Shown: in pieces, positions 1 to 64,000 of the stretch | Position numbering within the stretch: the stretch's first letter is position 1 | How the letters are laid out: each line of letters begins with the position of its first letter | Origin: Streptomyces globisporus | GTDB lineage: Bacteria > Actinomycetota > Actinomycetes > Streptomycetales > Streptomycetaceae | DNA: 64,000 bases | Reading direction: 5' to 3' | NCBI GenBank assembly: GCA_014649555.1 | Contig: BMTG01000018.1 | Coordinates: forward strand, 36,778 to 100,777 | Notes under the pieces: generated by a model | What the model was told of the DNA's origin: nothing | Databases searched by the model: none | The model's input: only the letters and a program-made list of their open reading frames with translations | Program-made: the position numbers and the translations under genes

Positions 1-12
1 AATGAATTGTAA

Positions 13-485
13 TTATCGCCACAAGGCGAAGTAGGCGTTCCAGGGCTCGATGTCGCGGTGCTCAATGTCGGCGACGTGAGCAGCGCGCAGGCCGGCGAGC
101 ACGCCACGCCCGAGACGAGCCGCTTCGGCCGGGCTCAACGGGACCTGCTCCAGGCGGTCCTGGAGCGAGCCACCGCGGATCAGCTCCATGACGAGCCAGG
201 GGAACTCGACCTCGGAACCGGTGACGATGTGGTAGATCGTCACGACGTTGCGGTGATCGATCCGAGCGGGGCCCGCGCCTCCCTCTGCACCCTCGGACGC
301 AGCGAGGCCGCCGCCTCAGGGTCGTATTCCGCGAGGTTCGGGGCGGGCGGCCGGACCTCCTCGACAGCGACCTCACGGTGGAGCCGGAGGTCGACGGCAC
401 GCCAGACCGTGCCCATACCTCCCCCGCCGAGCCGCTCCACCAACTCGAGCCGGCCGTCGGCGACCCGCAGGAGGTCACCGCCGAC
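13..485 (-). pseudogene. Ser/Thr protein kinase N-lobe remnant, frameshifted
   Basis: Minus-strand reading gives the start of an actinobacterial Hanks-type kinase. A glycine-rich loop (GGGGMGTVWRAVD) lies near 430, followed by REVAVEEVRPP. After a one-base frame change near 265-270 it continues IDHRNVVTIYHIV, PWLVMELIRGGSL and EHRDIEP. It stops at the start of the catalytic loop, so the C-lobe is missing. The two lysines expected in AVK and HRDxKP both read Glu here, which would destroy activity even without the frameshift. It is therefore a dead remnant. The right boundary is only where similarity begins; no start codon is convincing. Confidence 0.6.
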
Positions 486-497
486 CAAACTGCGGGC

Positions 498-626
498 ATG
501 CCCGCAGTGTTGGCCTCGGCGGTTCGTGAACTGGTCGCGGAAACCGACAACCGCCTCGCCGACGAACTTCTGGCGCACGGAAGCCTCGACTGGCTGCGGG
601 CAGCCTTGGGCGAGGGCAAGGCGTAG
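498..626 (+). pseudogene. Possible 3' fragment of an unknown gene
   Basis: Forty-two codons with normal Streptomyces codon bias read through to a stop, including RELVAETDNRLADELLAHGS and DWLRAALGEGKA. The segment begins where the opposite-strand kinase homology ends, so it looks like the tail of another gene brought next to the kinase remnant by a rearrangement. No family was recognised, and it may be a chance frame. Confidence 0.25.
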
Positions 627-981
627 AACCCCGAAGCTCGGGGTCCGGGCCGCGAGACCCGGGCTTCGCTGACGGGGCAGGTCACTCTTCCGGGGGTACG
701 TGAACGGGGCTCCGGCCCGAAGCTCGGGTCCCGGGATTCGGGTGTCGGGATGCGGGACCCGGGGTTCGAGCGCCTTCTTTAACCGGGCGGTAGAAAAGGG
801 TTGTTGGGAAAACCTGCCCCACCTCCCCACCTCGTCATGGCCAGCCAGTATGACTAATCGTGACAGCTTGCGGCGCAGCGTAATCGCCGCTTACGGTGCG
901 AGAACCAAACGACCCCGACGCGGTGTTGTCGCACCAGGCCGGGGTCTCACCGCAAGATCGAAACCCTAGAAAGACGATCCC
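627..981. other. Intergenic, no gene seen
   Basis: About 355 bases hold no convincing coding frame. The first 150 bases carry several short G/C-rich near-repeats (GAAGCTCGGG, CCCGGGCTTC and variants) that can pair as imperfect hairpins around 630-662 and 718-770. This may be leftover terminator or rearrangement debris. Confidence 0.4.
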
Positions 982-2001
982 GTGGCTACACAGCACCATA
1001 GCTCCGCACTGCCCGCCCCCGCAGTCCCCGCCGCGTACCCGATGGCCAAGCTCGGCTACGGGAAACGCTCCGCACCCGGCCAACAGGCGAGAACCCGGCA
1101 CGACTTCGCCTTGCTGCCGACCCGTGAACGCTACGTCGCCTGGTTCGTCGACCACCTCCCCGACGGCGCCGCCATGAGTGTGAAGCAGCTCGCCAAACAG
1201 CTCCCGCTCTACGGGCAGCAGGCCATCTCCACCGCCCTCAAGGCCTTGTCCGTCGCCGGGCACCTCCGGCGTGTCCGGTGCGCTGTCGGCGCGGGCGACG
1301 AAACCCGCTGGGTCTTCCGCACCTTCTGGTCCCGCATCGCCCGCGACAACGAGTGGTGGACCACCTACCTCGCCACCGAAACCGCCGCCAAGACCGCAAC
1401 ACCCGCAGCGCCTGTGGAGCCCCCGGCCCCCACCGCCGTACCACCCCAGCGCACTCCACCCCGGCCGACGGACACCGAACCTTCGCCGCCCGCCCGGGAG
1501 TCGATCTCCGCAGGGCACACCGGGACCACCGGGGACACTGCCCCCTCCCCCGCCTACCTCGCCCTCGCCCGCCTCGGCCGCAACGACCACCGCCTGGGCC
1601 TATCCGCCCACGACTGCACCACCCTCGAACCCCTCGCAGCCCAATGGCTCGACCGAGGCGTCACCACCGACTACCTCACCAACGCCCTCACCGCAGGACT
1701 CCCCGCCCAGATCGACTCCCCCACCGGACTCCTCCGCCGCCACCTCATCGACAAACTGCCCCCACGCCTGCCGGCCACCCCAAGCACCCCAACCGACACC
1801 CCGGCCCCCACCCGACGCCTCCTCGTCGAATGCACCGACTGCGGCCGCCCCGGCCCACCCGAAGCCCTCCCCGACGGCCTCTGCCACCCCTGCCACCAGA
1901 CCCACACCACCCACGGCAACACCACCCCGCCCGACCCCACTGAACTCGCCTCCGTCAAAGCCCATATGGCCAACCTCCGCACCCTCCTCAAACCCGTCTG
2001 A
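982..2001 (+). CDS. Winged-helix (MarR-like) DNA-binding protein with C-terminal Cys cluster
   Basis: This 339-residue protein has a helix-turn-helix region near residues 62-100 (MSVKQLAKQLPLYGQQAIS then ALKALSVAGHLRRV), of the type seen in many Streptomyces helix-turn-helix proteins often encoded in accessory regions. Residues about 140-200 are a long Pro/Thr/Ala linker. The C-terminus has two CxxC pairs (ECTDCGRP and LCHPCHQ, about residues 283-305) that look like a zinc ribbon. The GTG at 982 is preceded by GAAAGA. The zinc site and DNA binding are inferred from motifs; the target is unknown. It lies alone between the kinase remnant and a possible IS scar. Confidence 0.7.
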   Translation: MATQHHSSALPAPAVPAAYPMAKLGYGKRSAPGQQARTRHDFALLPTRERYVAWFVDHLPDGAAMSVKQLAKQLPLYGQQAISTALKALSVAGHLRRVRCAVGAGDETRWVFRTFWSRIARDNEWWTTYLATETAAKTATPAAPVEPPAPTAVPPQRTPPRPTDTEPSPPARESISAGHTGTTGDTAPSPAYLALARLGRNDHRLGLSAHDCTTLEPLAAQWLDRGVTTDYLTNALTAGLPAQIDSPTGLLRRHLIDKLPPRLPATPSTPTDTPAPTRRLLVECTDCGRPGPPEALPDGLCHPCHQTHTTHGNTTPPDPTELASVKAHMANLRTLLKPV

Positions 2002-2313
2002 AGGCTGTCCCGTAAACGATCTCCGCCTCAGGAGCGTCGGGGGTCGTCAGGCGTGTACCCGGCCTCTTCATCCAGTCGTGACCGGCTGAGAAATGTGGTT
2101 GCGGTGAATAAGGCGTACGCGGCAGTACTTCCGCATGAGTAGAGGCGCAGAGGTCATCGTGCTCGCCCGCTGGGCGGACGAGGTGATGAAACCGTTGGCC
2201 GAGGACGACCCGGAGCGGACGTGGGGAGGCCGCTTCGCACCCGTTCACCCTGGTAGAGATATCGCCGCCCACGCGGAGGTCTCCGGAGCTTTGGTCATAG
2301 GTAGGGTCCGGGG
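2002..2313. other. Intergenic with possible insertion-sequence scar
   Basis: About 310 bases without a convincing gene. Directly after the preceding stop the sequence reads AAGGCTGTCCCGTAAACGAT, which resembles the terminal repeats of IS5-type Streptomyces elements (GGCTGTCCCGTAA...). No transposase remains. A short plus-strand frame at 2135-2359 (74 codons) has mixed codon quality and overlaps the next gene's start, so it was not called. Confidence 0.3.
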
Positions 2314-3300
2314 ATGTCGAATCAGTCAGTTGCGGCGGGAGTCGGTCTCGCCGGTGTGATGGCGCACTGCGGTGGAAATCCGGTGGGCGCCGTGGAGCTT
2401 CTGGTGGGGGCGATAGCCTCCGCGCCGACGGCTCCGGAGCCCTATGCGGCCCTCGCGGAGCTGTGGCAGGGCCGACGTTCGGACGGCCTGAAGGAGAGTC
2501 TCGAAGAGGAGGGCTCCTTGAGTGCTGTGCTGGCGCAGGCGTACTTCCTGTTCCTCGACGGGGACATGGACGACGCGGTGATGGCCCTCGGTTCGGTCAC
2601 GGGTGTGCGGCCCGACGTCGCGTGGGGTGCCGCACCCTGGTTCGGCGATGCGCGGTTCCTCGGTGCGGTGAGTGCCGCGGCGCTGGCCGAGGCGTGTCTG
2701 CGGACGTTGGACTACGGCCACGACCTGGACACCGACGCGATGCGGGAGCGGTTCGCGCCCTGGTTCCATGCCCTCGACGTGGTGTCCGAGCGGGACCCCG
2801 TGCCGGAATCGCTGGCCGCCATGGCCCGGCTCCCCCGGGCCTGCGGTCGGCACGAACTGTCCTTCGCTCTGTGCGACCGCGCCGATGCTGTCGATCGGGT
2901 CATGTGGACGGCCCTCGCGCGAGCGGCCACCTGGCGCGTGATGGGCGACCTGGACCAGGCTGCGGCGGCCTTCGAAGGTGCCCTGCTCCTGGAGCCTGCC
3001 AACTGGTCCCTCTATCTGGACCTGGCGGATGTACGTGCCGAGCAGGGCGACTTCGCCGCAGCCGCGAGCCTCGTCCGGCAAGGCCTGGACCACGAACCTC
3101 ACGAAGTGACCCTGCGCTCGGCGAGCGCCGCCTACCGGACCCGCCTGTCCGGCTCGGCCGACGACCTGAAGGATCTGATCACCCTGGCACCCGAGCTCGC
3201 CGACACCGCCTACCGGAACCTGCTGATCGACTACGCGTGTGCGGGGTCGCAGCTCCCTCCGGGACTGGTCGCCGAGGCCCACCGGATCCGCCGAAGCTGA
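2314..3300 (+). CDS. TPR-repeat protein
   Basis: A 328-residue soluble, Ala/Leu-rich helical protein. It shows repeated helix pairs of tetratricopeptide type, for example WRVMGDLDQAAAAFEGALLL followed by EPANWSLYLDLADVRAEQGD and FAAAASLVRQGLDHEP near residues 205-270. It has no signal peptide and no enzymatic motif. TPR proteins serve as protein-interaction scaffolds; no partner is evident here, since the neighbour downstream is convergent. The start is ATG 2314 after GGGG. Confidence 0.7.
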   Translation: MSNQSVAAGVGLAGVMAHCGGNPVGAVELLVGAIASAPTAPEPYAALAELWQGRRSDGLKESLEEEGSLSAVLAQAYFLFLDGDMDDAVMALGSVTGVRPDVAWGAAPWFGDARFLGAVSAAALAEACLRTLDYGHDLDTDAMRERFAPWFHALDVVSERDPVPESLAAMARLPRACGRHELSFALCDRADAVDRVMWTALARAATWRVMGDLDQAAAAFEGALLLEPANWSLYLDLADVRAEQGDFAAAASLVRQGLDHEPHEVTLRSASAAYRTRLSGSADDLKDLITLAPELADTAYRNLLIDYACAGSQLPPGLVAEAHRIRRS

Positions 3301-3389
3301 ACGGGACTCTCGCGCGGGTCGTCGTCAGGACGGCCGGCTCCGTCGCCCGGGGGCACACCAGGGATGAGGCCATCACACCCGCACGACGG

Positions 3390-4349
3390 TCACACCAGCC
3401 GGATCACCTGCTTGCCCCGCACCCCGCCCGCCTCCAGCGCGCGGTGGGCGGCGGCGATGTCCGCCAGCGGATGGACCGTGTCGACGACGGGCCGCAGGTC
3501 GCCGCGCTCCACGTAGGCGGTCAGTTCGGCGAACAGGTCGTGCTTCGGGTTGCCGCTGAAGAAGCGGACCCGCTGACGGCCGTGCACGGCCGAGCCCAGG
3601 AGATAGCCGATGCTCCGGACCGGATGGTCGATGTCGAAGGCGATGGAGACCAGTCGTCCGCCGGGGGCCAGCCGCGTTCGCAGCAGGCGGTGCTCGGTGC
3701 CGACGGTGTCCATGATGACGTCGTAGCGGTCCAGTTCGGCCAGGGGCGTGGTCCGGTGGTCCAGTACCTCGTCCGCACCCAACTCCCGTACGAAGTCGGA
3801 GTTCTTCACGCTCGCGAGGCCGGTGACGTGGGCCCCGAGTGCCTTGCCGAGCTGGACGGCGACACTGCCGACGCCGCCGGACGCCCCGCGGACGAGCAGG
3901 CGCTCGCCCGCCCGGAGTCCGGCCTTGTCGCGCAGGGCGGTGAGGGACGTGGTGCCCCCGGCGGGCAGCGAGGCAGCCTCGGTCAGGGTGACGTTCTCGG
4001 GGGCGTACGCGATCTGGCGGGGCCGGACCGAGACGTACTCCGCCGCGCTGCCGAAGGAGGAGCGCCCCAGAATGCCCCACACCCGGTCGCCGGTCCGCAG
4101 CCCGGTGACCGAGGCGTCCACCTCGGCGACTTCACCGGCGAAGTCGAGCCCGGTCCGCTGCGGGAAGCGCCGGCCGGTGACCACGCGGACTTTCCCGGCA
4201 CGCCCGTACAGCTCCCCGCCGTTGACGCTCGCCGCATGAACCCGGACGAGCACCTCGCCCGGCTTGCGGACCGGTACCGGGACCCGGCCCTCGTAGAGGA
4301 CCTCGGGCGGCCCGTAGCTGTCGTGGAGCGCGGCGCGCATGTCGTTCAC
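3390..4349 (-). CDS. MDR-family NAD(P)-dependent quinone oxidoreductase / zinc-free alcohol dehydrogenase
   Basis: About 319 residues of the medium-chain dehydrogenase/reductase superfamily. The N-terminal GroES-like fold (MRAALHDSYGPPEVLY) is followed by the Rossmann motif VRGASGGVGSVAVQL near residue 155 and the typical C-terminal PLADIAAAHRALEAGGVRGK. The zinc-binding cysteines and GHE motif of classical alcohol dehydrogenases are absent, which points to a quinone-oxidoreductase-like or enoyl-reductase-like member. Start: GTG 4349 has AGGA nine bases upstream; ATG 4340 is the alternative. It is divergent from a TetR gene, with a palindrome between them, so it is a likely target of that regulator. 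Substrate unknown. Confidence 0.85.
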   Translation of the reverse strand: MNDMRAALHDSYGPPEVLYEGRVPVPVRKPGEVLVRVHAASVNGGELYGRAGKVRVVTGRRFPQRTGLDFAGEVAEVDASVTGLRTGDRVWGILGRSSFGSAAEYVSVRPRQIAYAPENVTLTEAASLPAGGTTSLTALRDKAGLRAGERLLVRGASGGVGSVAVQLGKALGAHVTGLASVKNSDFVRELGADEVLDHRTTPLAELDRYDVIMDTVGTEHRLLRTRLAPGGRLVSIAFDIDHPVRSIGYLLGSAVHGRQRVRFFSGNPKHDLFAELTAYVERGDLRPVVDTVHPLADIAAAHRALEAGGVRGKQVIRLV

Positions 4350-4438
4350 GGCGGGGGGTCCTGTCTGTTCCGTCGATGTCGATACGGGGTGAGTGCTGCT
4401 TCCGATCCACGGTAGGCCGGTAAACGGACGATCCCTTC

Positions 4439-4454
4439 CACTTAGCCTAAAGTG
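4439..4454. promoter_or_regulatory. Candidate TetR operator
   Basis: CACTTAGCCTAAAGTG has perfect 5-bp inverted arms (CACTT/AAGTG). It lies in the 110-bp divergent region, 6 bases before the ATG of the TetR gene at 4461. Autoregulation and control of the divergent oxidoreductase are inferred from this position. Confidence 0.45.
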
Positions 4455-4460
4455 AGAGAC

Positions 4461-5132
4461 ATGCCTGCTCAGCCCTCTCACACCCCGACCCCGGCCACCC
4501 CGGACCCCGGCCCCGAGGCCCTGCGGGCGGACGCCCGGGAGAACCGGGAGCGGATCCTGCGGGCCGCCCGCGAGGCGTACGCGCTGCACGGCATCGACGT
4601 ACCCATCAGCGCCATCGCACGGAGGGCCGGCGTCGGCGTCGCCACCCTCTACCGCCGCTTCCCCACCCGTACCTCACTGATCACCGAGGCGTTCACCGAG
4701 CAGCTCACCGAATGCGCGGGCGCGCTGGACGAGGCTCTGGAGGACCCGGACCCGTGGCGCGGCTTCTGCACGGTGGTCCGGAAGGTGTGCGCGATGCAGG
4801 CCGCCGATCGGGGATTCACGCACGCGTTCCTGGCCCGGTTCCCGGGTGACACGGCGTACGCCGGGGAGCTCGACCGGGCGGAGGAGGGGCTGGCCCTGCT
4901 GGTCCGGCGGGCGAAGGAGGCGGGCGCACTGCGCCCGGACTTCGACGTCTCGGACGTGGTGCTGGCCCTGCTGGCCAACAACGGCGTGGCGAAAGGGGCG
5001 GGCCCGGAGTCCGCCGCGGCGTCCCGACGCCTGGTGGGCTACCTGCTGGAGTCGTTCCGGGCCGGCCCCGCCACCGGCCCGCTCCCGCCGCCCGCGGAGC
5101 TGGAGTTGGACCGGTTGGGCGGGACGGGGTGA
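4461..5132 (+). CDS. TetR/AcrR-family transcriptional regulator
   Basis: 223 residues. The N-terminal TetR helix-turn-helix is clear: ENRERILRAAREAYALHG, then ISAIARRAGVGVATLYRRFP about residues 22-68. The C-terminal ligand domain is all-helical (DRGFTHAFLARFPGD and onward), as in SbtR-like TetR proteins that partner with oxidoreductases. Start ATG 4461 is used; GTG 4452 would lie inside the operator-like palindrome. It is divergent from the MDR oxidoreductase and probably represses it and itself. The ligand cannot be read from the sequence. Confidence 0.85.
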   Translation: MPAQPSHTPTPATPDPGPEALRADARENRERILRAAREAYALHGIDVPISAIARRAGVGVATLYRRFPTRTSLITEAFTEQLTECAGALDEALEDPDPWRGFCTVVRKVCAMQAADRGFTHAFLARFPGDTAYAGELDRAEEGLALLVRRAKEAGALRPDFDVSDVVLALLANNGVAKGAGPESAAASRRLVGYLLESFRAGPATGPLPPPAELELDRLGGTG

Positions 5133-5213
5133 GGGGGGCGGAGGAGGGGGAGTGTGCGGGCCCGCGCATGCGAGGGGCATCCCGCCCGCAGACCTCCCGG
5201 CTCGCCCCCTGAC

Positions 5214-5660
5214 TCAGGCGAGGGCCGTGACCAGCGAGGCGAAGGCGGCGATGAGGATGGCCACGCGGGCGTAGTGGTAGCGGTCCCAGCGGTTCATCTG
5301 CTCCTTCCAGTCCTCGGGCCGGTTCTCCGGGGTCCACGTCTTGCCCCGGTTGTTGATCGGGACGAGCAGCAGGAGCGACATGACCACGCTGAGGAGCAGC
5401 AGCCCACCCGCGGCGACGACCAGGCCGACACCTCCCTCCCCCCAACCGGCCACGGCCCAGATCGCGCTCAGGACGAGCGAGCCGATGTACCAGAACGGCA
5501 TCAGCGCCCCCAGCATCCGGCCCCCGTGGCTTCGGCCGAGCTGCGCGCTGTCGTCGGGGAGCGCGTCGAGGATCCGGTTGATGACGAAGGCGACGGAGAA
5601 CTCCACCCCCACCAGCAGTCCGACGATCACGGTGGTGACGATCTCAAGTGCGTCGAGCAT
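5214..5660 (-). CDS. DUF1772-family membrane protein
   Basis: 148 residues with about four membrane segments: residues 5-25 (IVTTVIVGLLVGVEFSVAF), 50-72, 80-103 and 130-148. The soluble linker PINNRGKTWTPENRPEDWKE carries the conserved N-R-x-W of the DUF1772 / anthrone-oxygenase-like family. Most members have no assigned role; some act on polyketide anthrones. It is divergent from a TetR gene, with two near-identical CTAGCGGYGCTAG palindromes between, so it is very likely that regulator's target. No polyketide genes are adjacent. Confidence 0.75.
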   Translation of the reverse strand: MLDALEIVTTVIVGLLVGVEFSVAFVINRILDALPDDSAQLGRSHGGRMLGALMPFWYIGSLVLSAIWAVAGWGEGGVGLVVAAGGLLLLSVVMSLLLLVPINNRGKTWTPENRPEDWKEQMNRWDRYHYARVAILIAAFASLVTALA

Positions 5661-5678
5661 GATGACCCCTCCTGAAAT

Positions 5679-5691
5679 CTAGCGGCGCTAG
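5679..5691. promoter_or_regulatory. TetR operator candidate, copy 1
   Basis: CTAGCGGCGCTAG is a perfect 13-bp palindrome (CTAGCG-G-CGCTAG), placed 19 bases upstream of the DUF1772 start codon on its strand. Confidence 0.6.
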
Positions 5692-5729
5692 AGGATGGGG
5701 CAACGCTAGCTCTACTGCCGCTCGATTGT

Positions 5730-5742
5730 CTAGCGGTGCTAG
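5730..5742. promoter_or_regulatory. TetR operator candidate, copy 2
   Basis: CTAGCGGTGCTAG differs from copy 1 at one base and lies 9 bases before the ATG of the TetR gene at 5752. A related half-site (CGCTAGC) lies between the two at about 5704. The pair across a divergent promoter suggests joint repression of both genes. Confidence 0.6.
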
Positions 5743-5751
5743 AATCGATCC

Positions 5752-6330
5752 ATGTCGGTACAGGAACGCAAGGAACGGGAACGGGCGAGCCGCGAGCGCC
5801 TCATCGTGGCGACGGCCCGCGAACTCGCCGAGCAGCAGGGCTGGGACGCGGTCACCACGCGCCGGCTCGCCGAGCGCATCGAATACAGCCAGCCCGTCCT
5901 CTACAGCCACTTCCGCGGCAAGCGCGAGATCATCGGCGCCGTCGCCCTCGAAGGCGCCGCCGAGATGGCCGCGGTGCTGCGGGCCGCCGCCTCCGGCGCG
6001 GACGGCCGCCGCGCCCGGGTCGCCGCCCTCGCCCACGCCTACCTGGAGTTCGCCGAGCGGAACCCGGCGGTCTACGACGCCCTGTTCCAGCTCGACGGCG
6101 GGCTGGCCTTCGCGCAGGAGGACACCCCGGAGCCGCTGAAGGACGCCTTCGCCGCGCTGCTGGAGACGCTCGGCGAGGTCGCCGGGGAAGGCGTACACCC
6201 GGCGCTGTTCACCGAGCTCTTCTGGTCCGCCCTGCACGGGCTGGCCACCCTGACCCGGGCGGGGCGGCTCCTGCCGGAGGGCGCCGAGCAGCGGCTGGAT
6301 CTCCTGGTGGAGCGGCTCGCCGTGCTCTGA
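5752..6330 (+). CDS. TetR-family transcriptional regulator
   Basis: 192 residues. HTH region: SRERLIVATARELAEQQG, then VTTRRLAERIEYSQPVLYSH, about residues 12-55. The C-terminal part (RVAALAHAYLEFAERNPAVY, then ALFTELFWSALHGLATLTR) is of the TetR_C_13/WHG type common beside small membrane proteins. Two CTAGCGGYGCTAG palindromes flank its promoter, so it probably represses itself and the divergent DUF1772 gene. It ends convergently with a membrane glycosyltransferase, separated by a hairpin. Confidence 0.85.
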   Translation: MSVQERKERERASRERLIVATARELAEQQGWDAVTTRRLAERIEYSQPVLYSHFRGKREIIGAVALEGAAEMAAVLRAAASGADGRRARVAALAHAYLEFAERNPAVYDALFQLDGGLAFAQEDTPEPLKDAFAALLETLGEVAGEGVHPALFTELFWSALHGLATLTRAGRLLPEGAEQRLDLLVERLAVL

Positions 6331-6368
6331 CACGTACACGTGCTCCCGCTGCCCGCCACGCCTCGACA

Positions 6369-6392
6369 GGGACCGGTCGGGAAACCGGTCCC
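6369..6392. terminator. Bidirectional hairpin between convergent genes
   Basis: GGGACCGGT-CGGGAA-ACCGGTCCC is a perfect 9-bp stem with a 6-base loop, located between the stops of the TetR gene (6330) and the PIG-V-like gene (6400). It lacks a T tract, as is common in Streptomyces. Confidence 0.6.
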
Positions 6393-6399
6393 CACCTCC

Positions 6400-7629
6400 T
6401 CACCCCGCCCATCTCCCCGTCAGGAACGTCAGCGCGACGAGCGTCGTCACCGGCGCCGCCAAGCACAGGTACACCGTCCTGAACCACGGCCGACGCAGGC
6501 TCAGCGCCGCCAGGCCGATCCACAGCGGCCACCACAGCAGCGTCGCGCGCGGGACGGACGTGTACCAGTACGAGGTTCCCAACGCCCACAGGCTCAGGGC
6601 CACGTACACCGCTTCCGGCCAGCGGCGGCGGCGCACCAGCCACGCCACCAGGGCCAGACCCACCAGCATCGCCGCCAACTCCGCCTGGAACATGAACGCG
6701 TAGCCGGTCGACTGCGTGCCGCCGAACGCCCCGGTCCAGGTGTTCGCCCACGCCTCCCACGGGGTGTGGAACGTGCGGTACCAACCGCGTTCCTGCGCGT
6801 GCTTCCAGGCCATCCAGTCGCCGGTGTGCGCGTGCAGATACCAGCTGTACGCGGCCGGGGGCAGCGCCGGCAGCAGCGTCCAGCCCGCCGACCGCCAGGT
6901 CCGCGAGCCCCCGCCCGCACGGACGGACAGCAGGAACAGCAGCCCGATCGCCGCCGCGAGGAACAGGCCGCTGACGCGCACCGCCGTCCCCAGCGTCGTC
7001 AGTACGGCGGCGAGCGCCCACCGGTGCTTCATCGCCGCGAGCCAGGCGGGCAGGGCGAACGCGAGGAACAGCGCCTCCGTATAACCCGCCGCCAGGAACA
7101 CCGCGCAGGGCGAGAGCAGGAAGAGGACGACCGTACGGTGACCCGCCCCCTCCTCCGGCAGATACGTCCGCGCGATCCGGGCCAGGGCCAGTACGGCAAC
7201 GGCCCCCGCGACCGACGAGATCAGCAGCCCGGCCGCCGTCCAGTCCGGTACGACCGTGTGCACGGCACGGAGGAGGAAGGGGTAGCCGGGGAAGAACGCC
7301 TCCCGGTTGTCCCAGCTGCTCGTCCACGGGCCCGCGCCCGCCGGGAAGTAGCCGTCGCGCGCTATGTGGAGGTAGTGGTTCGCGTCCCAGTGCTGGAAGG
7401 GCGCCAGGACCGGGGCTGTCTCCCGTACGCCGGACTGCGCGGGAAACAGCCAGCGGGCGAAGTGGGCCGTGATCCAGAGGGATATGCGGGTGAGGAGGTA
7501 GAGCCACAGGACATCGCGATCGGCGGGGCTCAGGCGGAACCGCGCCGCCCGGGGCCCGGGTGCGGCGGGTACCGGGGGACGCACAGGGGACGGCCGCAGC
7601 CCGGGGGAGAGCGTGGACAACGCAGGCAC
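6400..7629 (-). CDS. PIG-V-like integral membrane mannosyl/glycosyltransferase
   Basis: 409 residues with roughly 8-10 hydrophobic segments. The first extracytoplasmic loop has FQHWDANHYLHIARDGYF and REAFFPGYPFLLR, the WD and FPGYP motifs of the PIG-V / GT-C family, which use polyprenyl-phosphate sugars in eukaryotic GPI assembly. Many actinobacteria encode homologues of unknown acceptor. A GTG start at 7629 gives the full length. It stands alone between a TetR gene and the ECF sigma operon; nothing nearby fixes the acceptor. Confidence 0.75.
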   Translation of the reverse strand: MPALSTLSPGLRPSPVRPPVPAAPGPRAARFRLSPADRDVLWLYLLTRISLWITAHFARWLFPAQSGVRETAPVLAPFQHWDANHYLHIARDGYFPAGAGPWTSSWDNREAFFPGYPFLLRAVHTVVPDWTAAGLLISSVAGAVAVLALARIARTYLPEEGAGHRTVVLFLLSPCAVFLAAGYTEALFLAFALPAWLAAMKHRWALAAVLTTLGTAVRVSGLFLAAAIGLLFLLSVRAGGGSRTWRSAGWTLLPALPPAAYSWYLHAHTGDWMAWKHAQERGWYRTFHTPWEAWANTWTGAFGGTQSTGYAFMFQAELAAMLVGLALVAWLVRRRRWPEAVYVALSLWALGTSYWYTSVPRATLLWWPLWIGLAALSLRRPWFRTVYLCLAAPVTTLVALTFLTGRWAG

Positions 7630-7746
7630 CTTTCGGGCACGCCTCGCGGGTACGTCGGGGCGCGCCGGATCGCCCGGGAAGCCGCCGGGGCACGGAAGGG
7701 ATGGGGAGGAAGGGGGAAGTCGCGCGCCTACGTCAGGGCATCGGCT

Positions 7747-8244
7747 TCAGGGCGTCGTTGCGCCCCCGTCAGTCGTCGCCGAAGCCGTCGGTGGCGTCGT
7801 GTTCGTGCTCGTACTCGTACTCGTACTCGTACTCGTCCGTGTGGGTGTGGGCGGTCCGCCCGGCTCGGTGGTCCGGCCCGACGGCCCCTCCGACCCCGCG
7901 CTCCCCGGCATCGTGGTGCTCGGCGACGGCGGCGGGGAGGGCGGCTCCGTGGGCAGGCCCTCCGACGGAGCGGGCGACGGGTAGCTGGGCGACGGGCTCG
8001 TGGCCGGGGCCACCGGCTCCGGCCGCACCGGCAGCAGGCCCACCGCGACCGCGCCGCCCCCGCCGACGACCAGGCACACCCCCACCGCGACCACGGCCAT
8101 CCGGCGTCGCTGGGCGCGCATGCCGCGCCGGGTGATGCCCGACGCGGTCTCCGGGGCGGTCAGGGCCTGCCCGAACTCCCCGGCCTCCCGGAACAGGGAC
8201 CGCAACGGATCCTGCGGCTCCCTCGGGTCCTGCGGTTCAGACAT
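7747..8244 (-). CDS. Single-pass membrane protein with Ser/Thr/Pro-rich tail, partner of the ECF sigma factor
   Basis: 165 residues. A cytoplasmic N-terminus (MSEPQDPREPQDPLRSLFRE) leads to a membrane helix at about residues 48-70 (MAVVAVGVCLVVGGGGAVAV). The extracellular tail is rich in Pro, Ser and Thr and ends in an almost pure Ser-Thr run encoded by hexamer repeats near 7803-7838. The ATG overlaps the sigma gene's stop by 8 bases, so the two are translationally coupled. A membrane anti-sigma or sensor role is inferred from position only; no zinc anti-sigma HxxxCxxC motif is present. Confidence 0.65.
   Translation of the reverse strand: MSEPQDPREPQDPLRSLFREAGEFGQALTAPETASGITRRGMRAQRRRMAVVAVGVCLVVGGGGAVAVGLLPVRPEPVAPATSPSPSYPSPAPSEGLPTEPPSPPPSPSTTMPGSAGSEGPSGRTTEPGGPPTPTRTSTSTSTSTSTNTTPPTASATTDGGATTP
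7800..7838. repeat. Short tandem repeat GTACTC/GTGCTC
   Basis: Four consecutive GTACTC hexamers plus flanking GTGTTC and GTGCTC variants encode a Thr-Ser alternation in the tail of the sigma-linked membrane protein. Changes in copy number would alter tail length in steps of two residues without a frameshift. Confidence 0.7.
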
Positions 8245-8764
8245 CAGGAGCCTCCTCGATGCGGGGGTCCCGCAGACGGTGGGCGAGCGCCGCCCGTCCA
8301 CGGACCAAATGCGTCTTGATCGTGCTGGTGGAAAGCCCGGTCTCCCCGGCGATCTGCTCGACCGTGAGATCGCACAGGTAGTGCAGGGTCAGCGTCCGCC
8401 GCTGCTGGGCGGGCAGCTCCCGCAGCGCGTCGACCAGGACCACATGGTCCGGATCCGGTGGCGCGACGTGCTCCGCCGCACCGCTCCCCCGGCCCCAGGC
8501 GTCCGCCGACCGCCGCCGGAAGCGCCAACGGCTCACCGCCAGCCGCCAGGCGACGGTACGGATCCACGCCTCGGGCTGCCCGTCCCGCTCCAGCCGCCCC
8601 CGCCGGACCCACGCCTTGACGAACGCTTCCTGCACGACGTCCTGCGCCTCCTGGAGGTCGCCGGTCATCACGTACAACTGGCCGGTGAGGCGTGCGACCG
8701 CCTGTGCGTAGAACTCTTCGAACTCCTCGACGGTCAAAAGTTGCTCCCGGATCTTTCGCTTCAC
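8237..8764 (-). CDS. ECF RNA polymerase sigma factor, SigE-family type
   Basis: 175 residues from GTG 8764. Region 2 is FEEFYAQAVARLTGQLY with EAQDVVQEAFVKAWVRRGRL; region 4 is LRELPAQQRRTLTLHYLCDL with IAGETGLSTSTIKTHLVRGR. This is the actinobacterial SigE-family ECF pattern, usually about 170-180 residues. Longer in-frame starts exist upstream (GTG near 8824), but the family length favours 8764. Downstream is a translationally coupled membrane protein, a likely regulator. Upstream is the lasso transporter gene on the same strand, 168 bases away, so cotranscription is possible. Confidence 0.85.
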   Translation of the reverse strand: MKRKIREQLLTVEEFEEFYAQAVARLTGQLYVMTGDLQEAQDVVQEAFVKAWVRRGRLERDGQPEAWIRTVAWRLAVSRWRFRRRSADAWGRGSGAAEHVAPPDPDHVVLVDALRELPAQQRRTLTLHYLCDLTVEQIAGETGLSTSTIKTHLVRGRAALAHRLRDPRIEEAPDV

Positions 8765-8931
8765 CGGGTATACGCCCGCCGCGGGCCATCCGGTCGACAC
8801 CACCCACGAAGATTCGAGGGTGACGGTCGTCACAGACCCTCGGCGCTCAGCCGACCACAGCTCCCAGGCCCCGGCGCTGGGCCTGCCGGGGCCCGCAACT
8901 GGTTCGGACCGGCGCCGACCCGGCCGTACGC

Positions 8932-10800
8932 CTACGCCCCTTCGCCGTCCGCCGCCAGTTGCGTCGTCGCCAGCTCGCGGTACAGCTCGTCCCCGGCGAT
9001 CAGCTCCTCGTGCGTGCCCGCCGTGCGGACCCGGCCCTCCTCCAGGACCACGATGCGGTCCGCGTGCCGGACGGTGGACAGGCGGTGCGCGATCACCAGC
9101 ACCGTGGTCCGCTCGGCCAGTTCGAGGATCACATCGCGCAACGCCTGCTCGTTGACCGCGTCCAACTGCGAGGTCACCTCGTCGAGGAGGAGCAGCCGGG
9201 GGTGGCGCAGCAGGGCCCGGGCGATGGCGATGCGCTGGCGTTCGCCGCCGGAGAGGGTGACGCCCCGGTGGCCGACCGCCGTGTCCAGGCCCTCGGGCAG
9301 CCGCTCGACCAGGGCGTCCAGCCGGGTACGGGTCACCGCGGACGCCAGCTCCTTCTCGTCCGCGTCCGGGGCCGCGAAGAGGAGGTTCTCCCGCAGCGTC
9401 CCGGCGAGCACCGGCGCGTCCTGTTCCACGTACGCCAGCGAGCCCCGCAGTTCGGCCAGCGGCCAGTCCAGGATGTCCCGGCCGCCCACGGTGATCGTGC
9501 CGGCCTCGTGGTCGTAGAAGCGTTCCAGCAGGCTGAACACCGTCGACTTGCCCGCCCCGGACGGGCCCACCAGCGCCACCATCCCGCCCGTCGGCACGTC
9601 GAACGTCACCCCCTGGTGGGCGGGGGCGCGCTCGTCCCCGTACCCGAAGGTCACGTCCTGGAAGGTCACCCCGAGCGGGCCGCCGTTCCTCTTCGTCAAC
9701 CCGCTTGATTCCTGCGCCGGTTCGCCCGGCAGCGATTCCACCTCGTCGATCCGGCGCACCGCCGCCAGCCCGCTCTGCAGGCCCGTCCAGCCCTCGACCA
9801 GACCGCCGATCGGGCCCATCAGGTAGAAGAGGTAGAGCAGGAACGCGATCAGGGAGGAGATCTCCAGCGAGCCGGAGGCGACCCGCGCGCCGCCGACGCC
9901 CAGCACCGCCAGGAACGCGAGCTGGATCGACATCGTCATCGTGACCTCGGTGACCGAGGACCACTTCGCCACCGTGACGCCCCGGTCGTGCGCATGCCGC
10001 GCCGCCGCCGCGACGGCCGCCGTCTCCCGCTCCTCCGCCCCGCTCGCCTTGACCGTGCGGAACGCCTGGAGCACCCGGTCCAGGGCCGCGCCCATCGCGC
10101 CCACGGACTCCTGCGCCTTGAGCTGCGCCCGCTGGATGCGCGGCATCAGCAGGGATGTCACGGCCCCGATGCCGACGACCACCACCAGCGTCACGCCGAG
10201 CAGCGTCAGGTCCATGTACGCCATGAGGGCGATGGTGCCCAGCAGCATCAGCACGCTGTTGAACGACTCGACGAGCCCGCTCGACAGCACCGTACGGAGC
10301 AGGGTCGTGTCGCTCGTGACCCGTGACTGGAGGTCTCCGGGGGTCAGCCGGTCCACCGCCGGGACCTTCAACCGCATGATGCGGCCGACCAGTTGGTCGC
10401 GTGCGCGCAGGACCACTCCCTCTCCGGTACGGGACATGAGAAAGCTCCCGTACGCGGAGAGGCAGGCTCCTGCCAGCACGAGCGCGGTCAGCGCGACGAG
10501 CGGCGCCACGGGCGAGCGGCCGTCGGCGAACGTGTCCACCGCGTGCTTCGCCATCAGCGGCATCGCCAGACCCGCCCCGGACCCGGCGAGCGAGAGCAGG
10601 CCCGCCCGGATCAGGACGCCCCGGTGCGGACGGACCCGGGCGAGGAGCAGGCGGAGGGGGGACACAGAGGGGGAGGCCGGGGTTGGGCGGGCCGGGTCCG
10701 GGGGTGTCGCCGGGCCGGGCGGTTCCGTGTTCTCAGGCGGTCTGCCCGGACCCTGACCCGCCTGTCCCGGCTCCGCCGCCGTCCCCGCCACCGCGCTCAC
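8932..10800 (-). CDS. Lasso peptide exporter, ABC transporter with fused permease and ATPase (D)
   Basis: 622 residues. A Pro-rich N-terminal stretch (1-45) is followed by six membrane helices (about 60-350) of an ABC exporter. The ATPase has Walker A VGPSGAGKST (about 410), Q-loop YVEQDAP, signature LSGGERQRIAIARAL, Walker B LLLLDEVTSQLD and H-loop IAHRLST. It lacks a C39 peptidase domain, as expected in lasso systems, where the B2 protein cleaves the leader. It overlaps the B2 gene by 68 bases and is last in the A-C-B1-B2-D operon. Export of, and immunity to, the mature lasso peptide is the inferred role. Confidence 0.9.
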   Translation of the reverse strand: MSAVAGTAAEPGQAGQGPGRPPENTEPPGPATPPDPARPTPASPSVSPLRLLLARVRPHRGVLIRAGLLSLAGSGAGLAMPLMAKHAVDTFADGRSPVAPLVALTALVLAGACLSAYGSFLMSRTGEGVVLRARDQLVGRIMRLKVPAVDRLTPGDLQSRVTSDTTLLRTVLSSGLVESFNSVLMLLGTIALMAYMDLTLLGVTLVVVVGIGAVTSLLMPRIQRAQLKAQESVGAMGAALDRVLQAFRTVKASGAEERETAAVAAAARHAHDRGVTVAKWSSVTEVTMTMSIQLAFLAVLGVGGARVASGSLEISSLIAFLLYLFYLMGPIGGLVEGWTGLQSGLAAVRRIDEVESLPGEPAQESSGLTKRNGGPLGVTFQDVTFGYGDERAPAHQGVTFDVPTGGMVALVGPSGAGKSTVFSLLERFYDHEAGTITVGGRDILDWPLAELRGSLAYVEQDAPVLAGTLRENLLFAAPDADEKELASAVTRTRLDALVERLPEGLDTAVGHRGVTLSGGERQRIAIARALLRHPRLLLLDEVTSQLDAVNEQALRDVILELAERTTVLVIAHRLSTVRHADRIVVLEEGRVRTAGTHEELIAGDELYRELATTQLAADGEGA

Positions 10801-11224
10801 CCTGAACCCCCTCGCGTACCGTCACCACCATCAAAGGACGCAGATCGGCGGCCTCTGCCTGCTCCCCGACCGTACGTCCTTCCGCCAGCACCCAGGCGTG
10901 CGGCGAGAACGGCGGGGTCGCCCACACCCCCGCGCACCAGTCGGGCCAGACACCGGACATCCGGCAGGCCAGGGCGACGGCCACCGAGCGGGGCAGGCAG
11001 CCGTAACGGCTCGCGCAGCGGCGGCTGGTAGCGACGACCGCCTCCAGTACCTCCAGCGTCTCGGCGTACGAGGCCGGGCGCGCGCCCCGTGAGCACCGGG
11101 CCAGCACCCGGCGCAGTCGGCCGGGCTTGAGCCGGGCCAGGACGAACGCGGCGGCGACGGCGGCCCGCAGGCGCACCCCGCCCGCTCCCGCGCCCCGGCG
11201 CGGCATCGTCATCTCGGTGGTCAT
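10733..11224 (-). CDS. Lasso peptide leader peptidase (B2)
   Basis: 163 residues matching the McjB C-terminal / transglutaminase-like cysteine protease family. Cys lies in SRYGCLPRSVALALACRM-type context (here RYGCLPRSVAVALACRMSG), His in PPFSPHAWVLAEG, and a downstream acidic residue completes a Cys-His-Asp triad. It cleaves the leader after the conserved Thr-2/Ala-1 of the precursor. The ATG overlaps the stop of B1 (ATGA). The Gly-rich C-terminal extension after residue 145 overlaps the transporter start. Split B1/B2 genes are the rule in actinobacteria. Confidence 0.9.
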   Translation of the reverse strand: MTTEMTMPRRGAGAGGVRLRAAVAAAFVLARLKPGRLRRVLARCSRGARPASYAETLEVLEAVVATSRRCASRYGCLPRSVAVALACRMSGVWPDWCAGVWATPPFSPHAWVLAEGRTVGEQAEAADLRPLMVVTVREGVQGERGGGDGGGAGTGGSGSGQTA

Positions 11225-11472
11225 GGGCGCAGGATCTTCGCCTCGACGAGCCGACGGGTCAGCTCCGCGACGTCCGACTCGGCCTCGGCCCGCTCGACGT
11301 CGAACTCGGCGACGATCCGGTCGACGGCGGCCTCGGGGGCGCGGCCGGCCGCGAGGGTCTCGACGACGATGACGCTGGTGTCGTTCAACTGCCAGTAGCT
11401 GCCGCTCTTCTCGTCGAGCAGGACGCCGCCGTACTCGGTGGTCGTGACGGCGATGCCTTTTCTGAGCTTCAC
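11221..11472 (-). CDS. Lasso peptide leader-binding protein (B1, PqqD-like RRE)
   Basis: 83 residues: KLRKGIAVTTTEYGGVLLDE, then SGSYWQLNDTSVIVVETL. This is the PqqD-like winged-helix RiPP recognition element. B1 binds the YxxP motif of the leader (Tyr11-Pro14 in the precursor here) and delivers it to the B2 protease. The GTG start overlaps the cyclase stop (GTGA) with GAGG upstream; the stop overlaps the B2 start (ATGA). Such tight coupling suggests equimolar production. Confidence 0.9.
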   Translation of the reverse strand: MKLRKGIAVTTTEYGGVLLDEKSGSYWQLNDTSVIVVETLAAGRAPEAAVDRIVAEFDVERAEAESDVAELTRRLVEAKILRP

Positions 11473-13430
11473 AGGGATGCCTCGCTGGGGGTGGTCGTGG
11501 GGGTCGACTGGGGTGTGGGCCAGGCGTTCTCGGCCGTGCGGAGCCAGGTCTCCCCGGCCACGGTGGAGCTGATGGAGTGTTCGACCAGGACCGGCGAGAA
11601 GGGTTCGGCGGCCAGCCGGAGCAGATGGAGGGAGTCCACCAGGCCGTGTTCGGCGAGACGGGATCCGGTCCACAACTCGGCGATCTCCGGGGCGTGTTCG
11701 CGCAGGCCCTGGTGTTCGTCCGAGGACATGTGGTCCTTCGTCGTCCGGGCCAGGAGCGCGTCGGGCACCACCCCGCGCATCGCCTCGACGAGCAGCGGCT
11801 TGTAGCGCCAGGGGCTGATGCGCTCCGGGAGGCGTACGGCGAGGGTCGCCTCCAGGATCCGGTCGTCGTAGAGGGGCGCGGCGACCGGCAGCCCGAGGGT
11901 CATGCCGATGTCCTCCATCGCCTGGAAGTGCCGGGCGCCCATCCGTACACCGTCGATGTCGACGTGCCGTCCCCGCCACGGGTCGATCGGTTCGGCGTGC
12001 TCGGCGGCGGCCCGGAACTCCTCGGCGATCAGGGTCCTGGCGTGCTCGGTGAGCCAGGGGTGCGGGGACTGCCGTACGCCCCAGGAGAGCAGCGGAGTCC
12101 GGGCGACGGGCTGCGGCGCGGCGGTGACCGCCCCGGCGATCCAGCGGGGGAACGCCGAACGGTCGAGCAGGGCCTTCAACGTCGGCAGGAGCGGCCAGCC
12201 GAGCTGGTGGCGCAGGCCGCCGAGGTGGCTCCAGGCGGTGAACGGGTTGCCGTGGAAGAGGTCCTGGTAGGCGTGGGGCAGGCCGAGGAAGATCTCGTCG
12301 CCGCCGTAGCCGGTGAGGTGGTAGCGGGAGCCGGTGGCCCGGGCGCGGCCGAGGAGCAGTTCCGCACGGGCCCGGCCGGGGGCGACGGGGAGCGGTTCGT
12401 CGTTCAACTCGGCTGCGGTGGAGGCGAGATCGGCGTAGAAGTAAGGGGCGTCGGCGGCGGGGATGACGTGGTGGTCCAGGACGGGGGCGGTGCTCGCGGC
12501 CGTGTTCCGTGCCACCTCGACCGCTCTGCGCGCCCAGGTCTCGTCCTCGCTGTAGCGGTCTCGGGCGGCCACCGTCAGCAGGGACAGCGACGCGGGGCCG
12601 GTCTCCCGGGCGGCGAAGGCGAGGACGGTGGAGTCCAGGCCGCCGGAGAGCTCGCAGCTGATCCGGTCCAGGCCGCCGACATGGGCCCGTACGGAGGCCG
12701 CGATGCCCTCCCCGACCCTGCGGGCCCCTTCCGCCAGGGGCAGTTCCCCGAGTGGCGGCTCCCACCAGCGGTGTTCCGTGGGACCGGGGACGGCGGCCGT
12801 GCCCGGTGCTGCGACGGGCAGGGCCAGACCGTACCCGGCACCGGTCTCGTGGACGCCCCGCCACACGGGGCGGCGGCTCAGGGGGTGCGGCAGGAAGTCC
12901 AGCAGCCGGAGCGCCAGCGCGCTGTCGTCGAGGGGCGCGCCGGTCAGGCGGGCCAGGACGGCGGGGCGGTCGGAGGCGATGGTTCCGGCCGCCGGGTGCC
13001 GGGCGTGGTAGATGCGGCGGAGTCCGGTGGCGGTGCCCCGGATCCAGCTGTCCCCGGACAGCCGGGCGACCACGTGGTAGAGGCCGGGCAGCCGGGCGAG
13101 GCGGCGCTCCAGGCCGGTCCGGTCGCGGGCGCCCTCCAGGATCCCGGCGAGCACGGCGTCGGGGACACGGTCCGGGCCGATGAGGACGAGGGCGTCCTCG
13201 CCCCGCGCGAGATGGCTGACCTCGCGGACCAGCGGGCGGGCGACGACCCAGGGCCGGCCCGAGGGATGGGCGACGGTCAGGGTGCCGTCCACCTCCCGGG
13301 CGGGCCCGGTGGCGTCCGGCGCGGAGGACCGGTCGGCAGCCGCTTCCGGTACGGGAAGCTGCCCGGCCACTGCCGCTCCCGCCGCGTTGTCCGGCAGGAC
13401 GACGAAGTAGTCACGCAACTGGCCGGGCAT
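11469..13430 (-). CDS. Lasso peptide macrolactam synthetase (C), asparagine-synthase-like
   Basis: About 653 residues. The C-terminal asparagine-synthetase domain has the ATP pyrophosphatase loop ISCELSGGLDSTVLAFAARE (about 255-275) and LTGYGGDEIFLGLPHAY. The N-terminal glutaminase-like half lacks a catalytic Cys2 (it begins MPGQLRDYFVVLPDN), as in lasso cyclases, where it is structural. The enzyme adenylates the Glu9 side chain and joins it to the Gly1 amine. Start: ATG 13430 has AAAGG five bases upstream; GTG 13436 is part of that ribosome site. It lies 51 bases after the precursor gene and overlaps B1. Confidence 0.9.
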   Translation of the reverse strand: MPGQLRDYFVVLPDNAAGAAVAGQLPVPEAAADRSSAPDATGPAREVDGTLTVAHPSGRPWVVARPLVREVSHLARGEDALVLIGPDRVPDAVLAGILEGARDRTGLERRLARLPGLYHVVARLSGDSWIRGTATGLRRIYHARHPAAGTIASDRPAVLARLTGAPLDDSALALRLLDFLPHPLSRRPVWRGVHETGAGYGLALPVAAPGTAAVPGPTEHRWWEPPLGELPLAEGARRVGEGIAASVRAHVGGLDRISCELSGGLDSTVLAFAARETGPASLSLLTVAARDRYSEDETWARRAVEVARNTAASTAPVLDHHVIPAADAPYFYADLASTAAELNDEPLPVAPGRARAELLLGRARATGSRYHLTGYGGDEIFLGLPHAYQDLFHGNPFTAWSHLGGLRHQLGWPLLPTLKALLDRSAFPRWIAGAVTAAPQPVARTPLLSWGVRQSPHPWLTEHARTLIAEEFRAAAEHAEPIDPWRGRHVDIDGVRMGARHFQAMEDIGMTLGLPVAAPLYDDRILEATLAVRLPERISPWRYKPLLVEAMRGVVPDALLARTTKDHMSSDEHQGLREHAPEIAELWTGSRLAEHGLVDSLHLLRLAAEPFSPVLVEHSISSTVAGETWLRTAENAWPTPQSTPTTTPSEASL

Positions 13431-13480
13431 CTTCACCTTTCGGAAGTACTCACGCGGTGCACAGGAATCGGATCGGCGGA

Positions 13481-13612
13481 TCAGATGATGCGCCGGGTCC
13501 AGTACTCCTTGTACGAGCCGACGAAGTAGCCGGCGGTCTTCTTCGAGAAGTCGCCCTGCTGGAACATCGACGGCTTCACGTAAGCCTTCTTCTGCTGCTT
13601 CTGCTGCTTCAT
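13481..13612 (-). CDS. Lasso peptide precursor (A), predicted core GYFVGSYKEYWTRRII
   Basis: 43 residues. The leader is 27 residues: a Gln/Lys-rich start, the YxxP motif at 11-14 (YVKP) that B1 recognises, then FQQGDFSKKTA with the conserved Thr at -2. The core of 16 residues begins at Gly28, and Glu is its ninth residue, giving a Gly1-Glu9 macrolactam; bulky Tyr/Trp/Arg residues could plug the ring. A strong ribosome site (GAAGGGAAGG) precedes ATG 13612. From memory the KEYW motif matches the keywimysin family; exact identity could not be checked. It is first in the operon, with an inverted repeat about 75-100 bases upstream. Confidence 0.92.
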   Translation of the reverse strand: MKQQKQQKKAYVKPSMFQQGDFSKKTAGYFVGSYKEYWTRRII

Positions 13613-14170
13613 GACACCTTCCCTTCTGTGCGGTTGACGACCGTTATGCCCAACTGACCTCTGCATAACTGGAGTTATTCGTGCGACTGGTGTTCACCAT
13701 GCGAACACCAGAGCCATCATGTCCGGCCGTTGAACCGGTACGCATGATTCCGACTTACCGTGCGAAGTTGGCCGGATAGCGCGAGCGTCGAGGTTCGGGG
13801 CGGGCTCATCCGGGACACCTCGACCCCGGGCCGGTACGACCCTCCCGCCACCCTGTGCAGTCGCACACGACCCGGACCGGGGCGCTCGGTGGACTGGACC
13901 AATGACTGGATGCGGCCATCGGACCGGGCGGTGAGCTGGCACGACGGGGAGCAGCCGTCGGCGGACCCGGCGAACCAGCCGGAACGGGCCCCGGACCGGG
14001 CTCCGCGACCGCTCTACCCCAGGGATCGCGGGCGCGCCACCGCCCTCGGCACAGTCGCACCGAAACGTGCTGCCGTACGGGAGTGGCCACGGCAAGTAGT
14101 CATTCGGCCACGCCGACCCCGCGCAACCGCCCGGCCACCGGCGCTCACCCGGCCCGCAGCCGCCCCATCC
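13613..14170. other. Lasso operon upstream region and empty intergenic
   Basis: The 130 bases next to the precursor are AT-richer and hold a weak minus-strand promoter candidate (CCAGTT, 18 bases, CATAAC at about 13670 to 13642) plus two inverted repeats. The remaining 400 bases (13760-14170) have open frames on both strands but no recognisable domain, no ribosome site and no regulator gene. No second precursor was seen. Confidence 0.5.
13687..13711. promoter_or_regulatory. Inverted repeat upstream of the lasso operon
   Basis: CTGGTGTTC-N7-GAACACCAG is a perfect 9-bp inverted repeat, 75 bases upstream of the precursor start. There is no T tract and no gene ending here, so an operator is more likely than a terminator. 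A smaller repeat ATAAC-TGGA-GTTAT lies at about 13665-13678. Confidence 0.55.
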
Positions 14171-14680
14171 CTACCTCGTGCGCAGCCGGTAGCCGCCCCA
14201 GGCCGCCGTACCCGCGCCCAGGAGCAGCGGGATCATGCCGTAGCCGACGACCGTCGAGGAGTGGGCGTACCAGCGTCCGCCGTCGAACACCTGCGTCGCG
14301 GTGACCGTCGCGGGGTCGGTCCGGCCGTCGTGGTCGGCGAAGAGGAGCCTGCTGCGGCTGATCTCCGCGGACCGGGGCACACCGTCCACATGGGCGCGCA
14401 GCGCCTCGCGGCCCACCCGGTCGCGCTCGGCCGCGTTGGCGCGCTGCTGGGCCGCGCTCTCGCCGAAGCAGTGCCAGACCGTCTGGCCCTTCTCGGTACG
14501 GGTGTTGTGGCAGTCGATCCGGCCGAAGGTCTCCACCCGCATGCCGAGGGCGCCGGAGAGGCCCGTCCCGGTCACCACGACGAGCAGCCCCAGCGCGAAC
14601 AGCAGGGCGCCGCCCACGACGAGCGAGACCCCCTCCAGCCGCCCTCGTCCGCCCGTTCTCCCCGTAGCGTTCACGCTCAT
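14171..14680 (-). CDS. Two-helix membrane protein, unknown function
   Basis: 169 residues with a helix at about 17-40 (GVSLVVGGALLFALGLLVVV) and a C-terminal helix at about 140-162 (TVVGYGMIPLLLGAGTAAW), with an outer domain between. That domain has two Cys (RIDCHNT and VWHCFGE) that could form a disulfide. The layout resembles small actinobacterial membrane proteins of the DUF3592 type, but this is only a resemblance. ATG 14680 follows GAGGGCGGGGC. It sits between the lasso operon and groEL, with a terminator on the groEL side. Confidence 0.55.
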   Translation of the reverse strand: MSVNATGRTGGRGRLEGVSLVVGGALLFALGLLVVVTGTGLSGALGMRVETFGRIDCHNTRTEKGQTVWHCFGESAAQQRANAAERDRVGREALRAHVDGVPRSAEISRSRLLFADHDGRTDPATVTATQVFDGGRWYAHSSTVVGYGMIPLLLGAGTAAWGGYRLRTR

Positions 14681-14782
14681 GCCCGCCCCGCCCTCGTATC
14701 CGTACGCCCGTGTCCGTACGACCGTCCCCTCGCGCCATTGTCCCAAGGGACCCGGACACGCCCAGGGACCCCGGACACGCCA

Positions 14783-14819
14783 CAGGGGCGGCACCTCCGT
14801 GAAGGAGATACCGCCCCTG
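14783..14819. terminator. groEL terminator hairpin
   Basis: CAGGGGCGG at 14783-14791 pairs perfectly with CCGCCCCTG at 14811-14819, with a small inner CTCC/GGAG stem in the loop. It lies 75 bases downstream of the groEL stop on the minus strand. Confidence 0.65.
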
Positions 14820-14894
14820 CGGGACGCACTGCGCACGTACGGGGACGTACGCCGAACTTCGATCAGGTGGGGAGGCCGGGGCCTCCGTGGCTGA

Positions 14895-16670
<1,776 letters not shown>

Positions 16671-16679
16671 CGCCAATGA

Positions 16680-16706
16680 TTAGCACTCGACCCCCGAGAG
16701 TGCAAG
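16680..16706. promoter_or_regulatory. CIRCE element 2 (HrcA operator)
   Basis: TTAGCACTC-N9-GAGTGCAAG has one perfect CIRCE arm and two changes in the other. It lies 9 bases beyond element 1, so the centres of the two are 36 bases apart. Confidence 0.8.
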
Positions 16707-16791
16707 CGCCTTCGGCGAGTGCCCGCCATGCGGCCGAGGCGCGCGAAGACCTGCCGGGACCGGGCCGTGACCGACCCGTCCCCCGCACGCG

Positions 16792-16831
16792 CGTAGGGCC
16801 CGACCCCCTGATCCCGGGGTCGGGCCCTACG
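16792..16831. terminator. Strong hairpin terminator of the cold-shock gene
   Basis: CGTAGGGCCCGACCCC pairs over all 16 bp with GGGGTCGGGCCCTACG across an 8-base loop. It begins 36 bases downstream of the csp stop on the minus strand. Confidence 0.8.
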
Positions 16832-16866
16832 TGCGTGAGTGGTGTCGTCGGACGACCGCGCCGAGC

Positions 16867-17073
16867 TCAGCCGACGGCGAGCTTGACCATGTCGGCCTGG
16901 GGCCCCTTCTGGCCCTGCGAGATCTCGAATTCAACTCGCTGACCCTCTTCGAGGGTGCGGTACCCGTCCATCTGGATCGCGCTGTAGTGGACGAAAACAT
17001 CCGCACCACCGTCGACCGCGATGAAGCCGTACCCCTTCTCCGCGTTGAACCACTTGACGGTGCCCTGAGCCAT
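16867..17073 (-). CDS. Cold-shock protein (CspA family)
   Basis: 68 residues forming one S1-like cold-shock domain: [20 protein letters not shown] with RNP1 KGYGFI, then RNP2 DVFVHYSAI, ending VKLAVG. It binds single-stranded RNA/DNA and acts as an RNA chaperone. The upstream 300 bases are non-coding and probably contain a long 5' leader, as in many csp genes. It is monocistronic, with a 16-bp terminator stem just downstream. Confidence 0.95.
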
Positions 17074-17432
17074 GCCTAACTCCCCTATTACTGGCCCTTG
17101 CGCAGGACCGCACTTCGCGGCCCCGGGTCGTGACTCACCCTCCGACAGGAGAGGGTGCGCGGCGCCGCAGCGCGTCGACCGCGGCCGAATGTATCCGTCC
17201 AACTGCCCTCTGCAACAGGTCAATCGGACGAGAATTCTGGGCACAGAGGAACAGGCGAAAATGCGGGTTTGCTGAGATTTACGGGCAAGTCGGGCCAGGC
17301 AAAGGGCACTTATGCCGCAAGAGGTTCACGCACTTTGGCTGCTTCTTATCGGGGCCGGGCGCATTCTCATATGCGGGCGGCACGAGCAGCGGATGGGGCT
17401 TCCCCAACTGTACCGCGCTCAACCATGCAGAA
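17074..17432. other. Intergenic: csp leader region
   Basis: About 360 bases between the cold-shock gene and the moaD terminator. The sequence near 17190-17290 is lower in G/C (GGACGAGAATTCTGGGCACA) and probably holds the csp promoter and leader. No coding frame with good codon bias was found. Confidence 0.4.
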
Positions 17433-17465
17433 TTGCCCCCTCCGCTTCTCTCGCGGAGGGGGCAA
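17433..17465. terminator. Terminator of the thrC-moaD operon
   Basis: TTGCCCCCTCCGC-TTCTCTC-GCGGAGGGGGCAA is a perfect 13-bp stem with a 7-base loop, 52 bases past the stop of the MoaD-like gene on the minus strand. Confidence 0.8.
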
Positions 17466-17516
17466 CCGTGGTCACACAGAGGTGCGGTGGGGCCGCCGAC
17501 GAGCGGCCCGGGCGGT

Positions 17517-17795
17517 TCAGCAGCCGCCGGCCACCGCGGGGATGATCGAGACGCCCGCGCCGTCCGGCGTGGCCGCGTCCAGGCCGCCCTCGAAGCGCAC
17601 GTCGTCGTCGTTGACGTACACGTTCACGAAGCGGCGCAGCTTGCCCTGGTCGTCCAGGACGCGGGCGGCGATGCCCGGGTGGTCCTTCTCCAGGGACTCG
17701 ATGACCTCGGAGAGCTTCGTACCCTCCGCCGGCACCTCGGCCTGGCCGCCCGTGTACGTACGGAGGATGGTGGGGATGCGGACCTTGACGCTCAT
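17517..17795 (-). CDS. MoaD/ThiS-like sulfur-carrier protein with C-terminal Gly-Gly-Cys
   Basis: 92 residues with a ubiquitin-like beta-grasp fold: MSVKVRIPTILRTYTGGQAE at the start and VSIIPAVAGGC at the end. Family members are thiocarboxylated on a terminal Gly-Gly and donate sulfur, for example CysO, which feeds CysM for cysteine synthesis. Here a Cys follows the Gly-Gly, so a C-terminal trim (known for the QbsE/CysO class with Mec+/JAMM proteases) or a different use is expected. It lies 35 bases after thrC in one operon, with a terminator behind it. No adenylating enzyme is adjacent. Confidence 0.85.
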   Translation of the reverse strand: MSVKVRIPTILRTYTGGQAEVPAEGTKLSEVIESLEKDHPGIAARVLDDQGKLRRFVNVYVNDDDVRFEGGLDAATPDGAGVSIIPAVAGGC

Positions 17796-17830
17796 GGTGG
17801 TGCCCTTCTTCCTTCGGTACGGGGTGGTCG

Positions 17831-19126
17831 TCAGGCGGTGCCGAGGCCCGCGGCGCGGAACGCGTCCAGGCTCGGCTTGATGGTGGCCGTGGCCTGCGAG
17901 GTGGCGGAGACCGCGTCGAGCGTCTTGAGGCCGTCACCGGTGTTGACGACGACGGTGGTGAGCGTCCGGTCGATGACACCGGCCTCGATGAGCTTCTTCG
18001 TCACGCCGAGCGTCACCCCGCCCGCCGTCTCGCCGAAGATGCCCTCGGTGCGGGCCAGCAGCTTGATCGCGTCGACGACCTGCTCGTCGGTGACGTCCTC
18101 CACCGCGCCGCCGGTGCGCCGGGCGATGTCGAGGACGTAGGGGCCGTCGGCCGGGTTGCCGATGGCCAGCGACTTGGCGATGGTGTTCGGCTTCTGGGGC
18201 CGTACGACGTCGTGACCGGCCTTGAAGGCGGCGGAGACCGGGGAGCAGCCCTCGGCCTGGGCGCCGAAGATCTTGTACGGCTTGTCCTCGACGAGGCCCA
18301 GCTTGATCAGCTCCTGGAGACCCTTGTCGATCTTCGTGAGCTGCGAGCCGGACGCGATCGGGATGACGATCTGGTCGGGCAGCCGCCAGCCGAGCTGCTC
18401 GCAGATCTCGTACGCCAGCGTCTTGGAGCCCTCGCCGTAGTACGGGCGGAGGTTGACGTTGACGAAGCCCCAGCCCTCGCCGAGCGGGTCGCCGATGAGC
18501 TCCGAGCAGAAGCGGTTGACGTCGTCGTAATTGCCCTCGATGCCGACCAGTTCACCGCCGTACACCGCGGCCATGACGACCTTGCCCTGCTCCAGGTCGT
18601 GCGGGATGAACACGCAGGAGCGCAGTCCGGCGCGGGCGGCGGCGGCGCCGACGGCTCCGGCCAGGTTGCCCGTGGAGGAGCAGGAGAGGGTGGTGAAACC
18701 GAAGGCGCGGGCGGCCTCGACGGCGATCGCGACGACACGGTCCTTGAAGGAGTGCGTCGGGTTGCCGGAGTCGTCCTTCACGTACAGGCCGCCGGTGACG
18801 CCCAGCTCACGGGCGAGGTTGTCGGCCTTGACCAGCTTGGTGAAACCGGGGTTGATGTTGGGCTTCTCCGCGACGTCCGCGGGCACCGGCAGCAGCGGTG
18901 CGTAGCGCCAGATGTTGTCCGGACCGGCCTCGATGCGCTTGCGCAGTTCCTCGGGCGAGCCGGTGGGCAGGTCGTAGGCCACTTCGAGCGGCCCGAAACA
19001 GGACGCACAGGCGAAAAGCGGGCCGAGCTCGAAACGCTCGCCGCACTCGCGGCAGGAAAGCGCCGCTGCGGGACCCAGGTCCGGGGAAGCGGTGGTGGCA
19101 TTACCTGCGACGGTCTGAACAGCCAT
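17831..19126 (-). CDS. thrC: Threonine synthase
   Basis: 431 residues of the fold-type II PLP family. An N-terminal zinc-ribbon-like segment with four Cys (LSCRECGERFELGPLFACAS, about 23-42) marks the class of threonine synthases with this cap. The PLP lysine is in THSFKDRVV (about 120), and the phosphate-binding loop SSTGNLAGAVGA follows. It converts O-phosphohomoserine to threonine in the cytosol. The upstream 270 bases contain a small perfect hairpin (CTGGATC-TTC-GATCCAG at 19281-19297) that could belong to a leader. It heads the operon with the MoaD-like gene. Confidence 0.95.
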   Translation of the reverse strand: MAVQTVAGNATTASPDLGPAAALSCRECGERFELGPLFACASCFGPLEVAYDLPTGSPEELRKRIEAGPDNIWRYAPLLPVPADVAEKPNINPGFTKLVKADNLARELGVTGGLYVKDDSGNPTHSFKDRVVAIAVEAARAFGFTTLSCSSTGNLAGAVGAAAARAGLRSCVFIPHDLEQGKVVMAAVYGGELVGIEGNYDDVNRFCSELIGDPLGEGWGFVNVNLRPYYGEGSKTLAYEICEQLGWRLPDQIVIPIASGSQLTKIDKGLQELIKLGLVEDKPYKIFGAQAEGCSPVSAAFKAGHDVVRPQKPNTIAKSLAIGNPADGPYVLDIARRTGGAVEDVTDEQVVDAIKLLARTEGIFGETAGGVTLGVTKKLIEAGVIDRTLTTVVVNTGDGLKTLDAVSATSQATATIKPSLDAFRAAGLGTA

Positions 19127-19398
19127 GATGGCGGAGGCCCTTTCTCCTCATCTTCCTCGCGACGCATTTCGCCGCAAGACGGAATTGGCACCTTCCCCAC
19201 CGTGACCTCGCGGTCGGCAGGAGGGTTGCCGGGACTTCAACGGGCCGTTCCCTCAGTCCCTCTGGATGAGCTCTATGGCACTGGATCTTCGATCCAGGCG
19301 TTTATGTGCGGTCCGACCCCGACATGCGACGGTCATCCGCGTTGTTCAAGACTGTAACCGAAGCACCGGACCGTTGAGATAGTCGTCCGAACCGCGAG

Positions 19399-20376
19399 AT
19401 GGATCACACACAGGGAGTGCCGACCGTGCTCGAAGAGGTGGAACGCTGGCTGACCAGGCGTTCCTGGTCGTCCGGCGACCGCCCGCTGCACCAGCTCACC
19501 GACGCCCGGGCCGCCGACCCGCGCCGCACGTCCGTGAGCGTGGTGCTGCCCGCGCTGAACGAGGAGGCCACGGTCGGCGCGATCGTGGCGGTGATCCGCC
19601 GCGAGCTGATGGAGAAGATCCGGCTCGTCGACGAACTCGTGGTGATCGACTCCGGCTCCACCGACGCCACAGCGGCCGTGGCCCGGGCGGCGGGCGCGCG
19701 CGTGGTCCACCGGGACGCGATCCTGCCCCGGATCCCGGCCCTGCCCGGCAAGGGTGAGGTGCTGTGGCGCTCACTCCTGGTGACCAGCGGCGAGATCGTC
19801 TGCTTCGTGGACGCCGACCTGAAGGACTTCTCGGCGGACTTCGTCTCGGGGACGGTCGGCCCGCTGCTCACCGACCCCGCCGTCCAGTTCGTCAAGGCGA
19901 TGTACGACCGCCCGCTCGGCGACAGCGCAGGCCAGGGCGGCCGGGTCACTGAACTGGTGGCACGCCCGCTGCTCAATCTGCACTGGCCGCAGCTGGCCGG
20001 TTTCGTGCAGCCTCTGGGCGGCGAGTACGCGGTGCGCCGGTCCCTGCTGGAGCGGCTGCCGTTCCCGGTCGGTTACGGAGTGGAGCTGGGGCTGCTCGTG
20101 GACGCCCTGCACACGGTGGGCCTGGACGCGCTGGGCCAGGTGGACGTGGGGGTGCGGCGCCACCGCCACCAGGACGGTCAGGCGCTGGGCCGGATGGCGG
20201 CGGCGATCTACCGCACGGCACAGCTGCGGCTCTCCCGGGGCCATCTGGTGCGGCCGGCGCTGACCCAGTTCGAGCGCGGCGAGGACGGCTTCGTGGCGCG
20301 CACCCATGCGGTGGACACGGAGGAGCGGCCGCCGATGCGGGAGATCGCGGAGTACGCGGAGCGCCACGCGGCGTGA
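19399..20376 (+). CDS. gpgS: Glucosyl-3-phosphoglycerate synthase
   Basis: 325 residues of GT-A fold family GT81. SVVLPALNEEATVGAIVAVI begins the nucleotide-sugar domain (about 48), followed by VVIDSGSTDATAAVARAAGA, the metal-binding FVDADLKDF and LNLHWPQLAGFVQPLGGEYA. It transfers glucose from a nucleotide sugar to 3-phosphoglycerate, the first step to glucosylglycerate / methylglucose lipopolysaccharides. ATG 19399 gives the longest form, but GTG 19426 has a better ribosome site (AGGGAG eight bases before). It lies beside the trehalose genes, a cluster of compatible-solute functions. Confidence 0.88.
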   Translation: MDHTQGVPTVLEEVERWLTRRSWSSGDRPLHQLTDARAADPRRTSVSVVLPALNEEATVGAIVAVIRRELMEKIRLVDELVVIDSGSTDATAAVARAAGARVVHRDAILPRIPALPGKGEVLWRSLLVTSGEIVCFVDADLKDFSADFVSGTVGPLLTDPAVQFVKAMYDRPLGDSAGQGGRVTELVARPLLNLHWPQLAGFVQPLGGEYAVRRSLLERLPFPVGYGVELGLLVDALHTVGLDALGQVDVGVRRHRHQDGQALGRMAAAIYRTAQLRLSRGHLVRPALTQFERGEDGFVARTHAVDTEERPPMREIAEYAERHAA

Positions 20377-20382
20377 GGGGGT

Positions 20383-20462
20383 GGGCGGCGGCCGTGCGGG
20401 GCGGGCACGCGGTGTGCGGGGCTGGGCGGCGGGCCGTGCGGGGCGGGCGCGCGGTGTGCGGG
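20383..20462. repeat. Tandem duplication (about 41 bp) after gpgS
   Basis: Two near-identical G/C-rich copies starting GGGCGGCGGCCGTGCGGGGC (20383) and GGGCGGCGGGCCGTGCGGGG (20424) lie just past the gpgS stop. They differ by an inserted G and one A/G change. Confidence 0.65.
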
Positions 20463-20522
20463 CGGTGACCGGTCCTCCGGACGCGCGTTTGGCGGCTTCC
20501 CGAACGGGCTAGGTTCCGCTAC

Positions 20523-21914
20523 ATGGTCACCGAGCACACGTCTTCCTCGAACGCCCAGGTCCTCGTCGCGTCCAACCGCGGCCCGATCACGTACACGCTC
20601 GGCGAGGACGGGACGCTCGACGCCAAGCGCGGCGGCGGCGGTCTCGTCTCCGGGCTGAGCTCCGTCGACGACAAGCTGTGGGTCTGCGCGGCCCTCGGCG
20701 ACGGCGACCGGGAGGCGGTGCGGCGCGGAGTCGGCGAGCCGGGCGTCCGGATGCTCGACATCGACGCCGAGGTGCACGCCGACGCGTACAACGGCATCGC
20801 GAACTCCGTGCTGTGGTTCGTCCACCACCTGCTCTACCAGACCCCCGTCGAGCCGGTCTTCGACACGGAGTTCCGGCGGCAGTGGGCGGCGTACGAGACG
20901 TACAACCGGGCCTTCGCCGAGGCGCTGGCCCAGGAGGCGGGGCCGGGGGCGGCGGTCCTCGTGCAGGACTACCACCTGGCCCTGGTCCCCGGCATGCTCC
21001 GCGAACTGCGCCCGGACCTGAGGATCGGCCACTTCTCGCACACCCCGTGGGCGCCCGTCGACTACTTCCGGCTGCTGCCCGACGACATCGCGGAGCAGCT
21101 GCTGCGCGGCATCCTCGGCGCGGACCGGGCCGCGTTCCTGACCCGGCGCTGGGCGGACGCGTTCATCGGCTGCTGTACGGAGATCCTCGGCGGCACGGGC
21201 CGGACCAGGATCGGGGTGCACGGGCTGGGGGCCGACGCGGACTTCCTGCGCCGCCGCTCGCACGAGGCGGACGTGGACGAGCGGATGGCGGCGCTGCGCG
21301 AGCAGGTGGGCGAGGACAGGAAGACGATCGTGCGGGTGGACCGCACCGAGCTGTCCAAGAACATCGTGCGCGGCCTGCACGCGTACCGCACGCTGCTGGA
21401 GACCCGCCCCGAGTGGCGCGAGCGCGTCGTCCACATCGCCTTCGCCTACCCCTCCCGCCAGGACCTCGCCGTCTACCGGGACTACACGGCGGCGGTCCAG
21501 TCGCTGGCGACAGAGATCAACGGGGAGTACGGCACGGAGAGCTGGACCCCGGTCGTCCTCCACGTCAAGGACGACTTCGCCCGCTCGCTGGCCGCCTACC
21601 GGCTGGCGGACGTGGCCCTGGTCAACCCGATCCGCGACGGCATGAACCTGGTCGCCAAGGAGGTCCCCGTCGTCTCGGACCACGGCTGCGCGCTGGTGCT
21701 GTCGCGGGAGGCGGGGGCGTACGAGGAGCTCGGCGAGGACGCGATCGTGGTGAACCCGTACGACGTGACGGGCACGGCGGAGGCCCTGCACGAGGCGCTG
21801 ACGATGAGCGGGGACGAGCGCTCGGGCCGCACGAAGCGACTGGCGGAGGCGGCGACCGCGCTCCCGCCGCAGCGGTGGTTCCTGGACCAGCTGGAGGCGC
21901 TGCGGCAGGAGTGA
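20523..21914 (+). CDS. otsA: Trehalose-6-phosphate synthase (GT20)
   Basis: 463 residues. The glycine-rich loop VASNRGPITY / GGGGLVSGLS and the glycosyl-acceptor region YHLALVPGMLRELRPDLRIG lead to the donor phosphate-binding VDRTELSKNIVRGL, where the conserved Arg and Lys of GT20 are kept although the usual DYSKG is changed to ELSKN. Later motifs are LVNPIRDGMNLVAKEV. It makes trehalose 6-phosphate from UDP- or GDP-glucose and glucose 6-phosphate. It is convergent with otsB at its 3' end, and both 3' ends carry short tandem duplications. Confidence 0.9.
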   Translation: MVTEHTSSSNAQVLVASNRGPITYTLGEDGTLDAKRGGGGLVSGLSSVDDKLWVCAALGDGDREAVRRGVGEPGVRMLDIDAEVHADAYNGIANSVLWFVHHLLYQTPVEPVFDTEFRRQWAAYETYNRAFAEALAQEAGPGAAVLVQDYHLALVPGMLRELRPDLRIGHFSHTPWAPVDYFRLLPDDIAEQLLRGILGADRAAFLTRRWADAFIGCCTEILGGTGRTRIGVHGLGADADFLRRRSHEADVDERMAALREQVGEDRKTIVRVDRTELSKNIVRGLHAYRTLLETRPEWRERVVHIAFAYPSRQDLAVYRDYTAAVQSLATEINGEYGTESWTPVVLHVKDDFARSLAAYRLADVALVNPIRDGMNLVAKEVPVVSDHGCALVLSREAGAYEELGEDAIVVNPYDVTGTAEALHEALTMSGDERSGRTKRLAEAATALPPQRWFLDQLEALRQE

Positions 21915-21966
21915 GATCCCTTTGGAGGACCCCTCTGGAGGCGCTGCGGCAGGGGTGAGACCCCTT
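21891..21966. repeat. Tandem duplication of the otsA 3' end
   Basis: CTGGAGGCGCTGCGGCAGGA plus the following 12 bases (stop codon included) at 21891-21922 recur at 21935-21966 with two base changes. The spacing is 44 bases. Confidence 0.75.
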
Positions 21967-21977
21967 GCGGCTTTGCC

Positions 21978-22076
21978 GGCGGTCCGCCAGGGCCGCCGCT
22001 CCGGTGGTGACCTAAAGGCGGTCCGCCAGGGCCGCCGCTCCGGTGGTGACCTACAGGCGGTCCGCCAGGGCCGCCA
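21978..22076. repeat. 39-bp tandem repeat at the otsB 3' end
   Basis: The unit, starting GGCGGTCCGCCAGGGCCGCC, occurs at 21978-22016 and 22017-22055, and its first 20 bases recur at 22056-22075. The third, partial copy is the authentic otsB C-terminus (ALADRL); the other two are downstream duplicates. Confidence 0.85.
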
Positions 22077-22902
22077 GGAAGTCCACCACCGCGGCCGGGC
22101 CCGGCACCGACAGATCGGCGCGCTCGGCCAGTTCGGGTACCTCGGCACTGCCGCTGCACACCAGCAGACCGGGAATGCCGTCCGGGCCCTCGCTGCGCAG
22201 CTTCTCCACCGCGGCGAACGCGGCGAGGTCCCCGAGGTCATCGCCCGCGTAGATCACGGACTCCGCGTCCAGCTCCGCGACGAACCCGGCGAGCGCGACG
22301 CCCTTGTCCATGCCGGGCGGGCGCAACTCCAGCACCAGACGCCCCGGTTCGACGATCAGCCCGTGCTTCGCCGCCAGCTCACCGAGGGGCCCGCGCAGCG
22401 ACTCGAAGACCGCCTGCGGGTCCTGGGCCCGCCGGGTGTGGACGGCGACGGCCTGCCCCTTCTCCTCGATCCAGGTGCCGTTCCAGGCCCCGAACTCGTG
22501 CAGTACGCCGGGGAGTTCGGCGCGTACCGCCGTGACGCCCGGGTGCGGGGCGGGGGCGTGCACCGTGCCGGTCACGGCGTCCCAGCGCTCGGCCCCGTAG
22601 TGTCCGAGCACGACCAGGTGCTCCAGACCGGGGACGCCCGCGAAGCCCCCGTAGCGCACGGCGACGCCCGCCGGGCGGCCGGTGATCACGGCGATCGCGG
22701 CGACCTTCGGCGCGAGCGCGGCGAGCGCCTCGACGGTGCCGGGGTGGGCGCGGGCCTGTTCGGGGTCCGGGACGATGTCGGCGAGCGTGCCGTCGAAGTC
22801 GAGGGCGACGACCGCGCGGTCCGGCCGGGCGAGTACGGCGTCGAGCCCCTCGCGGCCGGCCGGGGTGGTCGGTTTCGGAAGACGTTCCGGGTGACTGCCC
22901 AT
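22051..22902 (-). CDS. otsB: Trehalose-6-phosphate phosphatase
   Basis: 283 residues of the HAD superfamily. Motif I is ALDFDGTLADIVPDP (about 34), motif II AVITGR, motif III uses Lys in the PPGMDKGVAL region, and motif IV is YAGDDLGD (about 218-225). It removes phosphate from trehalose 6-phosphate made by the convergent OtsA. ATG 22902. The last codons coincide with the 39-bp repeat, so the duplications start right at the gene's 3' end. Confidence 0.93.
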   Translation of the reverse strand: MGSHPERLPKPTTPAGREGLDAVLARPDRAVVALDFDGTLADIVPDPEQARAHPGTVEALAALAPKVAAIAVITGRPAGVAVRYGGFAGVPGLEHLVVLGHYGAERWDAVTGTVHAPAPHPGVTAVRAELPGVLHEFGAWNGTWIEEKGQAVAVHTRRAQDPQAVFESLRGPLGELAAKHGLIVEPGRLVLELRPPGMDKGVALAGFVAELDAESVIYAGDDLGDLAAFAAVEKLRSEGPDGIPGLLVCSGSAEVPELAERADLSVPGPAAVVDFLAALADRL

Positions 22903-22927
22903 GGGGCGAGCCTATGCCCTGGGCGGA

Positions 22928-22947
22928 GGGAGCACGAGCGTGCTCCC
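22928..22947. terminator. Small hairpin between otsB and the FtsX remnant
   Basis: GGGAGCAC-GAGC-GTGCTCCC, an 8-bp perfect stem with a 4-base loop just before otsB on the minus strand. It could have terminated the decayed permease gene. Confidence 0.5.
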
Positions 22948-22976
22948 GCCGACGCCGCTGGGCACCCCGGGGCGAC

Positions 22977-23330
22977 TTGATCACGGGAGCCGGCGAGTTC
23001 GACCGGCCGGGTCCGCAAGGCGGACAGGGCCGGCAGGACGGTAGAGCCCGCGGCCAGGAGGGCGGCGGACCCAGCGAGACGGAGCACAGCAAGATCGCGG
23101 CGCCGTCCGGAGGCGGCCCTGACCAGGGTGTTGGCCAGGGCTGTCGCGGTGGAGAGCAGGGCGATGCCGAGGATCATCCGCAGGCCGGTGCGGGTGCGGT
23201 CGTCGGGACCGGTGTCGGCAGGGGCCAGCCATGCCGCGCGGGTCGCCACCCGCGTACCGGTGTCGGCAGCGGCGGTGTCCAGCGCGGCGGCGACACGCCC
23301 GCGCCCACGCGCCTCGGGCTTGACAGTCAT
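22977..23330 (-). pseudogene. FtsX-like ABC permease remnant
   Basis: Minus-strand reading retains two C-terminal pieces of an FtsX/MacB-type permease: ILGIALLSTATALANTLVRA, with GRRRDLAVLRLAG, joined directly to AALLAAGSTVLPALSALRTR and PVELAGSRD. The roughly 80-100 residues that normally separate them, and everything upstream, are missing, and the frame runs on past the usual end. It is therefore a deletion remnant, next to but not part of the intact ABC operon on the other strand. Confidence 0.6.
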
Positions 23331-23345
23331 TCCCTCACGACTCCA

Positions 23346-23373
23346 TGATTCCATTAATTGATTCATGGAATCA
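23346..23373. promoter_or_regulatory. 28-bp inverted repeat, probable operator of the ABC/GntR operon
   Basis: TGATTCCAT-N10-ATGGAATCA has perfect 9-bp arms in an A/T-rich stretch, 47 bases before the GTG of the ABC ATPase gene. The operon ends in a YtrA-type GntR regulator, the natural binder. Confidence 0.65.
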
Positions 23374-23420
23374 CGATGACGGATCGACGGATCACGGATC
23401 ACGAAACCGAGGTGAGGCGC

Positions 23421-24365
23421 GTGGCAGACACGAGCACCCCGAACGCGACGTCCGGCAACTGGGCCCTGGAGGCCCGCGGCCTGGGCAAGCGCTACCGGCG
23501 CGGCTGGGCGCTGCGCGACTGCTCCTTCCGGATCCCGGCCGGCCGCATCTGCGGCCTGGTCGGCCCGAACGGAGCCGGCAAGAGCACGCTGCTCGGGCTG
23601 GCGACCCGGCAGGTGCAGCCGACCATCGGCGACCTGCGCGTCTTCGGCGTACCGGTCGACGACCCCGCCGTACTGCCCCAGGTCGCGTTCCTCGGCCAGG
23701 ACAAGCCGCTGTTCAAGCGGTTCACCGTGGCGGAGACGCTGCGAATGGGCGCCGAGCTGAACCCCGGCTGGGACGCGGCCGCGGCGGAGCGGATCGTCCG
23801 CGCGGGCAACGTCCCGGCGGACGCGAGGGTCGGCACGCTCTCCGGCGGCCAGCGCACCCGGGTGGCCTTCGCGCTCGCCTTCGGCAAGCGGCCCGACCTG
23901 CTGCTCCTGGACGAGCCGATGTCGGACCTCGACCCGCTGGCCCGGGACGAGATGAGCACCCTGCTGATGGCGGAGGCCGTCGAGCGCGGCACGACGGTGG
24001 TGATGTCCTCGCACATGCTGACCGAGCTGGAGGACATGTGCGACTACCTCCTGGTCGTCTCCGAGGGCCGTATCCGCATGGCCGGTGACGCCGACGCGCT
24101 CGTACCGGCCCACACCCTGGTCACCGGGGTGGTCCGGGACGGCTCGCTGCCGCCCGAGCTGGCCGCTCACACGATCGTCGAATCCCGCCTGCAGGGACGG
24201 CAGTTCCAGGCGATGATCCGCCCCCGGGGCCCGCTCCCGGCCGACTGGGAGAGGGCCGAACCCTCCCTGGAAGAAGTCCTCCTCGCCCATCTCCGCTCCC
24301 CGGACGCGCCCCCGCTCTACACCCAGGGCGCCCGCGTCGATGCCGAAGGGACCCAGGCAGCATGA
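23421..24365 (+). CDS. ABC transporter ATP-binding protein
   Basis: 314 residues. Walker A GLVGPNGAGKSTLLG (about 46), Q-loop FLGQDKP, signature TLSGGQRTRVAFALAFG, Walker B LLLLDEPMSDLDP and the H-loop MSSHMLTELE are all intact. The C-terminal tail (about 230-314) resembles drug/bacitracin-type exporters. Start: GTG 23421 has GAGG eight bases upstream; an ATG at 23376 would add 15 residues inside the promoter region. The stop overlaps the permease start (ATGA). The operon is ATPase, permease, GntR regulator. Confidence 0.88.
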   Translation: MADTSTPNATSGNWALEARGLGKRYRRGWALRDCSFRIPAGRICGLVGPNGAGKSTLLGLATRQVQPTIGDLRVFGVPVDDPAVLPQVAFLGQDKPLFKRFTVAETLRMGAELNPGWDAAAAERIVRAGNVPADARVGTLSGGQRTRVAFALAFGKRPDLLLLDEPMSDLDPLARDEMSTLLMAEAVERGTTVVMSSHMLTELEDMCDYLLVVSEGRIRMAGDADALVPAHTLVTGVVRDGSLPPELAAHTIVESRLQGRQFQAMIRPRGPLPADWERAEPSLEEVLLAHLRSPDAPPLYTQGARVDAEGTQAA

Positions 24366-25357
24366 GCACCACCACCCTCACCGAGAAGCCCGGAAAGCCC
24401 GGGAAGTCCTCCGAACTCGGCTCCGGACGCCGCCTGTTGCGCGGCCTTCCCTGGCTCGTCGTCCGCCAGCACCGGGTCGCGCTGGCCTGCGTGCTCGGCC
24501 TCACGGTGCTCACCGCGCTCTGGATCCTGTACGAGCGCCACGAGCTGGTGCAGCTGCTCGACGCGAAGGGCTGGCCGGAGAAGGACCCCGGCCGGCCGAT
24601 GGAGAACAACCGTGGCTACAACTACATCACCAGCATCATCAACGGCCTGCCGCTGATCCTCGCCGTCTTCGTCGGCGCCCCGCTGATCGCGGGCGACCAG
24701 GAGAACGGCACCGCACAGCTCGTCACCACCCAGTCCGTGACCCGCCGCCAGTGGCTGATCGCCAAGCTGGGCCTGGCGTACACCCTCGCGCTGGTCTCCG
24801 GCCTGGTGGTCTCGGCGCTGTTCACCTGGTGGTGGAAGCCGCACCGCTCGCTCTTCGCCAGCGCGTGGATCGACGGCGTCATCTTCGACAACACCGGCCC
24901 GGTCCTCCCCGCCTTCCTGCTCTTCCTCACCGCCGCCGGCATCACCATCGGGGCCCTGGTCCGCCGGATGCTCCCGGCCATGGTGGGCGCGTTCCTCTTC
25001 ACCTCGGTCACCACCCTGTTCGTCTGGGACGAGGTGCGCGTGCGGCTCGGCTCCCCGCAGATGTTCACGTACCCGATGGACAGCGAGCTCCCGGCCCGCT
25101 TCAACGACGCTTATGAGGTGGACCGTTGGGTCGGCAGCGCCGACGGCACCTTGTACAACTGGGGCCGCTGCGCCGAGGCGACCGAGAAGGCGACGAACGC
25201 GTGCATCAAGGAGCACGGCATCGTCAACGACGTGATCCAGTACATCGGCTACAACCAGATGGCGGGGATGCAGTGGCTCGCGGCAGGCATCCTGCTCGCC
25301 GGAACGGTCCTGCTCACGGCGTTCACCCTCTGGTGGACCTCGCGCCGCCCGCTGTGA
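24362..25357 (+). CDS. ABC transporter permease (ABC-2 type)
   Basis: 331 residues with six membrane segments: near 35-55 (VALACVLGLTVLTALWIL), 90-110 (LPLILAVFVGAPLIA), 136-160, 178-203, 206-228 and 305-325. A large loop of about 70 residues between the fifth and sixth carries two Cys (RCAEATEK and NACIKEHG). It pairs with the overlapping ATPase gene; cargo unknown, though YtrA-regulated transporters are often induced by cell-wall stress. Confidence 0.85.
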   Translation: MSTTTLTEKPGKPGKSSELGSGRRLLRGLPWLVVRQHRVALACVLGLTVLTALWILYERHELVQLLDAKGWPEKDPGRPMENNRGYNYITSIINGLPLILAVFVGAPLIAGDQENGTAQLVTTQSVTRRQWLIAKLGLAYTLALVSGLVVSALFTWWWKPHRSLFASAWIDGVIFDNTGPVLPAFLLFLTAAGITIGALVRRMLPAMVGAFLFTSVTTLFVWDEVRVRLGSPQMFTYPMDSELPARFNDAYEVDRWVGSADGTLYNWGRCAEATEKATNACIKEHGIVNDVIQYIGYNQMAGMQWLAAGILLAGTVLLTAFTLWWTSRRPL

Positions 25358-25412
25358 CCCACCGCCCCCTCCCCTACGTAAAGTGTCGGCAATCGAGCGG
25401 AAGGTGAAGTCC

Positions 25413-25808
25413 GTGGTCGTGTTCCGCATCGACCGGCGCAGTGGGGTGGCGACCTATCTCCAGATCGTCCGGCAGGTCGAGCAGGCGCTGCGCATGGGGG
25501 CGCTGGAGGAGGGCGACCGGCTGCCCACGGCGGCCCAGGTCGCCGCGACCACGAAGGTCAACCCCAACACGACCCTCAAGGCCTACCGCGAACTGGAGCG
25601 CATGGGCCTCGCCGAGGTACGCCAGGGGGCGGGCACGTTCATCACCCGCACCCTGGCCCAGCCCCAGTCCGGCCCCGACTCCCCGCTGCGCACCGCCCTC
25701 ACGGACTGGCTGACGCAGGCCCGCGCCGAGGGCCTCACCGGCCAGGACGTCACGGCGCTGTTCCACGCGGCTTTCGAGAACGCGTACCCGGGCGAGGCGC
25801 CGGACTGA
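25413..25808 (+). CDS. GntR-family regulator, YtrA subfamily
   Basis: 131 residues. The winged helix spans about 1-80 (ATYLQIVRQVEQALRMGALE then VAATTKVNPNTTLKAYRELE and GLAEVRQGAGTFIT); the short C-terminal tail of about 50 residues is typical of YtrA. GTG 25413 has GGAAGG eight bases upstream and is preferred over GTG 25383. It lies 55 bases behind the permease. It probably represses its own ABC operon through the inverted repeat at 23346-23373. Confidence 0.85.
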   Translation: MVVFRIDRRSGVATYLQIVRQVEQALRMGALEEGDRLPTAAQVAATTKVNPNTTLKAYRELERMGLAEVRQGAGTFITRTLAQPQSGPDSPLRTALTDWLTQARAEGLTGQDVTALFHAAFENAYPGEAPD

Positions 25809-26104
25809 CGGACAGCCCCAGTCGCTCGCCGAGTTCCCTGACCCCGATGCCGTAGGTCTCCACGACGGTGACACCCTGCGCACACAGGAGGACCCGGTCA
25901 GGGGGTAGGTGCAGCGGGCGACGATTTTCGGATCGCCTTCCTTCGTGAAGAGGTTCATCATCACGAAGGGCCTCGGGAGCGAGTTCCCGAGCCTTGGCGA
26001 GGACACCGGTCAGCGCCGTCGCCGCCAGGTCGTCCGGCCGGATGCCCGCCAGCGAAGCGGCCGAACGGGGTGCGGGCGGCCGCGTAGAGGTACGCGCTGG
26101 TCAT
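25809..26104 (-). pseudogene. Fused relic of a thiolase 5' end and a 3-oxoacid CoA-transferase subunit B 3' end
   Basis: From ATG 26104 the minus strand reads MTSAYLYAAARTPFGRFAGG, the start of an acetyl-CoA acetyltransferase. After a one-base shift it continues AGIRPDDLAATALTGVLAKA. It then jumps to VMMNLFTKEGDPKIVARCTY with PLTGSSCV, the C-terminal part of 3-oxoacid CoA-transferase subunit B, and after another shift reads VTVVETYGIGVRELGERLGL. The middle of both genes is deleted. These partners usually sit together in beta-ketoadipate (pcaIJF) clusters. The relic touches the GntR stop and ends a few bases before the tRNA fragment zone. Confidence 0.7.
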
Positions 26105-26141
26105 GACGTCCCCTGATCGATCTCGGCGAAGAAGAGAAAAA

Positions 26142-26169
26142 CCCCAGGTCACGGCAGTGAGTCCTGGGG
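26142..26169 (-). terminator. tRNA-type terminator, degenerate copy
   Basis: CCCCAGGTCAC...GTGAGTCCTGGGG forms an imperfect hairpin immediately downstream (minus strand) of the tRNA 3' fragment. It resembles the perfect hairpin at 45491-45518, which has the same relation to the second fragment. Confidence 0.6.
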
Positions 26170-26176
26170 CTGATCG

Positions 26177-26218
26177 GAGCCGCCTTCGGGATTCGAACCC
26201 GAGCACTCGCGCTACGAG
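26177..26218 (-). other. tRNA-Thr-like 3' fragment (candidate attachment site, older copy)
   Basis: The minus strand reads CTCGTA at the anticodon loop, then a T-arm TCGGG-TTCGAAT-CCCGA and acceptor end AGGCGGCT. The 5' half of a tRNA is absent. The anticodon-stem/variable region is altered relative to the copy at 45527-45569, so it looks older. A 3' tRNA fragment followed by a terminator is the usual trace of site-specific integration. Confidence 0.6.
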
Positions 26219-26306
26219 ACCGCGCTCCCACAACGAGCCTCCGAGCCGCGCTTCACGCCGGGGCGGAGGCAGGGCGCTCGGGCTCATGCGCGGCGGACAC
26301 GTTGCC

Positions 26307-26633
26307 TCAAGCCGCGGGCGGGCGGGTGGAGTGGTGGTACTCGGCGTTGATGCGCCGCGCTTCCTCGAGTTGGTCTTCGAGGATGACGATGCGGCAGGCC
26401 GCCTCGATCGGCGTGCCGGCGTCGACGAGCTCGCGGGCCCGGGCGGCGATGCGGAGCTGATAGCGGGAGTAGCGGCGGTGCCCGCCCGCGGAGCGCAGGG
26501 GTGTGATGAGGCGGGCCTCGCCGATGGCGCGGAGGAATCCCTGGGTGGTGTTGAGCATCTCAGCGGCCCGGCCCATGGTGTAGGCGGGGTAGTCGTCGTC
26601 ATCGAGGCGGCCGAACGAGTCGTCTGCTGTCAT
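26307..26633 (-). CDS. Small MerR-type helix-turn-helix regulator of the csp-linked kind
   Basis: 108 residues: YTMGRAAEMLNTTQGFLRAI, then PLRSAGGHRRYSRYQLRIAA and VILEDQLEEARRINAEY. This is a MerR-like winged helix with a short helix behind it and no effector domain. In many Streptomyces such a gene sits directly after a cold-shock gene; here no csp precedes it, only a 14-bp hairpin and 800 non-coding bases. Start ATG 26633. The role in cold or stress response is inferred from that usual linkage. Confidence 0.8.
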   Translation of the reverse strand: MTADDSFGRLDDDDYPAYTMGRAAEMLNTTQGFLRAIGEARLITPLRSAGGHRRYSRYQLRIAARARELVDAGTPIEAACRIVILEDQLEEARRINAEYHHSTRPPAA

Positions 26634-26662
26634 CTGTACCTTCCTGTGGAACACGCGTCGGA

Positions 26663-26694
26663 GGGGCCCGGGTGCCACTTGGCACCCGGGCCCC
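26663..26694. terminator. Strong hairpin upstream of the MerR-type gene
   Basis: GGGGCCCGGGTGCC-ACTT-GGCACCCGGGCCCC is a perfect 14-bp stem with a 4-base loop, 30 bases before the MerR start. As a terminator it would end transcripts coming from the non-coding region; as an attenuator it would gate the gene. Confidence 0.6.
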
Positions 26695-26921
26695 GAAGGA
26701 ACTGCTACACCATCAGCCGGCCTGGATCGGCTACGTCGGCTCTGTGTTTCCGCATACCTGCCGGGAAGAGACCCTGGGGCTGCGGGGATCGCGGTTGCTT
26801 GACCGGAGACCACCTCACTATCGATGTCCTGCGGTACCCGGGCCCCAAACGTTCACCCGGGCGATCCTGATGGTGCTCAACTCCTCCGTTCTTCCCTCTG
26901 GTACAGCCTACTTCCGCACTT

Positions 26922-26980
26922 CTGGTGGCCTCTCACGGCGCCACTCCGGCAGCTGGCCCCGTCGCCCGTCCTGCATCTGC
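26922..26980. repeat. Dispersed 59-base element, copy 1
   Basis: About 86 percent identical, without gaps, to 32310-32368 (same strand). The best-kept block is CCCCGTCGCCCGTCCTGC. Reading frames differ between the copies, so conservation is not of a shared protein in this orientation. Confidence 0.55.
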
Positions 26981-27459
26981 TCTGGCTGAGAACCCCACTG
27001 CCGAACCTCCCGGTGCGCGCGCCCGCAGCCGACGCCTTCACCGAGGTGCTGCTCTCCTGTACTGCTCGCTGCGTGAACTGCGTACTGCTCACGGCGGCCC
27101 CTGAAAACCGCGGGCCACCCGGTCCGGTCGTCAGTCCCGTCGCCGTCCTGCGAAAACCCTGGCTTCGAAACTCCACTACCGCACCGACCTGCACTTACGG
27201 GTACTGCTCCCCGGCAGTTCATCCCTGCCGGGCCTGCTCGATCTCTCGGCTACGGACAAGACACTAACCCCAGCAACATGCGCATGTCTACTGCTGCCAC
27301 GATAGATTTTCTATGAGGACTGCCAGTGAAGTCCTGCGGTACGCATCACCGGGAAACTGCACCGGAGCATGCCCTCAGGGGTGTGAGCGCAGCCGGAAAC
27401 GGGCAGGCGGGCCAGCACGGCACAAGCGGTGCAACCGATCACAGGTGGGGTGTACGCGC

Positions 27460-27876
27460 ATGAACAGCACGACGATCGCCCTCTCCCGGACGCCCCACGG
27501 ACCGACCACGGTCCGGGGCGACAGCGCGGCCGGTATCAGCCAGGCCCGCCAGGCCGCCCGCGCCTTCACCGACCGCCTCACCCCGGCGCCCTGTCCGGAC
27601 AGGGCGGACACGTTCGTTCTGGTGGTCTCCGAGCTCGTCACCAACGCCCTGCGTCACGGGGGCGGCACCTTCACCCTCCGCCTGAACGCCCACCCCGACG
27701 CCATCGAGGTCGCCGTCGACGACGACGGCCCACAGCTGCCCCGCATGCGCACCCCCGACCGGACCGGCGCCGGCGGGGGCTTCGGCTGGCCCATGGTCAA
27801 CCACCTCGCCCGCACCACCGCGATCACCCGCCGGGCAGCCGGCGGCAAGACCGTCATCGCCCTCCTCCCCCGCTGA
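27460..27876 (+). CDS. ATP-binding (HATPase / RsbW-like) protein
   Basis: 138 residues with a GHKL ATPase fold. N-box VVSELVTNALRHGGG (about 52), G1 box AVDDDGPQLP, and G2 region GGGFGWPMVNHLA. This is the abundant Streptomyces family of RsbW-like anti-sigma kinases or single-domain ATPases. No anti-anti-sigma or sigma gene is adjacent, so the partner is unknown. ATG 27460 is preceded by AGGTGGGG; a longer form from 27313 is unlikely. Confidence 0.85.
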   Translation: MNSTTIALSRTPHGPTTVRGDSAAGISQARQAARAFTDRLTPAPCPDRADTFVLVVSELVTNALRHGGGTFTLRLNAHPDAIEVAVDDDGPQLPRMRTPDRTGAGGGFGWPMVNHLARTTAITRRAAGGKTVIALLPR

Positions 27877-28314
27877 CCCCACCTTCAGCGAAGCCGGGAA
27901 GTGGTTCAGTCACGGCCTCCCGCCCCGTGGAGCAGGTGTCCAGATGCCCGTAGTGAGGACGTTGAGGGCCAGGTGTGCCGAGCGTGAAGCGCCGAGCACT
28001 GCGAACCGCCGCATGTTCACGGTGGCCCGGTGCAGCACGACGAGTGGCAGCGCGGTGTCCAGGTGGGCGTCGTCGACGGCGTCGAGGAGCTGCCGCTTCG
28101 CGGAGGCGGCCGGCGCCTCGACGGCAGCCCGCCGGTTCACGAACCGGCGGTGAACCGTTGCCCGGCCGGACCGGCGGCCGCCGCGATCTGCTTCATGGGT
28201 GCTCGACCGGGTCTTCGGTCGCCAGCGCCTTCCGCGCCAGAACCTCGGCACCGTCCGCGCCGAAACCGGCACCACGGAGAGGTAGCCCGATGGCCGGACA
28301 ATATAATCGGCCTC
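27877..28314. other. Intergenic with possible gene remnant
   Basis: No intact gene. On the minus strand about 28193-28285 reads LRGAGFGADGAEVLARKALA then TEDPVEHP and a stop, with good Streptomyces codon bias. It could be the tail of a lost gene, but the family was not recognised. The right end carries the promoter of the next gene. Confidence 0.3.
28302..28307 (+). promoter_or_regulatory. -10 box TATAAT of a probable leaderless transcript
   Basis: A perfect TATAAT ends 7 bases before ATG 28315, so transcription would start at or within a base or two of the start codon. The -35 region is not conserved, and there is no ribosome site. Confidence 0.5.
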
Positions 28315-28674
28315 ATGTCGAAGCCTGACGCACTGCTTGTCGACGTTGCCGCCCTGGTGGAGTCAGGGCACAGCAACCAGATGCCTCTGACCGTGGTCGC
28401 CGGTGGCGCCGTCATCACGGGCCGGCTGGCACCCGAAGCCGTGTGGAGGCAGCGGGTGTCGGAGGTCCTCGCGGACTCGGCACGCCTGAGCGACTTTTCC
28501 GCCATGTTCACCGCTGCGGCAGCCAAGGACGGGCCGCCCACGCATCTGCACTTCCATGTGGCCCGGATTCTCCAGGGCACGGTGGGTATCCCGGAGACGG
28601 GTGGGATGTACCGGGTGGCGATCGAGGATGTCAGCGCCTGGACCATGGGCGACTTCAGCTACTCCGACCACTGA
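28315..28674 (+). CDS. GvpU-like small protein (tentative)
   Basis: 119 residues. A beta-rich N-terminal half (MPLTVVAGGAVITGRLAPEA) is followed by a helical part, then THLHFHVARILQGTVGIPET and MYRVAIEDVSAWTMGDFSYS. The order of features (hydrophobic strand, G-A-V-I-x-G, a His-x-His-x segment, a final R-x-x-I-x-x-V) resembles the gas-vesicle accessory protein GvpU. No other gas-vesicle gene is in the window, so a structural role in vesicles is doubtful. A TATAAT box just upstream suggests a leaderless mRNA. Confidence 0.6.
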   Translation: MSKPDALLVDVAALVESGHSNQMPLTVVAGGAVITGRLAPEAVWRQRVSEVLADSARLSDFSAMFTAAAAKDGPPTHLHFHVARILQGTVGIPETGGMYRVAIEDVSAWTMGDFSYSDH

Positions 28675-28779
28675 CCCACGGCCGCGCCGGGAAACCTCCG
28701 TACACGGTGGGGGTCCGACCGGCGCACCCGGTCGGACCCCCACCACAGCTCTGCCGACGGCTCGCTCCCGCCTGTCGAT

Positions 28780-29091
28780 TCAGGCTGCCGCAGGGGCCCC
28801 GAGCATCGCGGAAGCCTGCTGCATCGGGGTGCGAACCCGCGTGGGCGCGGCGGCCTGGGGGAGTTCGCGGCAGGTGAAGCCGAGCTGGGTCATGGCCCGC
28901 AGGACTTCTCCCGCGCTGAAGTCGCGGCGGTCCTGTCGGGTGAGGACCTGCCCGACCTGTTTGACGGGGTAGGTGCGTCGGCCGATGATCACGGACTCGC
29001 CGGAAAGCTGCTCGGGCTTGATGCCCTTCATCGATTCCAGGACGCCGCTCCTGGTGAGGTCGAACGGGAAGCGGGCGATGACACAGCGCAT
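28780..29091 (-). CDS. Small conserved Streptomyces protein of the helicase/cold-shock locus (SCO5918-like)
   Basis: 103 residues: MRCVIARFPFDLTRSGVLES, then VIIGRRTYPVKQVGQVLTRQ and DFSAGEVLRAMTQLGFTC. It has no membrane segment or catalytic motif. From memory this is the family named after S. coelicolor SCO5918, encoded beside a DEAD-box helicase and a csp gene, as here. Function unknown; perhaps an RNA- or helicase-associated factor. ATG 29091 with GAGG upstream. It is last in the minus-strand group csp, helicase, CBS, this gene. Confidence 0.75.
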   Translation of the reverse strand: MRCVIARFPFDLTRSGVLESMKGIKPEQLSGESVIIGRRTYPVKQVGQVLTRQDRRDFSAGEVLRAMTQLGFTCRELPQAAAPTRVRTPMQQASAMLGAPAAA

Positions 29092-29147
29092 GATGCCTCA
29101 CAGGGAGAGGGACGGGGAGGGAGTGGTTCCGCCGCGGTCGAGACGGC

Positions 29148-29552
29148 TCAGCGAGCGAGGGCGAGGACGCCCAGGGCGCTGCCGTGTTCGTCGACCACCG
29201 GCAGGGCTTCGACGCGGTTGTGGCGCATCATGTGCCCGGCTTCGACCATGGTGGTCACCGGCGAGGTGAACGGCCCGCGGTCGCCGAAAATGTCCCGCAG
29301 CCGAACCCTGTCCGTGTAGGCGGAGCCGTCACGGGCTGCTGTGAGCTGAGCCTGAGTGACCAGCCCGGTACACAGTCCGCTGTCGTCGCAGACAAGCAGA
29401 TGCCCGGTACGGGCACTGGCCATGACGAACAGGGCCACCTCGATGGTCATGTCGTCACAGACCTGCGGTCCGGCGGTGTCCATGGCGTCTGCCACCGTCC
29501 CACCCTCGGCAGGGGGTTGCGCCGAGCGGGGCTGCATCTGGACCAGCGTCAA
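29148..29552 (-). CDS. CBS-domain protein
   Basis: About 134 residues with a tandem pair of CBS motifs: VADAMDTAGPQVCDDMTIEV with HLLVCDDSGLCTGLVTQAQL, then GPFTSPVTTMVEAGHMMRHN and ALPVVDEHGSALGVLALAR. Such pairs form a Bateman module that binds adenine nucleotides. A TTG at 29552 has a perfect AGGAGG six bases upstream and is the best start; a GTG at 29591 would add 13 residues and ATG 29537 would remove 5. It is encoded 46 bases after the DEAD-box helicase gene, whose partner or energy sensor it may be. Confidence 0.8.
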   Translation of the reverse strand: MTLVQMQPRSAQPPAEGGTVADAMDTAGPQVCDDMTIEVALFVMASARTGHLLVCDDSGLCTGLVTQAQLTAARDGSAYTDRVRLRDIFGDRGPFTSPVTTMVEAGHMMRHNRVEALPVVDEHGSALGVLALAR

Positions 29553-29598
29553 AAGGTGCCTCCTGAAGAGATGGGTCAGCTTCCGGATCACGAAGTTC

Positions 29599-31119
29599 TC
29601 AGGCCGCCGCGTCGAAGGAGGACTGCCGCGCGGTCACGCGCCGGGCCGCCGAGGCGGGGCTGCGCCGGCCGCGTGAAGACGTACTGCGCTGACGCCGCTC
29701 GACCACCGGCGCGGTGATCGTCACAGGAACGCCGGAAGGGGGCTGGGCCCCGGTGATCCGGCTGAGTGCCTCCTCGCCGGAGCGGACCTGGGTGGTCTGG
29801 GGCACGATGCCGGCGGCGGCCATGAGGCGGGTCATGTCGCGGCGCTGGTTGGGGGTGACCAGGGTGACGACGCTGCCGGACTCCCCTGCCCGCGCGGTAC
29901 GGCCGCCGCGGTGGAGGTAGTCCTTGTGGTCGGTCGGCGGGTCGACGTTGACGACGAGGTCGAGGTTGTCGACGTGGATGCCGCGTGCGGCGACGTTCGT
30001 GGCCACGAGCACGGTGACGTGTCCGGTCTTGAACTGGGTCAGGGTCCGGGTGCGCTGGGACTGCGCCTTCCCGCCGTGCAGGGCGGCGGCCCTCACACCA
30101 CTGGCCAGCAGGTGGTCGGTGAGCTTGTCCACGGCCCGCTTGGTGTCCAGAAACATGATCACCCGGCCGTCGCGTGCGGCGATCTCGGTCGTCGCCCGGT
30201 GCTTGTCGGTGCCGTGGACGTGCAGCACGTGGTGCTCCATCGTCGTGACCGCACCGGCGGAGGGATCGACGGAGTGGACGACCGGGTCGGTGAGGTAGCG
30301 GCGGACCAGGCGGTCGACGTTGCGGTCCAGGGTGGCGGAGAACAGCATCCGCTGGCCCTCGGGACGGACCTGGTCCAGAAGCTCGGTGACCTGGGGCATG
30401 AAGCCCATGTCGGCCATCTGATCGGCCTCGTCCAGCACGGTGACCGCGACCTGGTTCAGCTGGCAGTCACCGCGGTCGATGAGGTCCTTGAGCCGGCCCG
30501 GCGTCGCCACGACGACCTCGGCGCCACCGCGCAGCGCGTTGGCCTGCCTCCCGATCGACATCCCGCCGACGACGGTGGCCAGGCGCAGCCTCACCGAGCG
30601 GGCATACGGGGCGAGCGCGTCGGTCACCTGCTGGGCCAGCTCACGCGTCGGCACGAGGACCAGGGCCAGAGGCTGACGGGGCTCGGCACGCTGACCGGCG
30701 GTGCGAGCCAGCAGGGCCAGTCCGAAGGCGAGGGTCTTCCCGGAGCCGGTGCGTCCTCGGCCCAGGGCGTCGCGGCCCGCAAGGGTGTTGGGCAGGGTCG
30801 CCCCCTGGATCGGGAACGGGACGCTCACCCCCTGCGCGGTCAGCGCCGCCAGCAGCTGTGCCGGCATGTCGAGGTCGGCGAACGCATCGACGGCGGGCAG
30901 CGCGGGAGTGACCGTGACCGGCAGGGCGAACTCGCCCTGAACCGCGGCGGGCCGCCGCCCCTGCCCACCCGAGCGGCCCGGGCCGCCGGAACGGCTCGGG
31001 GCGGCGGACCGGGTCGGGGCAGGCGAGTTGAAACGGCTGCCCCTGCCGGTACCCGCACCGGAGTCGACAGAACGGCTGCGGGCACGGGAGGAACGGTTGT
31101 TCGTACGTGTGGGGTTCAT
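29599..31119 (-). CDS. DEAD-box ATP-dependent RNA helicase
   Basis: 506 residues. Ser/Arg/Gly-rich ends flank a helicase core: Q motif, motif I GRTGSGKTLAFGLAL (about 125), Ia PTRELAQQV, Ib TPGRLKDL, II VLDEADQMADMGF, III LFSATLD, V NVAARGIHVDNLDLVV and VI HRGGRTARAGESG. It unwinds RNA secondary structure, often at low temperature. It follows a csp gene, separated by a 16-bp hairpin, and precedes a CBS gene. The basic tails are typical RNA-tethering regions. Confidence 0.95.
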   Translation of the reverse strand: MNPTRTNNRSSRARSRSVDSGAGTGRGSRFNSPAPTRSAAPSRSGGPGRSGGQGRRPAAVQGEFALPVTVTPALPAVDAFADLDMPAQLLAALTAQGVSVPFPIQGATLPNTLAGRDALGRGRTGSGKTLAFGLALLARTAGQRAEPRQPLALVLVPTRELAQQVTDALAPYARSVRLRLATVVGGMSIGRQANALRGGAEVVVATPGRLKDLIDRGDCQLNQVAVTVLDEADQMADMGFMPQVTELLDQVRPEGQRMLFSATLDRNVDRLVRRYLTDPVVHSVDPSAGAVTTMEHHVLHVHGTDKHRATTEIAARDGRVIMFLDTKRAVDKLTDHLLASGVRAAALHGGKAQSQRTRTLTQFKTGHVTVLVATNVAARGIHVDNLDLVVNVDPPTDHKDYLHRGGRTARAGESGSVVTLVTPNQRRDMTRLMAAAGIVPQTTQVRSGEEALSRITGAQPPSGVPVTITAPVVERRQRSTSSRGRRSPASAARRVTARQSSFDAAA

Positions 31120-31386
31120 TCAGAACCTTCCTTGATACGGCGCGTATCAAGGAATTCCCGCAGCGGAAGAACAGCGCGGGGAATCACAAGAACGGGCCGA
31201 ACAGAATGAGAGATTGAATCAGGCCTACGGTTAACCCCAAAGCGGGGCACAGGCCATGAAATGGGTGACGATATGCAGGTGAGGAATCCAGTACGCCTGC
31301 GAGGTGCGGCCGCACAGGAACGGGCAGCCGGAAGACTCCGTGTGCGGAGGTTCTGCCGCAGGGGGCACCGCTCCGGGAGAATGCCC

Positions 31387-31428
31387 GTAGCTGGGGCCCG
31401 CACCCCAAAGGATGCGGGCCCCAGCTAC
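31387..31428. terminator. Terminator/attenuator between csp and helicase genes
   Basis: GTAGCTGGGGCCCGCA pairs over 16 bp with TGCGGGCCCCAGCTAC across a 10-base loop, 17 bases past the csp stop on the minus strand. Partial readthrough would let csp and the helicase share a promoter. Confidence 0.75.
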
Positions 31429-31444
31429 GAAGTGCGTGTCAGCG

Positions 31445-31648
31445 TCAGGCGGGAACGATGTTCTCGGCCGTCGGGCCCTTCTGGCTCGGTGCGATATCGA
31501 AGGTGACCTTCTGGCCTTCGAGCAGCTCACGGAAGCCCTCTGCGGCGATGTTCGAGAAGTGGGCGAACACGTCAGCGCCGCCACCGTCCTGCTCGATGAA
31601 GCCGAAACCCTTGGCCGCGTTGAACCACTTCACAGTGCCTGACGCCAT
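31445..31648 (-). CDS. Cold-shock protein (CspA family)
   Basis: 67 residues: [20 protein letters not shown] with RNP1 KGFGFI, then RNP2 DVFAHFSNI, ending IVPA. It is an RNA chaperone. It differs from the csp at 16.9 kb at many positions, so it is not a recent duplicate. Upstream are about 230 bases of lower-G/C leader. It is first in the csp-helicase-CBS-small protein group. Confidence 0.95.
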
Positions 31649-32417
31649 GTCGTATCTCCTTCGGGGGCGTGTACGTCGGTACCCGTCTTGCACGGATTCC
31701 GCGTCGCCGCGATGATGCCCCGCCCGGAAAGCAACCGGAAAATACCATGAAGCTTCCACTGGCTGAAAATGTCCACGCAGGAGCTTGAAGTTTTGGGAAC
31801 CACAACTGCAACCGAGATCGACAGTAGCATGCCGTAACGGTCCGCGTACGCTGAATAATTCCCCTCTCTTCACTGCGGCAAAAACACTCCCGGCGCGGAA
31901 CGTTGAACCCTCACTCAGCGGCCGTAGATATTGATTCGCCCCGAGCGCAGCGTTGCAGGAAAGCTGATCGCCCTTCACGGCGCGGGATCAGGACAAGAGC
32001 CGGCCGGCGCGTCGCCGACTGCGGTCGCCGGCGGCTGCGGATGCCGGCTCACGCCTCTTCCTCACCTACCGACCGACCCGGCGTTCGTGCTCCTGGGCCG
32101 GAGGAACCATCAGGGCGACCCGCATCACGACGAAGGCGCCGCAGACCCAACCGGAGCCCGCTGGTACAGACATCGGGACTGGTCGCACCGTTGGTCGTCC
32201 CGTCGAGACCGACGGCTGGTCAGTGAGCGGCCAGGAGGATGGCAACGCAGTGCGCGGTGAAGGCCGCCACAGTGAGCGCGTGGAACACCTCGTGGCATAC
32301 CGCGAACTGCTGGTGACCTCTCACAGCGCGACTTCGGCAGTCAGCCCCGTCGCCCGTCCTGCGTCTGCGCACACTGAGCTCCACCCGCCTGGACACGAAG
32401 CGGCGTTCCGAGAGCGG
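31649..32417. other. csp leader region and non-coding DNA
   Basis: The first 230 bases are A/T-richer (TACCATGAAGCTTCCACTGG, TGAAGTTTTGGGAACCACAA) and are probably the csp promoter and leader. The rest, to 32417, has no convincing gene and contains copy 2 of the 59-base dispersed element at 32310-32368. Confidence 0.45.
32310..32368. repeat. Dispersed 59-base element, copy 2
   Basis: Aligned without gaps to 26922-26980, about 86 percent identical. Each copy lies in a long non-coding stretch upstream of a cold-shock-associated gene. Confidence 0.55.
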
Positions 32418-33161
32418 TCACCGTGGGGTATCCACATCGGACAGGAGGAGCCCGTCGAGCCGCTTCATGACATCCACCTGGGCCGGATTGTAAAGATCGC
32501 TGATGGCTTTGCCGATGGTGCGGGCGGTGTGCTGTCGGCCGCGCGGGGCGTCCGAAGCAAGGTCGCTGAGCCCGGGATGGCGGGCCCGTAGACCTTGGAC
32601 GTAAGGCACGAGACGCTCGGCGAGACTCTGGCGGGTCAGTTCGTCTGCATCGGCGGGAAGTTCGTTGAGCTCTAGTGCCACCGGCTGCGGCTCCTGATGG
32701 AGCAAGTCGGCATACGCCTCCATTCCACCGGGGCCGAGGACCGTACCGAGGACGGTGACGAATGAGCGGTCCGGGTCAGGAAGCTCGGCTGTCTTGTCCA
32801 CGGAGGAGAAGCGGAGGGGAAGATCGCTCGCGGCTCGTCCGCGCAGCAAGGCGCCCACCTCCGCACGGGCGTGTTGCAGGCGTTCGATGGTGGCGGCCAG
32901 CTCAGCGTCAAGAGCCCGCAGGTCACGCGGGTCGGGACCCGAATCCGGGTCGTCGTCCATGTCCGCGATCTGGGAGAGGGAGAAGCCCAGGGCGGTGAGG
33001 CGCTTGATCCGGAGGAGCCGGACAAGGTGACCGACGCCGTACTGTTTATAGCCGTTGGAACGGCGCTCCGGCTCCTCGATCAGGCCGATGTCGTGGTAGT
33101 GCCGTACGGCCCTGAGGCTGACGCCGGCCAGCTCCGCCATCTCCCGGGTGCTCCACGCCAT
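32418..33161 (-). CDS. MerR-family transcriptional regulator
   Basis: 247 residues. The N-terminal MerR winged helix (MAWSTREMAELAGVSLRAVR, HDIGLIEEPERRSNGYKQYG, about 1-70) is followed by a dimerisation helix and a 150-residue helical C-terminal domain. That domain has no metal-binding Cys and no GyrI-like fold signature. The effector is therefore probably organic or absent. ATG 33161. No divergent target gene is present, because the upstream 390 bases are empty. Confidence 0.8.
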   Translation of the reverse strand: MAWSTREMAELAGVSLRAVRHYHDIGLIEEPERRSNGYKQYGVGHLVRLLRIKRLTALGFSLSQIADMDDDPDSGPDPRDLRALDAELAATIERLQHARAEVGALLRGRAASDLPLRFSSVDKTAELPDPDRSFVTVLGTVLGPGGMEAYADLLHQEPQPVALELNELPADADELTRQSLAERLVPYVQGLRARHPGLSDLASDAPRGRQHTARTIGKAISDLYNPAQVDVMKRLDGLLLSDVDTPR

Positions 33162-33551
33162 GATCGAAATCTCCCCATCGTCCGGTGCTGCCGACGCGGT
33201 CACGTCGTGGGCCCCATTGAAAACCATGACGCCACGGCAGGCTGGGACAGGCCAGAGCGTACGAGGGTGCCGTCCACCCCCTCTTGGTGATGCCCTTGAG
33301 ACCATCGCGGTTCAGAGTGGCCGCGAATGCCGCAGGGGTATACGACAACCACCGGGGTCCTGCCGCGGGTCAACGGCCAGCTGCACGAACCGTACGGCGG
33401 ACGGAGAGTTCTTCGCCCTCCGCCGACAGGAAGTTCATGGTCCGCCGACGCAATATCATCGCCGAGGCCCTCGGACATACCCATGGCTGCGCTGCTCATC
33501 TTTGCCCCAGTCGAGGACTCCGCGGCTGTCGGCGTGCTCATCTAGTGCTCT
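33162..33551. other. Intergenic, no gene seen
   Basis: About 390 bases with short broken frames on both strands and no recognisable domain. It ends at the left inverted repeat of the IS630 remnant. Confidence 0.4.
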
Positions 33552-34773
33552 GACCGCGAAGGTTCGCCGGGTCGGCGGTTCCAGCGGTTGGATGTCCAGA
33601 GACGTCCGACCCAACCGTTGGGGGGTGTGGTGGCTGAGCCTGCCCGTGTGCGCAGATTGACCGGCCAGGAGGGGCAGAAGCTGCAGCAGATCGTGCGCCG
33701 GGGCAGCACCAGCACGGTGCGACTACCGGCGCGCGATGATGCTGTTGGCCTCGGCCGGCGGAAACCGGGTACCGGTGATCGCGAAGCTGGTTCAGGCTGA
33801 CGAGGACACCGTCCGCGACGTGAGCCACCGGTTCAACGAGATCGGCCTGGCCTGCCTGGCCCCTCGCTGGGCGGGAGACCGTCCCCGCCTGCTCAGTTCT
33901 GACGACGAGGACTTCGTCATTCAGACGGCCACCACCCGCCCGACCAAGCTCGGCCAGCCCTTCACCCGCTGGTCGATCCGTAAATCGCCGCCTACCTGCG
34001 GAAGGAGCACGCCCGTGTGATCCGGATCGGCCGCGAGGCATTACGGTGCCTGCTCGCCCGCCGCGGCATCACCTTCCAGCGCACCAAAACCTGGAAGGAG
34101 TCGCCCGACCCCGAGCCTGACGCCAAGCTGGACCGCATCGAGGAGGTGCTGGAACGCTTCGCGGACCGCGTGTTCGCGTTCGACGAGTTCGGGCCGCTCG
34201 GCATCCGCCCCAACCGCCGAGGCCGACTGGGCTCCCGCCGGTCACCCCGGGCGCCATCCCGCGACCTACCACCGCACCCACGGGGTCCGGTACTTCCACG
34301 GCTGCTATTCCGTCGGCGACGACCGGCTGTGGGGCGTCAACCGCCGCAAGAAGGGTGCAGTGAACACCCTGGCCGCACTGATGTCGATCCGGGCCGCGCG
34401 CCCGGACGGCGCCCCGATCTACGTCATCCTGGACACCTGTCCGCCCACAAGGGCGACAAGATCCGCCGCTGGGCGAAGAAGAACCGCGTCGAGCTGTGCT
34501 TCACCCGACCTACGCCTCCTGGGCCAACCCGATCGAAGCCCATTTCGGGCCACCGCGGCAGTTCACGATCGCCAACTCCAACCACCGCAACCACAGCGTG
34601 CAGACCCGGGCCCTGCACGCTTACCTGCGCTGGCAGAACAACAACACCCGCCACCCCGACATCATCGCGGCGCAGCGTCGCGAACGTGCCCGCGCCCGAA
34701 GCGAGAAGGGCATCCGCTGGGGCGGACGTCCCTTGCCGTCGCAACCTGAACGATCTGACGAACCCATGCGGTC
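33552..34773 (+). mobile_element. Decayed IS630-family insertion sequence
   Basis: Pieces of an IS630 transposase appear in three plus-strand frames. They are ARVRRLTGQEGQKLQQIVRR (33632); VIAKLVQADEDTVRDVSHRF with EIGLACLAPRWAGDRP (33778); IGREALRCLLARRGITFQRT with KTWKESPDPEPDAKLDRIEE (34023); HGVRYFHGCYSVGDDRLWGV (34277); and PTYASWANPIEAHFGPPRQF (34503), the last being the SWxNxIE region. At least three frameshifts make it inactive. Imperfect terminal repeats match: GACCGCGAAGGTTCG at 33552 and, inverted, GACCGCATGGGTTCG ending at 34773. Confidence 0.75.
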
Positions 34774-34810
34774 GCGGCCCGAACGTGCAGCAGAGCACCG
34801 GACAGACGAA

Positions 34811-35245
34811 TCACTCGCGCACACAGCCTGAGGCGGGCGAGGCGAGCATCGCTTTGAGGATGCGTTGCAGCTCAACGCGGTCCTGGGGGGTGACCCTCGC
34901 CAACCTGCGGTCGTACTCCGCCGCGAGAGCTGCAAGTGCTCGGTCGCGTGCTTGCGTGCCCTCAGCGGTCAGTACGAGCCGATGACGCCGCAAGTCCGCC
35001 TCGTCGATCTCGCGGCGGACAAAGCCCTTGGCGACGAGGTTGCGAACGTAGACCGTCACGCTCGCCTTGGGCAGCAGCAGCGCAGTCGCGATCTCAGCCG
35101 GGTACGGCGACGCCTCCACCTCGGCCAGGACGAAAAACTCCTTCGTCTCCAACCCGAGCTCGGCCAGCTCCCCCGTGCAGGCATCCATCACAACACCCAG
35201 CAGCCGCTGGTTCAGCGTCCACAGCTGCGCCCCGTCGACTGACAT
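34811..35245 (-). CDS. MarR-family transcriptional regulator
   Basis: 144 residues. Winged helix near 45-100 (ELGLETKEFFVLAEVEASPY, ATALLLPKASVTVYVRNLVA, RREIDEADLRRHRLVLT) between dimerisation helices. ATG 35245. It is divergent from an alpha/beta hydrolase gene, with a 105-bp A/T-rich gap holding an inverted repeat GTACAA-N8-TTGTAC, so mutual control is likely. MarR/hydrolase pairs often respond to small phenolic or lipid-like ligands. Confidence 0.85.
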   Translation of the reverse strand: MSVDGAQLWTLNQRLLGVVMDACTGELAELGLETKEFFVLAEVEASPYPAEIATALLLPKASVTVYVRNLVAKGFVRREIDEADLRRHRLVLTAEGTQARDRALAALAAEYDRRLARVTPQDRVELQRILKAMLASPASGCVRE

Positions 35246-35289
35246 CGACCCTCCATCCAGATGGTACAGTTTCGTATTAGTTTTAGCTC

Positions 35290-35309
35290 GTACAAGATAC
35301 TTTTTGTAC
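35290..35309. promoter_or_regulatory. MarR operator candidate
   Basis: GTACAA-N8-TTGTAC, a 20-base perfect inverted repeat with 6-bp arms in the divergent MarR/hydrolase promoter region. Confidence 0.55.
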
Positions 35310-35350
35310 TGGACTCCTATGGAATAATAATCTCACGAAGGAAGCCAGGC

Positions 35351-36265
35351 GTGATCCAGCACCTCACGATCCCGCGCGGTCCCATCAACCTCGCCGCGGA
35401 CCTCCACCTGCCCGACAACGCCGACAGCAGTGCGCAGCTGCCCGCTGTGGTGCTCTCCACCCCCGGCAGCAGCGTCAAGGAGCAGATCGGTGCCAACTAC
35501 GCCTCCCGCCTCGCCGCCCACGGGATCGCCGCCCTTGTCCTCGACCCCGCCCACCAGGGCCAGAGCGAGGGCGAGCCCCGCGACCTCGAAGACCCCTACC
35601 GCCGAGGCGAGGACATCTCCTACGCCATCGACGTGCTCACCACGACCCCCAGCACCGACCCGCAGCGCATCGGCGTCCTCGGCATCTGCGCCGGTGGCGG
35701 CTACGCCGTTCACACCGCCCGCACGGACCACCGCATCAAGGCGGTCGGTACGGTCGTCCCCGTCAACATCGGCAACGCGTTCCGCAACTTCTCCCCCGAC
35801 GGTCCGGCCGCAGCACTCGACGCCCTCGCGGACGCACGGACCGAAGAGGCCCGCTCCAGCGAGATGACCCGCGTGAACTGGCTGCCCGACACCCTCGAGG
35901 AAGCCGAGGCAGCGGGCCTGACCGACATCGACACCACTCAGGCCATCACCTACTACCGCACCGAGCGCGGCGGCAACGCATACTCCACGAACCGGCGCCT
36001 CCTGCGCGGCGACTCCCACCTGCTGGGCTACGACGCCTTCCACCTGGCCGATCAGCTCATGACTCAGCCCCTGCAGGTCATCCTCGCCGGACGCATCGGC
36101 AACACCGGCTCCTACGACACCGGCATGCAGCTATGGAAGCTGGCCCCCAGCCCCGTCGACCTCATGGTGATCGACGGCGCTGGCCACTACGAGATGTACG
36201 ACGAACCCGAATACGTCGACGCTGCCGTCGAACGACTCGTCAGCTTCTATGCGAACAACCTGTAA
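35351..36265 (+). CDS. Alpha/beta hydrolase with Cys nucleophile (dienelactone-hydrolase-like)
   Basis: 304 residues with the alpha/beta-hydrolase fold. The nucleophile elbow reads GVLGICAGGGYAVHT (about 118), so Cys takes the place of Ser, as in dienelactone hydrolases. The likely acid is in VILAGRIGNTGSYD and the base His in VIDGAGHYEMYDEP (about 278). GTG 35351 follows AAGGAAG. It is probably cytosolic (no signal peptide) and controlled by the divergent MarR protein. Substrate unknown; it resembles YcjY-type enzymes. Confidence 0.8.
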   Translation: MIQHLTIPRGPINLAADLHLPDNADSSAQLPAVVLSTPGSSVKEQIGANYASRLAAHGIAALVLDPAHQGQSEGEPRDLEDPYRRGEDISYAIDVLTTTPSTDPQRIGVLGICAGGGYAVHTARTDHRIKAVGTVVPVNIGNAFRNFSPDGPAAALDALADARTEEARSSEMTRVNWLPDTLEEAEAAGLTDIDTTQAITYYRTERGGNAYSTNRRLLRGDSHLLGYDAFHLADQLMTQPLQVILAGRIGNTGSYDTGMQLWKLAPSPVDLMVIDGAGHYEMYDEPEYVDAAVERLVSFYANNL

Positions 36266-36293
36266 GGCATACGAACCGGCGAACCCCATGCGG

Positions 36294-37028
36294 TCACAGC
36301 ACTTGCAGGTTGCCCCCGACCGACCCGGTCCGCACAAGGGGCAAAGGGCATACATGAATCTGCTCTCGCGCCCCTGCCTTCGGGAGCAACCGGTGCAGAG
36401 GAGTGCTTGGTTCGGTGCACGGCCGAGTCTGCCCGACCGGTGATGCGGGGCCGGTGGAGAGGACCTGGTCGACAGCTGCGTTGAGCGTCTCGGTCTCGGT
36501 GAGCAGGACGGATTCGCGGGTGGGCAGGGCGCGTTCGAGCGAGAGCCCGTTGAGGATGGCGAGAAGGAACCTGACGTTGCGGGTGTGGTCTCCCGGAGGG
36601 AGTGCGCCTTCCTCGGAGAGCACGGTCAGCCAGTGTTCGACCCGGCGCTCCGCCTCCCGCTCGAGGCGGAGGTATGCGGCGCGCACCGGTTCGGTCGGCT
36701 CGGGCTCGATGAAGTTCCGGTACGTCGCGCCCCATGCGGTCCGCGCGTCTTCGTTGGTGCCGGTCAGGGCGAGAACCTGCCGCAGGCAGTTCAGCAGCCG
36801 TTCGCGGGGCGCCAGGGTCTGGTCCCGGATCGGGTCGCCGGGCAGCAGGTGTTCGTAGATCCGCTCGAGCAAGCTGTCCTGCAGCGCGCGCTGGGTGGGG
36901 AAGTGGAACCTCAGCGAGCCGATACTCACCCCCGCACGCGCGGCGACCGCTCGCACGCTCAGCTTCGCCGCTACATCCTCGGCGATCATCTCCGCAGCGG
37001 CCTCGAGGATCTTCTCGCGTGTTTCCAC
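36294..37028 (-). CDS. TetR-family transcriptional regulator
   Basis: 244 residues. HTH: METREKILEAAAEMIAEDVA, then SVRAVAARAGVSIGSLRFHF (about 22-45). The C-terminal half is helical to about residue 190, then a 50-residue Pro-rich tail without clear structure extends to the stop, perhaps a drifted C-terminus running into non-coding DNA. It is divergent from a membrane-protein gene, with three copies of an 18-bp element between them (37069-37123), a strong case for autoregulation. Confidence 0.85.
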   Translation of the reverse strand: METREKILEAAAEMIAEDVAAKLSVRAVAARAGVSIGSLRFHFPTQRALQDSLLERIYEHLLPGDPIRDQTLAPRERLLNCLRQVLALTGTNEDARTAWGATYRNFIEPEPTEPVRAAYLRLEREAERRVEHWLTVLSEEGALPPGDHTRNVRFLLAILNGLSLERALPTRESVLLTETETLNAAVDQVLSTGPASPVGQTRPCTEPSTPLHRLLPKAGAREQIHVCPLPLVRTGSVGGNLQVL

Positions 37029-37064
37029 GTTCCGCTCTCCTTAGCTTCTCCCAGCACCCTTCAC

Positions 37065-37123
37065 TGTACTAGCACGCCGTACTAGTACAGCGTGCTAGCG
37101 TCCCTCTAGCACGCTGTACTAGT
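37065..37123. promoter_or_regulatory. Triple TetR operator array
   Basis: CTAGCACGCYGTACTAGT occurs forward at 37069-37086 and 37106-37123 (one difference) and exactly inverted at 37081-37098. The inverted pair forms 18-bp arms with a 7-base spacer; TGTACTAG-N9-CTAGTACA at 37065-37089 overlaps. It lies between the TetR start (37028) and the next gene (37159). Confidence 0.75.
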
Positions 37124-37158
37124 TGCGGTGTGGCCGATGCGCACAGGAAGGGCGGAGC

Positions 37159-37806
37159 ATGGCGTTGAAGCAGTGGGCGGCATCAAGGCGCCTCAAGCCG
37201 GGCGACGGCAGGGAACTGCAGCGGTTCCGCTGGTGGCAGCTCCCCGTGCGCTCCCTGTTCTGGTTACGGCTTCCCGGTGACGGCGGGCAGGAAGGCCTGC
37301 ACGCCGTCGACGTACGGCACTGGGCGCGGTTGGACGACAGCAGGATTCGCGCGCACCTGTTCCTGGACAGCAGGCAGGTGGGCGAGTCGAAACTGCCCGC
37401 ACTCTTCCCTGTCGACGGGGGCGTCATCGAGGTGGCGATGAGCAGCTACGGCATCAAGCGCTGCCACTATCGCCCCTCGGACGGACAGCCGTTTCAGCTC
37501 ACGCCCGACTCTGCCTCCGCGGAGGGACGGAGGGCGCGCTTCGGTGCTCGTCACCCGGGACTGAGCGGGGCGATCACCGTCGGATCGGTGCTGCTGCTGG
37601 TCATCGGTGTGGGCATGAACCTGTTGCAGCTCGCTGAACCCATCTCTGAGATTCCTCCCGTCGCGCAGCGGGGCGGAGCGTTCGATTCCCCGATACACCT
37701 GCCGATCTGGCTGAACCTCGCACTGGGGGGCGGGGCCGTTCTGGCGAGCATGGAGCGCGCACTCCGCCTGCGGTATTCCTCCCTGCTCGACGCGGCCGGT
37801 CACTGA
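37159..37806 (+). CDS. Membrane protein with two C-terminal helices, unknown function
   Basis: 215 residues. A soluble N-terminal domain of about 130 residues (RELQRFRWWQLPVRSLFWLR at the start) is followed by helices at about 137-160 (SGAITVGSVLLLVIGVGMNL) and 185-203 (LNLALGGGAVLASMERAL). No family was recognised. ATG 37159 lies 36 bases behind the triple operator, so it is almost certainly regulated by the divergent TetR protein. A TetR target with membrane helices suggests a stress or efflux-associated role, but no transporter motif is present. Confidence 0.65.
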   Translation: MALKQWAASRRLKPGDGRELQRFRWWQLPVRSLFWLRLPGDGGQEGLHAVDVRHWARLDDSRIRAHLFLDSRQVGESKLPALFPVDGGVIEVAMSSYGIKRCHYRPSDGQPFQLTPDSASAEGRRARFGARHPGLSGAITVGSVLLLVIGVGMNLLQLAEPISEIPPVAQRGGAFDSPIHLPIWLNLALGGGAVLASMERALRLRYSSLLDAAGH

Positions 37807-37924
37807 CTCATCGAAGCGAGGAAGTCGCGACCACGTCAGCCCTCTTCGGCCGGCCTCTCGCGCGCCCGGCACGGCCGGGCTACAGGGAATGGCACACGTA
37901 GGACGAGACGAAAGGACGATAATC

Positions 37925-39538
37925 ATGATCCAGTTGAGGCCACGGGCCGCCGCCAAGTACGGGGCTGCGTTCGCCACAGCCCTCATGGTCCTGACGGGGT
38001 GCTCATCCGGCGTCTCGGGGCTGCGCAGCACGTCCGCAACGGGCGCGTCGGCCCCGGCCCCCTCCCCTGACCCGCTCACTTGGAGCACGTGCGGGAAGGA
38101 CCTGGAATGCGCCACGATCAAGGTGCCGCAGGAATACACCGACCCCGAGGGCGCACAGATCCCCCTCGCGGTCATGCGGCACCGGGCCACTGATCCCGAC
38201 CAGCGCATCGGCAGTCTCATCTTCAACCCGGGCGGACCCGGGGTCGCCGCCACCGAGACACTGCGTAATCTGCCCAAGACAGCCGGCACTCCGGGCGCTT
38301 TCTCGCCCGCTGTGCTCGCCAGATTCGACGTCATCGCGATGGACCCGCGCGGCGTCGGCCAATCGCAGGCCGTTCGCTGCCTGACCGACCAGCAGCGAGC
38401 CGACGCCGCCGGCACCTCCTTCGACCCGGCGATCCCCGGGGGCAAGCCTCTGCCGCGGCTGCTGGCCGATGCCGCCGCATTCACCGACGGCTGCGCCAAG
38501 CACCAGAGCAAGAAGTTCCTGGCCAGCCTTTCCACCGACAACGTGGCTCGCGACATCGACCGAGTCCGCGCCGCGCTCGGCGAGAAGAAGATCTCGTACT
38601 ACGGCTTGTCCTACGGCACCGTGGTCGGTCCGATGTACGCCACCCTCTTCCCTCACCGAGTCCGCCAGATGGTGCTCGACGCGCCCGTCGACACCAACCA
38701 GTGGTTCGGCAACTCCCTCCCCTTCCAGAACGACGTCGCTGTGGCAAGCGAACGAACCCTCAACGCCTGGTTCAAGACCTGTCGCGCCGAAGGGGCCGCA
38801 GTATGCCCGTTCGGGGCAGGTGACCCGGAGGCGGCGTTCGACACACTCATCGACACGTTGGAAGCGAAGCCACTGAAGATCGCACCCGCCCAGGGGGGCG
38901 CCACCCCGGGCGGCGAGCTCGACGGTGCCATGGCCCTGGAGACCACCCGAGCCCTGGCCGGCGACCAGAACACCTGGCCCCTGCTGACCTCGGCACTGCT
39001 GGCCGCACAGAAGGGCAACGGCGCACCCCTCTACACCCTGTGGAGCAGCGTCACGGTATCCCCCTTCCCCGTCCCCACCGCGATGTTCGAAACCCACACC
39101 GCGGTACGCTGCGCCGACTGGAAGACCCCGTCCGGCATCGCCGCGCACAAGGCCGCTGCCACAAAGGCCACTACTGAGGCGAAGCGGATCGGGACCCGGG
39201 CCGCCTACTCCGCTCTCAACTGCGCACGTTGGCCCGCGCCGAACAAGGACCGCATCACCAAGCCGCTCACAGGCGCCGGAGCGCCACCGGCACTGGTGGT
39301 CGCAGGCCGGCTGGACCCCGTCACCCCCCATCACTGGGCCGAGAACATGACCCGGACTATGGACGCCGCGGTCCTGCTCACACGCGAAGGAGTCGGACAC
39401 GGCTCCTACGGCATCAACTCGTGTGTCAACAAGGCAGTTGACACCGCACTCCTCCACGGCACCCACCCTGCCGACGGCACCGTGTGCAAGACGGACACGC
39501 CCGCGACCACCCGCCCCCTTGTCCCTGCGAAGCGTTGA
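37925..39538 (+). CDS. Secreted lipoprotein alpha/beta hydrolase, TAP-like (S33-type peptidase family)
   Basis: 537 residues. A lipobox signal peptide ends LMVLTGC-SSGVSG (Cys about 26). The hydrolase domain has an oxyanion region LIFNPGGPG, DVIAMDPRGVGQS, the nucleophile in YYGLSYGTVVGPMY (about 231), and a TAP-like C-terminal region with Asp in VVAGRLDPVTPHH and His in EGVGHGSYG. Cys pairs (KDLECATIK, VRCLTDQ) suit an extracytoplasmic enzyme. Such Streptomyces enzymes are tripeptidyl-aminopeptidase-like; the actual substrate is not readable. It is monocistronic. Confidence 0.88.
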   Translation: MIQLRPRAAAKYGAAFATALMVLTGCSSGVSGLRSTSATGASAPAPSPDPLTWSTCGKDLECATIKVPQEYTDPEGAQIPLAVMRHRATDPDQRIGSLIFNPGGPGVAATETLRNLPKTAGTPGAFSPAVLARFDVIAMDPRGVGQSQAVRCLTDQQRADAAGTSFDPAIPGGKPLPRLLADAAAFTDGCAKHQSKKFLASLSTDNVARDIDRVRAALGEKKISYYGLSYGTVVGPMYATLFPHRVRQMVLDAPVDTNQWFGNSLPFQNDVAVASERTLNAWFKTCRAEGAAVCPFGAGDPEAAFDTLIDTLEAKPLKIAPAQGGATPGGELDGAMALETTRALAGDQNTWPLLTSALLAAQKGNGAPLYTLWSSVTVSPFPVPTAMFETHTAVRCADWKTPSGIAAHKAAATKATTEAKRIGTRAAYSALNCARWPAPNKDRITKPLTGAGAPPALVVAGRLDPVTPHHWAENMTRTMDAAVLLTREGVGHGSYGINSCVNKAVDTALLHGTHPADGTVCKTDTPATTRPLVPAKR

Positions 39539-40384
39539 GTCCCAGCCGGCCGTCACCCGCCCACGCATACGCACGGCACGACCTCAGAACAGCGGAAGGA
39601 CTTACACGGGGCTGACTGATGTTCAAGGCCACAAACTAAGAGCCGGCCCGCATTTCCCGCCGGGTTCCCGACGACAAATACGGCACCTCGTCACATGGTC
39701 GGAGCGTCCCCATACATCCAGTATGCGGACGCTCCTTCACCTTGCGATGCATCATGTCTGGGCGCCACGCGCTTGGTCCACCAAGAATTGCGGGACAGCC
39801 CTCACGCAACCCACTTCAGGGCTCTGCCCGCGCTTGCTTCTGCGCCGGCTTGATGAACTGACGCGCCGCGAAAGCGGACAGAGAATAGGTCCTGCCTTCT
39901 CAACCGAGGCAGTCTCGGCGATGTAATTCGCGGTTGCTGACAGCGCAGGTCAAACAAGGCAAAGGGAAAACCCGTACCTTGCCCTCGTCGCCACCCCGCT
40001 CACAGCACACCACCTGGCCAGCTCAGGGGGGAGGCCACCCCGTCATCGGCGACTCTACGCCTCTGTCACGACGATGGGCTCGGCGCACACCATGCAATAG
40101 ATCCTGAAATGTCCATTCTTCAGACCGTGCAGAACTATGCCGTAACGTCACCAGTTTCACGGCTCGAACCGGAGGTAGGAGAACCGCTGAAAAGCAAATC
40201 AGGGGCGAGGTCTTAGCGGTTACCACCTGAGAGATGCGCGAACACCGCATTCGCTCCATCTAATCCTTGACAGGATTTAAGGAAGGGAGGGTGCGACCGA
40301 TGAGTCTTTTCCCTGCGCGCACTTCAATCTCTTATCGGCGATAGAAACTCTTGCTCACTTCGGCTAGCACAAAGGGGAGTTCCG
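39539..40384. other. Intergenic, about 850 bases, with one large hairpin
   Basis: No convincing gene. It contains the hairpin at 39701-39735 and a lower-G/C region at 40080-40380 that probably includes the promoter of the GPP34 gene (a TTGACA at 40267 has no clear partner box). The origin is unclear; accessory-region debris is likely. Confidence 0.4.
39701..39735. repeat. Long hairpin in intergenic DNA
   Basis: GGAGCGTCC-C-CATAC-ATCCA-GTATG-C-GGACGCTCC: 14 paired bases with one internal C/C mismatch and a 5-base loop, 163 bases after the hydrolase stop. It has no T tract on either strand. It may be a terminator, a transposon-end relic or a small structured RNA. Confidence 0.6.
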
Positions 40385-41035
40385 ATGCCCACGACTCTCG
40401 CTCAGAAGCTGTACCTGCTCTGCTACACCGTCAAGAAGGAAAAGTTCCAGCTCGACAACATCCAGGGGCGCGGCCAGCTGCTGCGGGCCGGGGCGATGAC
40501 CGAGCTGGCCCGTAACGGTCTACTGGACGCGACCGGGGGGAAGGTTCGGCAACTCCCCGGCAATCCGCCTGAGGATCCGTTCACGGCATCGGTCTGGTTC
40601 GACCTGCCCGAGGACAAGCCCAAGGGCTGGCTGAAGTTCCTGCACAACAAGGCGCACACAGCCGAAACCCCGGTCCGCGACCAGCTGCTCACCTCCGGGG
40701 ACGTCGCCGTCGAACGGCAGAAGAAGCTGGGGGTCGTATCCACCAAGAGGGTCACCGTGGTGCACCCGGACCTGGTGCACGCCCTGCAGGACCGGGTGCG
40801 CGCGATAGTGCTCGACGACGCTCCCGCCGATGGCCTGACGGACGAGCTGGCCATGGCCGTCCTGGCGGTCGAGCTGGAGCTCACCTCGGTGTGGAGCAAA
40901 GAGGACCGCCGCACCCACAAGTCCGCCCTGAAGGCGCAAGCGGCGCGGTTCGACGCGTTCGTCCCCGGACTGCGCAAGGCACTGCGCGACTCCTATCTCG
41001 CGAGCCGGGCCGTGGGGGGCGGCTGGAGCGCCTGA
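40385..41035 (+). CDS. GPP34/GOLPH3-family phosphoinositide-binding-like protein
   Basis: 216 residues, all helical: LAQKLYLLCYTVKKEKFQLD, LLRAGAMTELARNGLLDATG, then KKLGVVSTKRVTVVHPDLVH. This matches the GPP34 family, related to eukaryotic GOLPH3/Vps74, which is abundant in Streptomyces; bacterial roles are uncertain, perhaps membrane or lipid binding. ATG 40385 follows AAGGGGAG. It is first in a same-strand run with a DUF3159 membrane protein, a PapA-like acyltransferase and an FAD oxidase. Confidence 0.85.
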   Translation: MPTTLAQKLYLLCYTVKKEKFQLDNIQGRGQLLRAGAMTELARNGLLDATGGKVRQLPGNPPEDPFTASVWFDLPEDKPKGWLKFLHNKAHTAETPVRDQLLTSGDVAVERQKKLGVVSTKRVTVVHPDLVHALQDRVRAIVLDDAPADGLTDELAMAVLAVELELTSVWSKEDRRTHKSALKAQAARFDAFVPGLRKALRDSYLASRAVGGGWSA

Positions 41036-41105
41036 ACCGCACCACGACCGCAACGAGAAATCCCCGAGAGACGCTGCGAACGCAGCACGTGACCAGGAGT
41101 GATCG

Positions 41106-41833
41106 ATGACCCAACGCGAAGGCGAGCAGGCCCCCTCCCCAACTCACGACAACACAAGTGCTCCGCCCCCGCCCCGGGTTCGCCCATGCTCGAGTCCATG
41201 GGCGGCCCCGCGGGCTTCGTCTACTCGACCGTCCCGGTCGTGGTGTTCGTGATCGCACTCGCCTTGCTGTCGACGAAGGCAGCCGCGATCGCGGCGGTAG
41301 CGACCGGTGCGGTGCTCACCGTGGCCCGGCTGCTGCGCGGGGAACGTCTTCTCGCCGCCTCGGGCAGCCTGACCGGCGTTCTGGTCGCGGCAGGCATCGT
41401 CGCGATCACCGGATCCGCCAAGGACTTCTTCCTGCTGGGCATCTGGGTGGCCTTCGCAGGTTTCCTCGCCACCCTCGGTTCGGTCCTCCTTCGCCGCCCC
41501 CTGACCGGCGTGGCATGGAACCTCCTGCACGGTGGCGCGCACGCGTGGCACGCGGACCGTCAGGTTCTGCGGGCACACGACATAGCCACGCTCGCAGCGG
41601 CGAGCGTCCTGGGCGCCCGGTTCGTCGTGAAGCAGTGGCTCTACGTGCAGGACGCCACGGGCTGGCTCGCCTTCGCGAAGATCGCCATGGGCACTCCCCT
41701 CACCGTGGTTGCCGCGCTGGTCGTCGCCTGGGCCTTTCGTGCAACGTCCAAACGCCTGGTGGACAGCCGACCGGCCCCGTCCATCGCTCAGCAAGAGGTC
41801 GAGCTGCCCCCTCGTCAGGATGCGTCCAGGTAA
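41106..41833 (+). CDS. DUF3159-like membrane protein, probable frameshift near the start
   Basis: The body, from MLESMGGPAGFVYSTVPVVV (ATG 41186) to the stop at 41833, is a five- to six-helix membrane protein of the DUF3159 type (SAKDFFLLGIWVAFAGFLA, RRPLTGVAWNLLHGG, LRAHDIATLAAASVLGARF). The only good ribosome site (AGGAG) belongs to ATG 41106, which reads MTQREGEQAPSPTHDNTSAP in another frame. A one-base loss in the C-rich run at 41161-41176 would join the two. Either the gene is frameshifted, or it starts at 41099 or 41186. Function unknown. Confidence 0.7.
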
Positions 41834-41869
41834 CGAGCAGTCACATCACCTCAGCGAAGAAGGAAACTC

Positions 41870-43120
41870 ATGTCGATCAGCCACACGCAAATAGAGACGG
41901 TGCGGGAACTCGGAGCCTTCGAGCGGACCATCGATCTCTACATGCACCGAAACCCCGTCCAGTTCTCCCTGGTCGCCGAGATCGACCGTAAGGTCTGTGA
42001 GCAGACGCTGGCGCGGGCGCTGCAGCAGGTGCAGGCACAGCACCCGCTGCTCCGTGTCTCGGTCGACCGCCGGTCCGCTCAGGCTCGGTACCGCTGGGCA
42101 GAGGGCCCGGTCAGCATCGAATCCGCCGCCGAGGGAACGCCTTGGCAGGCGGTCGTCGCCCGTGAGCAGACGCGCCCCATCGCGCCGGAGCCCGGCCCGC
42201 TTCTGCGGGCCGTACTGATTCCCGCGGAAACAGGCAGCTTCATTGTGCTGACCTTCGCTCACCAGATCACCGACGGAACCGGCGGTATGCGGGTGGTGTC
42301 GGACCTCGTCGCCGCCCTCGACGGCGACGAGGAGAGCGGCAGGCCGACTCCGGGGCAGGATGCGCCGCCCTCCCAGGAGGCCCTCCTGCAAGCTATCGAC
42401 GCGGCGATGCCTCCCGCAGGGCCGCCTCAGGACGAGCTGATGAACCCGCCTGGCCAGCTGACCCTGTTCTCGGGACGGACACCGCACGTCTCCGCCTTGG
42501 CCCTGCAACACGGTCTGACCACACGCCTCGTGGCCCGCTGCCGCGCGGAGGGCGTGTCCGTGCACGCCGCGCTGTGTGCTGCCGCCAGCACGGTCTTCCA
42601 TCGTGCGGGCCGCGCCCGGGTGAGGGTGTTGAGCCCGGTCGACCTGCGCCGTGCCGCGGGTCTGCCCGACGCCGTCGCCAATCGGTTCGCGGGAGCGCGG
42701 ACACTCAGCGAGGCGTCCCAGGCCGAAGATTTCTGGAAACTGACCCAGCACCATCACCAAGCTCTGGAAGATCAGCGGACACCTGGGTTGCTCAAGGCCG
42801 GTTCGCTGGCGCTGGCCCAGCAGCCGCCGACCACGCCCGAGGAGGCCGAAGCGATGATGACCGCGGTCACCGCCGCCGACATCCAGATCACCAACCTCGG
42901 AGTGGTTGAGGCGCCTGCACACGGCCGCGCCCGCCTCACCGCTCTGTGGGGGCCGGCGCAGACCACCCAACTGGCCGGCGAACACGTCCTGGGTGTCGCC
43001 ACCTGTGCGGGACGCCTACGCATGACGGAACTGACCCACGACCCTCAGGCCGCTCTGCTGCCCGACATGGCCACCGTCCTCGCCCAGCAGTGCACCCAAC
43101 CCGACGCCCCCTGCTGCTGA
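41870..43120 (+). CDS. PapA-like / condensation-superfamily acyltransferase
   Basis: 416 residues of the CoA-dependent acyltransferase / NRPS condensation superfamily. The catalytic HxxxD is in LTFAHQITDGTGGMR (about 125), and the second half has VHAALCAAASTVF and the DLRR motif (VLSPVDLRRAAGL) shared with PapA5-like O-acyltransferases. It probably esterifies a hydroxyl group with an acyl-CoA or carrier-bound acid. It lies 36 bases behind the DUF3159 gene and 167 bases before an FAD oxidase, so a small biosynthetic role is possible. Confidence 0.8.
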   Translation: MSISHTQIETVRELGAFERTIDLYMHRNPVQFSLVAEIDRKVCEQTLARALQQVQAQHPLLRVSVDRRSAQARYRWAEGPVSIESAAEGTPWQAVVAREQTRPIAPEPGPLLRAVLIPAETGSFIVLTFAHQITDGTGGMRVVSDLVAALDGDEESGRPTPGQDAPPSQEALLQAIDAAMPPAGPPQDELMNPPGQLTLFSGRTPHVSALALQHGLTTRLVARCRAEGVSVHAALCAAASTVFHRAGRARVRVLSPVDLRRAAGLPDAVANRFAGARTLSEASQAEDFWKLTQHHHQALEDQRTPGLLKAGSLALAQQPPTTPEEAEAMMTAVTAADIQITNLGVVEAPAHGRARLTALWGPAQTTQLAGEHVLGVATCAGRLRMTELTHDPQAALLPDMATVLAQQCTQPDAPCC

Positions 43121-43287
43121 TACGTGCAGAGCACCGAGCACCGTCCCGGACACCGTCGGCCGTCCAGCGGTTCGGAGCGCCCGGGACGCCTCGCCGAACG
43201 GGCGGTACGCCATTGAACCGACCTGGCCACCACATCCGCACCACGCCCTCGACAGCCGCCCCCGATGAGCGACACGCAGGAGTGACC

Positions 43288-44706
43288 ATGCCGTCCCGTA
43301 CCGACGCCGACGAAACAGCCGATACCGCCTTCCTGGCCGAGCTCCGGTCCCGTATTCCTGCGGACCGTGTGCTCACCGGCGGTCCGGAGTACACGCGAGC
43401 CGTTGCGCTGTTCAACGCAGCGGTCGATGTCCGCCCTTCCGTCGTCGTGCGGTGCGCGAGCACCACTGACGTGCAGGCAGCAATACGCGCTTCTTGCAAC
43501 CACGGAGTGCCGCTCTCCGTGCGTGGCGGGGGTCACGACTTCTGGGGCCGGGCATTCCGTCCCGGAGGACTGGTCCTCGATCTGACCGCCATGAGGGGCG
43601 TACAGGTCGACGTCGACCACCGCTACGCGACGGTGGGCGGCGGGGCGCTCTCGTCCGACGTCGTCTCGGCCGCCGAGCGGGCGGGCCTGACCGCCGTCAC
43701 CGGAACGGCGGGCTCCGTCGGCATGGTCGGCCTCACGCTCGGCGGCGGCTACGGTCCCCTCCTGGGCCAATTCGGGCTCGCGGCCGACAACTTGCTCAGT
43801 GCCGAGGTCGTCCTGGCCGACGGCTCACGAGTGAACACCGACGCCGAACATCACCCGGACCTCTTCTGGGCGTTGCGCGGCGGCGGCAACTTCGGCGTCG
43901 TGACCTCGGCACGGATCCGACTCCACCCGGTACCGACCGTGGTCTCGGGAACCATCCTGTACCCGATCGACGAGAGCGCCGGCATTCTTGCCGACCTCGG
44001 CGGGATCCTTCAGGACAGTCCCGACGAGCTGACGGTGGACGTCGGGTTCCTTCCAGGCCCGGACGGCAAGCCGACGGTGTACGTCGCGCCGACCTGGTCG
44101 GGGAACCTTGAGGTGGGCAACGCCCGGAACGGACCGGTACGCACCCTGGCCAGACTCGGTACACCCGTGCTCGCCGAGATCGGACCGGTCGCCCGCTCCA
44201 CAACGCTGGCCGCGACGGACGCCATGTTCCCACCGGGACGCATGGGCGCGATCCGCACACGGACCGTCCAGAGCGTCACGGGCTCCGTCGCAACCGTCCT
44301 GGACCGAGCCGCCCGGGAGTTCACCTCACCGTTCTCCGCGATCGTGTGGCACCAGTTCCACGGCGCAGCAACCCGCCCACCTCTCGGCTCCACAGCTTTC
44401 GGCCGACGCGAACCACACCTCATGGTCGAGCTGATCTCCATGTGGGAGAACGGCGAGACCAAGGACCACACAGGCGGTGGCGACGGCAGGTACTCGCACC
44501 TGCACTGGCTGGAAGAGACTCACGCAGCCCTGGAACCGTTCTCACTGCCGGGTGGCTACGTGAACTTCCTGGGGCCGGAAACTCCCGACCAGGTAGCGAA
44601 CTCCTACGGGCCGAACACCAAACGCCTCCTCGCCGTGAAGTCCGCAGTCGACCCGGACTCGGTCTTCTCCGCCACACCGCTCCCTACATCCACCGCCGAC
44701 GCCTGA
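43288..44706 (+). CDS. Berberine-bridge-type FAD-dependent oxidase
   Basis: 472 residues. The PCMH/FAD_binding_4 domain has PLSVRGGGHDFWGRAF, whose His is the site of 8-alpha-histidyl FAD (about 82), and LTLGGGYGPLLGQFGLAADN. The second covalent Cys of bicovalent members is absent. The C-terminal BBE segment is present (YGPNTKRLLAVKSAVDPDSV with a late Tyr/Asn). It oxidises alcohols, sugars or alkaloid-like substrates with O2. ATG 43288 follows AGGAG. Probably functionally linked to the acyltransferase upstream. Confidence 0.87.
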   Translation: MPSRTDADETADTAFLAELRSRIPADRVLTGGPEYTRAVALFNAAVDVRPSVVVRCASTTDVQAAIRASCNHGVPLSVRGGGHDFWGRAFRPGGLVLDLTAMRGVQVDVDHRYATVGGGALSSDVVSAAERAGLTAVTGTAGSVGMVGLTLGGGYGPLLGQFGLAADNLLSAEVVLADGSRVNTDAEHHPDLFWALRGGGNFGVVTSARIRLHPVPTVVSGTILYPIDESAGILADLGGILQDSPDELTVDVGFLPGPDGKPTVYVAPTWSGNLEVGNARNGPVRTLARLGTPVLAEIGPVARSTTLAATDAMFPPGRMGAIRTRTVQSVTGSVATVLDRAAREFTSPFSAIVWHQFHGAATRPPLGSTAFGRREPHLMVELISMWENGETKDHTGGGDGRYSHLHWLEETHAALEPFSLPGGYVNFLGPETPDQVANSYGPNTKRLLAVKSAVDPDSVFSATPLPTSTADA

Positions 44707-45490
44707 TCCCCGCGCGTGTGAGACGAGGGAAACATCGCCCACCTGGTCAACGGCAGCGACTCCTCATCCCTGCCGGCTGCTGATCAACGCTGGGGCTGCC
44801 CTCCCCGGGCTCCTGGCACGCACACAGCGGCCCCATGCCCTTCCAGGGCTGCGCGCGACGCACGGCCGGAGCACGACGCCACCGCGAGCAGAACAGTGGC
44901 GTCGGAAGGGGCGCGTCGCTCGAGCAAGCGGATAAGCCGTGTCCTGCGCTTGGACAGCTTGTCTGTCGTGCCCACCCGGAAAGTCGTGTCGCCAGGCACG
45001 TACACGCGGGCACCCCGGCGAGGGCGGACCACTCTCATAGTGGTCCGCCCTCGTTCTTTCTACTGGTCCGCCGCTGCTTGCGCGTTCCTCAGGGCATTGC
45101 GGTCTGAGGCGCACGCTTCGACATGACGGCCGAAGGCGACCAACAGGCTGGCGGTTGAGCAGCGACAGACAACTGTTACTCGGAGGCTTCTTCCACATGT
45201 CGGGCCAGCGCAGAAAGGCCTCCGGCCAGCTGCCCCTCCGCGGGCACCCGGAGCCTCCCATCCCCTCGGAAAGCGTTTCCCGGCCGCAGCGTCAAGCACG
45301 CTTGTCGACCGGCTGTCCACCGGAGCAAGTGACTACGCGGCGACCGAAGAGCTGAACTAACCAGAACAGCGGGTCAGAACCGTGCCGGAGCTCACAGGCG
45401 CCAGCGAAAACAAACCTGAGACCTGCGCATTACCTGCACAGACGAGCGGTGCCAGATTTGGCAGGATTCCAAAGTCATCCCAAACAAGAA
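44707..45490. other. Intergenic, about 780 bases, with an orphan terminator
   Basis: No gene recognised. Frames on both strands are short or lack codon bias. It holds a strong terminator at 45019-45053 with no gene directly before it on the plus strand, and ends at the tRNA-type terminator and attachment-site fragment. Confidence 0.4.
45019..45053 (+). terminator. Strong intrinsic terminator without an obvious gene
   Basis: CGAGGGCGGACCACT-CTCAT-AGTGGTCCGCCCTCG is a perfect 15-bp stem with a 5-base loop followed by TTCTTTCT, the best-formed terminator in the window. The nearest plus-strand gene (FAD oxidase) ends 312 bases before it. Confidence 0.8.
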
Positions 45491-45518
45491 ACCCCAGGTC
45501 AGGAGCCTGACCTGGGGT
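45491..45518 (-). terminator. tRNA terminator
   Basis: ACCCCAGGTCAGG-AG-CCTGACCTGGGGT, a perfect 13-bp palindromic stem followed on the minus strand by TTCTTGTTT, directly behind the tRNA 3' fragment. Confidence 0.75.
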
Positions 45519-45526
45519 TCACCGTT

Positions 45527-45569
45527 GAGCCGACTTCGGGATTCGAACCCGAGACCTACGCATTACGAG
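45527..45569 (-). other. tRNA-Thr(CGU) 3' fragment (candidate attachment site)
   Basis: The minus strand begins exactly at the anticodon loop, CTCGTAA (anticodon CGT). It continues TGCGTAGGTC, the T-arm TCGGG-TTCGAAT-CCCGA and AGTCGGCT, followed by a terminator. The preceding five bases (ATGGT) do not pair with TGCGT, so the 5' half is missing. A clean break at the anticodon loop is the normal crossover place for tyrosine integrases. No intact copy is in the window. Confidence 0.75.
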
Positions 45570-46001
45570 ACCATGAGCGATCATGTTGCGTGGTGCCTTG
45601 CTGTGCTGCCTCATGACGTTCTTCCTGATCAGAGCATGTGCAGCAGCTTGGCCTGTGCCACCCGGTGCTGCACCGTCCAAAGGCGTCCGTCCACCGACTG
45701 TCCACCGGCGGGGTTCTCTTCAGACCGCCGGTGACGCTGCGGCCGGGCTGCCAGCAGTGCTGTCCACCGGGCGGAGAGACCGGCGATGCTCCACTGTCGG
45801 ACCTCTACAAGCCGTCGCCAGCGCTCTACAGCGAACCATGGCGGATGCAGCTATGTGAACCCTTCGTGAAGACACACAGCCTCTCTGTGTTGGCTTCGTG
45901 TTTAATCGTTGATCGATTGAACTATGAGCATCGTGTCCGGCGGCGCTCCTCGAACGCGGGGGATCCGCAGAGCACGGTACGGCGGGGGATGTGGGGGATG
46001 T
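45570..46001. other. Promoter region of the SARP regulator
   Basis: About 430 bases without a gene. The last 120 bases are A/T-richer, with a short inverted repeat AATCG-TTGAT-CGATT at about 45904-45918, and are the likely promoter of the regulator at 46002. The left part may be the end of an integrated element. Confidence 0.4.
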
Positions 46002-49000
46002 ATGACGGAGCGAATACGGTTCAGCCTGCTCGGACCTCTGGAGATCGAGGTGGACGGTCGCCCTGTGCGGGTGAGCAGCGGCCGACAGCGGGCGGTGCTG
46101 GCGATGCTGCTGATCTCTCCGGACCGGGTCGTTTCCGTTGACGCCCTCACCGAGACGGTATGGCAGGGGACGCCGCCCGCCACCGCTCGTAACCAGATCG
46201 CCATCTGTGTCACTTCACTGCGCAAGACGTTCCGGGCGGCGGGGGCGGACGACGGGCTCATCGAGACGAGCCACCCCGGGTACATCCTGTCCTCGCGGAA
46301 CTGCCGGATCGATCTGAAGGAGCTCGGCGAACTCATCGGGCGGGCCCGCCTCGCGGCCGCGCACGACGACCGGGCACCGGAGGCCACCGAACTGTTCGAG
46401 CAGGCCCTCGGGCTGTGGCGGGGGCAGGCCCTGGACGGCCTCGGCGGCGGCCGGATCGACGACACGGCCACCGAACTCAACGAGCTCTGGCTCGACGTGA
46501 ACGAGGAGTACGCCGCCCTCCAGCTCCGGCTCGGCTGGCACCGGCCCGTCGTCGCGCGGTTGACGCCCCTGGTCAGGGAGCACCCGCTGCGCGAGCAGGC
46601 CCGCGCTCACCTCATGCAGGCGCACCACCTGGCAGGGCGGCGCGCCGAGGCACTGCAGCTCTACCGGCTGGGCCGCGAGGCGCTCGTGGAGGAACTGGGA
46701 GTGGAACCGGGTCCCGCGCTGCGGGAGATGCACCGCCAGGTGTTGCAGGAGGAGGACGGACCCGGCGCCGCTCCGCGCGGTAAGGCCCCGGCGGTACCAG
46801 CGGCTCCGGCGGTGGCCGCGCTGACGGCGGGAGCGTCGGTACCGGCCCAGCTTCCGCTGCCGGCGGCCGCCTTCACTGGCCGCGAGCCCGAACTGGCGAC
46901 GCTGGACGAGCTGCTGCCGGGCCAGGACGACAAGGTACTTGCCGTCGCCGTCGTGTCCGGGGTCAGCGGGGTCGGCAAGAGCGCCCTGGCCCTGCACTGG
47001 GCGAACCGGGCGGCCCGGCACTTCCCCGACGGGCAGCTCTTCATCGATGTCCACGGCTACCGCGAGGACGACCAGCCCCTGTCGCCGATGACGGTGCTCG
47101 ACCAGGCGCTCCGCGCGCTCGGGGTGTCCAGCGCCCAGATACCCGCGGGGCTGCCGGAGCGCTCGGCGTTGTACCGATCCGTGCTGAGCGGCAGGCGGTT
47201 GCTGATCATCCTGGACGATGTGCGGTCCTCCACCCAGATCAGACCGCTGCTGCCCGGGCGCGGTCAGTGCGTCGTACTGGTGACCAGCCGCGACCAGCTG
47301 GACGAACTGGCCGGGGACTACGCAGCCGTGCACATCCCTCTGAAGGTGCTGACACCCGACGAGGCAGACCGGATGCTGGCGACGGTGATCGGGGCCGAGC
47401 GGGTAGCCACGGACCCCGTGTCGGCGGCCCGGCTGGTCGAGCTGTGCGGACGGCTCCCGCTGGCGCTGCGGATCGCGGCAGGGCGGCTCGCCACCCGGCC
47501 GCACTGGTCGTTGCGCCAACTGACGTCCCGTCTGGAGGACCGTTTCAGCAGGCTCGACGTGCTGAGCCCGAACGACGGCGGGGTACGGGCCGGATTCCAG
47601 CTCAGCTACCGCGAGCTGTCCCCGGAAGCGGCGCAGCTGTACCGGCGGCTGGGTCTCCTGCCGGTGACCACGTTCACCGGCTGGATGGGAGCGGCGGTGC
47701 TCGACGTGGGCGTGCACCGGGCCGAGGACCTGATCGAGCAACTGGTCGACGCGCAGCTGCTTGAGGTGTCGACGCCTGGGGCCGGCACCCTGCAGAGCCG
47801 CTTCCGCATCCAGGAACTGCTCCGGCTGTTCGCATGGGAGCGCGCCCACGTTGAGGACGGCGAGCAGGAGCGGGAGGACGCCGTGGCGCGCGCGTTCGGC
47901 ACACTGCTCACCCTGGCCGACGAGGCCCATCGAAGGCTGTACGGCAAGGGCACGCTCATGCCGCACCGGGCGCGGCACGCGGTCGCGCTGCCCGGGACCA
48001 CGGTGGCCCGGCTGCTCGCCGACCCGATCGAGTGGTTCGAGTCGGAGCGCACCACCGTCCTCGGCCTGACCGGGCACGCGGCGCAGAACCCGGCTCTCGG
48101 ACACGCCTGGGAGCTGATCGCGCGGACGGTCCCGCTGTTCGAGACGCGCAACTACCTGGACGACTGGGAGCAAGCGGCCCGGGTGTCCCTGGAAGCGGCG
48201 CGGGCCGCCGGGGACGGCCTGGGCGCGGCGGTGATGCTGCGTTCGCTCGGCACGCTCGCCATAACCCGCCGCCGGTACGGCGATGCGGAGGAGCTGCTGT
48301 CGCAGGCGATGGAGTTGCTCGACGGCCGGTCGGCGGACGGCAGCGGGGAGCGGGCGCTCGTGCTGCGCAACCTCGCCCTCTGCGCCCGCTTCAAGGGGGA
48401 TCTGGACGGGGCGGCCCACTTCTGCCGGTCCGCGCTCGACCACTTCGGGCACAGCGACGATCTCGCGGAACGTTCGCACGCGCTCGGGCTGCTGGCGCAG
48501 ATCGAGTTGGAACGTGGCGATACGGAGGCGGGCATCGCGCTCACCCGGGAGGCGATCAGGTCGGGTGAGGCGGCCGGGTCCGTGCGGGGCAAGGCACAGA
48601 ACATCTACCGGCTCGCGGAGGCGTATCTGCGGGCGGGAGAGATGCGGTCGGCCGAGGATTCGTGCCGGGAAGTCGTCTCCCTCACCCGGGTGCAGGGCGA
48701 CCGGCTCGGTGAGGCGTACGCGCTGCGCGCCCTCGGCGAGACCCAGTGGCGCCAGGACCGACCGCACGAGGCGGAGGCGACGCTGAAGGAGGCGCTGGCC
48801 GTGGCGGAGGAGGTCGCGGACCGGTTCCTCCAGGCCCGTACAGAGGTGGACCTCGCGTGCGCGGAGGCCACCCGGCGGGGCGCGGGGGCCGTGAGCCGGC
48901 TCCGCCGGGCGCGGGAGGTCTTCCGCGGGATGGACGCCGGGAGCTGGGAGCGCCGGGTGGGCCGCGCGCTGGAGAGGGTGGTGGTCGGCGAGCGGGAAGG

Positions 49001-49049
49001 CGTCGTCGTGGAGGCCACGGTCCTCGCCCGAGAGCTCGCCGCCCGGTAA
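46002..49049 (+). CDS. SARP-type cluster activator with NB-ARC and TPR domains (AfsR-like)
   Basis: 1015 residues. OmpR-like DNA-binding domain at 1-95 (IRFSLLGPLEIEVDGRPVRV, ALTETVWQGTPPATARNQIA), bacterial transcriptional activation domain at about 100-245, NB-ARC ATPase from about 290 with P-loop VSGVSGVGKSALALHW (about 318), LLIILDDVRSS and GRLPLALRIAAGRLA. C-terminal TPRs span about 690-980. SARPs bind heptameric direct repeats and switch on antibiotic clusters. ATG 46002 is chosen over 45924 because it begins at the conserved domain. It is the likely activator of the lipopeptide genes to the right. Confidence 0.92.
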   Translation: MTERIRFSLLGPLEIEVDGRPVRVSSGRQRAVLAMLLISPDRVVSVDALTETVWQGTPPATARNQIAICVTSLRKTFRAAGADDGLIETSHPGYILSSRNCRIDLKELGELIGRARLAAAHDDRAPEATELFEQALGLWRGQALDGLGGGRIDDTATELNELWLDVNEEYAALQLRLGWHRPVVARLTPLVREHPLREQARAHLMQAHHLAGRRAEALQLYRLGREALVEELGVEPGPALREMHRQVLQEEDGPGAAPRGKAPAVPAAPAVAALTAGASVPAQLPLPAAAFTGREPELATLDELLPGQDDKVLAVAVVSGVSGVGKSALALHWANRAARHFPDGQLFIDVHGYREDDQPLSPMTVLDQALRALGVSSAQIPAGLPERSALYRSVLSGRRLLIILDDVRSSTQIRPLLPGRGQCVVLVTSRDQLDELAGDYAAVHIPLKVLTPDEADRMLATVIGAERVATDPVSAARLVELCGRLPLALRIAAGRLATRPHWSLRQLTSRLEDRFSRLDVLSPNDGGVRAGFQLSYRELSPEAAQLYRRLGLLPVTTFTGWMGAAVLDVGVHRAEDLIEQLVDAQLLEVSTPGAGTLQSRFRIQELLRLFAWERAHVEDGEQEREDAVARAFGTLLTLADEAHRRLYGKGTLMPHRARHAVALPGTTVARLLADPIEWFESERTTVLGLTGHAAQNPALGHAWELIARTVPLFETRNYLDDWEQAARVSLEAARAAGDGLGAAVMLRSLGTLAITRRRYGDAEELLSQAMELLDGRSADGSGERALVLRNLALCARFKGDLDGAAHFCRSALDHFGHSDDLAERSHALGLLAQIELERGDTEAGIALTREAIRSGEAAGSVRGKAQNIYRLAEAYLRAGEMRSAEDSCREVVSLTRVQGDRLGEAYALRALGETQWRQDRPHEAEATLKEALAVAEEVADRFLQARTEVDLACAEATRRGAGAVSRLRRAREVFRGMDAGSWERRVGRALERVVVGEREGVVVEATVLARELAAR

Positions 49050-49105
49050 CGGGGGCGGGGCACAGGGGAAATCGAGGTGAAAGGCGGGCTTCCTATGTTC
49101 GGGGG

Positions 49106-50155
49106 ATGAGACGCCTTGGGGTAGACGTGGTGCCGTTCCGCGGGGTGCGGGTCGGCGCGGGAGGAGTCCTCGCCTTCGACGAGTGGCCCGCGCTGTACGG
49201 GTACGAGTGGGGCGGCGGCCGGCGCGGGATCATCGGTGCGGTGCGGCTGACCGGTGCGGTGGTGCCGCACGAGGATGTGGCGGCGGAGGCCGTGGAGGAG
49301 CGGGTGGCGTTCCTGCGGGCGGGGCGCGCGCAGCTGGAACCGGTGCTGCTCGGGTACCGGGGCGGCGACGGCGGGGCCGCCGGGGTGCTGGAGCGGACCG
49401 CGCACGAGGAGCCGGCGCTGCTGGACGCCTGGGACCCGGACGGCGTACGGCACCGGCTGTGGGCGATCACCGGCCGCGCCGACCAGGGGGCGGTACGTGC
49501 GGACCTCGGTGTCCGGCAGGCGCTGATCGCGGACGGGCACCACCGCTGGGCGACCTACCGCGAGCTGCGGGAGGTGGACGCGGCGGCCGGGGAGTTCGGG
49601 CTGGCGCTGCTCGTGGACACCGGCCGCCATCCGTTCGCCATGGGCCCCATCCACCGGGTGCTGCCCGGGCTGCCGCTCCGCGACGCGCTGGCGGCGGTCG
49701 CGGGCCTCTTCCGCGTGCGGCGGCTGCCCGGTGGCTGCGTGGAAGCGCTCGAAGCGCTGGACGGACGGGCGGCGGGCCTGGAGGTGCGGGGCAACGCCTT
49801 CGTGGTCACGGACGGGCGGGCCTTCCACCTGCTGGACACACCCGCACCGGAGTTGACCGGACACACAGTGCGTCACGACCGGCCCGCGTGCTGGCGCGAG
49901 CTGGACGCCACGGTGCTGCGTGACACGCTGCTCGGCCACTTGTGGAAGGTGCCGGCGCACGACGCGCGGCAGGTCGGGCACACGCACGACGCGGACGAGG
50001 CGGTGCGGCGGGCGGACGGCGGGACGGCGGTCCTGATGCGTCCGGTCGGCGAGGACGTGGTGCGCGAGCTGGCGCAGGCCGGTGTCACGCTGCCCTGGAA
50101 GTCGACGTCCTTCGAGCCCAAGCCGCTGCGCGGACTGGTCTTCCGGATGCTGTGA
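49106..50155 (+). CDS. DUF1015-family protein
   Basis: 349 residues. Conserved points of DUF1015 are present: VVPFRGVRVGAGG near the start, the central ALIADGHHRWATYRELREV (about 133-150) with the family's DGHHR motif, and the C-terminal VTLPWKSTSFEPKPLRGLVF with the usual K-S-T-F-F-like end. The biochemical role is unknown, and members occur widely in bacteria and archaea. It follows the SARP gene by 56 bases on the same strand, so it may be cotranscribed, though it has no evident job in lipopeptide synthesis. Confidence 0.85.
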   Translation: MRRLGVDVVPFRGVRVGAGGVLAFDEWPALYGYEWGGGRRGIIGAVRLTGAVVPHEDVAAEAVEERVAFLRAGRAQLEPVLLGYRGGDGGAAGVLERTAHEEPALLDAWDPDGVRHRLWAITGRADQGAVRADLGVRQALIADGHHRWATYRELREVDAAAGEFGLALLVDTGRHPFAMGPIHRVLPGLPLRDALAAVAGLFRVRRLPGGCVEALEALDGRAAGLEVRGNAFVVTDGRAFHLLDTPAPELTGHTVRHDRPACWRELDATVLRDTLLGHLWKVPAHDARQVGHTHDADEAVRRADGGTAVLMRPVGEDVVRELAQAGVTLPWKSTSFEPKPLRGLVFRML

Positions 50156-50177
50156 GCGAGGTGGGACCGGCAGGGGT

Positions 50178-50205
50178 GGGGCGGCCCGGAGGACGGGGCC
50201 GCCCC
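50178..50205. terminator. Bidirectional terminator between DUF1015 and FAAL genes
   Basis: GGGGCGGCC at 50178-50186 pairs with GGCCGCCCC at 50197-50205 across a 10-base loop, in the 58-base convergent gap. Confidence 0.65.
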
Positions 50206-50213
50206 TGCTTCGC

Positions 50214-52028
50214 TCAGGCCGGTACCGGCACGGACCGCGTGGCCGTGGCGACAGTCCGGGCCAGGGCGTCGTTCGTGGCCAGGTGGCGAGCGCTCAGGCC
50301 GCCCGCCAGGAACTGCTCACGCATCGCGGCACGCTGGATCTTCCCGCTGGTCGTCCGCAGTACGGCGCCGCGCCGGACCAGGGCGACCGCACCGGGCCGG
50401 ACGCTGAACGCGCGGGTGATGTCGGCCCTGATCCGCTCCGCGAGCGGCCCGAGCGCGTCGGACCGTACCCCGCCGCGCACTTCGTGCACCACGACGAGCT
50501 GTTCGTCCACCTCGCCGTCGTCAGCCGTCACCGGTACGAGGAACGCGGCGCCGAACAGGCCCACCAGGTCTTCGTGGCCCGCACGCATGAAGTGCTCGAT
50601 GTCCTGCGGGTAGATGTTGCGGCCGCGCAGGATGATCAGCTCCTTGATCCGGCCGGTGACGTACAGGTCGCCGTCGTGGACCGTGCCCAGGTCGCCGGTC
50701 CTGACGTATCCACCGTCGCCCTGGGCGGTGCGCGCGCCGAAGGTCGCGGCGGTGGCCTCGGGACGGTCCCAGTAGCCGCGGGCGACACTCGGGCCGCGCA
50801 GCCACAGCTCACCGACCCGGCCCGCCGGCAGCGCCGCCAGGGTGGCGGGGTCCACGACCGCGACGTCGTAGTCGAGGGCGGCGCCGCAGCTCACCACCGG
50901 GCGGCCCGGCCGGTCCGCGTCGACGGGGGAGAACGCGTGTTCCTCCAGGGCCGCTTCGTCGACCCGGGTGACGGTCAGCTCGCGCGGTCCGGTGCCGGAG
51001 ACGAACACGGTCGCCTCCGCCATGCCGTAGCAGGGGAGCATCGCGTCGGCGCGGAAGCCGGCGGGCTCGAACCGCTCGCTGAACGCGGTCAGGGTGGACG
51101 CCTGGATCGGCTCCGAGCCGTTGGCGGCGTACCGCCAGCGGGACAGGTCGAGGGTGGCGAGCTGCTCGTCGGTGATCTGGCGGGCACACAGCTCGTACGC
51201 GAAGTTGGGCCCCGCCGACCAGGTGATGCCGTAGTCGTCGATGACCTTCAGCCACCAGTACGGGCGCTTGAGGAAACTCGTCGGGCTCATCAGGACGCAG
51301 GAGCCGCCGAGCAGCAGCGGCGGCAGCAGGATGCCGAGCAGACCCATGTCGTGGTACTGGGGTATCCACGAGCCGAAGCGGGTGGTGCGGTCGAGGCCGA
51401 ACGCCCGGCTGAGACCGTCCGAATTGTGCAGCAGGTTCCCCTGGGTGACCATCACGCCCTTGGGGTCCGAGGTGGAGCCCGAAGTGAACTGGAGGAGGGC
51501 CAGGTCGTCGTGGGTGACCGCCTCGGGCATCACCCAGGCGTCCGCGTGCGCGTCGGTCAGCTCGGGGCCGTCGGTGACCAGGCAGGCGGGGGCGGTGTCC
51601 GAGGCGGCCGCCCAGTCGAGGACGGACGGCGCGACGGCCTCGCTGGTGAGCACCACGGAGACGGTGGCGCTGCGCGCGATGGAGTCGACGCGACGCCGCT
51701 GGTGGGCGTAGGCGCCCGGCAGCGACGAGGGGACGGCGACCACACCCGCGTACAGGCAGCCCACGAAGGCGGCGGCGAACTGGAGGCTCTCGGGGTAGAG
51801 GAGCAGGACGCGATCGCCCGGTGTGCACAGCTCCTGGAGCCGGCCGGCGATCTTCCGTGCCTCGTGGTCGAGCCGTTCGTACGACCATCGCTCGTGGCTC
51901 TCCGGGCCCGGGGACGCGGGGTCGCGGACGAAGACGACGGCGGTCTCGCCGGGTGTGGCGGATGCGTTCTCGCGGATGCGGGCCGTGGCGCTCGACGCGG
52001 ACGGCAGGGCGCTGGGCTGCCAGGACAT
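50214..52028 (-). CDS. Fatty acyl-AMP ligase (FAAL), lipid starter loading
   Basis: 604 residues of the ANL adenylation superfamily: LALLQFTSGSTSDPKGVMVT (about 185), GSWIPQYHDMGLLGILLPPL (the FAAL/FadD pattern), LPCYGMAEATVFVSG, YVRTGDLG and the C-terminal RTTSGKIQRAAMR with the catalytic Lys. FAALs activate free fatty acids as acyl-AMP and pass them to an ACP instead of CoA. ATG 52028. It is last of the five-gene minus-strand block with two dehydrogenases, an ACP and a C domain, and supplies the acyl tail of the lipopeptide. Confidence 0.93.
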   Translation of the reverse strand: MSWQPSALPSASSATARIRENASATPGETAVVFVRDPASPGPESHERWSYERLDHEARKIAGRLQELCTPGDRVLLLYPESLQFAAAFVGCLYAGVVAVPSSLPGAYAHQRRRVDSIARSATVSVVLTSEAVAPSVLDWAAASDTAPACLVTDGPELTDAHADAWVMPEAVTHDDLALLQFTSGSTSDPKGVMVTQGNLLHNSDGLSRAFGLDRTTRFGSWIPQYHDMGLLGILLPPLLLGGSCVLMSPTSFLKRPYWWLKVIDDYGITWSAGPNFAYELCARQITDEQLATLDLSRWRYAANGSEPIQASTLTAFSERFEPAGFRADAMLPCYGMAEATVFVSGTGPRELTVTRVDEAALEEHAFSPVDADRPGRPVVSCGAALDYDVAVVDPATLAALPAGRVGELWLRGPSVARGYWDRPEATAATFGARTAQGDGGYVRTGDLGTVHDGDLYVTGRIKELIILRGRNIYPQDIEHFMRAGHEDLVGLFGAAFLVPVTADDGEVDEQLVVVHEVRGGVRSDALGPLAERIRADITRAFSVRPGAVALVRRGAVLRTTSGKIQRAAMREQFLAGGLSARHLATNDALARTVATATRSVPVPA

Positions 52029-52099
52029 GTTTCCCCCAAGGGGTCGGCCGGATCGGGTGGAGTGGGCTGGGCGGGGTGTACGGGGCCGTGGCGTCGGGG

Positions 52100-53491
52100 T
52101 CACCAGTCGTCGTCCGCGCCGAGGGCAAGCAGCGAGTCCAGCTCGCCCGCCCGCACCAGGGCGGGGCCGGTGACCGGCTCCTCGGGGTGGTCGACGGCGG
52201 CGGTGAGCAGCTGGACGTAGTGGTCGAGCAGCCGGCGCACCGTGCTCTCGTCGAACAGGTCGGTGGCGTAGCGGAAGACGGCCGTCAGGGACGTCTCGCT
52301 CTGCCGCATCTCCACCGAGATGTCGAACTGGCCCTCCAGCATGGGGACGTCGACGAAGGCGACGTCGAGGCCCGCGTACCGGGTGGTGGTGCCGGTGGCG
52401 GCGGCCTCGGTGACGCGTTGCAGGAGCGGTTCCAGCCGGGTGGGCGCGACCATCGTGAACGCCATCCGCACCGGCGGGTTCCGGGTGCTGTACGGGTCCT
52501 CGCCCGCGAGCAGGGCGTAGGGGAAGGCGATGTTGCGCATCGCCGTCATCACCTGGCGCTGGGCCGCTCCCGCGGCCTGGGCGAACGTCGTCTCCGGTGT
52601 GAAGTGCGCGGGGACCACCAGGGTGTTGACGAGATAGCCGACGACCTGGCGCATACCGGGGCCGCTGCGGGTGGTGGTCGGGGTGCCGATGAGGAAGTCG
52701 CGCCGGCCGCCGTAGCGGTGCACCAGGCTCTGGAAGACGCCGAGCAGCAGCGCGAAGCCGGTGACCTTGGTCCGCCGGGCCGTCTCCCTCAGGCGTGGTA
52801 CCAGCTCGTCGGGCAGCCGTAGTTCGCAGGTGGCGCCGTGCAGGACGCCCGCCTCGGCGGCGGCGCGGGGGCGGTCGGTCGGCAGCTCGCCGGCTGGCGC
52901 TCCGGCGCAGAAGTTCTCCCAGAAGAAGGCGAGTTCGGCACGCCGAGGGCTGCTCAAGACACGCTGCTCCTCGGCCACGTAATCGTCGAAGGTGCTTCTC
53001 AGCGGGGGTGGCGGCTGGTGCGCGTACAAATCCAGGAGGTCCTGGAGGAGCAGCCACTGGGAGGTCGCGTCGGAGACGATGTGATGGGTGCACACCGCGA
53101 GGACGGCGTCCGTCGGGGAGCGGCGTACGAGGAGGGCGCGGGAGGTGCCCTCGGCCGTCAGGTCGAAGGGCAGCCTGCCGAACTCGGCGACGAGCTTGGT
53201 GAGGTGGTCGTCGTCGGTGGATTCCGGTATGTCCATGACCTCCAGGGGGAGCAGGGCGGGGGGACCGGGCACGCGCTCGGGGCCGCCGGGGCCCTCCGTG
53301 AAGGTGGAGCACAGCACGTCGTGGCGTTCGGCCAGGGCGTGCAGGGCCTGCCGCAGGCGGCTCTCGTCCAGGGCGCCGCGCACGCGCAGGGCGGCCTGGA
53401 CGTTGTAGGCGGGGCTTTCCGGGGCCATCCGGTACAGGAACCAGAGGGCCTCCTGGCCCACGGACAGCGGTCTGCCGGGGGCCGTGGTCAT
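52100..53491 (-). CDS. Stand-alone NRPS condensation domain for lipoinitiation
   Basis: 463 residues comprising one condensation domain: RPLSVGQEALWFLYRMAPES (C1), the catalytic CTHHIVSDATSQWLLLQDLL (about 130-150), FLIGTPTTTRSGPGMRQVVG and YLVNTLVVPAHF (C5). The C3 motif keeps His-His and Asp, but the usual final Gly is Ala. The NRPS at 60024 lacks an N-terminal C domain, so this protein probably acylates the first amino acid with the ACP-bound fatty acid. The start overlaps the ACP stop (ATGA). Confidence 0.88.
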   Translation of the reverse strand: MTTAPGRPLSVGQEALWFLYRMAPESPAYNVQAALRVRGALDESRLRQALHALAERHDVLCSTFTEGPGGPERVPGPPALLPLEVMDIPESTDDDHLTKLVAEFGRLPFDLTAEGTSRALLVRRSPTDAVLAVCTHHIVSDATSQWLLLQDLLDLYAHQPPPPLRSTFDDYVAEEQRVLSSPRRAELAFFWENFCAGAPAGELPTDRPRAAAEAGVLHGATCELRLPDELVPRLRETARRTKVTGFALLLGVFQSLVHRYGGRRDFLIGTPTTTRSGPGMRQVVGYLVNTLVVPAHFTPETTFAQAAGAAQRQVMTAMRNIAFPYALLAGEDPYSTRNPPVRMAFTMVAPTRLEPLLQRVTEAAATGTTTRYAGLDVAFVDVPMLEGQFDISVEMRQSETSLTAVFRYATDLFDESTVRRLLDHYVQLLTAAVDHPEEPVTGPALVRAGELDSLLALGADDDW

Positions 53492-53778
53492 CGCGGATCG
53501 GCGATCTGCGCGTGGATGTGGGTGGTGAGGGCGTCCACGGTGGGGTGGTCCCAGGCGAGGGTGGCCTCCACGACGATGCCGAACTGCTCTTCGACGTCCC
53601 CGCAGAGGGTGAGGGCGTAGACCGAGTCGAGGCCGATCTCCACGAGGAGGGCGTCGGAGGCGATGTCCTGCGGCGTCACGTCGAGGAAGTAGGCCACCCG
53701 CTCGGTGAGCCACTCACGGACCTCCTCCGGCGTCCGGACGGTGGTCGTGGCGGTCGTCGTGGCCTGGTCGGTGCTCAT
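53488..53778 (-). CDS. Free acyl carrier protein
   Basis: 96 residues. The carrier motif LLVEIGLDSVYALTLCGDVE holds the phosphopantetheine Ser (about 51). The Thr-rich N-terminus is unstructured. In this operon it receives the fatty acid from FAAL, presents it to the two acyl-CoA-dehydrogenase-like enzymes and then to the stand-alone condensation domain, whose start codon overlaps its stop. Confidence 0.92.
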   Translation of the reverse strand: MSTDQATTTATTTVRTPEEVREWLTERVAYFLDVTPQDIASDALLVEIGLDSVYALTLCGDVEEQFGIVVEATLAWDHPTVDALTTHIHAQIADPR

Positions 53779-53855
53779 GGGTGCTCCTTGGTGGGTGGAA
53801 AGGTGGTGTGAGGCTTCAGGTCGCGGACCGCCGGCGGTACGTCGACGGGCGCGGG

Positions 53856-55550
53856 TCAGGTGCGGGTGAGCGACAACGGGGTGTCGCTGCCGGTGAGGGA
53901 GTCGAAGAGGACGGCCTCGGTCTCCGGCGGGAGGACCGCGGCGTGTCCCAGGCGGGTCGCCAGGCGGGCCAGGGCGGCGGTCAGCCAGTGCGGCGACGTG
54001 AGGAACGGGTCCGCCGCGTGCTGGTTGTGCACCCAGATCCCGAGGCAGGCCGAAGCGGCCGCCAGATGGGCGTAGCGGTCGGCGAGGACGTACCCCGCCC
54101 GGCCCGCCATCACCGAGGTGTCCGTGGGCCGCAGGGCGAGACAGCGCTCCCGCAGGTCCGCCAGGTCGGCGCGGAACAGGGCGACCAGGCGGGCGGCGGC
54201 GTCCGGCAGGAGCTCCGCCACGCCTGGGTGGCCCAGCGTCGCGGTCAGCCGGTCGGCACCGCGCGCGGTGAGTTCGAGGGCCTGGTAGTCGATCTCGCCC
54301 AGCGGCGCGTCCAGCCGGAACAGGCCGGCCGACGGTTGCTCGGCGATCCCCCAGCTCGCGGCGGCCATCCGGGGCAGCTGGGGGAGCATCGTCGCCAGGC
54401 AGACGGAGGCGTTGGCGTGCGCGAAGGTGATCGCGGGCAGATCGCGGGCGAACTTCTGGAAGATCGCGTAACTGCCGTCACGGAGGAAAGAGTTGGCGCT
54501 GAGGATCGCCCCCAGGTCACGGCTCGCCCGGTGCAGGAGCTTGGGGGCCAGATATTTGTTGGCCGCCGTGAGAACGCTCGTCTGGTCGGGCAGCACGTGC
54601 AGCGCGCGGCAGGAGACCGTGGTGAGGGCGTCGGCGGCCAGCAGATCGGCGTACGCGGCGACCAGGGTGGCCCGCGCGTGCGGCAGGTCGGCGACCCGGC
54701 GCCCGTACAGCCGACGCTCCAGGGTGAAGCGGGTCACCGTACGCAGGATCGTGTCGAAGGCGCCGGCCATCATGCCCGGGGCGACGGCGCGGGTGGTCTG
54801 GAAGGCGCGCAGAACGGTCTCCATGGCGCCGCCCACCGGCCCGATGTGGGCGTCGGCGGGGACCGGGAACGCGGTGAACTCGGCACCGCCGATGAGGCAG
54901 CCGCGCAGGCCCGCCGTGGGGAAGCGCTCGTCGCGCCGCACCCGGCCGGCGTGGCCTTCGGTGAAGTCCACGAAGACGTGCGAGTGGCTGCGGTTGCCGG
55001 GGCCCTCGCCGGTGCGGGCGAGCAGCACGACAGCGTCGGCGCGCCCGATGTTGTTGACGACCTGCTTGTGCCCGTCCAGCAGCAGCCGGCCGCCGTCGGG
55101 GGTGGCGGTGAGGTCGGTGCGGGTGAAGTCGTTGCCGTGCGGGAGCTCGTTGTATGCGGCCGCCGTCCTGCCGCCGGCGAGCAGGATGTCGGCCATCCGG
55201 CGCTGCTGCGCCGGGCTGCCGGAGGTCCACATGGCCGAGCCGGAGATGTAGTTGGTGAATCCGTAGCCGAGGGCCAGCGTGGGGTCGCGGCGGGAGACCG
55301 CGCGCATCACGTGCATGAGGCGCTCGATGTCGGTGAGCCGGCCGCCCAGGCGGGCCGGTACGAACTCGGCGTTCAGCCCCCAGTCACCGAGGGCCCGTTC
55401 GCCCTCGGGCAGCAGCTCGGCGCGCTCGTCGGCGGCCAGGACTGCGTGCAGGCCGAGCGGGTTGGCCGGGTCGTGCGGGTCACCGAGGACGACTTCCAGG
55501 TCGGCCGTCGAGGGGCGGCCGGTGGTGGGGGCGGGGGCGGTCGGGGTCAC
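53856..55550 (-). CDS. Long acyl-CoA dehydrogenase-like enzyme 2 (acyl-ACP desaturation)
   Basis: 564 residues. The acyl-CoA dehydrogenase fold is recognisable: ALGYGFTNYISGSAMWTSGS, AAYNELPHGNDFTRTDLTA, GHKQVVNNIGRADAVVLLAR, then RAFQTTRAVAPGMMAGAFDT and FTLERRLYGRRVADLPHARA. It is much longer than housekeeping members (about 380-400), like those in ramoplanin/enduracidin/friulimicin-type clusters that introduce double bonds into the starter fatty acid. It overlaps the upstream dehydrogenase gene (ATGA). FAD-dependent, probably acting on acyl-ACP. Confidence 0.87.
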   Translation of the reverse strand: MTPTAPAPTTGRPSTADLEVVLGDPHDPANPLGLHAVLAADERAELLPEGERALGDWGLNAEFVPARLGGRLTDIERLMHVMRAVSRRDPTLALGYGFTNYISGSAMWTSGSPAQQRRMADILLAGGRTAAAYNELPHGNDFTRTDLTATPDGGRLLLDGHKQVVNNIGRADAVVLLARTGEGPGNRSHSHVFVDFTEGHAGRVRRDERFPTAGLRGCLIGGAEFTAFPVPADAHIGPVGGAMETVLRAFQTTRAVAPGMMAGAFDTILRTVTRFTLERRLYGRRVADLPHARATLVAAYADLLAADALTTVSCRALHVLPDQTSVLTAANKYLAPKLLHRASRDLGAILSANSFLRDGSYAIFQKFARDLPAITFAHANASVCLATMLPQLPRMAAASWGIAEQPSAGLFRLDAPLGEIDYQALELTARGADRLTATLGHPGVAELLPDAAARLVALFRADLADLRERCLALRPTDTSVMAGRAGYVLADRYAHLAAASACLGIWVHNQHAADPFLTSPHWLTAALARLATRLGHAAVLPPETEAVLFDSLTGSDTPLSLTRT

Positions 55551-57508
55551 GGCGTCTCCTGGAGCTGCGGTACGGCGGCGGACCGGGCGGGCCGCTCGGC
55601 GTCGTCCGGGGAGGGGGCGAGGGGGAAGGGCAGCAGCGAGAACATGCGCCCGCCGGTGTGCTGGTCGAGGAGGTGGGGCAGCAGGTCGTCCAGGACGGCC
55701 TCCTCGTCCCCGGTCCCCTCAGCGGGCAGCCGGCCCGGCGCCAGCCGGGCCGCGAGCCGGGCGAGACACGCCTCCAGCCAGAGGCCGTCGCGCCAGGCGC
55801 CCTCGGTGCGGGCGGCCCGGTTGTGCAGAAAGATCTGTACACAGGCCGCCGCGGCCGCGCACAGCGTGTACCGGTGGGCCAGGTCGAAGGCGTCGGCGGG
55901 CACGTCGCGGGGGGTGGGCCGGTGGGCCGCCATCCGCTCGTGGGTCTCATCGGCGACCTCGCGCAGGTGCGCCGCACGGTCGGCCAGGGAGACGGGCACC
56001 GCGCCGGCGTCGGCCAGCGCGCGCAGCGCGTCGGCTCCGGCGGGCAGCGACGCGGTGACGCTGTTGCCGCCCCGGGAGGTCAGGTCGAGCCGGACGGGAT
56101 CGAACTCCGGTACCGGCAGGCCGAGGTCGGCGGCCGTGGCGAGCGCGTCGGCCTCGGTGCGCCCGGCCCGGTAGCCGCGGGCGAGTGAACCGAACTGGTT
56201 GATCAAGGCGTTGAGATTGACCAGCGAGTTGCCGTCGAAGATGCCGACGATGCGGTGGTCACGCTCCAGCTTGGCGAACGCGCCGTGCGCGAAGTCCTCG
56301 CTGAGGAAGGACCGCGCGCCGAGGAACTGCCCCATGTCGGTGACCAGTTGATCGACGGTCGCGGGCACCAGGTACTTGAGCGTGGGCGACGTGACGCTCA
56401 TCTCCTCGGTGAGCGCGTGCACCCCGCGCGCCGCGAGGAGGGTGACGGCCTCCGCCGTGAGCAGGTCCGCGTATGCCTCGGTCAGGGAGCGGCGGGCCTG
56501 CGGGAGATCGATGAGGCGCTTGCCGTACAGCTGGTGCTCCAGGCCGAAACCGGTGGCGATGCGCAGCGCGTGGTCGCCCGCCCCGAGGGACAGCGAGGCG
56601 CACAGGGTGCGGGTGATCTGGAGGGCCCGCAGCACCGTCTCGATGCCGCTGCCCTCCGCGCCTAGCAGGGCGGAGGCGGGCACCCGCGCGCCGGTGAAGG
56701 AGATGCCGCTGATGTCGGCGCCGCGGATGCCGTGGGTGCGGGCGGCGGGCAGCGGGGTGTGGGTGCCGTCGGCGAGCGTCGACCGGTCGACGAGCAGCAG
56801 GCTGTAGCCCCGGGTGCCGCCCGCGGGTGCAGTGCGGGCGAGTACGCAGATCAGGTCGCAGCGGGTGGCGTTGTTGATCAGCCACTTCTCGCCGTCGAGC
56901 CGGTAGCCGCCGTCCGGGGTGCGGGTCGCGGTCAGAGTGCCGGACAGCAGGTCACTGCCGTGCTCGCGCTCGGTCAGGCCCCAAGAGACGACCGCACCGG
57001 CCGCGACCCGCTCGCCCAGGGCACGGGCCTGCTCGGCCGAGCCCACGACCCAGGTGCTGACCGCGCCGAGATAGGTCTTGGTGTGCGCGATGGCGACGGT
57101 CAGGTCCCGCCGCGCCACCACCCGGACCAGGTGCAGCAGGTCCTCGTAGCTGCGCAGGGCGCCGCCGTGGCGGGCCGGCACGTAGTGCGCGGGCAGGCCC
57201 GCCGCGTCGAGGAGGCGCACCTGGTCGGCCGGGAAGTTCTCGGCCGCGTCCAGCTCGCGCAGCCGGCCCGGAAAGAAGGGCAGATCGGTGCGGGCGGGGT
57301 CGCCCAGCTCCCGGTCGAGAGCGCCGGCCAGCGCGTACGGCGGGTACCCCGGCGTGGGCCGCGGCCCCTCCCGCGTCACCACGTCCTGGCCCTCCCCCTG
57401 CCCGATGCGTCCCGCCGCGGCCACACCCCCACCGGAAACGACGGTCCTCCCGGAATCCACGACCTCACCTGAATCCACTGCCCCCACCTGAATCTGCGAA
57501 CGGTTCAC
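55547..57508 (-). CDS. Long acyl-CoA dehydrogenase-like enzyme 1 (acyl-ACP desaturation)
   Basis: 653 residues as drawn: AIAHTKTYLGAVSTWVVGSA, SWGLTEREHGSDLLSGTLTA, LDGEKWLINNATRCDLICVL, LQITRTLCASLSLGAGDHAL and FGLEHQLYGKRLIDLPQARR. It is paralogous to the next gene and together with it may install two double bonds or a conjugated diene. The first about 45 residues (VDSGEVVDSGRTVVSGGGVA) are repetitive, and the DNA has direct repeats of GTGGATTCAGGTG at 57470-57500, so the true start may be an internal GTG near VVTREGPRP. It is first gene of the block. Confidence 0.87.
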   Translation of the reverse strand: MNRSQIQVGAVDSGEVVDSGRTVVSGGGVAAAGRIGQGEGQDVVTREGPRPTPGYPPYALAGALDRELGDPARTDLPFFPGRLRELDAAENFPADQVRLLDAAGLPAHYVPARHGGALRSYEDLLHLVRVVARRDLTVAIAHTKTYLGAVSTWVVGSAEQARALGERVAAGAVVSWGLTEREHGSDLLSGTLTATRTPDGGYRLDGEKWLINNATRCDLICVLARTAPAGGTRGYSLLLVDRSTLADGTHTPLPAARTHGIRGADISGISFTGARVPASALLGAEGSGIETVLRALQITRTLCASLSLGAGDHALRIATGFGLEHQLYGKRLIDLPQARRSLTEAYADLLTAEAVTLLAARGVHALTEEMSVTSPTLKYLVPATVDQLVTDMGQFLGARSFLSEDFAHGAFAKLERDHRIVGIFDGNSLVNLNALINQFGSLARGYRAGRTEADALATAADLGLPVPEFDPVRLDLTSRGGNSVTASLPAGADALRALADAGAVPVSLADRAAHLREVADETHERMAAHRPTPRDVPADAFDLAHRYTLCAAAAACVQIFLHNRAARTEGAWRDGLWLEACLARLAARLAPGRLPAEGTGDEEAVLDDLLPHLLDQHTGGRMFSLLPFPLAPSPDDAERPARSAAVPQLQETP

Positions 57509-57671
57509 GGCTGTTTCTGATGACCTCAGTCTTGGCCAACAAGGGGCCCCTGTGGCGGTCCCGGGCTGTCAGGACCTTGCGGTGACACTTCCCTGCCATG
57601 GCCAAAACCGTTCCCCGGCGAAGTCGCGCTCTAGTGTCCTCAGTGCACGCCCAACAGGTGAGGGGGAATCC

Positions 57672-58655
57672 ATGCCGAGCACATCACATTCGGGGATTCT
57701 GGGGACGATCGGCAAGACACCTCTGGTGAAGCTGGACCGCATGTTTCCTGGCGAGAGCGCTCACGTCTACGCCAAGATCGAGCGGTTCAATCCAGGGGGC
57801 AGCATCAAGGACCGGAGCGGCCTGAACATGCTCCTCGAAGCGCTGCGCAACGGCGATATAGAGCCGGGACGTTCGGTGATCGTGGAGTCCAGTTCGGGAA
57901 ATCTCGCAGTAGGGCTCGCACAGATATGCAGGTATTTCAACCTGCGCTTCCTGTGTGTGGTCGACGCCAAGACCACGGAACAGAACCTGGCCATTCTCCG
58001 GGCCTACGGAGCCGAAGTGGAGGTCGTCGACGAGCGGGACGAGGAGACGGGCGAGTTCCTGCCCAACAGGTTGCGCCGGGTGCGCGAACTCATGGCACGG
58101 ATTCCGCACGCCTATTCGCCCAACCAGTACGCGAACCTGTTCAACCCGAAGGCGCACGAGAACACGATGCACGAGATCGTCGAGGCCCTCGACGGCCGCG
58201 TCGACTATCTCTTCGCCTCGGTGAGCACCTTCGGCACGCTGCGCGGCTGCGCGGACTACCTGCGCAAGGCGGGCCTCGCCACCAAGGTGGTCGCGGTCGA
58301 CGCCGAAGGCAGCGCGATCTTCGACCGGTCGCCCACCCGCCGCCTCATCCCCGGCCACGGGGCATCGGTGCGGCCGGCCCTGATGGACCCGGCGGCGGCG
58401 CACGAGGTGATCCACGTCTGCGATCTCGACTGCGTGGTGTTCTGCCGCCGGCTGGTCGGGCGCGAGGCGATCCTGGCCGGCGGGTCGTCCGGCGCGGTGC
58501 TTGCCGCCGTGGACAAGTTCCTGCCGCGGATCGAGCCGGGATCGGTGTGCGCCGTCATCTTCCCCGACGGCGGGGACCGCTATCTCAAGACCATTTACTC
58601 CGACGACTGGGTGCGTGACCACTTCGGTGAAGTCTCGCACCTGTGGAAAGGCTGA
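57672..58655 (+). CDS. sbnA: N-(2-amino-2-carboxyethyl)-L-glutamate synthase, SbnA family
   Basis: 327 residues, PLP fold-type II: TIGKTPLVKLDRMF, the PLP Lys in RFNPGGSIKDRSGLNMLL (about 43), ESSSGNLAVGLAQI, and VSTFGTLRGC replacing the GTGGT loop of cysteine synthases. It condenses O-phospho-L-serine with L-glutamate, the first step to L-2,3-diaminopropionate. ATG 57672 follows GAGGGGGA. sbnB begins 5 bases later, which separates it from a plain cysteine synthase. Confidence 0.93.
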   Translation: MPSTSHSGILGTIGKTPLVKLDRMFPGESAHVYAKIERFNPGGSIKDRSGLNMLLEALRNGDIEPGRSVIVESSSGNLAVGLAQICRYFNLRFLCVVDAKTTEQNLAILRAYGAEVEVVDERDEETGEFLPNRLRRVRELMARIPHAYSPNQYANLFNPKAHENTMHEIVEALDGRVDYLFASVSTFGTLRGCADYLRKAGLATKVVAVDAEGSAIFDRSPTRRLIPGHGASVRPALMDPAAAHEVIHVCDLDCVVFCRRLVGREAILAGGSSGAVLAAVDKFLPRIEPGSVCAVIFPDGGDRYLKTIYSDDWVRDHFGEVSHLWKG

Positions 58656-58660
58656 CCCTC

Positions 58661-59650
58661 ATGCTCGTAATCCGGCAAGCGGATGTGGAGAAGCTCCTCA
58701 GCAACAAGGAGCGGGAACACATCGATGCCGTCAGGGCGACCTACCTGCTCCACGAACAGGGCGCCACCGTCATTCCGCGCTCCGTCTTCCTGCGGTTTCC
58801 CGACCAGCCGTCCGACCGCATCATCGGGCTTCCGGCCTTCCGGGGCGGAGAGCACCCCGCGGCAGGGATGAAGTGGATATCCTCCTTCCCCGGCAACGTC
58901 CAGTCCGGAATTCCCCGGGCGAGCGCCGCCATGCTGCTCAACTCCCTGCGCACCGGCCATCCGGAGGCGCTGCTCGAAGGGTCCCTGATATCCGCCGCGC
59001 GCACGGCCGCTTCCGCCGCGCTCGCCGCCGAGATGCTCACCCGGGAGAGCCGCCCGACCGGAATCACCCTGGTCGGCTGCGGCGTCATCAACCTGGAGAT
59101 CCTGCGCTATGTGAACGCGGCGATCGACACCCTCGAAGAAGTGACGATCCACGACAGTTCCGCTCCCCGCGCCGGGGAATTCGCACGCCGCTGCGCGGAA
59201 TTGCTTCCGCAGGCCCGCGTCGCCGTGGTGGATTCCCTCGACGAGGCGCTCGCCGCCCAGCGGCTGGTGTCGTTCGCGACCTCCGCCGGCGTCCCGCACA
59301 CCGATCTGACCGCGGTGGCGCCCGGTTCGGTCGTCCTGCACGTCTCGCTGCGCGACATCGACCCTGAGACCCTGCTGCACACGCACAACATCGTCGACGA
59401 CGCCGATCACGTCTGCCGTGAGCTCACCTCGCTACACCTGGCCGAACGCATGAGCGGCCACCGCCGCTTCATCGACGCCTCGATCGGTCAGCTCATCGCC
59501 GGGACCCGCACTTTCACGCCGGACCCGGACAAGGTGACCGTCTTCTCCCCCTTCGGCCTCGGCGTCCTCGACCTCGCCCTCGCCGTCGAGGTGCACACCT
59601 CGGCCCGTGAGCTGGGCCTCGGCGTCGACATCACCGACTTCCTCGCCTGA
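58661..59650 (+). CDS. sbnB: L-2,3-diaminopropionate-forming dehydrogenase, SbnB family
   Basis: 329 residues of the ornithine-cyclodeaminase/mu-crystallin fold: AGMKWISSFPGNVQSGIPRA (about 74), LISAARTAASAALAAEML, the dinucleotide site TLVGCGVINLEILRYV (about 132) and LHVSLRDIDPETLL. It oxidatively hydrolyses the SbnA product to L-Dap and 2-oxoglutarate with NAD. ATG 58661 is used; GTG 58643 overlaps the sbnA end. With sbnA it supplies a Dap residue to the NRPS. Confidence 0.92.
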   Translation: MLVIRQADVEKLLSNKEREHIDAVRATYLLHEQGATVIPRSVFLRFPDQPSDRIIGLPAFRGGEHPAAGMKWISSFPGNVQSGIPRASAAMLLNSLRTGHPEALLEGSLISAARTAASAALAAEMLTRESRPTGITLVGCGVINLEILRYVNAAIDTLEEVTIHDSSAPRAGEFARRCAELLPQARVAVVDSLDEALAAQRLVSFATSAGVPHTDLTAVAPGSVVLHVSLRDIDPETLLHTHNIVDDADHVCRELTSLHLAERMSGHRRFIDASIGQLIAGTRTFTPDPDKVTVFSPFGLGVLDLALAVEVHTSARELGLGVDITDFLA

Positions 59651-59736
59651 GCGCGCGCCCGCGGCCACCGCGAGCGCGACCACGGCGCCCCGGGCGCCGG
59701 ACACCACCCATCACCCCTTTCCGAAGGAGAACCACC

Positions 59737-59934
59737 ATGTCCAGCGAGCAGACCTCCTACCGCGTCGTCCTCAACGACGAGGAGCAGTACTCGATCTGGT
59801 GGACGGACCGCGACCTGCCCGCCGGCTGGCAGGCCGAGGGCACCGAGGGAACCCGCGAGGAGTGCCTCGCGCGGATCGCCCAGGTGTGGACCGACATGCG
59901 TCCGCTGAGCCTGCGCGAACGCCTCGCCGCCTGA
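59737..59934 (+). CDS. MbtH-like protein
   Basis: 65 residues: YRVVLNDEEQYSIWWTDRDL, PAGWQAEGTEGTREECLARI and VWTDMRPLSLRERL contain the MbtH signature (N-x-E-x-Q-x-S-x-W, P-x-G-W, W-T-D-x-R-P). It is an activating partner of NRPS adenylation domains. ATG 59737 follows AAGGAG. It lies between sbnB and the NRPS. Confidence 0.96.
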   Translation: MSSEQTSYRVVLNDEEQYSIWWTDRDLPAGWQAEGTEGTREECLARIAQVWTDMRPLSLRERLAA

Positions 59935-59992
59935 TCACCGTCCCGCGAGGGCCCCGCTCAGGGCCCGTTCCCTCCATCCCATGCCTATTCAC

Positions 59993-60006
59993 ACCTGGCG
60001 CCAGGT
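59993..60006. promoter_or_regulatory. 14-bp perfect palindrome before the NRPS start
   Basis: ACCTGGCGCCAGGT lies between mbtH and the NRPS, 17 bases before the TTG start and just ahead of its ribosome site. It may be an operator or a small RNA hairpin affecting readthrough or translation. Confidence 0.4.
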
Positions 60007-60023
60007 CATTTAAGGAGTACCTG

Positions 60024-63000
60024 TTGAACGCCGCACAGTTGCCGGGGACGTCCCTGAGCGGAACCGTCTCCACCGCGCAGCCGGAGTCGCTGCCCGCGCT
60101 CTTCGCCGCGCAGGCTGCCCGAACCCCTGACGCGATCGCCGTCGTCGAAGGAGGTGGCCGCACGGTCGACTACCGCATGCTGGACGCCGCCGCCGAGCAG
60201 GTCGCGCGCTTCCTGCGGGCGGCGGGGGCCGGCCCCGGGACGCTGGTCGGCGTATGCCTGGACCGGGGCAGCGATCTCGTCGCCACCCTCCTGGGCGTGG
60301 GACGGGCCGGGGCCGCCTATCTGCCCCTGGACCCCTCCCACCCCCAGGACCGGCTGACCGCGCTGCTCACCGCCGGCGGCGCCGCCCTCGTCGTCGCCGA
60401 ACCGCGGCTCGCCGCTCACATCGCCCCGCCGGGGGTACGCGCCCTCACCCCTGCCGACATCAACGCCACCGGCCTGTCCGACGCGCCGTTCGCGGCGCCC
60501 GACCCCGCCGCCGTCGTCTGCACGATCTTCACCTCCGGCTCGACCGGACAGCCCAAGGGCGTCCAGATCACCCATGCCGGCCTCGCGGGCCGGATCGCCT
60601 GGTCCGTGCGCAAGCACGGGCTGGACGCCGATGACCGCTGGCTGTTCAAAACATCCCCCGGCTTCGACGCGGCGGGCCTGGAAATCTACGCGCCACTGAT
60701 CAGCGGCGGCCGAGTGGTCTGCGCCCCCGAAGGCGCCGAGCGCGACCCGCGCGCCCTGCTGAGCGCCGTGGCCGACGCCGGCGTCACCGTCCTCCAGGCC
60801 GTACCGTCCGTCCTCCGGCTGCTCGCCGAGGAGTCCGGCTGGGCCGACTGCGAACCGCTGCGGCTGCTGTTCAGCGCCGGCGAGCCGCTCCACGCCGAAC
60901 TGGTCTCGCGGCTGCGGCAGGTGGCCCCCGGCCCGGTCGAGGTGTGGAACACCTACGGGCCCACCGAGTGCTCCATCGACATCACCGCCCACCCCGCCGA
61001 CCCCGACCAGGAGGCCGGCCCCGTCCCGATCGGCCGCCCCCTCAAGGGCATGCGCGTCCTGGTCATGGGCGCCGACGGTACCCCCGCCCCCAAGGGCGTC
61101 GCCGGTGAGCTGTACGCGGGCGGCACGGGCCTGGCCCAGGGGTACGCGGGCCGCCCCGACCTGACCGCCGAGCGCTTCGTGCCCGACGCGTACGGGCCGC
61201 CCGGCAGCCGGCTCTACCGCACCGGTGATCTCGTGCGCTGGAACACCGACGGCGTCCTGGAGTACCTGGGACGCCTCGACGATCAGCTGAAGGTCAACGG
61301 AGTGCGTATCGAGCCCGGCGAGGTCGAGGCAGCGCTCACCGCCCATCCCGAGGTGACCGGCGCCGTCGTCGTCGCCTTCACCGCCGCGGACGGGGGCCGG
61401 CGGATCGGTGCGGCCGTCACCGCACGGACCCGGACCGGCTCCGCCGACCTCCGCCGCCACCTGCGCACCCGGCTGCCCGACAGCCACGTACCGTCGCTCT
61501 TCCTGCCGCTGGACGCACTGCCCCTCACCGTGAACGGCAAGGCCGACCGCAAGGCCGTCACCGCCCTCCTGGACGAGACGACGGCCGTCGGACAGGACGC
61601 GTATGTCGCCCCGCGCACCCCTGCCGAGCAGCAGGTCGCCGATGTCTGGGCGGCCCTGCTCGGATGCGAGAAGGTCGGCGCGACCGACGACTTCTTCGCG
61701 CTGGGCGGCACCTCCCTCCAGCTGACCCGGCTGGCCGCCCGGCTGCGCGCGGCGGGCGTCACGATCTCCATGCGCGGCCTGTTCAGCGCCACCACCGTGG
61801 AGGCGCAGGCCCGCCTGATCGACGCGCCGGCCGCCGACGCCGACGCCATGACAGCCGTCCCGCGCACCGGTGAACTCCCGCTCTCCTCCGGCCAGCGCCG
61901 CCTGTGGGTCCTGGACCGGATGAACCCGGGCAGCCGTGAGTGGGTCGCCCCGCTGATCGTGCGCCTGCCGGGCGGAACCCCGGTCGCCGCCGTCCAGGCG
62001 GCCCTCGACGAGCTGTCCGCCCGCCACCAGATCCTGCGCACCCGCTACGAGGAGAGGGACGGCGAGCCCCGGCAGGTGATCGGCGCCCCCGTCCCGGTGG
62101 AGCTGCGAGTGGCCGACACCTGCCGCGAGGAGCTGGCCGGCCGCTTCGAGGAGCAGTTCGCGCGCGGCTTCGACCTGGCGGCCGGACCGCTGTGGCGGGC
62201 GCTGCTCGCCCGCGTCCCCGGTGAGGACCACGTCCTGCTCGTCACCCTGCACCACATCGCCTGCGACGGCTGGTCCACCGTCGTCCTGGAGCGCGAGCTG
62301 CGCGAGCTGTGCGCGGCCTCCGTCGAGCGCCGCGCGCCCCGGCTGGCCGCGCCCGGCCTTCAGTACGCCGACTACGCCGCCTGGCAGAGCAAGCGGCTCA
62401 CCGACGCGTTCCTGGCCGGGGAGCTGGCGCACTGGCGCGCCGCACTCGACGGCGTCGAGCCCGTGGAGCTGCCGACGGACCGGCCCCGGCCCGCCGAGCG
62501 GGACTCGCGCGGCGCGGTCGTGCCGATCCGCGTGGAGCCGGAGCTGTTCGCCCGGGTGGAGGAGTTGGGCCGCGCCCACGCCGCGACCCCGTTCATGACC
62601 CTGCTGACGGTCTTCGCCACCGTGGTGGCCCGGTACAGCGGCCGGTGGGACATCCCGGTCGGCACCCCGGTGGCGGGACGCGGCCGGCCGGAGGTGGCCG
62701 GCACCGTGGGGTTCTTCCTCAACTCCCTCGTGGTGCGCTGCGCACTGGAGGGCGACCCCACCTTCGAGGAGGCGCTGGGCCGGGTGCGGGCCGCGTCCGT
62801 GGCGGCCTTCTCCCACCAGGACCTGCCCTTCGACCGGCTCGTGGAGGAGTTGGCGCCGGAGCGTGACCTGTCGCGCACACCGCTCTACCAGGTCGCCTTC
62901 GACATGCACAGCGAAGGCGTGACCAGCGTCGCCACCGGCACCGCCGACCTCGCGGCCTTCGCCGAGGCGTGGACGGTCGCCAAGACGGACCTGTCGGTCT

Positions 63001-64000
63001 TCGTGGGCCGCTCCGCCGACGGCGCCCTGGAGGGGGTCCTGGAGTACGCGACCGCCCTCTTCGACGAGGCCACGGTCGTCCGCTTCAAGGACCACTTCGT
63101 CCGGGTCATGGAGGAGGTCACGGCCCGGCCAGGGGTGCGGCTGTCCCAGGTGGCGCTGCTGCGCCCCGAGGAGCGCACCCTCGTGCTGGACGTGTGGAAC
63201 GCGACCGGGGCCGATCTCGGTGACACGAGCGTCGTCCGGCGCTTCGAGGAACAGGCCCGGGCCACGCCCGAGGCGCCCGCGGTGTCCTTCGGCGACGCCT
63301 CGGTGACGTACAAACAACTCGACCTCCGGGCCGCCCAGCTCGCGCACCACCTGCGCGCGCTGGGCGTGCGCCCGCACACCCCGGTCGGCGTCCTGCTGGA
63401 CCGGGGGCCCAATCTGCTCGCGGCGTTCCTCGGGGTGTGGAAGGCCGGCGCGTCGTACGTGCCGATCGACCCGTCCTACCCGGCCGAGCGGATCGCCTCG
63501 ATGCTGGAGACGGCCGGCGCCGCCTTCGCCGTGACGCAGGAGGCGTACGAGGCACGCTTCAGCGGCTTCACGACCGTGCTCGTCGACCGGGACCGGGCCG
63601 CGATCGACGCCCGTCCCCGGACGGCGCCGGAGCGCGGCGAGGACCCGCAGGCGCTGGCGTACACCATCTTCACCTCGGGCTCGACCGGCCGCCCCAAGGG
63701 CGTCGAGGTCACCCACGAGGGTCTGGCGAATCATGTCGCCTGGGCGGCACGGGAGTTGGCGTCCCATGGACAGGGCGGCGCACCGCTGTTCTCCTCGGTC
63801 GCCTTCGACCTCGTCGTCCCCAACCTGTGGGCCCCCCTCGTCACCGGCCAGAAGGTGCACACCGTCGCCCAGGACATCGACATGGCCGACCTCGGAAGGG
63901 AACTCGCCGGATCGCGGCCCTACAGCTTCATCAAGCTGACCCCGGGCCATCTCGACGTCCTGGCCGAGCAGTTGACCGCGGAACAGGCCGCCTCGCTCGC
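60024..64000 (+). CDS. Nonribosomal peptide synthetase, A-PCP-C-A..., partial (runs off the window)
   Basis: The frame is open to the window end (at least 1325 residues). A1 spans about 15-520 (A3 core FTSGSTGQPKG at about 170, NTYGPTEC, YRTGDLVRW, VNGKADRKA). PCP1 has LGGTSLQ with Ser564. C spans about 612-1030 with VTLHHIACDGWS. A2 starts about 1065 and is cut after its A4 region. A TTG start at 60024 has AAGGAG six bases before it. No C domain precedes A1, which fits loading of the first residue and acylation by the separate C domain. My reading of the A1 pocket is D-A-L-Q-F-A-T-I-D, matching no code I know; A2 begins D-L-P-K. Confidence 0.95.
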   Translation, partial: MNAAQLPGTSLSGTVSTAQPESLPALFAAQAARTPDAIAVVEGGGRTVDYRMLDAAAEQVARFLRAAGAGPGTLVGVCLDRGSDLVATLLGVGRAGAAYLPLDPSHPQDRLTALLTAGGAALVVAEPRLAAHIAPPGVRALTPADINATGLSDAPFAAPDPAAVVCTIFTSGSTGQPKGVQITHAGLAGRIAWSVRKHGLDADDRWLFKTSPGFDAAGLEIYAPLISGGRVVCAPEGAERDPRALLSAVADAGVTVLQAVPSVLRLLAEESGWADCEPLRLLFSAGEPLHAELVSRLRQVAPGPVEVWNTYGPTECSIDITAHPADPDQEAGPVPIGRPLKGMRVLVMGADGTPAPKGVAGELYAGGTGLAQGYAGRPDLTAERFVPDAYGPPGSRLYRTGDLVRWNTDGVLEYLGRLDDQLKVNGVRIEPGEVEAALTAHPEVTGAVVVAFTAADGGRRIGAAVTARTRTGSADLRRHLRTRLPDSHVPSLFLPLDALPLTVNGKADRKAVTALLDETTAVGQDAYVAPRTPAEQQVADVWAALLGCEKVGATDDFFALGGTSLQLTRLAARLRAAGVTISMRGLFSATTVEAQARLIDAPAADADAMTAVPRTGELPLSSGQRRLWVLDRMNPGSREWVAPLIVRLPGGTPVAAVQAALDELSARHQILRTRYEERDGEPRQVIGAPVPVELRVADTCREELAGRFEEQFARGFDLAAGPLWRALLARVPGEDHVLLVTLHHIACDGWSTVVLERELRELCAASVERRAPRLAAPGLQYADYAAWQSKRLTDAFLAGELAHWRAALDGVEPVELPTDRPRPAERDSRGAVVPIRVEPELFARVEELGRAHAATPFMTLLTVFATVVARYSGRWDIPVGTPVAGRGRPEVAGTVGFFLNSLVVRCALEGDPTFEEALGRVRAASVAAFSHQDLPFDRLVEELAPERDLSRTPLYQVAFDMHSEGVTSVATGTADLAAFAEAWTVAKTDLSVFVGRSADGALEGVLEYATALFDEATVVRFKDHFVRVMEEVTARPGVRLSQVALLRPEERTLVLDVWNATGADLGDTSVVRRFEEQARATPEAPAVSFGDASVTYKQLDLRAAQLAHHLRALGVRPHTPVGVLLDRGPNLLAAFLGVWKAGASYVPIDPSYPAERIASMLETAGAAFAVTQEAYEARFSGFTTVLVDRDRAAIDARPRTAPERGEDPQALAYTIFTSGSTGRPKGVEVTHEGLANHVAWAARELASHGQGGAPLFSSVAFDLVVPNLWAPLVTGQKVHTVAQDIDMADLGRELAGSRPYSFIKLTPGHLDVLAEQLTAEQAASL

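Follow-up and report, generated by a model that had tools for sequence, protein, structure and literature searches.

What peptide would be assembled from the genes at the right-hand end of the window (the whole analysed stretch of 64,000 nucleotides), and which residue would carry its lipid? A sequence-only reading had listed at positions 50214-64000 a FAAL, a free ACP, a stand-alone C domain, two acyl-CoA-dehydrogenase-like enzymes (ACADs), SbnA, SbnB, an MbtH-like protein and an NRPS that starts directly with an A domain; all were present (Table 1). Our best reading of the predicted product is a fatty-acid-capped five-residue peptide, (2,4-dienoyl?)-ureidoalanyl-Asn-Dhb-(dehydro-)Asn-Asn.

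Extent of the locus

The window stops at 64000, the final base of contig C18, which breaks off within the second A domain; the right edge is set by the contig and not by biology. Extension to the right, which had been proposed as a check, led to two further contigs. The last 59 bp are common to C18 and C38 and the first 59 bp to C38 and C14, and these shared ends all fall within A domains. From the shared ends, and from an intact S. coeruleorubidus cluster with the same two NRPSs, we infer the order C18-C38-C14, with C38 and then C14 probably continuing the cluster. What the DNA itself shows is the set of genes, the order of the modules and most family memberships; the chemistry described below is predicted throughout. 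Once joined in this order, the contigs encode two NRPSs that together have five modules, the last of them fused to a PBP/beta-lactamase-like domain, and C14 carries a transcarbamylase with an HDLP motif. Contig C11 was rejected as the NRPS continuation, as its NRPS frames end inside C11; no end-to-start overlap of C11 with C18 or C38 (10-399 bases) was found. We lean slightly towards reading this Streptomyces cluster end as the half that starts synthesis in a lipopeptide cluster broken across the three contigs.

The AfsR/SARP-family regulator likely belongs to the cluster, and relatives of 64% and 66% were present near the two closest clusters. The MFS and FtsX/ABC genes may serve in export or protection.

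Table 1. Features of the locus, in window positions.
Feature	Position	Strand	Evidence or remark
AfsR/SARP-family regulator at cluster edge	45924..49049	+	PF03704, NB-ARC, TPR
FAAL, 604 aa	50214..52028	-	PF00501 237 bits; ATG at 52028
Stand-alone C domain, motif THHIVSDATS	52100..53491	-	PF00668 235 bits
Free ACP, 96 aa, phosphopantetheine motif LDSV	53488..53778	-	PF00550 47 bits
ACAD1, acyl-CoA-dehydrogenase-like, 564 aa	53856..55550	-	PF00441, PF02771 over cut-off; PF02770 below
ACAD2, acyl-CoA-dehydrogenase-like, 653 aa	55547..57508	-	PF02770, PF00441, PF02771
SbnA-type enzyme, first step to L-2,3-diaminopropionate (L-Dap)	57672..58655	+	TIGR03945 equivalog 419 bits, cut-off 350
SbnB-type dehydrogenase, second step to L-Dap	58643..59650	+	TIGR03944 equivalog 399 bits, cut-off 327
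MbtH-like protein, 65 aa	59737..59934	+	PF03621 69 bits; no NCBIfam match
NRPS-A 5' part, A1-T1-C2-A2 (cut by contig end)	60024..64000	+	TTG start 60024; proposed continuation C38:1-951
A1, code DALQFATIDK, proposed beta-ureidoalanine specific	60171..61370	+	TIGR01733 421 bits; code; exclusive clade
C2 condensation domain, LHHIACDGWS	61869..63179	+	
A2, first half only (DLPK...), Asn-like	63306..63983	+	A-domain profile and code

Lipid loading by the minus-strand genes

The FAAL was assigned over a CoA ligase by model ranking only (profile-search query 50214-51977). The six best NCBIfam single-enzyme models were FAAL-type, all below their curated cut-offs, and a CoA-ligase-named model, PRK07768, scored above FAAL28. 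The best PDB matches of the stand-alone C domain were other NRPS C domains. The FAAL would charge the free ACP with a fatty acid, the two ACADs would desaturate the ACP-bound chain, probably to a 2,4-dienoyl group, and the stand-alone C domain would N-acylate residue 1 held on T1, with the acyl-ACP as donor. The gene content, with a C domain in trans and an A-first NRPS, thus agrees with the split lipoinitiation and the unsaturated acyl chain that had been proposed.

The earlier view that two dehydrogenases are unusual did not hold, as taromycin and malacidin also have two each, tied to 2,4-dienoyl chains in an excerpt of PMC9113097. Nor is the combination with a separate C domain unique to this locus. 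Among the loci of 47 named ACAD2 relatives, a FAAL, an ACP, a similar separate C domain and SbnA were found together in 12, with two ACADs in ten and one in the remaining two (L027 and L029).

This recurrence bears on whether the five minus-strand genes (FAAL, C, ACP and two ACADs) serve another product, leaving the SbnA-NRPS side to make a non-lipidated peptide. Such a division is suggested by very similar NRPS clusters of the G078, G353 and G088 types without a FAAL (40% identity) or an ACAD2 (45%) in the fetched regions, but is considered very improbable, given the 12 loci above and the distance between the two sides. The distance from ACAD1 to the transcarbamylase was 20-32 kb in seven of nine chosen genomes (20.4-20.6 kb in five, 24 and 32 kb in two), and in the other two the genes were on split contigs; across C18-C38-C14 the spacing is 20.3 kb plus two short gaps. 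The five near-equal spacings favour that contig order, and those of 24 and 32 kb speak against it.

Identity of the first residue

SbnA and SbnB would make L-Dap, which is probably carbamoylated to beta-ureidoalanine because of the HDLP-motif transcarbamylase on C14. An excerpt of PMC4581275 gives HDLP as a hallmark of Dap/Dab transcarbamylases (DPTCase/DBTCase). The motif does not tell Dap enzymes from Dab enzymes; the predicted substrate, L-Dap, is suggested by SbnA/SbnB beside NRPS-A. The form HDLPAHR was present in all ten copies from nine genomes, while the same genome's ArgF-type and PyrB-type enzymes read HCLP/SMG and HPGP/RVQRER, respectively. The HDLP enzyme has RWQTTG and lacks SMG, as read from the sequence unaligned to the S. 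mutabilis enzyme (R212 in the 240s loop).

With code positions presumed to be those of GrsA (PheA), the A1 code shares seven of ten letters with the published Gln code DAWQFGLIDK, and the A1-clade consensus, DAWQFATIDK, shares eight. The modules 2, 4 and 5 have DLPKVAEVGK-type, Asn-like A domains and A3 has a Thr code, which supplies the substrate predictions that the sequence-only reading had called for. Because the transcarbamylase is HDLP-type and the A1 code is Gln-like, residue 1 is probably beta-ureidoalanine rather than free Dap. The earlier expectation of Dap near the N-terminus is supported by gene content for the supply of Dap by SbnA/SbnB, and probably does not hold for the residue itself.

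Of 193 A domains, the 35 of A1 type all fell into a single clade with no other members (support 0.989). The clade was present in 23 of the 25 fetched regions with SbnA and an HDLP transcarbamylase, and the two misses were incomplete regions. These regions were picked for matching the TauD, transcarbamylase or ACAD2 of this cluster and are not a random sample; as the clusters are related, the 23 are not independent events. A C4-like C domain was also present in all 23, and A1 is therefore not set apart by co-occurrence alone. There are also counter-examples, in which the HDLP enzyme is accompanied by A domains but by none of the A1 clade: G181, G167, G362, G033, G120 and G093, and likewise the contig fragments G343 and MP36_C17.

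A link of A1 to the TauD-type oxygenase rather than to Dap supply was dropped. Among regions with a TauD of at least 59%, an A1-clade domain was present in 20 of 23 (absent in G029, G292 and G161; own and S. beigongshangae regions counted across split contigs). However, TauD was absent from ten of the 23 regions with SbnA, the HDLP enzyme and the A1 clade, and is therefore not what A1 needs.

A1 might instead load L-Dap, with carbamoylation later on the peptide, or with the Dap beta-amine closing a ring and the transcarbamylase used otherwise. Reviews place viomycin carbamoylation (VioL) after desaturation or assembly, which would allow this order; the SbnA/SbnB equivalogs are consistent with it, as is G126, which has an A1-clade domain, SbnA/SbnB on another contig and no HDLP-type transcarbamylase found in its 480-contig draft. 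The Gln-like letters of A1 and its clade argue against it, as does Gln at position 278 of A1, where the Dab code is assumed to have Glu. Two Dap codes are 80% alike to Dab codes in an excerpt of PMC12283262. Direct loading of Dap is thus considered unlikely, if still a serious alternative.

The same Gln-like code could mean that A1 loads Gln itself, with the DLPK-type domains of modules 2, 4 and 5 loading Dap or ureidoalanine; DLPK-type domains do occur in 18 of the 23 regions. The other five (G375, G353b, G390, G050 and G169) lack them and yet keep the A1 clade, SbnA and the transcarbamylase. Furthermore, the 50 DLPK-type domains grouped with five DLTK(I/V)GEVGK domains in a clade of weak support (0.54), and DLTKIGEVGK is handled in the Asp/Asn section of an excerpt of PMC12283262; further DLTK-type domains of the set fell outside this clade. 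We regard Gln loading as quite improbable.

Under the preferred reading, A1 would load beta-ureidoalanine onto T1, and NRPS-A and NRPS-B would extend the chain by an Asn-type residue, then Thr, then two more residues of Asn type. More broadly, it is tentatively proposed, at somewhat under an even chance, that the code DA(W/L)Q.AT(I/V)DK marks beta-ureidoalanine activation and that a large actinomycete peptide family combines ureidoalanine and dehydroamino acids made by enzymes, some members being lipid-capped, as here, and others lipid-free. A rare amino acid would then be tied to a specific A-domain clade, so ureidoalanine-peptide clusters could be recognised from sequence.

Later modules and comparison with known systems

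Among PDB structures, C4 and C5 scored best against McyA (8jbr; 177 and 167 bits) and AmbE (7r9x; 158 and 163), the next matches scoring 77 and 103; we take 8jbr to be the dehydrating condensation domain of McyA. The control, C3, gave the opposite order (Txo1 286, AmbE 85, McyA 75). C4 and C5 thus resemble dehydrating condensation domains. Their motif keeps the second His, and the first is Cys (CHAILDG, CHAITEG). They are termed DHC-like only, because T3 and T4 carry GGHSL and GGHSI and not the GGDS-type motif of the upstream T domains that a review associates with dehydrating C domains. C4 would convert Thr3 to dehydrobutyrine, and C5 may act on residue 4 in the same way once the TauD-type oxygenase has hydroxylated that residue at the beta position. 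Assignment of TauD as an AsnO/VioC-type enzyme was unsupported, its sole PDB matches at 1e-3 being At3g21360 and 9yut.

NRPS-B ends in T-PF00144, and PF00975 occurs in a separate gene only. In the PDB, the terminal domain matched 6ksu second best, an entry that we take to be SurE, a PBP-type thioesterase; here, the domain is fused to the last module within the same protein. SxxK was present in 16 of 16 copies among those listed, and KSS in this and four related copies where SurE-like enzymes presumably have YxN. The domain would release the peptide, cyclic or linear.

The lipopeptide family was present in this genome and at least nine others of the 392 same-genus genomes searched, and in several named species; five candidates per genome, the best, were scored, and the genome counts are lower bounds. 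Three consecutive DHC-like C domains are present in one Plantactinospora cluster, and five in Streptomyces sp. ISL-96. No published account of this gene set was found in the literature (titles, abstract openings), and no known product, MIBiG lying outside the comparison, in line with the earlier reading, which could assign none. This would be a lipopeptide family for which no assigned product was found, and its combination of a lipid cap with a urea-bearing first residue was unmatched to a known antibiotic.

For friulimicin, laspartomycin, taromycin and malacidin, an excerpt of PMC9113097 likewise describes a FAAL and a free ACP, with one or two ACADs to provide unsaturated chains. In daptomycin-type lipopeptides, according to an abstract, the first NRPS module bears the specialised C domain and the assembly line ends CAT-CATTe (alpha/beta thioesterase), whereas here the C domain is a separate gene, NRPS-A starts with A1, and five modules lead to a PBP-like end. 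A shared lipid cassette or Dap could point to a lipopeptide already known, from the laspartomycin/friulimicin, ramoplanin or enamidonin group, but the five modules, the A-first start and the lack of an alpha/beta thioesterase on the NRPS make this extremely improbable. Enamidonin, autucedine and olenamidonin are Streptomyces cyclic lipopeptides with two Dap residues; enamidonin and autucedine were rejected as the product, as none of the five A domains has a Phe- or Gly-type code, by a reading of the codes that we assume to be correct. In an excerpt of PMC11204786, this group is Phe-Dpr-Dpr-Gly with the lipid attached via dehydro-beta-alanine, by a proposed KS-type ligase (OleH/AutS).

The viomycin core comprises Dap, Ser, ureidodehydroalanine and capreomycidine, and no tuberactinomycin-like Ser-type code was found among the five A-domain codes here. 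The viomycin/capreomycin and zwittermicin A pathways presumably also use an SbnA/SbnB-type Dap supply. For these pathways, an excerpt of PMC4581275 describes a Dap transcarbamylase with HDLP, the motif also present in this cluster. The predicted product would differ from viomycin in its acyl chain, its Asn-type residues and its Thr.

Gene layout and proposed contig path

The gene set claimed by the sequence-only reading was present, comprising a FAAL, an ACP, two acyl-CoA-dehydrogenase-like enzymes (ACADs), a stand-alone C domain, and SbnA, SbnB and MbtH followed by an NRPS. The SbnA-to-NRPS set is divergent from the minus-strand operon, with 163 bp between the ACAD2 start and SbnA. A DUF1015 gene (window 48746-50155) lies between a SARP regulator and the FAAL gene, and probably marks the left edge of the cluster.

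Positions of the cluster genes in the window
Gene	Position	Strand	Remark
ACAD2	57508-55547	minus	first gene of operon
ACAD1	55550-53856	minus	same operon
ACP	53778-53488	minus	same operon
Stand-alone C	53491-52100	minus	same operon
FAAL	52028-50214	minus	same operon, last gene
SbnA	57672-58655	plus	above curated equivalog cut-off
SbnB	58643-59650	plus	above curated equivalog cut-off
MbtH	59737-59934	plus	
NRPS-A	start TTG 60024	plus	A domain comes first

The window spans G000:C18:36778-100777, and its right end coincides with the end of contig C18 (100777 bases). In family scans, the right ends of C18 and C38 each cut an A domain at profile position 233, while the left ends of C38 and C14 each carry one that begins at position 279. 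The 59 terminal bases of C18 and C38 are shared, as are the 59 initial bases of C38 and C14, which is expected of an assembler halting at a repeat. The cut domains and shared ends make C18-C38-C14 the simplest candidate path. Rightward extension along this path, as had been proposed, yielded two NRPSs and five modules, with NRPS-A ending at C38:951 and NRPS-B starting at C38:948. S. coeruleorubidus, whose chromosome is complete, has both NRPS frames unbroken (A1, C2, A2; C3, A3, C4, A4, C5, A5 and a terminal PBP-like domain). The ACAD1-transcarbamylase spacing was 20.4-20.6 kb in five of seven same-genus genomes with both genes on one contig (24 and 32 kb in the others), and 20.3 kb plus two short gaps across our three contigs. 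These frames and the matching spacing support five modules in the present cluster. A second, separate multi-module NRPS cluster with a neighbouring FAAL-like gene (40%) was noted on contig C11 of this genome (L003/L004, G000:C11:1-28700).

On C14, the genes 3' of NRPS-B (C5-A5-T5-PF00144) open with the transcarbamylase, an MFS protein, a phosphopantetheinyl transferase and a TauD-type oxygenase. Further genes encode FtsX and ABC proteins, a type II thioesterase, a histidine kinase with a response regulator, and a LuxR-type regulator; many are also kept in relatives. The PBP/beta-lactamase-like domain fused to the last module (L054:4141-5307) retains SxxK and has KSS in the YxN position, here and in four relatives. 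A stretch of another genome (L104-L106, G092:C1:4336000-4388000) carries relatives of the TauD (88%), MFS, PPTase, ABC, kinase and regulator genes; no NRPS, transcarbamylase or FAAL was found in its 52 kb, reflecting gene loss or, since the assembly is only 78% complete, an assembly fault.

A1 code, transcarbamylase and Dap supply

The A1 code is DALQFATIDK here, DAWQAATIDK in S. coeruleorubidus, and DAWQFATIDK in 9/10 lipid-type relatives with a readable A1. Beta-ureidoalanine, the proposed substrate of A1, has the same shape as glutamine. DAWQFGLIDK is a published Gln code (PMC2866473). A review names HDLP as the hallmark of transcarbamylases that act on Dap and Dab (viomycin, zwittermicin, padanamide) and suggests an Arg of the 240s loop as a carboxylate contact (PMC4581275). 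HDLPAHR and an RWQTTG loop were present in all ten copies of the cluster enzyme from nine genomes, and HDLP in another 29/29 copies from same-genus regions picked by similarity (62% or more). This genome's ArgF-type enzyme carries HCLP with DVWVSMG; its PyrB-type enzyme carries HPGP with RVQRER.

Among 25 fetched regions carrying both SbnA (55% or more) and the HDLP enzyme, 23 had an A domain of the form DA(W/L)Q.AT(I/V)DK. The other two are incomplete: MP36_L018 shows no A domain, and the one of G351 is on another contig. Inspection revealed no further A code common to all 23; DLPK-type codes occurred in 18, TauD in 13 and a C4-like domain in 23. All 35 domains of this form fell into an exclusive clade (support 0.989) when 193 full-length A domains were placed in a FastTree tree rooted at its midpoint.

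Five regions have the clade without SbnA (G377, G194C2, G126, G351_C43, G163); their genomes carry SbnA elsewhere, the G163 copy being only 43% identical, and a search of the G126 genome found no HDLP enzyme. HDLP regions with A domains outside the clade were G181, G167, G362, G033, G120 and G093, and the contig fragments G343 and MP36_C17. For the C14 and S. beigongshangae C206 pieces the clade member sits on another contig, and no A domain was found in the examined stretches of G312, G044 and G335b. In G120 and G093 (L177, L178), an A domain with a code resembling that of A1 (DASQFAHIDK) lies close to, and divergent from, the transcarbamylase; SbnA was not found in G120 at 1e-60 and lies 1.75 Mb from the HDLP region in G093.

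Remaining residues and predicted dehydration

The proposed prediction of A-domain substrates gave a Gln-like A1, Thr for A3 (DFWNVGMVHK), and an Asn type for the others. The A5 code is DLPKVAEVGK; A2 and A4 start with DLPK and end with VGK, the middle letters being lost in contig gaps. Parts of PMC12283262 place DLTKIGEVGK in an Asp/Asn section (also cyano-alanine), such codes being common to beta-hydroxy-Asp/Asn too. In the same tree, 50 DLPK-type and five DLTK(I/V)GEVGK domains formed one weak clade (0.54), with other DLTK domains outside. From these codes, A2, A4 and A5 are read as selecting Asn or beta-hydroxy-Asn.

C4 and C5 scored 177 and 167 bits against McyA and 158 and 163 against the AmbE dehydrating domain, with the next solved C domain at 77 and 103. 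The ranking was reversed for the control C3 of the same protein (Txo1 286, AmbE 85, McyA 75). C4 follows the Thr module, and C4-like domains follow a Ser-type module in G375 and Thr-type modules in G050 and G169. The GGHS motif of T3 and T4 counts against dehydration, as passages of a review tie dehydrating domains to GGDS-type T domains (PMC10880069). C4-like domains also follow a DLPK module in six G088-type clusters (G088, G186, G051, G324, G046, G277), whose 40-kb regions had no TauD of 59% or more. Residue 3 is likely Dhb; a dehydro residue 4 is a guess. A related lipopeptide cluster of at least eight modules in Streptomyces sp. ISL-96 (L012/L063/L064) has five C domains in a row most like C4/C5.

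Distribution, lipid genes and known systems

TauD of 60% or more was found in at least 38 places in at least 36 of 392 genomes, including this one. Nine genomes were selected because their TauD and transcarbamylase were the most similar; all nine had ACAD1 (54-74%), which in seven shared a contig with the transcarbamylase. In seven other genomes examined none was detected at 1e-60, save a distant 40% copy in G078. Related clusters in whose regions no FAAL of 40% or ACAD2 of 45% identity was found also have SbnA, the transcarbamylase and an A1-clade domain, so lipid capping seems to be an extra feature within a broader family.

The G088-type regions (L162-L166, L168, L179, L197-L202) hold SbnA, the HDLP transcarbamylase, a stand-alone C and the codes DALQFATVDK, DITQ.GEIAK, DLPKIAEVGK and DLPGVAEVAK; the 40 kb examined contained neither FAAL nor ACAD. 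G375, G353, G390 and G351 (the last across two contigs) combine an A1-clade domain, DVDENGNVTK, a Ser-type code and a C4-like domain with SbnA/SbnB, TauD and transcarbamylase; no FAAL was found in the regions examined.

Of the 47 named ACAD2 loci, 12 combine SbnA with FAAL, ACP and a stand-alone C like the one here, ten of them with two ACADs. In the other two of the 12, both from Nonomuraea (L027, L029), the ACAD1 query matched only the ACAD2 gene; these lipid clusters have SbnA/SbnB, the A1 clade, a single ACAD and Thr at position 2. The L018 fragment has SbnA without FAAL or C, and L026 and L043 have a comparable C but no SbnA in the flanks examined.

Among the open-access papers listed by the searches, none was seen to describe this gene set, with MIBiG and most subscription papers outside the search. 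Kutzneridine and autucedine are described in PMC12843350 and PMC11204786. Passages of PMC9113097 describe systems in which a FAAL and an ACP work with a specialised C domain; their ACADs, one or two in number, account for one or two double bonds, and both taromycin and malacidin combine two ACADs with 2,4-dienoyl chains. Compared with the specialised C domain of the systems in those passages, the C domain here is a separate protein.
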